A model generated the notes under the pieces. That model saw nothing but the letters and a program-made list of their open reading frames with translations, had not been told where the DNA came from and did no database searches. A DNA stretch of 37,504 bases from Aeromicrobium sp. Its GTDB lineage: Bacteria; Actinomycetota; Actinomycetes; Propionibacteriales; Nocardioidaceae. The stretch spans positions 1-37,504 of the forward strand of contig JAOPXO010000224.1 in NCBI GenBank assembly GCA_025965115.1, given 5' to 3'. Positions 1 to 37,504 of the stretch are shown here, one piece after another. Each line of letters opens with the position of its first letter. Within the stretch, counting starts at the first letter, position 1. The position numbers and the translations under genes were made by a program.

Positions 1-209
1 CGGCGACCAATCTGACCCCGCGCGAGCTCGGCGTCCTGCGCCACGTCGCACGCGGACTCAGCAACCGCGAGATCGCCGAAGAGCTGTTCATCAGCGAAAA
101 CACGGTCAAGAACCACATCCGCAACATTCTGGAGAAGCTCCAGATGAAGTCGCGCATGGAAGCCGCGATGTTCGCGGTGCGCAGCAAACTTGTGGACGAC
201 GTGCTCTAA
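1..209 (+). CDS. LuxR/NarL-type response regulator, C-terminal part (5' end outside window)
   Basis: An open frame enters from the left edge and ends at TAA 207-209, giving 68 residues. It is an almost complete LuxR-type helix-turn-helix: LTPRELGVL, then the recognition region LSNREIAEELFISENTVKNH. This is the DNA-binding output domain of NarL/FixJ-type response regulators. The receiver domain, if present, lies outside the window. The kinase partner and targets cannot be seen. The next gene starts 11 nt downstream on the same strand. The HTH call is firm; that it is a response regulator rather than a stand-alone LuxR protein is inference from the typical architecture. Confidence 0.85.
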   Translation, partial: ATNLTPRELGVLRHVARGLSNREIAEELFISENTVKNHIRNILEKLQMKSRMEAAMFAVRSKLVDDVL

Positions 210-220
210 CGTTTCCCGGC

Positions 221-1432
221 ATGGCCCTCACCGTCCTGCAGGCACGTCGCATCGCACTGGCCGCGCAGGGGTTCACCCGCCCGCGACCCGGGCTCGACTC
301 GACGGTCAACGCCCGGCACCTCGGCAAGGTCATCGAGCGCCTCGGCTTCTTCCAGATCGACTCGGTCAATGTGCTCGCCAGGGCTCAATACATGCCGGTG
401 TTCTCGCGATTGGGGCCGTACGACCAAGAGCTCCTGCATCGCGCCGCCGGCCGCCGACCCCGCCGGCTGTTCGAGTACTGGGCTCACGAGGCCGCCCTTG
501 TCGACATCAACCTCTGGCAGGCGTTCCAGTTCCGTATGGAGTCCGGCGCCCGCATGTGGGGGAGCATGGCCGAGATCGCCGAATACAGCCCCGAGTTCGT
601 CCAGTGGGTGCTCGATGAGGTGCGCGACCAGGGGCCGCTGACCGCACGCCAGGTCGAGCACGACGCTCCACGCGAGAAGGCCAACTGGGGTTGGAACTGG
701 TCCGAGGTCAAGATCGCCCTCGAATACCTCTTCTACAAGGGCAGGGTCACTGCCGCCAGGCGCAACTCCGCCTTCGAACGTGTCTATGACCTGCCCGAAC
801 GCGTCATCCCGCCGGCACAGTTCAACGCGCCCCCGCTCGATTCCGCCGAGGCGCACGTCGTGCTGGTGAGCCACGCCGCCAGGGCGCTCGGCGTCGGGAC
901 CTCGCAGTGTCTGCGCGACTACTTCCGTATGTCTCCCGAGCTGTCGAAGGCCGCGATCGAGACGCTCGTCGACACCGGCGAGCTCATCCTGACGACGATC
1001 GCGGGCTGGAATCGGCCGGCATACCTCCATCGCGACGCCGTCCAGCCGCGCAAGGTGTCGGCACGCGCCCTGTTGAGTCCCTTCGATCCCTTGGTCTTCG
1101 AGCGCACGCGCACCGAGAAGCTCTTCGACTTCCGCTACCGGATCGAGATCTACGTTCCGGCCGAGAAGCGTGTGCACGGCTACTACGTCCTGCCGTTCCT
1201 GCTCGGCGACCGACTCGTGGCGCGGGTCGATCTGAAAGCCGATCGGCAGAGCGGCACGCTGATCGTCCACGGTGCCTGGGCAGAGAGCCATGCACCCGAC
1301 TCCACGGCCGATGAGCTCGCCCAGGAGCTCCGGCTGATGGCCGGTTGGCTCGGCCTTGCGACAGTCGCTCCGCCGGCGAAGGGCGATCTGGCTGGGGAAC
1401 TCTCGGCGGCGCTCGCTCGTCACCTAGACTAG
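221..1432 (+). CDS. Winged-helix DNA glycosylase of the YcaQ/AlkX (HTH_42) family
   Basis: 403 residues. The N-terminus aligns by eye with the YcaQ/AlkZ family of winged-helix DNA glycosylases, which unhook interstrand crosslinks and remove bulky alkylated bases. The catalytic QxD motif of the YcaQ branch is visible as Q45-I-D47 in GFFQIDSVNVLARAQY. Other family segments include FEYWAHEA near residue 90 and LLSPFDPLVFERTRTEKLF near 290. Length is typical of YcaQ (about 400). It starts 11 nt after the LuxR-type gene. A hexamer TAACGT (207-212), overlapping the upstream stop codon, lies 8 nt before ATG 221 and could be a -10 box for a near-leaderless transcript. Its activity in this organism is inferred from the family. 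Confidence 0.85.
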   Translation: MALTVLQARRIALAAQGFTRPRPGLDSTVNARHLGKVIERLGFFQIDSVNVLARAQYMPVFSRLGPYDQELLHRAAGRRPRRLFEYWAHEAALVDINLWQAFQFRMESGARMWGSMAEIAEYSPEFVQWVLDEVRDQGPLTARQVEHDAPREKANWGWNWSEVKIALEYLFYKGRVTAARRNSAFERVYDLPERVIPPAQFNAPPLDSAEAHVVLVSHAARALGVGTSQCLRDYFRMSPELSKAAIETLVDTGELILTTIAGWNRPAYLHRDAVQPRKVSARALLSPFDPLVFERTRTEKLFDFRYRIEIYVPAEKRVHGYYVLPFLLGDRLVARVDLKADRQSGTLIVHGAWAESHAPDSTADELAQELRLMAGWLGLATVAPPAKGDLAGELSAALARHLD

Positions 1433-1483
1433 ACAGGCTCCACCCTTCGGTCAGCTACACAGCCTGCAGAGAGTGTATTTTTC

Positions 1484-4215
<2,732 letters not shown>

Positions 4216-4219
<4 letters not shown>

Positions 4220-4246
4220 GTCCGGACTCAGGCCCACGTGAGGGCT
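4216..4246 (+). terminator. Possible terminator: two small hairpins at the secA stop
   Basis: A perfect 16-bp palindrome, CTGAGTCCGGACTCAG (4216-4231), overlaps the secA stop codon and could fold as a 6-bp stem with a CCGG loop. It is followed directly by GCCC-ACGTGA-GGGC (4233-4246) and then a T-rich TGTGTGTCT. There is no long T tract, as is usual in high-GC actinomycetes. The symmetry is certain; terminator function is inference. Confidence 0.4.
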
Positions 4247-4402
4247 GTGTGTCTCCGGATGCGCTCGCCGCGGCGCGTTGGCGGCTCAAGTCATACTGCG
4301 ACAGCGCGTGAGCGTGCCCGCGATGCACCGTCCGGCCAGCAATCTCGGCTGCGACCATAGCGACCTCCATCGAGGCGATTATCGCTGCGGGCGGCACCTG
4401 GG

Positions 4403-4633
4403 TCAGCGGTCGGACGTGACGTCGTCGTTCTGATCGACGTGATCAGCGCGAGCGTACTGCCGAGAGATGTAGTCCTCGAGCTCGACGGCCTCGATGCGCC
4501 ACTGACCGCGTCCACCGATCTGGATGCCGCGCAGGTCCCCGGAGCGTACGAGAGCGTAGACCTGACGCACCGTGACGTTGAGAACTTCGCCGACGTCAGC
4601 CAGCGTGAGGAACCTCGGGGTGAGAGGCGGCAT
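4403..4633 (-). CDS. Small excisionase-type (MerR-like winged) helix-turn-helix protein
   Basis: 76 residues, almost entirely one HTH_17-type DNA-binding domain: LTLADVGEVLNVTVRQVYAL, then VRSGDLRGIQIGGRGQWRIE and a short acidic tail. Conserved one-domain proteins of this kind are widespread in actinobacteria and act as small transcription factors or nucleoid-associated regulators; I cannot name its targets. It is divergent from the acyltransferase gene at 4821, with 187 nt between. On the minus strand GAAACT (4645-4640) sits 6 nt before ATG 4633, which suggests leaderless transcription. There is no integrase nearby, so a role as a phage excisionase is unlikely. Confidence 0.8.
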   Translation of the reverse strand: MPPLTPRFLTLADVGEVLNVTVRQVYALVRSGDLRGIQIGGRGQWRIEAVELEDYISRQYARADHVDQNDDVTSDR

Positions 4634-4820
4634 GTGTCCAGTTTCCCATGACTTGGTGTCATCACCATCTGGGGATCCGCGCTCCCGTGGACAAGTGGGG
4701 GCTCTCCATTCGTCGCCCGAGTCGAGGTTCTTGCCGGGGCACTCGCGCCACGTGGTGTCGTGGCGACTTCGACAGCTTGACCCGGTGGTAACTTCTCCTC
4801 AGGACGTCACGAGGAGAGTC

Positions 4821-6224
4821 ATGCAACGGTTGAGCCCGCTGGATGCGATGTTCCTGCAGCAGGACAGCCCGAGCGTGCCCCGCCAGATCGCCTCTCTTGC
4901 GATCCTCGAGCCGGGACCCCAGCCGCTCGACTATGACCGCTTGATCCACGTCATCAACGAGCGGATCGCCTTGGTGCCCCGCTACCGCCAGGTGCCGCGC
5001 GCCGTTCCCGGTGGTTTCGGCCCCCCGGTGTGGGTCGATGACGAGAATTTCGACATCTCCCTGCACGTACGCCGATCGGCCCTCCCGCGCCCGGGCACGA
5101 CCGGCTCGCTGCACGAGCTGGTGGGACGGCTTATCGCCCGGCGGCTCGACCTCGACCGTCCATTGTGGGAGCTCTACCTGATCGAGGGGCTGACCGACGG
5201 CCGGGTCGCGCTGCTGTTCAAGGCACACCAGGCGCTGGTCGACGGCTCGGAGACGGTCGATCTTGCGCAGGTCCTGCTCGAGGAGGCGGCGCATGATCGC
5301 GACATCCCGCACGACGACTGGAATCCGCGGTCCGAACCCAATGCGGCGGCGCTGGTCGCCGATTCGGTCAATCGCAATATCCGGCATCCCGGTGAGGCGC
5401 TGCGGATTGCCGAGCGCAATCTTGGGCGACTCACCAGACGCCTGCCGCTGATCGGGTCCGACGCCCAGGCGCCACACAGCGTCCTGTCGGCCGAGCTGTC
5501 TCGGCACCGCAAGTTCGCCTCGCTCGCGGCGAGTCTCGACGACTTCCGCATGGTCCGCGACGCACATGGTGGCACGGTCAACGACGTGATTCTCGCGGCG
5601 ATCACCGGGGGCATCCGCGGCTGGATGCTGACCCGCGCCGAGCCGGTCACGGCCAAGACGAGATTTCGCGCTATGGTGCCGATGTCGGTCGTCGCCGATG
5701 ACGGTCTGCCGACGTCGTTGGGCTCCAAGGTCCGGGGACACCTGCTGTCATTGCCGGTGGGGGAGTCCAATCCGGTGGTGCGCCTTCACCAGGTCTCGTA
5801 TGCACTGAAGGACCACCGCGAGACCGGATCGGCGGTTGCCGCCAACAAGCTGGCTGATCTCCCGGGATTTGCCACCTCGACGTTCCACGCGGTCGGAGCG
5901 CGGGTGGCTTCGGCGGAGGAGAATCGCGGGCACCAGATCGTGATCACCAATGTGCCGGGGCCCAAGGATCCGGTCTACATGGCCGGCGATGTGGTCAGCG
6001 AGGTCTACCCCTGCATTCCGCTGAGCGGCAACCGAGCCGTCGCGATCGGAGTGACGTCGTACACCAGCAAGGTGTTCTTCGGGATCGTCGCCGATCGAGA
6101 TGCCGTGCCCGACGTCGACGTGCTGGCGCAGTGCATCGAGGATGCACTGCTCGAGCTGGTCGAGACGATCGACAAACGCCGCGGCCACGCGCCACGCGGT
6201 CGACAGCGCCCGGCCAAGACGTGA
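4821..6224 (+). CDS. WS/DGAT/MGAT family acyltransferase (wax ester synthase / diacylglycerol acyltransferase type)
   Basis: 467 residues from ATG 4821, which has a GAGGAG ribosome site 8-13 nt upstream; the frame is open further upstream, but this start gives the canonical MQRLSPLDAMFL beginning. The family transfers acyl groups from acyl-CoA to long-chain alcohols or diacylglycerol, making wax esters or triacylglycerol at the membrane. Visible: PLWELYLIEGL before the active-site block, the PLWE-type fold context, and NVPGPKDPVYMAG near the C-terminus. The active-site HHxxxDG motif reads HQALVDG, so its second His, usually the catalytic base, is Gln. The protein may be altered in activity or belong to a divergent subfamily. 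A -10-like TAACTT lies at 4789-4794. Confidence 0.9.
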   Translation: MQRLSPLDAMFLQQDSPSVPRQIASLAILEPGPQPLDYDRLIHVINERIALVPRYRQVPRAVPGGFGPPVWVDDENFDISLHVRRSALPRPGTTGSLHELVGRLIARRLDLDRPLWELYLIEGLTDGRVALLFKAHQALVDGSETVDLAQVLLEEAAHDRDIPHDDWNPRSEPNAAALVADSVNRNIRHPGEALRIAERNLGRLTRRLPLIGSDAQAPHSVLSAELSRHRKFASLAASLDDFRMVRDAHGGTVNDVILAAITGGIRGWMLTRAEPVTAKTRFRAMVPMSVVADDGLPTSLGSKVRGHLLSLPVGESNPVVRLHQVSYALKDHRETGSAVAANKLADLPGFATSTFHAVGARVASAEENRGHQIVITNVPGPKDPVYMAGDVVSEVYPCIPLSGNRAVAIGVTSYTSKVFFGIVADRDAVPDVDVLAQCIEDALLELVETIDKRRGHAPRGRQRPAKT

Positions 6225-6234
6225 GCCGGCCGTG

Positions 6235-6525
6235 GTGAGGATCTACGTCGCACTCGATGCGGAGCAGCTCCAGCAGCTTGCCGAGGGCATACGCGTCACC
6301 GGTCCGGCATTTCGCGCCGAGACCGAGGACGAAGAGGACGAGCACGCCGCCCTCGAAGAGGCCGCTTCGCACGGATCGGTCGTCGCAGCTGCGGATGTCG
6401 GGGGCTCAGACGACGCGCTGACCCTCGACGATGTCGCAGCATTCCACGTCGATGTCGATGGCTCCGGAGATCTTGCGTGGTACGCGACCCAGGAGATCGA
6501 CGTCGTGCTCCAGCTGGTGTCCTAG
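6235..6525 (+). CDS. DUF6912 family protein
   Basis: 96 residues. Starting at GTG 6235 gives (M)RIYVALDAEQL, the usual N-terminus of this actinobacterial family of unknown function; GTG 6232 immediately upstream is the alternative. The middle is acidic (ETEDEEDEHAALEEAA), followed by DVAAFHVDVD and a C-terminal segment that reads like an alpha/beta fold. It starts 10 nt after the acyltransferase stop, so the two are probably cotranscribed. Its TAG stop overlaps the TAG stop of the convergent DUF2505 gene in one CTAG (6522-6525). No biochemical role is known to me. Confidence 0.75.
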   Translation: MRIYVALDAEQLQQLAEGIRVTGPAFRAETEDEEDEHAALEEAASHGSVVAAADVGGSDDALTLDDVAAFHVDVDGSGDLAWYATQEIDVVLQLVS

Positions 6526-7007
6526 AGCCTCTCCATCCCGTATGCGACCTCTTCGCGCAGGGACGAGGTGATCGCCTTGGCGATCTCGGGCTCGATCTTC
6601 TTGCCGATGAACGGGATCGACACCTTGACGTCGCCGTTCAGCACGAATTCGGACCCGTCGCCGGTGGCGCTGAGAACGGCTTTTCCGATCATCTCCGCAG
6701 GTTGACCGATGATGCTGACCTTGACGTCGGCGGAGCGACTGCCGTCGGCACCGGGTCCGCTCCACACCTCGGTCTGCTTGACCTTGACGGTGCTGCCGGT
6801 GAGCTTCTTGACGAACTCGGGCAGCTCGGCGGCCTGGGTGCGGATCACGGTGACCGTGGCACCGTCACCCTTCTCCTCCACTGTCACGGTGTAGTCGGTC
6901 GAGCCCTGGTTGGCGCAGGACTCGGTGCGGAATTCCTGGTCGGTGATCAGGGCATAGACACTCTCGACATCTGAGCCTGAGTAGCTGAAGGACTCGTTGA
7001 GCTTCAT
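6522..7007 (-). CDS. DUF2505 (SRPBCC/START-like) protein
   Basis: 161 residues. It begins MKLNESFSYSGSDVESVYAL, the standard start of DUF2505, a START-like helix-grip family that is predicted to bind a hydrophobic ligand. Alternating beta strands and a C-terminal helix (IAKAITSSLREEVAYGMERL) fit that fold. No signal peptide or membrane segment is seen. ATG 7007 overlaps the stop of the upstream pspA-like gene by 4 bp (ATGA), so the two are translationally coupled. This points to a shared role, possibly in membrane or lipid stress. Ligand and function are unknown. Confidence 0.8.
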   Translation of the reverse strand: MKLNESFSYSGSDVESVYALITDQEFRTESCANQGSTDYTVTVEEKGDGATVTVIRTQAAELPEFVKKLTGSTVKVKQTEVWSGPGADGSRSADVKVSIIGQPAEMIGKAVLSATGDGSEFVLNGDVKVSIPFIGKKIEPEIAKAITSSLREEVAYGMERL

Positions 7008-7771
7008 CCGGCGGCCGGTGTGCTCGGAGCGGCCGGGGCTTCTACTGCCGCCGGTGCGCCTGCGCCCTTGAGCTCGGAGAGTCGGGCCTCGACCTCAGCC
7101 GCGGTGCTGTCGCCTTCGAGCTCGGCGAACTGCGAGTCGAGGCTGGACGAGGCCAACTCGGCGTGCCCGGCAACCTGCGCCTCGTCGCGGCGGACCTTCT
7201 CCTCGAAGCGGGACAGCTCGCTGGTCGGATCGAGGACATTGATCGACGACACGGCCTCTTGGACCTTGGCCTGGGCATCGGCGGTCTTGGAGCGGGCCAC
7301 CAACTCATCGCGTTTGGACTGCAGCTCGCCCAGCTTGCCCTGCATGTTGATCAACCCGGTCTTGAGCTGCTCGACCGTCGCGTTCTGTGTGGCGATCTGC
7401 GGGGCCGCCGTCTTGGCCTCGTTCTCAAAGCCGATCTGCTTGCTCAGCGCGACCTTCGCGAGGGTGTCGAACTTGTCCGCGTCCGCGGTCTGGCCGGAGG
7501 TCCGCAGCTGGTCGGCCTTTTGTGATGCCGCGAGGGCCTTGGCGCCCCATTCCTTGACGGCGGCGACGTCTTCGGCGTAGTCGGCCTCTGCCAACCGCAC
7601 ATTGCCAATCGTCTGGGCGACGGCGTCCTCGGCCTCGGCGATCGAGTTGGTGTAGTCGCGAACAAGCTGGTCGAGCATCTTCTCAGGGTCTTCGGCCTTG
7701 TCGAGGAGCGAGTTGATGTTGGCGCGGGTCAACTGGCCGATGCGACCGAGGATGGACTGTTTCTGAGCCAT
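7004..7771 (-). CDS. pspA: PspA/IM30 family protein (membrane-stress coiled-coil protein)
   Basis: 255 residues from ATG 7771, which has GGAGAA 10 nt upstream; a GTG three codons earlier sits too close to that ribosome site. The protein is a long, highly charged helical coiled coil (LLDKAEDPEKMLDQLVRDY, then heptad-like stretches to about residue 215) with an Ala/Pro-rich tail. PspA/IM30 proteins form ESCRT-III-like assemblies on the inner membrane and guard against leakage. The N-terminal amphipathic helix is recognisable (SILGRIGQLTRANINSLLDK). It is the first gene of a two-gene operon with the DUF2505 protein. No PspF- or ClgR-type regulator is nearby. Confidence 0.88.
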   Translation of the reverse strand: MAQKQSILGRIGQLTRANINSLLDKAEDPEKMLDQLVRDYTNSIAEAEDAVAQTIGNVRLAEADYAEDVAAVKEWGAKALAASQKADQLRTSGQTADADKFDTLAKVALSKQIGFENEAKTAAPQIATQNATVEQLKTGLINMQGKLGELQSKRDELVARSKTADAQAKVQEAVSSINVLDPTSELSRFEEKVRRDEAQVAGHAELASSSLDSQFAELEGDSTAAEVEARLSELKGAGAPAAVEAPAAPSTPAAG

Positions 7772-7821
7772 GTTCGTCACTTTCTCCGTGGATGGTGCCT
7801 CTCACTCCTGTGATCTTGGTG

Positions 7822-7869
7822 CAAGAACTGGGGTGAGACAACCACATTGGCCCGTTCGATCAGTTCTTG
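7822..7869. repeat. 9-bp inverted repeat between the pspA-like gene and the GT2-GtrA stop
   Basis: CAAGAACTG (7822-7830) and CAGTTCTTG (7861-7869) are perfect inverted arms separated by 30 nt. The right arm covers the stop codon of the GT2-GtrA gene and the left arm is in the leader of the pspA-like gene. It may be an operator or a long-loop hairpin at the 3' end of the glycosyltransferase mRNA; function is unknown. Confidence 0.4.
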
Positions 7870-9077
7870 GCGCCCCGGAAGATCCAGACCCGCATCAGCA
7901 CGAACCGCATCAACGTCACGAAGAGGTTGGCGACCGTGAGCACGGCGACTTCCTGCAGAGGGTGGTGCGGCCCGCTGATGCGGTTCAGCAGCAGCAGTGA
8001 GGCGCTGGTGATGCCGAGACCCGCACCGAAGACGAGCAGGCCCTGCACCTGATGCCGCATCGCATGGCTTCGCCCCTGGAATCCGAAGGTGAATCGGCGA
8101 TTGGCTGCGGTGTTGGCGACCGCCGTGATTGCCAGCGCGGCCGCATTGGCCTGCTGCGGTCCGAGGTGGCCGCGAAGCAGCACGAACAACAGCCCGTAGC
8201 CCACAGTCGACGCCATGCCGATCAGGGCGAAGATCACCAGCTGGGCACTGAGTCGTCCGCCGGCGCTCCGTGCGGTCGCTCGTCCGAGAGTCTGCGTGAC
8301 CTCGGCCAACGGGACGCGTCCGCGAAGCAGGGCCCAGCCGAGTCGGCCCATTCCGCGGAGGTCCGCGGTGGCCGTACGCACGATGTCGACCCGGCTGTCG
8401 ATGTCATCGATCCAGTCGACAGGGACTTCGTGGATGCGGAGCCCGGCGCGTTCGGCAACCACCAGAAGCTCGGTGTCGAAAAACCACTCGTCGTCCTCGA
8501 TCAGCGGAAGGAGCCGGGTGGCCACATCGCGCCGGATCGCCTTGAATCCGCACTGCGCGTCCGAGAAGCGAGTACGCAGCGTGCTTCGCAGCAGCAGGTT
8601 GTACGACCGGGAGATCACCTCGCGCTTGGGGCCACGGATCGTCCGCGATGAGCGGGCGAGTCGCGAGCCGATCGCCAGGTCAGAGTGACCCGACAGCAAC
8701 GGCGCCACGAGTGGCAGGAGGGCGTTGAGATCGGTGGAGAGGTCGACGTCCATGTAGACGAGGACTTCCGCGTCCGACCTCGACCACGCCTGCTTGAGCG
8801 CATGTCCACGGCCCTTGCGGGCCAGGCTGACCACCCGGACGTCGGGGTAGCGGTGCGCGAGCTGGTGAGCGAGGAGACTCGTCGCATCGGTGCTGGCGTT
8901 GTCCGCGATCGTGATCCGGTAGTCGTAGCCGAGCGTCTTCATGTGAGCCCGGACGGTGTCCACCGACCCGACCAGGGCGGTCTCCTCGTTGTAGACCGGG
9001 ATCACGATGTCGAGCACCGGTGAGCGGTCCAGCTCGAGCATCGGGGCGCCGGTGTCAGTCGCCAGGTTGCCGATCAC
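7860..9077 (-). CDS. Bifunctional GT2 glycosyltransferase / GtrA-like membrane protein
   Basis: 405 residues. The N-terminal ~240 residues are a GT-A fold family 2 transferase of the dolichyl-phosphate mannose synthase type: LDIVIPVYNEE (22-32), the DxD metal motif D110-V-D112 in VYMDVDLSTD, and DAQCGFKAIRRD. The C-terminal ~120 residues are a four-helix GtrA domain ending in the typical RFVLMRVWIF. Such fusions load a sugar onto polyprenyl phosphate and help move it across the membrane. GTG 9077 overlaps the stop of the GT39 gene (GTGA). An internal ATG at 9041 is an alternative start. The obvious partner is the upstream GT39 enzyme, which would use the polyprenyl-linked sugar outside the cell. 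Confidence 0.9.
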   Translation of the reverse strand: MIGNLATDTGAPMLELDRSPVLDIVIPVYNEETALVGSVDTVRAHMKTLGYDYRITIADNASTDATSLLAHQLAHRYPDVRVVSLARKGRGHALKQAWSRSDAEVLVYMDVDLSTDLNALLPLVAPLLSGHSDLAIGSRLARSSRTIRGPKREVISRSYNLLLRSTLRTRFSDAQCGFKAIRRDVATRLLPLIEDDEWFFDTELLVVAERAGLRIHEVPVDWIDDIDSRVDIVRTATADLRGMGRLGWALLRGRVPLAEVTQTLGRATARSAGGRLSAQLVIFALIGMASTVGYGLLFVLLRGHLGPQQANAAALAITAVANTAANRRFTFGFQGRSHAMRHQVQGLLVFGAGLGITSASLLLLNRISGPHHPLQEVAVLTVANLFVTLMRFVLMRVWIFRGAKN

Positions 9078-11134
9078 CTGATGCCGCCGGAGAGGTCATA
9101 GACCGTGACGCCGTCGACGGTCTTGGCGGTGAAGTTCGCGGCCACCCAGGTCGAGATTTGGGTGCTCGCGCTGCCCGTCGCATTGCCCGGACCGCCACCA
9201 CTTCCGCTGCTGGCGATGAAGTAGTGGATCTCACCGTCTGCGACGTACTGCTTGAACTGCGCCAGGGTCGGGCTCGGGTCTGACCCGTTGAAGCCACCGA
9301 TCGGCATCACCGGGAGCTGGGCGGCGAGCTGGTAGCCGGCTGCTGAGTTGGAGCCGATTGCGGCCGCGACCCAGGTGTACGAGCTGGCGTCGGTCTGCAG
9401 CAGCTTGGTTATCGTGCTGGTGGACTGTGAGCCGGTGAGCAGGCCGCCGGTCGACCCCTGGCCCGTTGTGCGCTGGGTCGTGCCCTGACCGGTCTGGCCC
9501 TGCGTCGTGCCCTGGGTCTGTCCGGGACGGCCGGTGAAGCCGCCACCTCCGCCAGGACGCTGACCTCCGCCACCGCCGGGTCCGCCTTGACCGCCGCTGT
9601 TAGGGCCGGCTGTCGGGATCGAGCCGGAGTGCGGGGTCGTCGCGGTGTCGACGGCGTACGCCGCGGGTCCGGCGAGCGTGGAGATGACAGTCGCAATCGC
9701 GACCGCGGCGAGAGCTCGGCGCGGCAGGTAGCGGTGCAGCACGATCAGGAACGCGGCAGCGACGCCCGCGATGACCACGACATACTTGACCCACGGGACG
9801 AAGCTCGCACTGCGACCCAGAAGTGTGTAGCTCATCGCCGCGGTCATCGCGATGACGAAGGCCGCGCCGAGGGTGGCGACGTGCGACGTGCGGTGCTCCC
9901 ACAGCAGACTCGCGCCGATCGCGACTACTGCGGCGATCGCCGGCGCCAGGGCCACCGTGTAGTAGGCGTGGAAGATGCCGGCCATGAAGCTGAAGGTCAG
10001 ACCGGTGACGAGCAGCCAGCCGCCCCACACGATGAGTCCGCTGAGCTGTCGGTCGGTGCGACCAGCGGAGCGACGGAACCACAGGCCAAGCGCCAGCAGG
10101 GCGAGCGAGGCAGGAAGCAGCCAGGCGATCTGGCCGCCGATCTCGGAGTTGAACAGTCGGAACAGACCGGTGGCACCCCAGTTGCCGCCACCGTTGCCAC
10201 CGCCGCCCCCGACGGAGCCGGTCTCATTGCCGCTGAGCCGGCCGAAGCCGTTGTAGCCGAGGGTCAGCTCGAGGATCGAGTTGTTCTGCGATCCGCCGAT
10301 GTACGGCCGACTCGACGCGGGCCACAGCTGGACGATTGCGACCCACCAGCCGGCTGCCGCGATCATCGACCCGAAGGCGATCAGCAGGTGGCGCAGACGT
10401 ACGCCCACCGAGGGCTTGGCCGCGATCAGGTAGACGATGGCCAGCGGCGGAAGGACGAGGAATGCCTGCAACATCTTGGTCAGGAACGCGAAGCCGACGA
10501 GCGCGCCACCAAAGGCGAGCCAGCGAACTGCCCGTTCGGGCGACTCGAGGGCGCGCAATGTGGCGTACACGGCAGCGACCAGCAGCAGGGTCAGCAGCGC
10601 GTCGGGGTTGTTGAACCGGAACATCAGCACCGCGACCGGCGTCAAAGCCAGGATCGCTCCGGCGAACAGGCCGGCCCACGCATTGCGGGTTGTGCGGCGC
10701 ACGGTCGCATACAGCAGTCCGACCGCGCCGACGCCCATCAGCGCCTGTGGGACGAGGATGCTCCACGCCGAGAGTCCGAAGATGCGTACGGACAGCTCCA
10801 TGGGCCACAGCGACATCGGCGTCTTGTCGACGGTGATCGAGTTCGCGGCGTCGGAGGAGCCGAAGAAGAATGCCTTCCACGATGTCGAGCCGGCCTGCAC
10901 CGCGGCGGAGTAGAACGAGTTGGCCCAACCGGATGCGCCGAGGTCCCAGAGATAGAGCACAGCGGTGGCGAGCAGGAGGGCGAAGAGGGCCGGACGTATG
11001 AGCGCTGAGTCCTCCGGGCGCCCCCGCCAGAGGCGAGTCAGCCGAGTCGGAGTGGCGCGGTGGCCGTCGTGTGCATAGGCGGCCACGGGCGGCATTTCCG
11101 CAGGTGGCGCAAGGAGTGTCTGGTTCATACCCAT
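9074..11134 (-). CDS. GT39/ArnT-like polyprenyl-linked glycosyltransferase, multi-spanning, Gly-rich loops
   Basis: About 686 residues from ATG 11134; starts at 11158 and 11128 are also possible, and none has a clear ribosome site. A regulatory repeat at 11174-11190 favours one of the internal starts. The N-terminal half has about ten membrane helices and the PMT/ArnT-type segment LGASGWANSFYSAAVQAGS, with acidic residues following in VDKTPMSLWPMELS. Enzymes of this type transfer a sugar from polyprenyl phosphate to proteins or glycans on the outer face of the membrane. Two unusual Gly-rich runs are inserted: one near residue 310 and a longer one around 520-570 containing GGQGGPGGGGG and Gln/Thr/Gly repeats. 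The C-terminus is a soluble alpha/beta domain. Operon with the GT2-GtrA gene downstream. Confidence 0.88.
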   Translation of the reverse strand: MGMNQTLLAPPAEMPPVAAYAHDGHRATPTRLTRLWRGRPEDSALIRPALFALLLATAVLYLWDLGASGWANSFYSAAVQAGSTSWKAFFFGSSDAANSITVDKTPMSLWPMELSVRIFGLSAWSILVPQALMGVGAVGLLYATVRRTTRNAWAGLFAGAILALTPVAVLMFRFNNPDALLTLLLVAAVYATLRALESPERAVRWLAFGGALVGFAFLTKMLQAFLVLPPLAIVYLIAAKPSVGVRLRHLLIAFGSMIAAAGWWVAIVQLWPASSRPYIGGSQNNSILELTLGYNGFGRLSGNETGSVGGGGGNGGGNWGATGLFRLFNSEIGGQIAWLLPASLALLALGLWFRRSAGRTDRQLSGLIVWGGWLLVTGLTFSFMAGIFHAYYTVALAPAIAAVVAIGASLLWEHRTSHVATLGAAFVIAMTAAMSYTLLGRSASFVPWVKYVVVIAGVAAAFLIVLHRYLPRRALAAVAIATVISTLAGPAAYAVDTATTPHSGSIPTAGPNSGGQGGPGGGGGQRPGGGGGFTGRPGQTQGTTQGQTGQGTTQRTTGQGSTGGLLTGSQSTSTITKLLQTDASSYTWVAAAIGSNSAAGYQLAAQLPVMPIGGFNGSDPSPTLAQFKQYVADGEIHYFIASSGSGGGPGNATGSASTQISTWVAANFTAKTVDGVTVYDLSGGIR

Positions 11135-11173
11135 GACGATGTGGGATCGCTCTGGCATGGCCGTGTGGTCAGA

Positions 11174-11190
11174 CTGTGGGCCTTCTGTGA
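11174..11190 (-). promoter_or_regulatory. Predicted PhoP-like operator upstream of the GT39 gene
   Basis: CTGTG (11174-11178) and CTGTGA (11185-11190) form a direct repeat with an 11-bp period, as bound by OmpR/PhoP-family dimers. The same half-site and spacing occur twice in the promoter of the neighbouring response regulator. Regulation by that protein is inference. Confidence 0.45.
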
Positions 11191-11206
11191 GCCCTCGGCA
11201 GAAGAC

Positions 11207-12670
11207 TCAGCGCAACGGCAGAGTCAGCGTGAACGTGGTGTCGCCGGGCTCGCTCGTCACGGTCGCCGTGCCGTAGTGACCGTGCACGATCGCCTGCACG
11301 AGCGACATGCCGAGACCGGCTCCACCCGATGCGCGGGTGCGTGAGGAGTCTCCGCGGGTGAAGCGGTCGAACAGGGTCGGCAGGATCTCTGGATCGATTC
11401 CCGGTCCGTCGTCATGGATGTCGATCACGACCTGGTCGGCATCGACCCGCAGGCGTCCGCTCACCGTGGTCTTGGGCGGCGTATGACGACTCGCATTCGT
11501 CAGCAGGTTGGTCACCGCCTGGTGGAGCCGCTGCTCGTCGCCGCGGATCACAATGGGCTCATCCGGGACGTCGAACGTCCAATGATGCTCGGGATCGACG
11601 ACGCGGGCATCGTTGATCGCCTCGACCAGCAGTCGGGTCAGATCGACGTCTTGGAGCTCCAGCTCTCGTCCAGCGTCCAGCCGCGCGAGCAGCAGCATGT
11701 CTTCGACCAGGGTCGACATCCGGCCGGCCTCGGACTCGACCTTGGCCAGGATCTGGTCAGGATCCTCGCGGCCGGTGCGGCGGCTGAGCTCGGCATACCC
11801 CTTGATCGTCGACAGGGGAGTGCGCAGCTCGTGCGAGGCATCGGCAAGGAACTTCCGTGCCTGCTGCTCGCTCTCATGTCGGGCATCGAGCGCCTGCTCG
11901 ACGTGGCCCAGCAACTGGTTGAGGGCTTCGCCGACCTGGCCCACCTCGTTCGACGGGTCGGTGAGCTCCGCGGGGACGCGTACGGTCTCGCCGACCAGGC
12001 CCGAGGACAGCGGCATCGCGGTGACCTCATGGGCGGTCGCCGCCACGTCGCGCAAGGGCTGGAGCTGACGGCGTACGAGGATGCGACCGCCCACCGCGGC
12101 GATCGCGATGCCGGCAAGCGCCAGCAGCGACTCCCACCAGATGAGGCTCGCGATGGTGCTGTCGAGATCCTTCGTGGGTAGTCCCTGCCACACCACGGCA
12201 CCCGTCGGGGTCTTGGTGGCAGCAACGCGGTATGAGCCGAGCGCAGGAAGAGAGATGGTGTGGGGATCTGCACCGGTCTTGACGGTCGCGATGGTGCTGA
12301 GGGCACTTCGGGACATGTCGCGAAGCGATCCGCTGGTAGTGATGACCGAGCCGCGCAACCCATCTGCGTCGTACAACGCAGTCACACTTCCAGCTCCCTG
12401 GCCACGAGCGACCGGTGGCGGTTCGCCACCGAAGGTGTTGCCGAAACCGCCGTTGGGTGCTGAGCCGCCGCTGTCGTTGGGCACTTCCCGGCCAACGAAG
12501 ATTTGGGCCCGGTTGAGTGACTGGTCGAGCTGATCGTCGAGCCTGCCGGTCAGGTAGGACCGCATGACCAGCGCAGATGCCACGGTGAGCAGGATGCTCA
12601 CGACAGCAACGAGCGCCACCGCCGTGACGATGAGCCGGCCGGTCAGCGAGGCGGGCAGGAGGCTGCGCAC
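11207..12670 (-). CDS. Two-component sensor histidine kinase with Gly-rich sensor loop
   Basis: 487 residues. Two membrane helices (about 11-35 and 176-198) flank an extracellular sensor region, followed by HAMP, a HisKA domain with the phospho-accepting H280 in FLADASHELRTPLSTIKGYA, and a HATPase domain (N-box NLLTNASRH, G-boxes DDGPGID and GGAGLGMSLV). The sensor loop holds a Gly/Pro-rich stretch (GGSAPNGGFGNTFGGEPPP, about 68-86). Similar Gly-rich segments occur in the neighbouring GT39 protein and in the small peptide at 13522. It lies 5 nt downstream of the response-regulator gene, so they form one operon and a cognate pair. The stimulus is unknown. Architecture is certain. Confidence 0.95.
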   Translation of the reverse strand: MRSLLPASLTGRLIVTAVALVAVVSILLTVASALVMRSYLTGRLDDQLDQSLNRAQIFVGREVPNDSGGSAPNGGFGNTFGGEPPPVARGQGAGSVTALYDADGLRGSVITTSGSLRDMSRSALSTIATVKTGADPHTISLPALGSYRVAATKTPTGAVVWQGLPTKDLDSTIASLIWWESLLALAGIAIAAVGGRILVRRQLQPLRDVAATAHEVTAMPLSSGLVGETVRVPAELTDPSNEVGQVGEALNQLLGHVEQALDARHESEQQARKFLADASHELRTPLSTIKGYAELSRRTGREDPDQILAKVESEAGRMSTLVEDMLLLARLDAGRELELQDVDLTRLLVEAINDARVVDPEHHWTFDVPDEPIVIRGDEQRLHQAVTNLLTNASRHTPPKTTVSGRLRVDADQVVIDIHDDGPGIDPEILPTLFDRFTRGDSSRTRASGGAGLGMSLVQAIVHGHYGTATVTSEPGDTTFTLTLPLR

Positions 12671-12675
12671 GGGAC

Positions 12676-13392
12676 CTACTCTGCCGGTTTCAGTACGTAG
12701 CCGGCACCGCGCTTGGTGTGGATCATCGGCTCCTGACCGAAGTCAATCTTCTTGCGCAGGTACGAGATGTAGATCTCGACGACATTGGCCTGGCCGCCGA
12801 AGTCGTAGTCCCAGACGTGGTCGAGGATCTGCGCCTTCGACAGCACCCGTCGGGGGTTGCGCATGAGATAGCGCAGCAGCTCGAACTCGGTCGCGGTCAG
12901 ATCGATGGGCCGTCCAGCCCGCTCGACGTCACGACTGTCCTCATCCAGGCTGAGGTCGCCGACCTTGATGACGGCGTTGGGGCGCGCCGCGGTGGCGCCC
13001 GTACGCCGCATCAGCCCGCGCAGGCGGGCAACGACCTCTTCCAGGCTGAATGGCTTGATGACGTAGTCGTCGCCGCCTGCGGTGAGGCCGGCAACCCGGT
13101 CCTCGACCGAGTCACGCGCGGTCAGGAACAGGACGGGGATGTCGGGAGACTGGGCGCGCACCTTGCGCAGGACCTCCATGCCGTCGAAGTCGGGCAGCAT
13201 CATGTCGAGCACGATGGCGTCCGGCGAGAAGTCCTTGGCCGAGGCCACAGCAGCGCGGCCGCTGTGCGCCAGCGAGATCTCCCAGCCTTCATAGCGCAGG
13301 GCCATCTGCAGGAGCTCCGCGATGTTGACCTCGTCGTCGACGACGAGAACGCGGAGGGCTGATCCATCAGGTCTGGTCAAAGAGGGCGCCAT
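12676..13392 (-). CDS. OmpR-family response regulator, PhoP-like
   Basis: 238 residues. The receiver domain has D19/D20, the phosphorylation site D63 (IVLDMMLPD), T91 and K113 (DDYVIKPFSLEE). A winged-helix DNA-binding domain of OmpR type follows (LTATEFELLRYLMRNPRRVL, then HTKRGAGYVLKP). From memory it resembles mycobacterial PhoP closely, notably GGDDYV-KPFSLEEVVARLR and ILDHVW-YDFGG-NVVE. It heads the operon with the histidine kinase. On the minus strand CACACT (13404-13399) stands 6 nt before ATG 13392, suggesting a leaderless mRNA. A tandem repeat at 13436-13455 would then sit upstream of its -35 region, consistent with autoregulation. The PhoP-like call concerns the subfamily, not phosphate sensing. 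Confidence 0.93.
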   Translation of the reverse strand: MAPSLTRPDGSALRVLVVDDEVNIAELLQMALRYEGWEISLAHSGRAAVASAKDFSPDAIVLDMMLPDFDGMEVLRKVRAQSPDIPVLFLTARDSVEDRVAGLTAGGDDYVIKPFSLEEVVARLRGLMRRTGATAARPNAVIKVGDLSLDEDSRDVERAGRPIDLTATEFELLRYLMRNPRRVLSKAQILDHVWDYDFGGQANVVEIYISYLRKKIDFGQEPMIHTKRGAGYVLKPAE

Positions 13393-13435
13393 GACTCAAG
13401 TGTGGGGTGGCAAATCGCGTCCGGCGTAAGAACAG

Positions 13436-13455
13436 CCTGTGAGATTCCTGTGAGA
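13436..13455 (+). promoter_or_regulatory. Tandem operator (CCTGTGAGA x2, 11-bp period) in the divergent promoter
   Basis: CCTGTGAGA at 13436-13444 and again at 13447-13455, exactly one helical turn apart. It lies 44-63 bp upstream of the response-regulator start. Spacing and half-site match the PhoP-type tandem recognition pattern. Binding is predicted only. Confidence 0.55.
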
Positions 13456-13482
13456 GCGTCCCTCAGGTGCCCGAGAGTGCGG

Positions 13483-13500
13483 TCACAGGCGGATGACAGG
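13483..13500 (-). promoter_or_regulatory. Second tandem operator, opposite orientation, before the Gly-rich peptide gene
   Basis: TCACAGG (13483-13489) and TGACAGG (13494-13500) are 11 bp apart and are the reverse complement type of the CCTGTGA repeats at 13436. They lie 22-39 bp upstream of ATG 13522, where an activator overlapping the -35 region would bind. Confidence 0.5.
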
Positions 13501-13521
13501 TGCCCCGGTCACGGTGGCCTG

Positions 13522-13782
13522 ATGAATGACGAACAGAATTCGAGCTGGCCAGTGCGTACGACGGTGGCGGCAGCGCTGGCGGTCGTGGTGCTCGGCCTCG
13601 GTGCCGGTGCGGCGTTGGGCGCCGCCGGGAGCGGAGCCGACAGCGGCGGACAAGGCGGTCCGGGCGGACGCGGTGGCTTCGGCGGCGCACCCGGTCAAGG
13701 ACAAGGCGGCTTCCAGCCCGGCGGGGGCCAGGGCGGCACCGCCCCCGGTCAGCAAGGCACCGCGGGTATCTCCAACGCCTGA
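13522..13782 (+). CDS. Small membrane-anchored or secreted Gly/Gln-rich protein
   Basis: 86 residues from ATG 13522. A short polar N-terminus is followed by one hydrophobic helix (TVAAALAVVVLGLGAGAALG, residues 13-32). The remaining ~50 residues are almost only Gly, Gln, Pro and Ala, including GGQGGPGGRGGFGG, with no Cys and no clear signal-peptidase site. It is most likely tail-out and anchored by its N-terminal helix, or secreted. The 8-residue string GGQGGPGG also occurs in the GT39 protein two genes away. It is divergent from the response regulator, with predicted operators between. Function unknown; it could be a target, ligand or cell-wall component of this locus. Real expression is supported by the operator placement and coding-like G/C third positions. 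Confidence 0.65.
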   Translation: MNDEQNSSWPVRTTVAAALAVVVLGLGAGAALGAAGSGADSGGQGGPGGRGGFGGAPGQGQGGFQPGGGQGGTAPGQQGTAGISNA

Positions 13783-13791
13783 CCGCGCGAC

Positions 13792-13797
13792 TAGGCT
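13792..13797 (+). promoter_or_regulatory. -10 box for leaderless tetR transcript
   Basis: TAGGCT ends 6 nt before ATG 13804; no Shine-Dalgarno sequence is present. Matches the actinobacterial TAnnnT -10 pattern. Confidence 0.5.
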
Positions 13798-13803
13798 TGG
13801 GCC

Positions 13804-14412
13804 ATGACGAGCCTCACCCGATCGCAGGTGCAGGAGCGCAACCGCGAGACCGTCCTGAGCGTCGCGCGGAAGTCGTTCCTCCGCGATGGCTATCTCGCCA
13901 CCTCGCTGGCCACGGTCGCCCGCGACGCCGGCTTCACCACCGGCATCGTCTACTCCAGCTTCGGGAGCAAGGCCGATCTCGCGCTCGGCGTCGCCGAGGG
14001 TCTCCAGACCGAGCAGATCTCAGCACTGGGCGACCGCGTGGGTGGTGTCGCGTCACCCGATGAGGTGCTCGAGCACGTACGCGCCTGGGCCGTGGAGGCC
14101 AATGCATCTGGCTGGGTGCGGTTCGAGCTGGAGCTGCTGCTCGACACGATCGGCGACACCCGCCTGGCCGCCGCGCAGACCGCTCGCCAGATGGCCGCAG
14201 TCGCCCAGGCGGCGGTTGTCGTACGTTCGCTGGTCACCGTCGATGACGTCGACGACAAGACGCTCGAGATCCTGGCCGAGGCGGCCGTCGACTATGCGAT
14301 CGGCGTCGCGATCCGCCAGGTCGTCAACCGCGACGCCTCGCCCGATCGATTCCTGCGGCTGGTCGCTCCGCTGGTCGCCGGCCTCGGTCGTTCCTCAAGT
14401 CCGCCGACCTAG
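13804..14412 (+). CDS. TetR family transcriptional regulator
   Basis: 202 residues. The N-terminal HTH is typical of TetR: RETVLSVARKSFLRDGYLAT, then VARDAGFTTGIVYSSFGSKADL (about residues 16-60). The C-terminal helical ligand-binding domain is not similar to any subfamily I recognise. TAGGCT (13792-13797) lies 6 nt before ATG 13804 and there is no ribosome site, so the mRNA is probably leaderless. Its TAG stop overlaps the stop of the convergent acylase gene within CTAG 14409-14412. Regulatory targets are not evident; the adjacent acylase is the nearest candidate, but it is convergent. Confidence 0.92.
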   Translation: MTSLTRSQVQERNRETVLSVARKSFLRDGYLATSLATVARDAGFTTGIVYSSFGSKADLALGVAEGLQTEQISALGDRVGGVASPDEVLEHVRAWAVEANASGWVRFELELLLDTIGDTRLAAAQTARQMAAVAQAAVVVRSLVTVDDVDDKTLEILAEAAVDYAIGVAIRQVVNRDASPDRFLRLVAPLVAGLGRSSSPPT

Positions 14413-17192
14413 CGCGCCCGGTGGGTGCGGTAGTCGACAACCTGCTGGAACGTCGGCCGGTTCTGCCAGTCGATCGGGCGCACGCTCACGATGCCGCCCG
14501 TGGTGGGACGGATGTAGTCGAGCGACTTGTCGTATGTCAGCTTGTCGGGGCTCGTCACCTTCTGGGCGGTCTCGGCGCGCTGGACCGCGGCGGCCAGGGA
14601 GGCCCGCAGCGATGCCTGGCACTGGCTGAACGTGCCGCACAGGCTGTAGGCGAATGGCGTCTTCACCGTCGCGCCGGTCAGGCTGCGGAGGTTCTTGTCG
14701 ATGTAGGAGTACCACGGCGATCCGAGCCACGATGAGCCCTGACCCTGATTCGGGTGGTCGTCCAGCGGCTGCGGCAGAGCCTTCGCCATGTCCGAGCCGA
14801 GGCCCTTCGACGCGAAGTCATAGGCCAGCGCATTGTCGCCGTCCTGCCACCAGGTGTCGAAGATCCGGATCGCGGCCTGATGGTCGTACGCACCCGTGCG
14901 CGCGCGGTCGACGCGGTGGGCGCCGTCGGCCTGCCAGTCGCTCAGCAGCTTGCGTGCCTCAGCGGTCTTGGGATCGTTGCCGATGACCTTGAGCAATGTG
15001 GGCAACAGGGTTTCGGCACGCAGGTCCTCGGTGGCAGCATCCATCAGGATGCCGTCGAGCCCGGCACGGGTGACATTGCCCTTCTTGACCGCCGCAGCGG
15101 CGCGCAGGCTCAGCTCCTGGGATCGGTGGACCGGACCGTCCGACCACTCATCGTCGGCGGCCGCGTAGTCCTTGGCCGGCTTGTTGTTCCAGCTCGCGAG
15201 GTAGTTGGTCGGCGGATCGATCTGCTGGACGTGCTTGGCGTCGGACAGGAAGCCGGTCCAGTCGTACTTCTTGTCGCCCCAGCGCGGCAACTCCGAGTCG
15301 GTGCCTGACGCGCGATTCGGCAGGCGACCCGACGAGAAGTACGCAATGTCCTTGTCGTCGGCGTAGAACCAGTTGAACGTGTAGTCGATGCCGGCGGCGG
15401 CCTTCTTGAACGATGTCGCATCGTGCACGAAGTCGGGGTTGTTGAAGCGCGAGAAGCCCAGGATCGAGGCCGCTTCGCGTCCGTACGTCGTGCGCTGGAG
15501 CACCATCGCGACCGGCACGCCCTTGACGGTGGTGCGGGTCTGCACGATGCCGTGGTTGGTGCGCCAGATCTGCATCTTGATCGTGCTCGGGGTGACCGGA
15601 GCCGAGATGTTGGGGATCACGGTCTCCTTCTGCTCGTTGTACTGCATCGGCACGCAGGCGCCGCCGTCCTTGAGGTACGACGTCGAGTTGACCGTGGGTT
15701 TGCTGCCGTCGGCGTTGCACAGCTTCTCGGCGACGGTGTCGATGTTGTCGCTGCCGGCGCTGGTGGCCGACCACGCATAGTCGAGGCCGTGGCCGAGCTC
15801 GACGACGAGCTGGGTGCCGGCGAACGACACGCCGCGGGCCATGACGCCCGGGCCCATCAGCACCTGCTCGGACAACAGTTGCGGGTTGTAATAGCCGGTC
15901 TGTGGTCCGAACACGACCAACGGGTGGCCGGTTTTGGTGGCCTTGGCGCCGATCAGGAGCGCATTGCTCATGCCCGAGTTGGTGAACAGCGTGCTGAGGT
16001 CGATCGCCGGCTTGTCACCAGCCTTCGTCGCCTTGGCGGATGCGGGCTCGGGGGCGGGTACGCCGGTCAGCCCGAGGCGCAACGCGTCGAGGAGGGTCTG
16101 CACCAGGTTGGTGCTGCCGCCCACGTCGTCGCCGGTGGCTGAGGCGGACGGCCCGTCGAGATCCGGGATCGCCACACCGGGCTGGTCGGGGTTGAACGAC
16201 TTGTTGTCGTACGGGAAGGAGAGCGTCGAGGTGGTCGGCGCCTCGGTGTCGTTCTTCTCGGTCAGGCTGGAGAACATCTTGTCGGCCTTGGCCTTGCCGT
16301 ACTTCTTGACGAGCTTGTCGTAGAAGATGCCGTTGGCGAACTCGTGTCCGCCGCCCTTGCCGAAGATGCCGCCGACGAGCGAGGCGACGTAGGTCAGGTC
16401 TGCCCTAGTCCACGGGGTGGGCTTCTTCTGCAGGGCGAGATATTCGGCAGGGCACTTGGGGCCGGTCGGCAGCAGCGCCGGGCACATCTTCTCCTGAGCT
16501 GCGTTGATGCCGGCGATGTACGCATCGGCGCCCTTGAGCAGCCGGGCGCCTTCCGCACCGTTCTCGTCGGCGATGATCTGGAGTTGGTCCTCGGCTTCCT
16601 TCGGGGTGTAGAACGCCGAACGCACCTGGGCGCGGTCCATCGCGATGTTGCCGGGAGTGCCGCCGACGAACTCAGCGCCGCGACCGGCACCGAGGTGGCG
16701 CAGGGCGTCCATCAGGAACATCCGGTCCTGGGTGCCGGCAAATCCGGCTCCGAACTCGGTGTCCTCATACGTCTTGCCGGTGATGTAGGGGACGCCGTAC
16801 GCATCGCGGACGATCGAGACGCCAGTCTTGGGTGACTCGGTGCTGACGACCTTTTCCGGCACGAAGCCGGCCTTCTTGTAGTCCTTGTCGATCACCGTGT
16901 CGGTGATGTCGGCCGGCTTGTATTTGTTGAGGTCGTCATACATCTCGAGCTGATCGGCGTAGTTGGTCGGGGCGTTCTTGCCGTCGGTCGCGGTGAGCCC
17001 ACCGCCGGCCAGCACCTTGACAAGGTCGGCCGCATCGATCGAGCCGCGCTGGCCCGCCGGGACGACATTGCGGACGACGCCATAGGAGTCGGCGGTGGCC
17101 GGACTGGGGACGGTCGTGTCGGCCTGAGCCGGCAGCACCGCCGCTCCGACAGCAAGGACGCTAAAGACGGTGACAACGGCACTACGACGCAC
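14409..17192 (-). CDS. Secreted penicillin acylase family protein (Ntn hydrolase)
   Basis: 927 residues from GTG 17192, chosen because AGAGGAG lies 7 nt upstream and the protein then begins directly with a signal peptide (RRSAVVTVFSVLAVGAAVL, cleavage likely after AQA). A GTG 11 codons upstream is less likely. It belongs to the S45 family, whose precursors cut themselves into alpha and beta chains; the new N-terminal Ser of the beta chain is the nucleophile. Visible: VSIVRDAYGVPYITG near the start of the alpha chain, and GMSNALLIG where Ser409 is the likely catalytic Ser. Substrates of the family are N-acyl compounds such as penicillin G, acyl-homoserine lactones or lipopeptides. The true substrate is unknown. 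Convergent with tetR. Confidence 0.9.
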   Translation of the reverse strand: MRRSAVVTVFSVLAVGAAVLPAQADTTVPSPATADSYGVVRNVVPAGQRGSIDAADLVKVLAGGGLTATDGKNAPTNYADQLEMYDDLNKYKPADITDTVIDKDYKKAGFVPEKVVSTESPKTGVSIVRDAYGVPYITGKTYEDTEFGAGFAGTQDRMFLMDALRHLGAGRGAEFVGGTPGNIAMDRAQVRSAFYTPKEAEDQLQIIADENGAEGARLLKGADAYIAGINAAQEKMCPALLPTGPKCPAEYLALQKKPTPWTRADLTYVASLVGGIFGKGGGHEFANGIFYDKLVKKYGKAKADKMFSSLTEKNDTEAPTTSTLSFPYDNKSFNPDQPGVAIPDLDGPSASATGDDVGGSTNLVQTLLDALRLGLTGVPAPEPASAKATKAGDKPAIDLSTLFTNSGMSNALLIGAKATKTGHPLVVFGPQTGYYNPQLLSEQVLMGPGVMARGVSFAGTQLVVELGHGLDYAWSATSAGSDNIDTVAEKLCNADGSKPTVNSTSYLKDGGACVPMQYNEQKETVIPNISAPVTPSTIKMQIWRTNHGIVQTRTTVKGVPVAMVLQRTTYGREAASILGFSRFNNPDFVHDATSFKKAAAGIDYTFNWFYADDKDIAYFSSGRLPNRASGTDSELPRWGDKKYDWTGFLSDAKHVQQIDPPTNYLASWNNKPAKDYAAADDEWSDGPVHRSQELSLRAAAAVKKGNVTRAGLDGILMDAATEDLRAETLLPTLLKVIGNDPKTAEARKLLSDWQADGAHRVDRARTGAYDHQAAIRIFDTWWQDGDNALAYDFASKGLGSDMAKALPQPLDDHPNQGQGSSWLGSPWYSYIDKNLRSLTGATVKTPFAYSLCGTFSQCQASLRASLAAAVQRAETAQKVTSPDKLTYDKSLDYIRPTTGGIVSVRPIDWQNRPTFQQVVDYRTHRAR

Positions 17193-17213
17193 GATCGTGC
17201 TCCTCTGGCTCAA

Positions 17214-17258
17214 GTTGTGTCCCACGTCACAACGAGTGCGTTAACACGGAGTTACACG
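17214..17258 (-). promoter_or_regulatory. Acylase promoter region with dyad and 11-bp direct repeat
   Basis: GTTGTG (17214-17219) and CACAAC (17228-17233) form a perfect inverted repeat. Just upstream for the minus-strand gene lie GTTAACAC (17240-17247) and GTTACACG (17251-17258), a direct repeat with 11-bp period. The latter resembles tandem sites of OmpR-family regulators (PHO-box- or GlnR-like). The regulator is not known. Confidence 0.35.
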
Positions 17259-17346
17259 AACCGGTGGAGAAGGTTGCAGGAGTCGACCATCGTCGGTCCG
17301 GGAACGGCCGGCGTGCCTTCGCGGTGATCGGGGCTACGGTCGAATG

Positions 17347-17496
17347 ATGAGCTACAACCAATATGCCGCTGCCATCTTCTTCGTTGCTGCAGTCGTGTTG
17401 TTCATTCTTGGAGACGCCGGACTGGGCGTCGTCTTCGTGGCGGTCGGCGCAGTGTTCGTCGCGATCAACCAGATGAATGGCGCCAAGAAGCCTTAG
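17347..17496 (+). CDS. 49-residue membrane protein
   Basis: A short frame from ATG 17347 (ATG 17344 is adjacent) to TAG 17494-17496. The protein is MSYNQYAAAIFFVAAVVLFI, then a short LGDAGLGV turn, a second hydrophobic segment (VVFVAVGAVFVAI) and NQMNGAKKP. Two membrane helices with a basic C-terminus fit a small integral membrane protein. TACGGT (17335-17340) stands exactly 6 nt before ATG 17347, so a leaderless mRNA starting at the second ATG is likely. It lies between the divergent acylase gene and the ferritin-like gene 41 nt downstream. Function unknown. Confidence 0.6.
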   Translation: MSYNQYAAAIFFVAAVVLFILGDAGLGVVFVAVGAVFVAINQMNGAKKP

Positions 17497-17537
17497 TCCC
17501 GCGATATCGTCTTCGCGAGCAGACGGAGGGCGGCGCC

Positions 17538-18779
17538 ATGGTTGAGCCAATGATCAGGGTCGAAACGCGTGAGGAACTCATCTATCTGCTGGCCGAAGCG
17601 GCCGCGGTCGAGCACAGCATCATGTGCTGCTATCTGTATGCCGCGTGGAGCCTGAAGCGCAGCACCGAGGACGGCCTCACGCTGGACCAGGTCGAAGCGG
17701 TGACCCGCTGGCGTTCGGCGATCCTGTCCGTCGCGGTGGAGGAGATGGGTCACCTCGCCCTGGTCGCCAACCTCACCTCGTCGATCGGCGCAGGCCCACA
17801 CTTCTCGCGACCTGAGTTCCCGGTGCCGCCCGGCCGACTCCCGTCCGGCATCATCCTGGAGCTGTCGACGTTTTCGCCGGTCCTTCTCGACCACTTCATC
17901 TTCCTCGAACGGCCCGAAGGCATCGAGCTGCACGACGCCACGGGGTTCGACCACCCGCTCAACTATCACCGCACGCTGAAGAAGGGCCGGCTGATGCCCG
18001 GCGCGCAGGACTACCAGACGGTCGGCCACCTGTATCGCGGCATTCGCCACGGCTTCGACGTGCTGGCGGGCGCACACGGAGAGAGCGTGCTCTTCTGTGG
18101 CGATCCCGGCGCCCAGATCGGCCAAGCTGAGGCATCCTTGCCCGGCTTGATCGAGGTGTCGGACCTCGCGAGCGCAGAGGCCGCGATCGGCACCATCATC
18201 GAGCAGGGTGAGGGTGCCCCGAGCCACAGCGAGGACAGCCACTATCAGCGCTTCGTGCGCGTCAAGGAGGACTTCACCGCCTTCCTGGCCGCGGACCCGG
18301 ACTTCGAACCGGCGTTCCCGGTGGCGCACAATCCGGTGCCGAGGCATCCGCTCGATCCCGGACCACACGTCCTGATCAACCACCCTGATTCGGTGCTCGT
18401 CCTCGATCTGGCCAACTCGATCTACAGCCACATGGTCCGGGCGCTCGTGCAGACGTTTGGGCGCACACCGGCCCACCGTGGTGACAAGATGGCGATGATC
18501 TCGCTCGCGATCGACCTGATGTTCGTGCTCGACGGTCTGGCCAGCCACCTCGCGAGCCTGCCGGCCAGTCACGCCCACCCGGGCACGAACGCCGGCATGA
18601 CGTTCTCCCTGCCGCGTGATCTGCAGCGCCTGCCTGAGGGCCGGTCCGAGCAGATGCTGATGACGGAACGGCTCGAGGAGTTGGCCACCCAAGCTGGGCA
18701 CCTGTTCGTGGCGCCGCACCCTCTGGCGGGCGTCTCGGACCAACTGGCCGGCATCGCCGCCAAGCTCACGTTCGTCTGA
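17538..18779 (+). CDS. Ferritin-like domain protein (iminophenyl-pyruvate dimer synthase/VioB-type ferritin-like family)
   Basis: 413 residues from ATG 17538, with GGAGGG about 8 nt upstream. The N-terminal helices carry likely metal ligands: E25-H26 in AAAVEHSIMCCYLYA and the E69-x-x-H72 motif in SVAVEEMGHLALVANL. This pattern fits the ferritin-like domain seen in VioB/RebD-associated proteins and in many uncharacterised actinobacterial proteins. The C-terminal half (about 250-410) is helical, with a second HMVRALVQTFGR region, and has no recognised function. There is no violacein- or indolocarbazole-type gene set nearby, so no biosynthetic role can be assigned. It is probably a di-iron or metal-dependent oxidoreductase. 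Confidence 0.8.
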   Translation: MVEPMIRVETREELIYLLAEAAAVEHSIMCCYLYAAWSLKRSTEDGLTLDQVEAVTRWRSAILSVAVEEMGHLALVANLTSSIGAGPHFSRPEFPVPPGRLPSGIILELSTFSPVLLDHFIFLERPEGIELHDATGFDHPLNYHRTLKKGRLMPGAQDYQTVGHLYRGIRHGFDVLAGAHGESVLFCGDPGAQIGQAEASLPGLIEVSDLASAEAAIGTIIEQGEGAPSHSEDSHYQRFVRVKEDFTAFLAADPDFEPAFPVAHNPVPRHPLDPGPHVLINHPDSVLVLDLANSIYSHMVRALVQTFGRTPAHRGDKMAMISLAIDLMFVLDGLASHLASLPASHAHPGTNAGMTFSLPRDLQRLPEGRSEQMLMTERLEELATQAGHLFVAPHPLAGVSDQLAGIAAKLTFV

Positions 18780-18869
18780 GCACCGCTCAGCACAGCCGAT
18801 CGGAGCCGTCGTCCACAGATCTTTCGTGACAGGGCTTCCCAAACGGGCGGCGGTTCGGCACTATCTGTT

Positions 18870-18900
18870 CCACATCGCTCTTCGGGGGAAGGGTTTGTGG
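18870..18900. other. Nested hairpin between convergent genes
   Basis: CCACA (18870-18874) pairs with TGTGG (18896-18900); inside, CTTC (18880-18883) pairs with GAAG (18888-18891) around a GGGG loop. It lies in the 148-nt spacer between the ferritin-like and HIT genes, where a terminator or a small RNA would be plausible. No T tract follows. The structure is visible; function is unknown. Confidence 0.3.
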
Positions 18901-18927
18901 GAGCGGCCGCGACCTCGCAGCTAAGGC

Positions 18928-19344
18928 TCAGTGGCTGAGGGCGGCGCGAATCTTGGCGGCATACTCCTCGGCCTCGCCCTCGACATATTTCGTGCGCGGC
19001 CAAAAGAAGCCGCGGAGTCCATCGCCCTTCGTGCGCGGCACGACGTGGACGTGCAGGTGGGCGACGCTCTGCGAGACGACATTGTTCATCGCTACGAACG
19101 TGCCCTGGGCGCCGAGGCCCGAGGTGATCGCGTTGCCCACGCGCTGGGCCGCTCCGAACAACGGCACCATCAGGCGCTCGGGCAGATCGGCCAGCGTGAC
19201 CAGGTGCTCACGTGGCACCAGCAGCACGTGGCCCTTGAACACCGGTCGTACGTCGAGGAATCCGACGACGTGCTCCTCCTCGAGCACGATCGTCGCGTCG
19301 ACCGTGCCGGCGATGATCTGGCAGAACAGGCAGTCGTCGGTCAC
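18928..19344 (-). CDS. HIT family nucleotide hydrolase/transferase
   Basis: 138 residues from GTG 19344. The histidine-triad motif is H96-L-H98-V-H100 in VAHLHVHVVPR, and the N-terminus CLFCQIIAGTVDATIVLEEE is the classical HIT start, with a CxxC that could bind zinc. HIT proteins of the HinT/Fhit branch cleave nucleoside phosphoramidates or dinucleoside polyphosphates in the cytosol. The single-domain length is normal. The gene is divergent from the DUF5302 gene (51 nt apart) and convergent with the ferritin-like gene. The physiological substrate is unknown. Confidence 0.93.
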   Translation of the reverse strand: MTDDCLFCQIIAGTVDATIVLEEEHVVGFLDVRPVFKGHVLLVPREHLVTLADLPERLMVPLFGAAQRVGNAITSGLGAQGTFVAMNNVVSQSVAHLHVHVVPRTKGDGLRGFFWPRTKYVEGEAEEYAAKIRAALSH

Positions 19345-19383
19345 GCGTCGATCCCATCACAGATCAGCGAAGGACATGGGGCA

Positions 19384-19389
19384 TAGGGT
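19384..19389 (+). promoter_or_regulatory. -10 box for leaderless DUF5302 transcript
   Basis: TAGGGT ends 6 nt before ATG 19396. Matches the TAnnnT pattern used elsewhere in the window. Confidence 0.45.
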
Positions 19390-19395
19390 GGGGGC

Positions 19396-19572
19396 ATGGC
19401 TGAATCCAAAGGCAACGCCGAAGACATGAAGGCCAAGTTCCGCGAGGCGCTCGACAAGAAGAACTCCAACAAGCACGCCTCGGCGGAGGGTGTGGAGCGC
19501 GACGGCAGCGAGAAGTCGCACGGCGCCGACGGGCCGACCAGCGCACGGGAGTTCCGCCGCAAGAGCGTGTGA
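19396..19572 (+). CDS. DUF5302 family small protein
   Basis: 58 residues, too short for most gene finders: it begins MAESKGNAEDMKAKFREALD, continues with a Lys/Asn/Ser-rich middle and ends ARE-FRRKSV. This is the layout of the actinobacterial DUF5302 family, a charged, probably partly disordered protein ending in the conserved FRRK. TAGGGT (19384-19389) lies 6 nt before ATG 19396, so it is probably leaderless. It ends 22 nt before prfB. Function unknown. Confidence 0.75.
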   Translation: MAESKGNAEDMKAKFREALDKKNSNKHASAEGVERDGSEKSHGADGPTSAREFRRKSV

Positions 19573-19582
19573 GTTCCCCCTG

Positions 19583-19588
19583 TAACCT
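19583..19588 (+). promoter_or_regulatory. -10 box for leaderless prfB transcript
   Basis: TAACCT ends 6 nt before the prfB start GTG 19595, and there is no ribosome site between. No convincing -35 hexamer is seen. Confidence 0.45.
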
Positions 19589-19594
19589 CGACGG

Positions 19595-20701
19595 GTGGCA
19601 ACCGTGGATTTTGCAGACCAGACGAAGGCCCTCGACTCGACCCTGACGTCGATCGAGAAGGTCCTCGATCTCGACTCGATTCGCGCCGAGATCGCGACCC
19701 TTGAGGCCGAGGTCGCTGCCCCCGATCTGTGGGATGACCAGGCAAATGCCCAGCGCGTCACCGGCCGGCTCTCGACTCTCCAGGCCGAGGTCGAGCGCGT
19801 CACGAGCCTGCGCCAGCGCCTCGACGATGTCGACCTGATGCACCAGATGGCGGTCGAGGAGGGCGACGTCGACGCCGAGGCCGAGGTCGCCAACGAGATC
19901 GCCCGCATCCAGAAGGCCATCGACTCCCTCGAGATCCGCACGCTGCTGTCGGGGGAGTACGACATCCGCGACGCCCTCGTCTCGATCCGCTCCGGCGCGG
20001 GTGGCGTCGACGCCGCCGACTTCGCCCTGATGCTCCAGCGCATGTACATCCGCTGGGCCGAGCGCCACGGCTACACCGTCGAGGTCTACGACACCTCGTA
20101 CGCCGAAGAGGCCGGCATCAAGTCAACGACATTCGCGGTCAAGGCGCCGTATGCATACGGCACGCTCTCGGTCGAGGCGGGCACGCACCGGCTGGTACGC
20201 ATCTCGCCGTTCGACAACCAGGGCCGTCGCCAGACATCGTTCGCGGCCGTCGAGGTCGTGCCGGTGCTCGAGCAGACCGACGAGATCGACATCCCCGAGG
20301 AAGACATCCGGGTCGACGTGTTCCGCTCGTCCGGTCCCGGCGGCCAGAGCGTCAACACCACCGACTCCGCCGTACGCCTGACCCACATCCCCACGGGCAC
20401 TGTCGTCAGCTGCCAGAACGAGAAGAGCCAGCTGCAGAACAAGGCCAGCGCGATGGTGATCCTCAAGGCCAAGCTGCTTGCCCTCAAGAAGGCCGAGGAG
20501 CGGGCCCAGCTCGACGAGATGCGCGGCGACGTGCAGGCGTCCTGGGGTGACCAGATGCGCAACTACGTCCTCAACCCCTATCAAATGGTCAAGGACCTGC
20601 GCACCGAGTACGAAACCGGCAACACCCAGGCCGTGCTCGACGGCGAGATCGACGACTTCATCGAGGCCGGCATCCGCTGGCGCCGGGCCCAGGGCAACTA
20701 G
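19595..20701 (+). CDS. prfB: Peptide chain release factor 2
   Basis: 368 residues from GTG 19595. RF2 reads UAA and UGA stop codons and triggers peptidyl-tRNA hydrolysis in the ribosomal peptidyl-transferase centre. The stop-codon-reading SPF tripeptide is at residues 204-206 ([14 protein letters not shown]) and the catalytic GGQ at 249-251 ([20 protein letters not shown]), both close to their E. coli positions. There is no in-frame stop or slippery site near codon 25, so the programmed +1 frameshift of E. coli prfB is absent. Its TAG stop overlaps the stop of the convergent glutamine-amidotransferase-like gene (CTAG 20698-20701). In many actinobacteria prfB lies next to ftsE-ftsX-smpB; here about 10.9 kb separates them. 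Confidence 0.97.
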
Positions 20702-21420
20702 GCCAACACGCGGCGTGTCTCGCGGTGTGCCGCGGCGACCGTCGCGAGCCAGGTGAACACCGCCGGCCCGGTTTCGTCGACAAGCCCACGCACGCCGCCC
20801 AGCTCGGGATGCCACTGCACCCCAAGTGCCGGCCAGCCCGGCTCGACCGGTTCGATCGCCTCGATCGTGCTGTCCGCCCACGCGGTCGGTCGCCAGGACG
20901 GGCTCGGGTCAGCGATGGACTGCTTGTGCAGGGCGGTTGTCTGAGCCGAGGGGCCGATCAGTCGTGAGATCAACGACCCTGGCTCGGTCCGAACCTCGTG
21001 TCCGGATCCGGGCTGTACGTGATCGTCCACGGTGCGAAGGGTGCCGCCGAAGGCAACCGCCAACACCTGAAGTCCTCGGCAGCAGCCGAGCACCGGGATC
21101 CGTAGGTCAGCGGCCGCGTGGACGAGGGTCATCTCTGCGTCGTCCCGAGAGCGGTCGACCTCTTGGGCCTGGTCCGGCCCCACCCCCGACAACGCTGCGT
21201 CCAGGTCACCCCCGCCGGTGAGCACGAGGGCATCGACCAGATCCAGCAGGTCGACCCCGTGCACACCGGGGATCAGGAGGGGCCGGAGCCCGACGCCGGC
21301 GAGCCGGTCGACATACGTCCGAGGTGTGCCGACCACCGGCATGTCGCCGAACGGCCGCGGCACGACCAGCCCATGACCGACCACCCCGACAACGGGTCGC
21401 CGATCGTTGGCGCCGCCCAT
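20698..21420 (-). CDS. Class I glutamine amidotransferase-like gamma-glutamyl hydrolase (PuuD / peptidase C26 type)
   Basis: 240 residues from ATG 21420, 2 nt after the MAPEG gene; the frame is open upstream, but that part is composition-poor. The catalytic triad is visible: Cys114 in [10 protein letters not shown], and His204/Glu206 in [16 protein letters not shown] (about 67-74) forms the oxyanion side. The family hydrolyses gamma-glutamyl bonds, for example in gamma-glutamyl-GABA (PuuD). Because it is the last gene of a glutathione-synthesis operon, cleavage of glutathione, gamma-glutamyl-cysteine or a glutathione conjugate is a reasonable inference. No polyamine-catabolic genes are nearby to support a PuuD role. 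It converges on prfB. Confidence 0.85.
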
Positions 21421-21422
21421 GG

Positions 21423-21818
21423 TCAGATCGCGATCAGAGCTGTCACGCCGAGGGCAAATCCGGAGAGGTAAGTCAGGCCAGCACCAAGATCCCGGATGCC
21501 CCCGTGGGTCACGATGCTCTTCGAGGTCAGCATGCCGACGGCGTGTGCGAGGCGGGCGGCCAGGGCAACGAGCGCAAGCGTGTTGAGCCACCAGCCGTCA
21601 GTGAGGGTCGAGCACAGGATCAACAGTCCGATCAACGTCGGTACGTACTCGGCAGCGTTCCCGTGCGCTCGCTGGGCGATCCACAGCTTGTCCGTCGGAT
21701 CGGTCGGGATCTGCTGACCGGTGTCGCCGCGCTTCGCCCGGTGATGGGTGACATTCGCTCCGAGCACGAAGACCAAGATTCCCAGCAGGGAGATGGAGAT
21801 GATGACGATGTCGCTCAT
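21423..21818 (-). CDS. MAPEG family membrane protein (microsomal glutathione S-transferase-like)
   Basis: 131 residues from ATG 21818, which overlaps the gshB stop by 4 bp. Four membrane helices are visible (about 3-22, 58-76, 80-98 and 112-131). The family signature QRAHGNAAEYVP (49-60) follows the first helix. MAPEG proteins include microsomal glutathione S-transferase and leukotriene C4 synthase, which conjugate glutathione to hydrophobic electrophiles or reduce lipid peroxides at the membrane. Most bacterial members are uncharacterised. Here its position between gshB and a gamma-glutamyl hydrolase strongly suggests a glutathione-dependent role. Confidence 0.9.
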   Translation of the reverse strand: MSDIVIISISLLGILVFVLGANVTHHRAKRGDTGQQIPTDPTDKLWIAQRAHGNAAEYVPTLIGLLILCSTLTDGWWLNTLALVALAARLAHAVGMLTSKSIVTHGGIRDLGAGLTYLSGFALGVTALIAI

Positions 21819-22792
21819 GCGGACCGCCGTCCTTTCTGGTGGATGGGTTGGAGAAGGTGGCGCATGATCGCGCCGCTGAGATCGGTGCCCAGGAGGGCAT
21901 CGGTCTTGTGCATGCCACCGGGACAGGTGACATTGACTTCGATGAGCCGGCCGGCGATCACGTCGAGGCCGGCCACGATGATTCCGTGGGTGCGGAGCAG
22001 GGGAGCGAGCGCAGCGACGATGCGACGATCGTCGGCATCCGGCTCGGCCGGAGCCACTGGCGGACCGATCCGGAAATCGTCGTCGCACGGGCGGCGGAGC
22101 ACGGTGCCGACGATCTCCCCGTCGACGACGAACAAGCGTTTGTTGCCGCCCTCGACGTCAGGCAGATAGGTCTGCGCGATGACCTGCCGGGATCCGCCCC
22201 GGGTTGCCGACTCGACCAGCGCCGTCGCAGCGGAGTCGTCCTGGACCAGCCATACGTCGATGCCTGCGAATCCGTCCACCGGCTTGATCACCGTGGTGCC
22301 GTGCTGGCGGATGAACTCCCTCAATCGTCGTGGATCCGTGCTCACGATGGTGGTCGGGATGAGTTCGGGGAAGCGAAGGGCGACGAGCTTTTCGTGCAGC
22401 ATCCGGATGCCGTCGGGCCGATTGATCACCCGAACCCCGCCGGCCTCGACCAGATCCAGGAGGTACGTCGCGTGCAGGTAGCGGGTGTCGACCGGGGGAT
22501 CGATGCGGAACTGCACGAGATCGAGGTCATGAACCACATCGAGGATGCGACGCTCCACCTCTTCGTGCCACTGCGCCTCGACCGACCAACGATGGTCAGT
22601 GCCGCGCTCGACCGGCCTGAGGCAGATCCGCGAAGCCGTGGCCAGGACTCGACCATCGACCACAGCGAGATCCTCAGGAGTGCATACCCACACGTCGGCG
22701 CCCAACGCCTGGGTAGCCAGCATCAGTCCGACGCTCGCGTCGATCGACGCATCCAGTCCGGTCAGGGGATCGGTGACGAACAAGACGTTCAT
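21815..22792 (-). CDS. gshB: Glutathione synthetase (GshB, ATP-grasp)
   Basis: 325 residues. It follows the proteobacterial GshB plan: VTDPLTGLDASIDAS N-terminus, FRIDPPVDTRYLHATYLL (95-112), VINRPDGIR (123-130), ATP-grasp lysine K170 in VIKPVDGFAGIDV, AQTYLPDVEGGNKRLFVVDG (206-225), GLDVI (275-279) and the metal-binding EVNVTCPG (285-292). The enzyme joins gamma-glutamyl-cysteine and glycine with ATP to form glutathione. ATG 22792 overlaps the gshA-like stop (ATGA) and its own stop overlaps the MAPEG start, so the genes are tightly coupled. Glutathione synthesis is unusual in mycothiol-using actinobacteria, and horizontal acquisition is likely. Confidence 0.93.
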   Translation of the reverse strand: MNVLFVTDPLTGLDASIDASVGLMLATQALGADVWVCTPEDLAVVDGRVLATASRICLRPVERGTDHRWSVEAQWHEEVERRILDVVHDLDLVQFRIDPPVDTRYLHATYLLDLVEAGGVRVINRPDGIRMLHEKLVALRFPELIPTTIVSTDPRRLREFIRQHGTTVIKPVDGFAGIDVWLVQDDSAATALVESATRGGSRQVIAQTYLPDVEGGNKRLFVVDGEIVGTVLRRPCDDDFRIGPPVAPAEPDADDRRIVAALAPLLRTHGIIVAGLDVIAGRLIEVNVTCPGGMHKTDALLGTDLSGAIMRHLLQPIHQKGRRSA

Positions 22793-23790
22793 GCCGCACC
22801 ACCTACGCCGGCGAGCACCTTAGGGCGTTGTCCCGACGACAGCGCGAGATCGACGAGCTCCGATCCGCGCGCGATCACCCTCGCATCGCCGTGGGCTGCC
22901 TGTGCCCACCGATCGGCGAGCCGCCCAGCGTCGTCTGCCACGAAGGCGAGCGCGCGGGTGCGGCACTCGCCGTCGTACATCAGCGTTGACAGGACCTTGG
23001 CGATCAGCGCCACCGTTGTCGCCGGCTGGACGTCGAGGAATCGCACCTCGAGGTAGCGGCCTCGTGGCCGGACCGGCGGAAACAGCGTGGTGAGGTGCTG
23101 CGCCACATCGCCTGCCTCGGCGAACGGGACGGCACCGGCGGCGAAGTCGGCGTACGCCGCGACCGGGTCGCCCAGGATCAGGCGGTCGTCGAATGCGGTC
23201 CGTGTCGGATCAACGGCCAGCCAGGTCGCAAGCCGCGAGTCCGCACCTGTGCTGCGCGCAAATGCTGCGGCGAGCAAGGGGCCAGCGAGGTTGAGCAACC
23301 GCCACTGGTCGAGTCCGACATCTCCGGACCACCAGTCGAGGCAGAGCTGGGTCGACGCGGTGCTTCGCATCATCCGCCGCCCGGCTGGACCAATCGAGTC
23401 GAAACGGTTCTGCATTGCGAGGTAGCGCGGCGAGGTCAGCTGGAGCGGCACAGAGCCGGCGGTCCGTGAGTCGACCGGCTGGCACCGAAGTCGGATCCCG
23501 GCCGCCGCACAGTCCGTACGCAGCGCGGCGACCGCGGCGGTCAGGTCCCTCGCGAGAGTCGTCGGGTCAGAGGCAACCGGGAGGCTGAGCTCGACCTGCC
23601 CGCCAGGCTCAAAGCCGAGATAGGGGCTGTATGCCGCGTGGGCCGTCGCTGCGCGGACCCGTTCGATCGACACGGCCGTCCCGGTCATCACATCGCTCGC
23701 GATGAGCTCGTGCTCCACTCCGATTCGGGTCGACCTCGGTCCGCCGGAGAACAACTCGCTCACCTGTCGGCGTAGCTCCTCGGTTTCCAT
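22789..23790 (-). CDS. gshA: Glutamate-cysteine ligase (GCS2/EgtA-like)
   Basis: 333 residues from ATG 23790, with AGGAG a few nt upstream. The catalytic fold is of the glutamate-cysteine ligase type 2 / EgtA group: GVEHE (24-28), FEPGGQVELS (60-69) and MMRSTASTQ (140-148), with RYLEVRFLDVQP near 255. It should make gamma-glutamyl-cysteine from Glu, Cys and ATP. Followed by gshB with a 4-bp overlap, its product is most likely used for glutathione rather than ergothioneine; no egtB, egtC or egtD is present here. It is first in an operon of four genes and divergent from a MarR regulator, with paired operators between them. Confidence 0.85.
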   Translation of the reverse strand: METEELRRQVSELFSGGPRSTRIGVEHELIASDVMTGTAVSIERVRAATAHAAYSPYLGFEPGGQVELSLPVASDPTTLARDLTAAVAALRTDCAAAGIRLRCQPVDSRTAGSVPLQLTSPRYLAMQNRFDSIGPAGRRMMRSTASTQLCLDWWSGDVGLDQWRLLNLAGPLLAAAFARSTGADSRLATWLAVDPTRTAFDDRLILGDPVAAYADFAAGAVPFAEAGDVAQHLTTLFPPVRPRGRYLEVRFLDVQPATTVALIAKVLSTLMYDGECRTRALAFVADDAGRLADRWAQAAHGDARVIARGSELVDLALSSGQRPKVLAGVGGAA

Positions 23791-23806
23791 GGCTGCTCCT
23801 GATAAT

Positions 23807-23843
23807 GTAAGGACTCCTGTCTATTATTGTAAGGACGCCTTAC
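23807..23843. promoter_or_regulatory. Predicted MarR operators: two 15-bp sites, 22 bp apart
   Basis: GTAAGGACGCCTTAC (23829-23843) is a perfect dyad with 6-bp arms. A degenerate copy, GTAAGGACTCCTGTC, lies at 23807-23821, exactly 22 bp (two helical turns) earlier. They fill the short A+T-rich space between the divergent gshA-like and marR-like genes. Binding by the adjacent MarR protein, with control of both directions, is a strong inference. Confidence 0.6.
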
Positions 23844-23845
23844 GG

Positions 23846-24295
23846 ATGTCAAGACCTGCACCTAGACCAGATCGAGCTCCGTTGATTCGGATCGTCGAGC
23901 TGGCGTACCGAGCGCTCCAGGGCGACATGGTCGCCACGGCGAAAGGAATGGGCTGGACGGGAGTCTCTTACGCCCACAACGCGGTCTTCTCAACGCTGCA
24001 GGCCGAGGGATCTCGGGCCTCGGACATGGCGGCAGTTGCCGGCATCACCCGCCAGTCGATGGGTGAGATCGTCCGTGGGATGGTCACGCTCGGGCTTGTC
24101 GAGATGAAGCCGGACCCGGACGACAGGCGGGCCAAGATCGTGGCTTACACCCCGCTGGGCATGGAGGTCGTCGCGCAAGGTTTCCAGCACATCATCGACC
24201 TCGAACAGCGCTTCGGCGAGGAGTTCGGCGAGGACTACGAGACTGCGCGTCGGGTGCTGTCCCGAGTGGTCGAGATCCTCACCGAAGAACCGTGA
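23846..24295 (+). CDS. MarR family transcriptional regulator
   Basis: 149 residues from ATG 23846, with AAGGAC 9 nt upstream; the open frame continues upstream but crosses the divergent promoter. Winged-helix DNA binding is clear: SRASDMAAVAGITRQSMGEI, then the wing LGLVEMKPDPDDRRAKIVAY, the classic MarR signature. MarR repressors typically respond to phenolic, oxidant or electrophile signals. The divergent glutathione operon and the two palindromes directly upstream suggest that it represses gshA-gshB-MAPEG and itself. No Cys is seen in the recognisable part, so sensing by ligand rather than thiol is more likely. Convergent with the sugar-isomerase gene, 6 nt away. Confidence 0.92.
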   Translation: MSRPAPRPDRAPLIRIVELAYRALQGDMVATAKGMGWTGVSYAHNAVFSTLQAEGSRASDMAAVAGITRQSMGEIVRGMVTLGLVEMKPDPDDRRAKIVAYTPLGMEVVAQGFQHIIDLEQRFGEEFGEDYETARRVLSRVVEILTEEP

Positions 24296-24301
24296 CCGGG
24301 C

Positions 24302-25309
24302 TCAGCTTCCGGAGCTGAAGGCGGCGTCAAACGACGCGGTCGGCGCGTCGAACAGATTGGCCTTCACGAACGCCAATGCCTCGGGCGCTCCGAGTAGCCG
24401 GTCCATCCCGGCGTCCTCCCACTCGATCGAGATGGGTCCGTCATAGCCGATCGTGTTGAGCATGCGGAAGCACGCCTCCCACGGCACGTCTCCGCGCCCG
24501 GTCGACACGAAGTCCCAGCCGCGTCGCGGATCTGCCCACGGCAGGTGCGATCCAAGTCGCCCGTTGCGCCCGTTGCCGACCTGCTTCTTCGCGTCCTTGC
24601 AGTCGACGTGATAGATCCGGTCCTTGAAGTCCCACAGGAATCCGAGCGGATCGAGGTCCTGCCAGACAAAATGCGAGGGATCCCAGTTGAGTCCGAACGC
24701 CTCGCGATGGCCGATTGCCTCCAGCGCGGCATGGGTCGTCCAATAGTCGTACGCGATCTCGCTGGGGTGCACCTCGTGAGCAAAGCGAACGCCTTCCTCG
24801 TCGAAGACGTCGAGGATGGGATTCCACCGGTCGGCGAAGTCCTGGTAGCCGGCCGCGACCATCGCCTCCGACGCCGGCGGGAACATCGCGACGTACTTCC
24901 AGATCGATGAGCCGGTGAAGCCGATGACGGTGTCGACGCCCAGCAGCCGGGCGGCCCGGGCGGTGTTCTTCATCTCCTCGGCGGCGCGCTGGCGTACGCC
25001 CTCGGGCTCGCCGTCGCCCCACACCCGCGCCGAGAGGATGTCGTGGTGCCGCTCGTCGATCGGGTCGTCGCAGACCGCCTGGCCCTTGAGGTGATTGGAG
25101 ATCGCATAGACCTTGAGGTTGTGCTTCTCCAGGATGTCGAGCCGCGTCTTGATGTAGTCGGGGTCCTCCACGGCGGCCCACGGGTCGAAGTGGTCGCCCC
25201 AGCAGGCGATCTCGAGTCCGTCGTAGCCCCACCCTGACGCGAGAGCGGCGACCTCCTCGAAGGGCAGATCGGCCCACTGGCCGGTGAACAGCGTGATCGG
25301 TCGGGTCAT
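24302..25309 (-). CDS. Sugar phosphate isomerase/epimerase-like protein (AP endonuclease 2 TIM-barrel)
   Basis: 335 residues from ATG 25309, with GAGGAG 7 nt upstream; an ATG six codons earlier overlaps that ribosome site. The xylose-isomerase-like TIM barrel is visible: [64 protein letters not shown] and [11 protein letters not shown], with conserved Glu/Asp/His metal ligands. Enzymes of this family isomerise or epimerise sugars, inosose and related keto-sugars. It is the last gene of the sugar operon, 19 nt after the Gfo/Idh/MocA dehydrogenase, a common pairing for inositol- or oxidised-sugar catabolism. The exact substrate is unknown. Confidence 0.88.
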
Positions 25310-25328
25310 GGATGAGCTCCTCTGCATT

Positions 25329-26504
25329 TCACAGCGTGTGGGTCATGCCGTCGGCGGCGCTGGCAGCGACCGCCTCGAGGATGCGCTGGACGGCAAGGCC
25401 GTCGGCAAATGACGGTACGGGGTCGGCGCCCTTGGCGATATCGGTCACCAGATCGACGACCTGGTGAGTGAAGCCGTGCTCATAGCCCAGACCGTGACCC
25501 GGCGGCCACCAGGCCGAGATGTACGGGTGGGTGGCCTCGGTGACCATGATGCGACGGAAGCCCGCGATCGATGGATCGTCGGTGGCGTCGAAGAACTCGA
25601 GCACGTTCATGTCCTCGAAATCGAAGGCGACCGATCCCAGCGAACCGTTCACCTCGAGACGCAGGGCGTTCTTGCGGCCAGTGGCGAATCGCGTGGACTC
25701 GAAGACACCGATGGCGCCGTCGGCGAAGCGGGCGGTGAAGACGGCCGCATCGTCGACGGTCACCGGTCCGCGGTCTGCGTCGGCGCTGGAGGTGCCACCG
25801 AGCGTTGCGCGATCGCCCGCAATCGGGCGAGTCTTGACGAACGTCTCCATCACGCCGCTGACGCTCTGGATCGTCGAGCCCGTGACGAATTGCGCCATGT
25901 CGATGATGTGGGCACCGATGTCACCGAGCGCTCCCGAACCGGCCTGGGCCTTGTCGAGGCGCCAGTTGAGCGGGGCGTTCTCGTCGGTGAGCCAGTCCTG
26001 GAGGTACTGCGCGCGTACGTGGTGGATCTTGCCGATCCGCCCGGACGCGACGAGCTGCTGGGCCAGCGCAACGGCCGGCGTGCGCCGGTAGGTGAAACCA
26101 ACCATGGCACGTACGCCGTGCTTCGCGGCCTCGATGGCTGCTGCGGTCATTGCCTCCGCCTCGGCAACCGTGTTGGCCAGCGGCTTCTCACACAGGACGT
26201 GCTTGCCGGCCCGGAGCGCCGCGATCGCGATCTCCGCGTGCGTGTCGCCCGGTGTGCAGATGTCGATCAGATCGATGTCGTCGCGCTGGAGCAGCTTGCG
26301 CCAGTCCGTCTCGACCGACTCCCACTCGAATCGCCGTGCCACCGCGCTGGCCGCGTCCTCATGTCGTCCACAGATCGCACGCATACGCGGGCGCAGGGGG
26401 AGGTCAAAGAACGCGGGGGCGGTGCGCCAGGCCTGGGAGTGGGCCGCGCCCATGAAGGCGTAGCCGACCATGCCGATCCCGAGGTCGGTGGGTGCGTCGG
26501 TCAT
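25329..26504 (-). CDS. Gfo/Idh/MocA family NAD(P)-dependent oxidoreductase
   Basis: 391 residues. The N-terminal Rossmann fold has [12 protein letters not shown] (11-22), a divergent form of GxGxxG. The EKP motif of the family is E106-K107-P108 in LCEKPLANT, and the C-terminal half is the beta-sheet substrate domain with [13 protein letters not shown], the His-containing catalytic segment. Such enzymes oxidise hydroxyls of sugars or inositols to ketones. The gene lies between the ABC transporter genes and the isomerase-like gene, so the imported sugar is probably oxidised and then isomerised. A long hairpin separates it from the upstream binding-protein gene. Confidence 0.92.
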
Positions 26505-26554
26505 GTCACTGCTTTCGTCGTGCTGGGTCTCAGTGGTGTGGGGTGAGGGGACCC

Positions 26555-26584
26555 GCTCGCCGTACGGGGGGCCGTACGGCGAGC
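26555..26584 (-). terminator. Perfect 13-bp hairpin inside the sugar operon
   Basis: GCTCGCCGTACGG (26555-26567) and its exact complement CCGTACGGCGAGC (26572-26584) enclose a GGGG loop. It lies 13 nt after the binding-protein stop codon and 50 nt before the dehydrogenase start. There is no T tract on the minus strand. It is likely a partial terminator or an mRNA-stabilising hairpin that sets different levels for transporter and enzymes. Confidence 0.6.
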
Positions 26585-26597
26585 AGATCCCGACCGA

Positions 26598-27650
26598 TCA
26601 GGACTCGAACGCGGACTTGAGGTACGTGTCGACGTTGTCCTTCGTCACGACCGGTGCCGACAACTTGAGCTCACGCGGCACCTCGATCTCCGACAGGTCC
26701 GACATGGACTTCTTCTGGACCAGTAGACGGGCCAGCTTGATGGCATCGGCGGCCTGCGTCGACGGGTAGATGACCGTCGCCTTGAGCACCGTGTTGTCGG
26801 CCTTGATGGCGCGCATGACATTGGCCGATCCGGCGCCACCGATCATGACGAACTCCTTGCGATTCGCGTTCTTGATCGCCGCGAGGACGCCGACACCCTG
26901 GTCGTCATCGTGGTTCCACAGGTAGTCGATCTTCGGCGCAGCCTGCAGCAGGTTGGATGCTGCCTTCTCGCCCGACTCGACCGTGAACTCGGCGGCAACC
27001 CGGTTGTTGACCTTGAGCCCGCACTTGGTGAGCGCGTCCTTGAAGCCTCTCGACCGGTCCTGGGTCAGCGGCAGCGAGTCGATGCCGGCGATCTCGGCGA
27101 CGACCTTGTTCTTGTCACCGTTGGCCTTGTCGCAGACGTACGTGCCTGCCGAGACGCCCATGCCGTAGTTGTCACCCAGCACCGTGGTGCGCGCGGCGAA
27201 CGGCGAGTCGAACTCACGGTCGACGTTGATCACGATGATCCCGGCGTCCATGGCCTTGCGGGCGACAGCTGTCATCGCAGCGCCGTCGAAGGGCAGCAGC
27301 ACGATGGCGTCGACCTTGTCGTTGATGAACGTCTCCACCTGCGAGATCTGCAGGTTGACGTCGTTGGTGCCTTCGGCGACCTTGAGGTCGATGTCGTCGT
27401 ACTGCTTGGCCTGGGCGACGGCATTCTTCGTGATGGCGCCCATCCAGCCGTGGTCGGCGGCCGGAGCGGAGAAGCCGATGACGACCTTGTCGCCCGACTT
27501 GTCATTGTCAGTGTTGCTCTTGTCGACGGTCGAGTTGGCGCCGTCATCGCTCGAGGACCCGTTGGTGCAGGCGCTGAGCACGAGCGTGGCGGCCGCGATG
27601 GCGCCGATCAGCGCGAGGCCGCGACGTCGGCGGTGATGGATGGTGGACAT
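26598..27650 (-). CDS. Sugar ABC transporter substrate-binding lipoprotein (RbsB-like)
   Basis: 350 residues. An N-terminal basic stretch and hydrophobic helix end in the lipobox VLSAC (Cys28), so it is a lipid-anchored extracellular protein. The mature part has the periplasmic-binding-protein type I fold of the ribose/galactose family (KVVIGFSAPAADHGWMGAIT, INVDREFDSPF, then WNHDDDQGVGVLAAI). It captures the substrate and delivers it to the permease encoded 24 nt upstream. The substrate cannot be read from the sequence; a monosaccharide or polyol is most likely given the dehydrogenase and isomerase downstream. Confidence 0.92.
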   Translation of the reverse strand: MSTIHHRRRRGLALIGAIAAATLVLSACTNGSSSDDGANSTVDKSNTDNDKSGDKVVIGFSAPAADHGWMGAITKNAVAQAKQYDDIDLKVAEGTNDVNLQISQVETFINDKVDAIVLLPFDGAAMTAVARKAMDAGIIVINVDREFDSPFAARTTVLGDNYGMGVSAGTYVCDKANGDKNKVVAEIAGIDSLPLTQDRSRGFKDALTKCGLKVNNRVAAEFTVESGEKAASNLLQAAPKIDYLWNHDDDQGVGVLAAIKNANRKEFVMIGGAGSANVMRAIKADNTVLKATVIYPSTQAADAIKLARLLVQKKSMSDLSEIEVPRELKLSAPVVTKDNVDTYLKSAFES

Positions 27651-27674
27651 GTGAACTCCTGTTGTGGTGGGGGC

Positions 27675-28676
27675 TTACGTCTTGCGGTCCGCGATCCGCT
27701 GCTGGAGAAGCACAGCGACCACGATGATCACGCCCTTGGCGACGGCCTGGGCGGACGTCGACAGGTTGTTGAGCGTGAAGACATTGGTGAGGGTGGTGAA
27801 GATGATGACGCCGAACAGGGTGCCGATGACCGTGCCGCGACCGCCGCTGAGCAGCGTTCCGCCAATGACGACGGCGGCGATCGCGTCGAGCTCATACCCC
27901 AGCCCGTGGGTCGACGATCCGGTGGTCGTACGCGACATCAGCATCACGGCGGCGATGCCACAGGTCGTGCCGAGCAACGCATACAGGTAGACGGTGTGGC
28001 GCTGCACCTTGATGCCGGCCAGGCGTGCGGCCTCGGGGTTGCCGCCTACGGCGAACGTACGGCGTCCGAACGTCGTGCGATTGAGCAGGAACCAGCCCAC
28101 GAGCGTGACCAGCGCGAAGATGATGACGATCATCGGGATGCCGAGCGGCTCGGCACCGAAGAAGTCGGTGAATCCCTGGTCGGTGATGATCTGGGTCTTG
28201 CGGTCGGCGATGATCTCGGCCAGCCCGCGGGCGGAGGCGAGCATCGCGAGAGTCGCGATGAACGGCACGATCTTCCCGTACGCGATCAGCACCCCGTTGA
28301 CGACGCCACAGGCGGTGCCGACGATCACCGCGCTGAACACCATGACGATCCAGCCGAAGTCATCGGCCATCGACTGGGTGCCGGTGGTTGTGGCCCATAC
28401 CGACGAGAGTGCGACGATCGCTCCGACCGAGAGATCGATGCCTCCGCCGGTGATGACAAAGGTCATACCGATCGACACGACGCCGATGACCGCCGCAAGC
28501 CGGAGGATCGTCAGCATGTTGTCGGTGCTGGCAAATCGGTCGCCGGAGGTGATGATGCCGACGACGCACAGCAGTACGAGGGCGATCACCAGTCCGAGGT
28601 TGCGGGCCACGCCGAGGGATCCGCCGCCACGGCCGGCGGTGGAGGGGAGGGTGGTCGAGGTATCGGTCGCGCTCAC
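27675..28676 (-). CDS. Sugar ABC transporter permease (RbsC-like)
   Basis: 333 residues from GTG 28676, which overlaps the ATPase stop (GTGA). It is a hydrophobic protein with about 8-10 membrane helices and the RbsC/AraH signature regions GGGIDLSVGAIVALSSVWAT and AIAAVVIGGTLLSGGRGTVI. It forms the membrane channel of a ribose-type importer (CUT2 family), working as a homodimer with the adjacent two-domain ATPase and the lipoprotein. It is followed by the binding protein after 24 nt. No unusual features. Confidence 0.94.
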   Translation of the reverse strand: MSATDTSTTLPSTAGRGGGSLGVARNLGLVIALVLLCVVGIITSGDRFASTDNMLTILRLAAVIGVVSIGMTFVITGGGIDLSVGAIVALSSVWATTTGTQSMADDFGWIVMVFSAVIVGTACGVVNGVLIAYGKIVPFIATLAMLASARGLAEIIADRKTQIITDQGFTDFFGAEPLGIPMIVIIFALVTLVGWFLLNRTTFGRRTFAVGGNPEAARLAGIKVQRHTVYLYALLGTTCGIAAVMLMSRTTTGSSTHGLGYELDAIAAVVIGGTLLSGGRGTVIGTLFGVIIFTTLTNVFTLNNLSTSAQAVAKGVIIVVAVLLQQRIADRKT

Positions 28677-30226
28677 GCAGCGTCGCCCTTCTGGTCGGTG
28701 GTGGTGTCGTGCTCGGCAAGAATGCGGTCGAGGACGCCCGAGGCATCGATGCCGTCGCTCGGACCGTCGTGCACCACACGGCCGTCGGCGATGACGAGCA
28801 CCCGGTCCGACAGCCCCAGCACCTCATCGATGTCGCTCGACACGATCACGAGGGCGACGCCGGAGTCTGCGAGCTCGCGGATCAGGGCATAGATCTCAGC
28901 ACGGGCCCCGACGTCGACGCCGCGGGTCGGCTCATCGAGCAGGAGCACCTTGCACGATCTCAGCAGCCAGCGAGCCAGGACGACCTTCTGCTGGTTGCCG
29001 CCCGAGAGTGTGCGGATGATCCGGTCGGGATCGTCAGGGCGTACGTCGACGGACCGCGCGGCAGCGTGCGCGGCGCGACGCTCCGAACCCTCGCTCGAGA
29101 TGCCGTACCGGGCGTAGCGGTCGAGGCTCGCCAGGGAGATGTTGCGGTAGACCGCGTCGTCGAGGATGAGTCCCTGGGACTTTCGCTCCTCCGGGCACAG
29201 GCCGAGACCGGACTCGACCGCCGAGTCGACCGAGCCGTTGCGGAGCCGCTTGCCGTCGACCGTGACGGTGCCGCGAGCCGCCTTGCGGGCACCGAAGATT
29301 GTCTCGATGATCTCGCTACGACCAGCGCCGACCAAGCCTGCCAGGCCGATGATCTCGCCCGGACGTACGTCGAATGAGACGTCGTCAAACTCCTGGTCGC
29401 GTCCGATCGCCGCAACGCTCAGCAGGGGTCGGACTTCGGGCAACCCGGTCGTTCTTCGGGGGAAGATCGAAGAGACCGTCGCCCCGGTCATCAGCTTGAT
29501 CAGATCGGCCGTCGAGGTGTCCCGAGCGGGGAGATCGCTGGCCACGGTCTTGCCATCCTTGAGCACGGTGAGCCGGTCGCCGATGCGCCGGATCTCCTCG
29601 AGGCGATGCGAGATGTAGATGATCGCCGCGCCGGATGAGCGCAGATCGCCGATGACTCGAAAGAGGCCGTCGACCTCGTCGGGATCGAGCACCGCAGAAG
29701 GCTCGTCCATGACGATGATCTGTGCCCGGCGGGACAGTGCCCTCGCCATCGACACGATCTGCTTGCCGGCCGACGAGAGACTGCCGACTTCGCGGGTCGG
29801 CCGGATCTCGGGATGCCCGAGCGTCTTCAGCAGCTCACGGGCCGAGCGGTTCATGTCGGCATCGCGGGTGATGCCACCGCGCGCCTTTTCGTGCCCCAGA
29901 AAGATGTTGTCGGCGACGCTCAGGCCATCGATCAGGTCGAGCTCCTGGTAGATCGTGGCAACTCCTGCCGCGAGCGCCGCCTGCGGATCGGCAAACGAAA
30001 TGGGTTCCCCGTTCCAGAGGATCGAGCCGTCGTCAACGGCATGTGCACCGGAAAGGACCTTGATCAACGTCGACTTGCCTGCGCCGTTCTGCCCCAACAG
30101 GCAGTGCACCTCACCCGGTCGGACCACGAGATCGACACCGTCGAGCGCCCGTACGCCGGGAAACTCTTTGACGATGCCGCGCATCTCGAGCAGGGGAGGC
30201 GTGGGCATGGCCGTGATGCTAGTCAC
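28673..30226 (-). CDS. Sugar ABC transporter ATP-binding protein (RbsA/MglA-like, two domains)
   Basis: 517 residues from GTG 30226 (ATG 30208 is an alternative; neither has a strong ribosome site). Two fused ABC domains: the first has Walker A GQNGAGKST (45-53), SSAGKQ in place of the usual signature, and DEPSAVLD; the second has the degenerate GLVGAGRSE typical of this family, the signature LSGGNQQKV and DEPTRGVDVGA. It powers CUT2 sugar import. It is the first gene of the five-gene operon that reads toward the dehydrogenase and isomerase. The divergent ROK regulator and a CTTTTG/CAAAAG dyad lie at its start. Confidence 0.94.
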   Translation of the reverse strand: MTSITAMPTPPLLEMRGIVKEFPGVRALDGVDLVVRPGEVHCLLGQNGAGKSTLIKVLSGAHAVDDGSILWNGEPISFADPQAALAAGVATIYQELDLIDGLSVADNIFLGHEKARGGITRDADMNRSARELLKTLGHPEIRPTREVGSLSSAGKQIVSMARALSRRAQIIVMDEPSAVLDPDEVDGLFRVIGDLRSSGAAIIYISHRLEEIRRIGDRLTVLKDGKTVASDLPARDTSTADLIKLMTGATVSSIFPRRTTGLPEVRPLLSVAAIGRDQEFDDVSFDVRPGEIIGLAGLVGAGRSEIIETIFGARKAARGTVTVDGKRLRNGSVDSAVESGLGLCPEERKSQGLILDDAVYRNISLASLDRYARYGISSEGSERRAAHAAARSVDVRPDDPDRIIRTLSGGNQQKVVLARWLLRSCKVLLLDEPTRGVDVGARAEIYALIRELADSGVALVIVSSDIDEVLGLSDRVLVIADGRVVHDGPSDGIDASGVLDRILAEHDTTTDQKGDAA

Positions 30227-30228
30227 AT

Positions 30229-30252
30229 CTTTTGTCGTCCGTCAAGCAAAAG
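30229..30252. promoter_or_regulatory. Putative operator between the sugar operon and the ROK regulator
   Basis: CTTTTG (30229-30234) and CAAAAG (30247-30252) are inverted arms with a 12-nt centre, immediately upstream of the ABC ATPase start. The dyad lies in an A+T-rich patch of the 86-nt divergent space. Binding by the ROK regulator is inferred from position and symmetry. Confidence 0.45.
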
Positions 30253-30312
30253 TACGTTGTTGGGTGGCATAGTTGGTTTTGTGAGGCGCACGAAAGGTGG
30301 GGTGGTTTACTC

Positions 30313-31515
30313 ATGGCCATGACTGCCCCTGCGGCCCTGCCACCGACCTTGACCGGCACCGGTGAGCTCTTCCAATATCTTCGCGACGGCACGCCGCGTA
30401 CCCGCGCCGAACTTGCCCAGCTCTCATCGCTCGCCCGGTCGACCGTCACGCCGCGCGTCGACGCCCTGCTCCTGTCGGGTCTTTTGGAGCCGGTCGGCGA
30501 GGCTGCGTCCACCGGCGGTCGACCACCGACCCGCTTCGCCCTGAATCGCGCGGGTCGTGTCGTGCTCGCGATCGACCTGGGCGCCTCCCACGCAAGCGTC
30601 GCCGTCAGCGACCTCTCCGGACGCGTACTCGACGAGAAGACGGTGGACTGCGATATCGCCGATGGTCCCGAGGGCGTGCTCGATCGTGCGGCGGCCATCG
30701 GCACCGAACTGCTGAAGGCGACCGGCCGCAAGGCGGCTGATGTTGCCGGAGTCGGGATCGGGGTGCCTGGACCCGTCGAGCACGCGACGGGTCGTCCTGC
30801 CAATCCGCCGATCATGCCCGGATGGCACAACTTCGACATCCCCGCGCACTTGGGCACGAAGTTCGCCGGTCCGGTGCTGGTCGACAACGATGTGAACCTC
30901 ATGGCGCTGGGCGAGTACGTCACGTCCTGGCAGTCATCCCAGCACCTGCTGCTGGTCAAGGTGGCCACCGGAATCGGCGCGGGAATCGTGTCTGACGGGC
31001 GCCTCCTGCGGGGGGCGCTTGGCTCTGCCGGAGACCTCGGTCACGTCCAGGTGGCAGGCGCGCCCGATGACATCGTGTGCCGATGTGGCAACACCGGATG
31101 CCTCGAGGCCCTGGCCGCCGGTCCGGCGATCGCCGCCAAGCTGCGCGCTCGTGGACTCGACATTGACGGATCGCAAGGGATTGTCGATGCGGTCGAGGCC
31201 GGTGAGATCGCGGCACTTCAGGCCGTACGCGAGGCGGGTCGGGATCTCGGCACAGTGCTCGCCACGTGCGTCAACCTGCTCAACCCGTCGGTGATCGTGA
31301 TCGGCGGAAAGCTGTCAGAGGCGGGGGAGTATCTCCTTGCCGGCGTACGCGAGGTCGTCTACCGGCGCTCCTTGCCGCTGGCCACGCACAACCTGCGCAT
31401 TGTCAGCACGGCCGCTGGCAGCCAGGGCGGCATCCTTGGGGCGAGCGCCATGGTGATCGACGCGGTTCTGTCGGCGCGAGCCGTCGACGACTTCGTGGCG
31501 CAACGCACCGCCTGA
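30313..31515 (+). CDS. ROK family transcriptional regulator (sugar-responsive)
   Basis: 400 residues from ATG 30313; the frame is open 27 codons upstream from a TTG, but GGTGG before ATG 30313 and the operator position favour the shorter form. An N-terminal winged HTH ([20 protein letters not shown], about 30-49) is followed by the ROK sugar-kinase-like fold: VLAIDLGAS (85-92), [10 protein letters not shown] (147-156), DNDVNL, H244 in DLGH and the zinc-binding CRCGNTGC (256-263). ROK repressors release DNA when they bind their sugar. It is divergent from the ABC/dehydrogenase operon, its likely target. The kinase function is probably lost, as in other HTH-ROK proteins. Confidence 0.92.
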
Positions 31516-31549
31516 GGCGAGCCTTCCCGCCCAGATGGGCCCGTCTGCC

Positions 31550-31555
31550 TAGACT
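31550..31555 (+). promoter_or_regulatory. -10 box for leaderless ftsE transcript
   Basis: TAGACT ends 7 nt before the ftsE start GTG 31563 and there is no Shine-Dalgarno sequence. It resembles the -10 placement seen at prfB, tetR and DUF5302. Confidence 0.5.
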
Positions 31556-31562
31556 CGACCGA

Positions 31563-32252
31563 GTGATTCGATTCGACAAGGTCACCAAGACCTACCCCGG
31601 GCAGAAGCGGGCCGCACTCGACGCCCTCGATCTGGAGATCGAGAAGGGCGAGTTCGTCTTCCTCGTCGGCGCCTCCGGCTCGGGCAAGTCAACATTCCTG
31701 CGACTCATCCTCCGCGAGACCACCCCGACCACCGGTCGTGTGTATGTGGCCGGCAAGGAGATCAACAAGCTCTCCAGCTGGAAGGTCCCGAAGCTTCGCC
31801 GCCAAGTTGGCACGGTGTTCCAGGACTTCCGACTGCTGCCCAACAAGACCGTGACCGAGAACGTCGCCTTCGCCCTGCAGGTCATCGGCAAGTCGCGCTC
31901 TGAGATCGCGAAGGTCGTGCCCGAGACGCTCGAGATGGTCGGCCTCGACGGCAAGGGTCACCGCATGCCCGACGAGCTGTCCGGTGGCGAGCAGCAACGC
32001 GTCGCCGTGGCCCGGGCCTTCGTCAACCGGCCGATGATCCTGATCGCCGATGAGCCCACCGGCAACCTCGACCCGGCGACCAGCGTCGGCATCATGAAGC
32101 TGCTCGACCGCATCAACCGCACGGACACCACCGTCGTCATGGCTACCCACGACTCGACGATCGTCGACCAGATGCGCAAGCGCGTCATCGAGCTCGACGG
32201 CGGGCTGATCGTGCGCGACGAGGCCCGCGGCATCTACGGCTACCAGAACTGA
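31563..32252 (+). CDS. ftsE: Cell division ATP-binding protein FtsE
   Basis: 229 residues from GTG 31563, giving the standard (M)[11 protein letters not shown] start. Walker A is GASGSGKST (39-47), the signature LSGGEQQR is in the middle, Walker B is [12 protein letters not shown], and the H-loop is MATHD. FtsE is the cytosolic ATPase of the FtsEX complex, which does not transport but activates peptidoglycan hydrolases at the division site. ftsX follows after 7 nt and an M23 peptidase gene after that, the classic functional unit. Probably transcribed from a leaderless promoter directly upstream. Confidence 0.97.
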
Positions 32253-32259
32253 GGCAGGC

Positions 32260-33174
32260 ATGCGATCGACCCTGAGCGAGCTCGGCGCGAGTCTGTCGCG
32301 CAACAAGTCCATGACGATTTCCCTCGTGGTGACCATGACGGTGTCACTGCTGCTGGTCGCGCTCGGCCTGCTGATCCACAGCCAGTCCAGCCGCACCGAG
32401 AAGTACTTCGGCGATCGGCTGCAGCTGCAGGTCAACCTCTGCACCAAGAACTCGCCGAGCGCGAACTGTCTCGGCGGCGTCGCGACGGACGAGCAGAAGC
32501 AGGCGGTCAAGGCGGCGCTGAGCGACAACGCCGAAGTCAAGAAGTACGACGTGCACACGCCGACTGACAACTACAACCAGGCCCGCGCGCTGCTCGGGCA
32601 GACCGAGACCGGCCGCAAGCAACTCGAGACCCTCGGCCCGGACGCCTTCCCCGAGTCATACTTCGTGACCCTCAAGGACCCGCAGAAGTTCGACGGCGTG
32701 GTCAGTGAGGTCGCCGGCATGGATGGCGTCGGCAACGTCAACTCGCTCAAGAAGCTGCTCGGGCCTTTGTTCACCGCGCTCAAGAACATGCAGTGGGCTT
32801 CGCTTGCGGTCGCCTTCCTGCTGATCGTTGCGGCGGTCCTGCAGGTCTCCAACACAATCCGCATGACGGCGTACGCCCGAAGACGGGAGATCGGGATCAT
32901 GCGACTCGTCGGCGCGTCGAGCTGGCACATCCAGCTGCCATTCGTGCTCGAGTCGATGCTGGCTGCCCTGATCTCGGCCGCGCTCGCCGCGGCAGGGCTC
33001 TCGGCATTCATGTATTTCGTGGTCTATGGCTATCTGCGTGACACGTTGGGCAACATCACGACCTGGGTGCGCTGGCACGAAGCGCTCGTGGTGATGGGAT
33101 ACACGACGGCCTTGGCACTGTTGTTGGCGCTGATTCCGACACTCGTGATGACCCGCAAATACCTTGACGTCTGA
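32260..33174 (+). CDS. ftsX: Cell division permease-like protein FtsX
   Basis: 304 residues. A membrane helix near residues 20-42 is followed by a large extracellular loop (about 43-165, YFGDRLQLQVNLCTKNSPSA to NVNSLKKLLGPL, with two Cys that could pair). Three more helices then carry the MacB/FtsX-type fold, with the RRREIGIMRLVGAS cytosolic segment. The extracellular loop of FtsX binds and switches the coiled-coil peptidoglycan hydrolase; the next gene encodes exactly such a protein. The length matches actinobacterial FtsX. Confidence 0.96.
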   Translation: MRSTLSELGASLSRNKSMTISLVVTMTVSLLLVALGLLIHSQSSRTEKYFGDRLQLQVNLCTKNSPSANCLGGVATDEQKQAVKAALSDNAEVKKYDVHTPTDNYNQARALLGQTETGRKQLETLGPDAFPESYFVTLKDPQKFDGVVSEVAGMDGVGNVNSLKKLLGPLFTALKNMQWASLAVAFLLIVAAVLQVSNTIRMTAYARRREIGIMRLVGASSWHIQLPFVLESMLAALISAALAAAGLSAFMYFVVYGYLRDTLGNITTWVRWHEALVVMGYTTALALLLALIPTLVMTRKYLDV

Positions 33175-33263
33175 CCCCGATGACTTAGAGTCGCTGTAGT
33201 CACTATTTTCACAGTGGCCCCATCAGCATCACCCGTCGACAACTTCCCCCATAGGTCGAGGTC

Positions 33264-34526
33264 ATGTTTTCCACTCCGCGTAGAGCCCTGACAGCGCTCG
33301 TGCTTGCTTTGGCGCTCGTCGCCACGGTGACCAGCCCGTCCTCAGCTGACAAGAAGCACGATCTCGAGCAGCAGCAGAAAGCTGCCAAGGGCAAGGCGGC
33401 CGGCGCCAAACGTGATCTCGACGAGTCGAGTGCGAAGTTCATCGCTGCTGCGTCCGCGCTCAAGAATGCGCAGGCCAGTCTGGACGCCGCCAAGAACAAC
33501 CTCGGCAAGACCAAGGGGATGCTTGCGGTCGCCAAGACGGTCGACGCCCAGATGCAGGTGCGGCTCGCACGCAGTCAAGCCGATCTGGATGTTGCGATGG
33601 CTCGCCTCGCCAAAGGCCAGGCAGAGCTCGACGCCTCCCAGGCCGAGGTTGAACAATTCACCGTCCAGAACATCCAGCAGGGCGATCGGGGTATGCGGGC
33701 CTTCGGTGATCTGCTGAGCGGTGAGGATCCGACGACGTTCACGCAGCAGGTGACACTCAACGACTCGGTGAGCGACGCCCAGGTCGCCACGATGCAGAAG
33801 CTCGCCGCCTCGAAGGTGATCCTGCAGATCAACCGCAACAAGGTGAAGGCGTTGCGCGACCAGGTCGCCCAGCAGCGCAAAGAGGCCGCGGACAACCTGG
33901 TGGAGAAGCGCAAGCTCGAGGCGTCGGCGAAGGCCCAGACCGACCAGGTGACCGCACTGGTCAGCAAGCGGTCGAAGGCGAAGTCGTCCGCGGCTGCGCT
34001 GAAGAAGGAAGACGCCAGGCAGTACGCGATCCTGGTCAAGGAGCGCAACTCTCTCTCCAGCCAGCTCCGCGCTCTCGCCCGGAAGCAGATCGCCAGCGGC
34101 GGCGCGGGCTCGGGCGGTGATGGCGGCTCGATCCTGTCGATGCCGGTGAAGGGCAATCCGCCGATCACCTCGCCGTACGGCATGCGCGTGCACCCCATCA
34201 CCCACGTCTACAAGCTCCACGACGGCACCGACTTCGGCGTCCCGTGTGGCACCAAGGTTTACGCCGCGGCGAGTGGCACGGTGCTGCAGGAGTACTACAA
34301 CTACGGCTATGGCAACCGGCTGATCCTCAACAACGGCATCATGCGCGGCGCGAACATTGTCACGACCTACAACCACCTGAGCTCGTACGTCGCGCACCCC
34401 GGCCAGAAGGTCAAGCGCGGCCAGCTCATCGCGTACTCCGGCACCACTGGCTACTCCACGGGCTGCCACCTGCATTTCATGGTGCTGGTCAACGGAGCCA
34501 CCGTGCAGCCGATGAACTGGCTGTAG
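33264..34526 (+). CDS. Secreted coiled-coil M23 (LytM) peptidase, likely FtsEX-controlled
   Basis: 420 residues. The signal peptide (RRALTALVLALALVATVTS) is cleaved probably after SSA (about residue 28). Residues ~30-275 are a long charged coiled coil, as in EnvC/PcsB/RipC-type activated hydrolases. The C-terminal M23 zinc peptidase domain has H319 and D323 (KLHDGTDFG) and H402-L-H404 (CHLHF), so all metal-binding residues are present and it should be an active cell-wall endopeptidase. Directly after ftsX, it is the obvious partner of FtsEX. From ATG 33264; CGAGG lies close upstream. Confidence 0.92.
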   Translation: MFSTPRRALTALVLALALVATVTSPSSADKKHDLEQQQKAAKGKAAGAKRDLDESSAKFIAAASALKNAQASLDAAKNNLGKTKGMLAVAKTVDAQMQVRLARSQADLDVAMARLAKGQAELDASQAEVEQFTVQNIQQGDRGMRAFGDLLSGEDPTTFTQQVTLNDSVSDAQVATMQKLAASKVILQINRNKVKALRDQVAQQRKEAADNLVEKRKLEASAKAQTDQVTALVSKRSKAKSSAAALKKEDARQYAILVKERNSLSSQLRALARKQIASGGAGSGGDGGSILSMPVKGNPPITSPYGMRVHPITHVYKLHDGTDFGVPCGTKVYAAASGTVLQEYYNYGYGNRLILNNGIMRGANIVTTYNHLSSYVAHPGQKVKRGQLIAYSGTTGYSTGCHLHFMVLVNGATVQPMNWL

Positions 34527-34547
34527 GTCGCCAGCTTCGCGGGATGA

Positions 34548-34553
34548 GAGAAT
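34548..34553 (+). promoter_or_regulatory. -10-like box for leaderless smpB transcript
   Basis: GAGAAT ends 6 nt before GTG 34560. It is a weaker match to TAnnnT but has the same spacing as the other leaderless candidates. Confidence 0.35.
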
Positions 34554-34559
34554 GGTCCG

Positions 34560-35036
34560 GTGGCCAAGGAAACCGGGCGCAAGCTCGTTGCGCAGAACAA
34601 AAAGGCGCGCCACGACTATCACATCGAAGACACGTTTGAGGCCGGACTCGTCCTCACCGGCACCGAGGTGAAGTCGTTGCGTGCCGGTCGCGCATCCCTC
34701 GTGGACGGATTCGGCGAGGTCGAGCGCGGCGAGGCCTGGCTGCTGCACGTGCACATCCCCGAATACACGCAGGGCACCTGGACCAATCACGAGACGCGCC
34801 GACGTCGCAAGATGCTGCTGCATCGCACCGAGATCGAGCGCATCGAGCGTCGTACGACCGAGAAGGGCCTGACGATCGTCCCGCTCTCGATCTACTTCAA
34901 GGACGGCCGCGCCAAAGTCGAGATCGCGCTCGCACGAGGCAAGAAGACCTACGACAAGCGGCACGCGATTGCGGAGCGTACGGCCACGCGGGAGGCGGAG
35001 CGCGACCTCGGTCGCCGGCTCAAGGGCATGGGGTGA
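34560..35036 (+). CDS. smpB: SsrA-binding protein SmpB
   Basis: 158 residues from GTG 34560. The OB-fold core is recognisable: [49 protein letters not shown] and the basic C-terminal tail [13 protein letters not shown]-type helix. SmpB binds tmRNA and lets it enter stalled ribosomes in trans-translation. The partner gene ssrA lies 2.3 kb downstream on the same strand. The GTGA overlap with the next gene shows transcriptional coupling to an unrelated amidohydrolase. Probably leaderless. Confidence 0.97.
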
Positions 35037-35926
35037 CCGAGTCCCTGCAGGATGCCGACCTGCCGGCGCTGATCGCGGAGCTGGGCATCCCTGGACTGTT
35101 CGACGTCCACACGCATTTCATGGCGCCGCAGATCATGGCGAAGGTGTGGGCCTACTTCGACTCCGCCGGCCCACTGCTGGGTCGGGAATGGCCGATCCGC
35201 TATCGCGGCACCGATGAAGAACGCGTCGAGCATCTGCGCTCGATCGGCGTCAAGAAGTTCTCGTCGCTGTCCTATGCGCACAAGCCGGGCATCGCGGGCT
35301 TCATGAATGACTGGGCGCGCGGGTTCGCCGAACGGACGCCCGACACCCTCTGGTCGGCGACCTTCTATCCCGAGCCGGAGGCCGCGACCTACGTACCGCA
35401 ACTGATCGCTGACGGTGTCGAGGTGTTCAAGGCGCACATTCAGGTTGGCGACTTCGCGGCCAACGACCCGCTGCTCGACCCGGTCTGGGGAGCACTCGCG
35501 GAGAGTGGAACGCCGATCGTCCTGCACGCCGGCTCGGGACCCGCGCCCGGCCGCCACACCGGCCCGCACGGAGTGGCGGAGACGATGTCGCGACATCCGG
35601 ATCTCATCCTGATCATCGCGCACCTCGGAATGCCCGAATTCACGGAATTCCTTGATCTTGCAGACAAATACGCAAGTATGCGACTCGACACCACGATGGC
35701 CTTTGTTGACTTCTTCGAGGTCCCTGTGCCCGACGGTATAGGCCCCCGGTTGCGCGATCTGCAGGACCGCATTCTGTTCGGCACGGACTTCCCCAACATC
35801 CCGTACGCATACGCGCACCAGGTGGAGGTGCTGCAACGCCTCGACCTCGGCGATGGCTGGATACGCGATGTGCTCTGGAACAACGGTGCGATGCTGTTCG
35901 ATGTGACGGGATCAGACTCCGCATGA
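35033..35926 (+). CDS. Amidohydrolase family 2 protein (ACMSD-like metal-dependent TIM-barrel)
   Basis: 297 residues from GTG 35033, overlapping smpB by 4 bp. N-terminal metal motif HxH is in [13 protein letters not shown]; the middle has [11 protein letters not shown] and [10 protein letters not shown], each with a conserved His; the C-terminal Asp is in [12 protein letters not shown]. This fits the amidohydrolase-2 family, which contains decarboxylases such as ACMSD and lactonases/hydrolases acting on aromatic acids. The substrate is not evident. ATGA overlap with the following efflux-pump gene links both in one operon. Confidence 0.9.
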
Positions 35927-37296
35927 GACTCGCGAGCTCGCAGGGACGCTGGCTGCTGGCCGCAATGATCCTCGGCACGGGCATGGCGTTCCTGGACGGA
36001 TCAATCGTCTCGCTCGCTCTGCCGGCCATCAACCGCGACCTCGACGCCGGGGTCGCCGGCCTGCAGTGGGTCGTCAACGCCTACACGCTCACGCTCGCTG
36101 CGCTGATCCTGGTCGGTGGCTCACTCGGTGACCGCCTGGGTCGGCGCAAGGTCTTCGTGGTCGGAGTCGTGTGGTTCGCGGTCGGCTCGATACTGTGCGC
36201 GGCCTCGCCGACGATTGAGGTGCTGGTCGCCGCGCGCGGTCTGCAGGGCATCGGTGCCGCGCTGCTGACGCCCGGAAGCCTGGCCATCATCTCGGCCTCG
36301 TTCGTGGCGGAAGACCGTGGCAAGGCGATCGGTGTGTGGTCCGGCATGGCCGGTGTCACGACCGCAATCGGGCCGTTGGTCGGTGGCTGGCTTGTGGATG
36401 CGGTCGGCTGGCGGTCGATCTTCTGGATCAACGTGCCCCTGGCGGCCGTCGTGGTGTGGCTCGCAATCGTCCACGTGCCCGAGACGACGGGGGAGCAGGA
36501 CAAGCTCGACATCAATGGCGCCATCCTCACCGCAGGTGGGCTTGCCTTTCTGACGTACGGACTGGTCGAGAAGTCCTGGACCTTCGGCGCGATCGGGGTC
36601 GTGGTGCTGGCGGCATTTGTCTGGCAACAGAAGGTGACGCCGCACGCGCTGGTGCCTCTCAGCCTGTTCGCCGACCGCGTGTTCACCGCGGCGAACATCT
36701 GCACGTTCGCGATCTATGGTGCACTCAGCGGTTCGATGTTCCTGTTGGTGCTGCAGCTGCAGTACGTCAGCGGCTATTCACCGCTCGTTGCCGGCATCGC
36801 GACGATCCCGGCGACGATCCTGATGCTGCTGTTCTCAGGCCGGGCCGGTGCGCTCGGCGCCCGGATCGGCCCGCGCTGGCCGATGACCTTCGGCCCGCTG
36901 ATCTGCTCGATCGGGCTCCTGCTGATGCTCCGCATCGGCGAGGATGCGAGCTTTGTGACCGATGTGCTCCCCGGCACGATCGTCTTCGGCATCGGCATCA
37001 CCTTGCTGGTGGCACCGTTGACGACGGCGGTGCTGGCCGCCGCACCGCAATCACAGGCCGGCATCGCTTCGGGCATCAACAACGCGGTCGCGCGTACGGC
37101 GTCCTTGCTCGCGGTGGCCGCGATCCCGCCGATCGCTGGCATCGCTGGCAGCGACTTCGCCAAGCCGTCGGTGTTCTCGCCCGGATTTCATACCGGGATC
37201 CTGATCTGCGCCGGGATGCTCATCGCCGCCGGTCTCTGCGCCGTGTCGCTGATCCATGGCCACAAGGTCAGCCCACAGGCACTCCGAACGGATTGA
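35923..37296 (+). CDS. MFS transporter, DHA2 (EmrB/QacA) drug-efflux type
   Basis: 457 residues from ATG 35923. About 14 hydrophobic segments fit the DHA2 family. The N-terminus MAFLDGSIVSLALPAINRDL carries the motif D1 (LDxTIVNVALP-like), GDRLGRRKVFVVGV is motif A, and RGLQGIGAALLTPGSLAII is motif B. These pumps export drugs or toxic metabolites with proton motive force. It starts within the amidohydrolase stop codon (ATGA), so both may handle the same compound. No adjacent TetR or MarR regulator. The promoter of ssrA begins right at its stop codon. Confidence 0.95.
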   Translation: MRLASSQGRWLLAAMILGTGMAFLDGSIVSLALPAINRDLDAGVAGLQWVVNAYTLTLAALILVGGSLGDRLGRRKVFVVGVVWFAVGSILCAASPTIEVLVAARGLQGIGAALLTPGSLAIISASFVAEDRGKAIGVWSGMAGVTTAIGPLVGGWLVDAVGWRSIFWINVPLAAVVVWLAIVHVPETTGEQDKLDINGAILTAGGLAFLTYGLVEKSWTFGAIGVVVLAAFVWQQKVTPHALVPLSLFADRVFTAANICTFAIYGALSGSMFLLVLQLQYVSGYSPLVAGIATIPATILMLLFSGRAGALGARIGPRWPMTFGPLICSIGLLLMLRIGEDASFVTDVLPGTIVFGIGITLLVAPLTTAVLAAAPQSQAGIASGINNAVARTASLLAVAAIPPIAGIAGSDFAKPSVFSPGFHTGILICAGMLIAAGLCAVSLIHGHKVSPQALRTD

Positions 37297-37324
37297 TTGG
37301 CCTGTCTGCCGACCGGCGTATGAT
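37297..37324 (+). promoter_or_regulatory. Promoter of ssrA
   Basis: TTGGCC (37297-37302) and TATGAT (37319-37324) with a 16-nt spacer. Transcription would start near 37331, giving a roughly 30-nt precursor before the mature tmRNA end at 37361, as expected for RNase P processing. Confidence 0.55.
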
Positions 37325-37360
37325 GGGGTTGTCGCTTCGGCGGCGTTTGAAAACTCAAGA

Positions 37361-37504
37361 GGGGCTGATCGGTTTCGACTAAGGTCGTTCGATTCAGGTG
37401 AAGCGGGTAGAGGATCCAGGGTTATCTCTTTAACGATCTCTGGAAACCAACAAGTGCCGATTCAAAGCGCACTGACTTCGCCCTCGCTGCTTAAGCGATA
37501 GGTG
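37361..37504 (+). ncRNA. ssrA: Transfer-messenger RNA (ssrA), 5' part, cut by window end
   Basis: The mature 5' end is recognisable as GGGGCTGATCGGTTTCGAC, the conserved tRNA-like acceptor start. After an Ala resume codon at 37456 the tag reads ADSKRTDFALAA followed by TAA (37492-37494), and ends in the LAA degron recognised by ClpXP-type proteases. Mycobacterial tags are close (ADS...YALAA). The 3' half, including the CCA-side acceptor strand, lies beyond the window. It works with SmpB (34560) to rescue stalled ribosomes. Confidence 0.97.

Follow-up and report, generated by a model that had tools for sequence, protein, structure and literature searches.

The closest described counterparts of the enzymes discussed here are the multi-component transmembrane glycosylation systems YkcBC, YkoST and CsbB-YfhO-GtcA of B. 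subtilis, which combine a GT-A enzyme (GT2), a GtrA flippase and a GT-C transferase. On the regulatory side the enterobacterial PhoQP system controls Arn, and Rv0602c (TcrA)/Rv0603 of M. tuberculosis may be relatives. TcrA is described as belonging to the Rv0600c-Rv0603c system (PMC10743970). MgrB is described as the small membrane feedback peptide of PhoQP in enterobacteria (PMC2789325), M. tuberculosis PhoP as requiring a spacer of exactly 4 bp between the TCACAGC repeats that it binds (PMC4832192), and CutR as binding TAWATAAA (PMC12802291). Among the literature matches listed, the combination of a GT2-GtrA/GT39 pair with a two-component system and a small peptide gene was not found.

In the window, by which we mean the whole stretch of 37,504 nucleotides from Aeromicrobium sp. 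that was analysed, the genes for a GT2-GtrA protein, a GT39 protein, a histidine kinase, a response regulator (RR) and a divergent Gly-rich peptide (Table 1) are real genes, and in this Aeromicrobium-like genome they make up a single regulatory unit. The genes and coordinates of the preliminary description were correct, and its treatment of the five genes as one group is borne out by a conserved neighbourhood and three matching operators. Rfam and tRNA scans gave no match. A gene for a PspA/IM30 homologue lies 3' of the glycosyltransferase pair in many Aeromicrobium loci.

Table 1. Features of the locus, in window coordinates; domains are Pfam/NCBIfam matches
Feature	Position	Strand	Evidence
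PspA/IM30 homologue	7004..7780	-	PF04012 E 2e-38
GT2 glycosyltransferase fused to GtrA membrane domain, 405 aa	7860..9077	-	PF00535 E 1e-24; PF04138 E 2e-12
GT39/PMT_2 GT-C transferase with YkcB_C domain, 694 aa as called	9074..11158	-	PF24878 E 7e-31; PF13231 E 1e-29
GT39 Gly-rich linker, residues 509-579	9422..9634	-	Composition preserved in the majority of 118 sequences
Second GT39 Gly-rich loop, about residues 313-328	10175..10222	-	Composition in 118 sequences and pLDDT
GT39-facing operator, two CACAG half sites, 11-bp period	11174..11190	-	Sequence
Sensor histidine kinase, 487 aa	11207..12670	-	HAMP/HisKA/HATPase domains; AlphaFold2 model
Gly-containing insert of kinase sensor region, residues 61-87	12410..12490	-	Variable in 104 sequences
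OmpR/PhoP-type RR, 238 aa	12676..13392	-	Response_reg/Trans_reg_C; DNA-contact residues
RR-facing operator TCACAGGAATCTCACAGG	13436..13453	-	Sequence
Peptide-facing operator TCACAGGCGGATGACAGG	13483..13500	+	Sequence
Single-TM peptide, 86 aa, Gly-rich tail	13522..13782	+	ATG at 13522; sequence, conservation, purifying selection

The two glycosyltransferase genes overlap by 4 bases. The GT2 domain, with its DxD stretch MDVDLSTD, makes the first protein a candidate GT-A-fold enzyme for lipid-P-sugar synthesis, and its C-terminal GtrA match, which is above the cut-off, predicts a flippase-type domain. The GT39 protein is a GT-C-fold transferase by its PMT_2 and YkcB_C domains and its modelled ArnT-like fold, for which the best Foldseek matches were ArnT 5f15 (E 6e-9) and 5ezm (E 7e-8). 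Its start may be Met11 at 11128 rather than 11158. From what is known of these families, GT2 would load a sugar onto undecaprenyl phosphate, the GtrA domain would flip the linked sugar across the membrane and GT39 would move it to an acceptor on the outside. The kinase, with a small alpha/beta sensor region carrying a disordered insert, would sense some envelope condition and phosphorylate the PhoP-like RR, as related phosphorelays do. The best 50 of 736 rows in a fold search with the kinase were chiefly kinase cores, headed by a WalK-YycH model, and gave no lead to a sensor domain.

The strongest evidence for a unit is a set of three predicted operators with TCACAG-like tandem repeats, of the type that M. 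tuberculosis PhoP binds, which face the RR, the peptide and GT39. Shared operators had been proposed before, and the case is stronger than was stated, with a site facing the peptide gene as well. A TCACAGC-like 7-mer is present as a direct repeat, with 4 bp between the copies, at the putative RR targets, and in the assembly searched for strings and sites (3.03 Mb, 88% complete) CTGTGRG-N4-CTGTGAG has two exact matches, both at this locus. With up to one mismatch allowed, the only matches to TCACAGGNNNNTGACAGG in its own genome are the sites facing the peptide gene and the RR. An additional site in this genome, on C132, falls within an open frame.

For comparison across loci we used CTGTG-N6-CTGTGA, with 12 fixed bases and at most one mismatch, and in this and the following operator counts related loci are counted separately with no correction for phylogeny. 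With RR starts fixed by alignment, a site lies 5' of the RR in 105/106 loci, as against 5/491 random windows of the same loci. A site precedes GT39 in 45/67 loci (41/45 in Nocardioidaceae and 4/22 elsewhere), and in Streptomyces loci with GT2 first it precedes GT2 in 11/11, nine of them exact. The peptide-facing site is present in 27 and absent in 14 of the 41 loci with a strictly defined peptide, compared with 3/54 loci having no profile match (Fisher 2e-10) and 3/491 control windows. We reject a wide regulon, as the exact 17-mer has 76 occurrences across 41 genomes belonging to the genus, compared with 28 of the reversed control, and RR and GT39 sites already known make up no fewer than 38 of these 76. 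One further 17-mer site recurs in four genomes, and in L271 it precedes a small lipoprotein gene. A promoter and terminator scan of 13350-13860 gave no match.

The closest solved relative of the RR is M. tuberculosis PhoP. The PhoP contacts N212, E215, Y217 and Y220 and the minor-groove R237 are present in 107/107 RRs, and V213 in 95/107. Contact S216 is found in 0/107, being Leu or Ile in all, so that binding of the RR to the operators is predicted and not certain. The RR would bind the tandem repeats, with 11-bp period and 4-bp spacer, that face the operon containing its gene, the one for GT39 and GT2, and the peptide gene, and it would presumably activate rather than repress these genes.

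The peptide has no Pfam or NCBIfam match at E 0.01, so that a small membrane protein outside those collections is brought to light. It is small, with one predicted TM segment and its own predicted operator, and is predicted to be under RR control. Its N-terminus would be inside, followed by a Gly/Ala-rich TM segment and a disordered Gly-rich tail outside. In a strict test requiring adjacency to the RR (several looser profile matches lay 0.9-3.7 kb from it) the peptide is present in 41/84 loci of the family. The preliminary description had staked its proposal on conservation of the small gene and of the Gly runs; the family retains the gene, and Gly makes up at least 30% of the GT39 linker in 108/118 sequences. 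The peptide adjoins the RR in 33/45 family loci with GT39 and 8/39 without (Fisher 1.3e-6, kinship ignored), and is thus absent by this test from 12/45 and 31/39 respectively. It is also absent from 23/23 loci in other actinobacteria, and four of these 23 carry a form that is long or divergent. The system can therefore work without it. The peptide is under purifying selection, with dN/dS of 0.14-0.34 in nine of ten pairs and 0.59 in the remaining pair.

On balance we favour, with modest confidence, the reading that the whole locus serves envelope glycosylation through a two-component system dedicated to it, with the peptide as a co-regulated membrane partner, most likely a kinase modulator. 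By analogy the co-induced peptide would act on the kinase as MgrB does on PhoQ. The peptide follows GT39 more than it follows the RR alone, which a pure modulator of the kinase need not do.

The Gly-rich segments themselves can be read in several ways. It had been noted that three neighbours carry them, and this holds for the peptide tail and the GT39 linker; the kinase segment (residues 56-99) is not distinctive because its Gly content of 25% compares with a median of 20% across 104 sequences, with lengths of 18-81, and we reject it as a special Gly-rich sensor. It had also been suggested that the kinase may monitor a Gly-rich layer; its Gly loop is a variable insert modelled with low confidence. 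The identity of GGQGGPGG in the peptide gene (13648-13667) and the GT39 linker (9573-9592) was confirmed and extends to SGGQGGPGG. DNA able to encode GGQGGPGG occurs exactly twice in the assembly, both times at this locus, and in shuffled segments a common word of at least 8 arose in 0.6% of 5000 trials. The two copies differ in codons at three synonymous third positions, and hence are not a recent DNA copy. The exact string is present in 1/53 peptide rows and 2/118 GT39 sequences, the window included, and as it is not conserved we reject it as a functional motif.

It is quite plausible, if a little short of probable, that all these Gly-rich stretches are flexible spacers of a generic type belonging to surface proteins of GC-rich actinobacteria, alike in composition and not in function. 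This is consistent with the lack of conservation of the exact string and with GGPGG-type DNA at 27 places in the genome. GT39 linkers (median length 77 aa) have a similar composition and freely varying sequences, and the kinase insert varies in both length and composition. A second GT39 loop has a median of 41% Gly and a minimum of 29% (118 sequences), with pLDDT below 50 predicted for residues 313-324. Against generic spacers are the selection on the tail, where dN/dS is 0.14-0.21 in the three closest pairs (0.26-0.72 in five others, with two saturated), and the sharing of words within a genome beyond that with nearest relatives.

This sharing is also what might point to association of the peptide tail with the GT39 linker, and perhaps the kinase insert, as low-complexity segments, holding the enzyme, the kinase and the peptide together in a single patch of membrane. 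We consider this unlikely. Within one genome, tail and linker have longer words in common than permuted pairs do (36 loci, p 0.002), also within genus group (p 0.0026) and when set against the three nearest relatives (22 up and 7 down, p 0.003); tail against kinase loop gives p 0.012 (32 loci), and pLDDT below 50 in the structure models suggests disorder in linker residues 521-577 and kinase residues 69-87. However the effect is small, at 5.3 versus 4.8 residues, and its baseline consists of permuted pairs and relatives, all of them homologues of the same Gly-rich segments; shared 4-mers give only p 0.023 within group and 0.036 against nearest relatives, and linker against kinase loop gives p 0.53.

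At the same divergent place Mycobacterium and Lentzea have longer, DUF5666-like forms, which in L117, L138, L140 and L250 stand beside the RR. Of three scanned, two had DUF5666 matches below the cut-off (E 2e-4 and 1.5e-3) and the third had none; a Pfam scan found no DUF5666 domain in the window peptide. These relatives resemble DUF5666 anchored proteins in having a TM segment, a Gly-rich spacer and a DUF5666-like domain, whereas the window peptide lacks the C-terminal domain. One could propose a new actinobacterial family of regulator-controlled single-pass proteins, with or without that domain, whose Gly-rich tail binds the GT39 linker and kinase insert in trans. We regard this as improbable; were it true, low-complexity contacts outside the membrane would link enzyme, sensor and peptide with one another, and the state of the enzyme would reset the kinase. 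It is equally doubtful that in the short peptide we see what is left of a longer anchored protein (TM segment, Gly-rich spacer and DUF5666-like beta domain), now losing its function in Nocardioidaceae, as the four long forms beside the RR might suggest, given the purifying selection and the conserved operator of its own in Aeromicrobium.

The earlier suggestion that the glycosyltransferase pair modifies the peptide is not supported, and that the peptide is acceptor or helper of the pair, with GT39 glycosylating the tail or the peptide presenting an acceptor and the kinase reading the result, is unlikely: its clearly greater frequency with GT39 and the operators common to both would fit, but the eight loci that keep it without GT39 (L191, L200, L205, L207, L209, L210, L211 and L214) are in genomes with no strong GT39 match, 12 GT39 loci lack it, and the first 45 tail residues have a median of 2 Ser+Thr (range 0-9 in 49 tails).

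Returning to the proposed envelope glycosylation system, the analysis links a PhoP-like regulator to a GT2-GtrA/GT39 pair in several actinobacterial orders, and provides a testable regulon of three operators and three transcripts for a class of glycosyltransferases whose acceptors are obscure even for B. subtilis YkcBC. The locus shares with the B. subtilis systems their three components and the YkcB_C domain, and differs in that GtrA is fused to GT2, GT39 has a Gly-rich linker, and regulatory genes and a divergent gene for a small membrane protein adjoin the glycosyltransferase genes. Like Streptomyces CutRS it would be an actinobacterial envelope two-component system; membership of CutRS is rejected, the conserved operators here being TCACAG repeats unlike TAWATAAA. 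With M. tuberculosis PhoP it has in common the tandem TCACAG repeat, the 4-bp spacer and nearly the same DNA-contact residues, and it differs in the replacement of S216 and in having few exact sites per genome. The layout recalls PhoQP-MgrB-Arn, with predicted two-component control of a GT-C sugar transferase together with a small membrane peptide that may act in feedback. The likeness to MgrB meant here is one of layout, and the peptide of this locus differs in its Gly-rich tail; should it regulate the kinase, actinobacteria would have in it a counterpart of MgrB.

Two-component control with PhoP-type operators very probably extends here over a pair of enzymes for surface glycosylation and over a small membrane protein with a Gly-rich segment, and we consider these genes to be one regulatory unit. 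Assignment of the GT2-GtrA/GT39 pair to surface glycosylation as an enzyme class is well supported, with PMC8035078 and PMC5836110 as literature on such pairs.

Genes of the locus and its surroundings
Feature	Position	Strand
911-aa SecA-type protein, then wax ester synthase/DGAT	1484-6224	plus
PspA	7004-7780	minus
GT2-GtrA	7860-9077	minus
GT39 with YkcB_C	9074-11158	minus
Histidine kinase	11207-12670	minus
OmpR-type response regulator (RR)	12676-13392	minus
Small peptide	13522-13782	plus
TetR regulator	13804-14412	plus
938-aa penicillin-amidase family protein (PF01804, E 1e-100)	14409-17225	minus
Glutamate-cysteine ligase (GCS2) and prokaryotic glutathione synthetase	21815-23790	minus

The penicillin-amidase gene adjoins the TetR gene, and a homologue is close to the locus in several relatives too. 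The two genes of the last row are side by side and make up a glutathione pathway, to our knowledge unusual in an actinobacterium.

The loci sampled were the best 80 of at least 588 from named genomes, with stretches from 149 family genomes; the nearest named relatives are Aeromicrobium, from which the genus and family labels of the other relatives were inferred. Of the multi-gene arrangement in the preliminary description, RR, kinase and GT pair recur as a cluster among these loci in Nocardioidaceae, Streptomyces, Micromonospora, Nonomuraea and some mycobacteria. In Lentzea (locus L138) RR, kinase and two GT39 genes are together, and L117 and L140 also have two GT39 genes per cluster. RR matches at E 1e-80 are present in 95 of the 149 family genomes (four far weaker than the others) and GT39 matches at E 0.001, some of them weak, in 62, so RR is often present without GT39. 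L188 and L190 have RR and kinase, with neither GT pair nor peptide found beside them, and in L188 PspA directly follows the kinase.

A profile built on the TM region of the peptide located it adjoining RR. The strict test, applied to 107 loci, takes a profile score above 20 bits, on the opposite strand, with the TM at most 900 nt from the alignment-set RR start. The small gene proved to be conserved in the family, with 41 strict loci, all within Nocardioidaceae (TM-to-RR distance 143-658 nt). The strict peptide is present in 14/21 Aeromicrobium loci with GT39 and 0/10 without, in 19/24 and 8/29 for other Nocardioidaceae, and in 0/23 for other actinobacteria. Its strict presence goes with GT39 (33/45 with GT39 against 8/39 without, Fisher 1.3e-6, uncorrected for relatedness). 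A looser count, made by eye, gives 15/21 and 2/10, 22/24 and 15/29, and 4/23 respectively. It adds L151 (masked tail), L173 and L174 (on RR's own strand), L176, L184, L187, L202, L206, L212, L213, L215, L216 and L218 (weaker or 0.9-3.7 kb off), and forms of L117, L136, L138 and L140; L193 is left out. In L218 and L219 GT39 is present elsewhere in the genome.

We tentatively suggest that the peptide may modulate the kinase. That it is a substrate or helper of the GT enzymes is less likely and on the whole improbable, though the closer tie to GT39 in the strict count raises this reading a little.

Whole-peptide pairwise dN/dS is 0.14-0.34 in 9 of 10 pairs and 0.59 in the other. For the TM it is 0-0.31. 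Tail values are 0.14-0.21 for the three most closely related pairs and 0.26-0.72 for five more; a further two, given as 0.0, reflect saturation, not zero. The longer form of Mycobacterium and Lentzea carries an extra DUF5666-like domain, under the Pfam cut-off. A phylum search with this form gave matches in 21/296 genomes, including L250 and L251, which likewise adjoin an RR; for most of the 21 there was no RR-like neighbour in the short flanking stretch examined, and the search did not recover the short form of the window.

The GT39 linker has at least 30% Gly in 108/118 sequences; AlphaFold2 confidence is low for it and for the kinase insert, and the kinase inserts are variable. At 36 loci, which include part of the looser peptide set, tail and linker of one genome share words somewhat longer than do permuted or nearest-relative pairs, an effect that is small and suggestive, with these two kinds of pair as its baseline.

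Shared predicted operators, also claimed at the outset, were borne out: CTGTGRG-N4-CTGTGAG has two exact matches in the whole genome, both in this locus, and 12 aligned intergenic regions of peptide-bearing Aeromicrobium have a second repeat there, a third site for the locus, facing the peptide. With starts set by alignment, the RR site is found in 105/106 loci against 5/491 random windows, which include coding DNA, and the peptide-facing site in 27/41 strict loci, 3/54 loci without a profile match (a few of which have long, weak or masked forms) and 3/491 windows. An earlier pass gave 100/106 for the RR site, 23/57 and 3/49 for the peptide-facing site, and 4/475 and 6/466 for windows. The GT39-facing site is present in 45/67 loci. 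In Streptomyces with GT2 first the operator is upstream of GT2 (11/11 loci), and in other non-Nocardioidaceae, with GT39 first, it is often missing or has at least 2 mismatches.

RR-facing and GT39-facing sites have the same orientation relative to their own genes, and the RR and peptide sites are 43 and 21 nt upstream of the respective starts. The GT39 site is 15 nt upstream of the called start and 45 nt upstream of Met11, an internal alternative; from these spacings Met11 is perhaps the likelier start. Four genomes of the genus (L271-L274) share a further exact operator of the RR type, which in L271, near 2007, precedes a small lipoprotein gene and possibly marks an additional target in one clade.

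In motif the operators match those of M. tuberculosis PhoP (PMC4832192). This protein is also the closest solved relative of the RR, and one PhoP contact residue is altered in 107/107 RRs.
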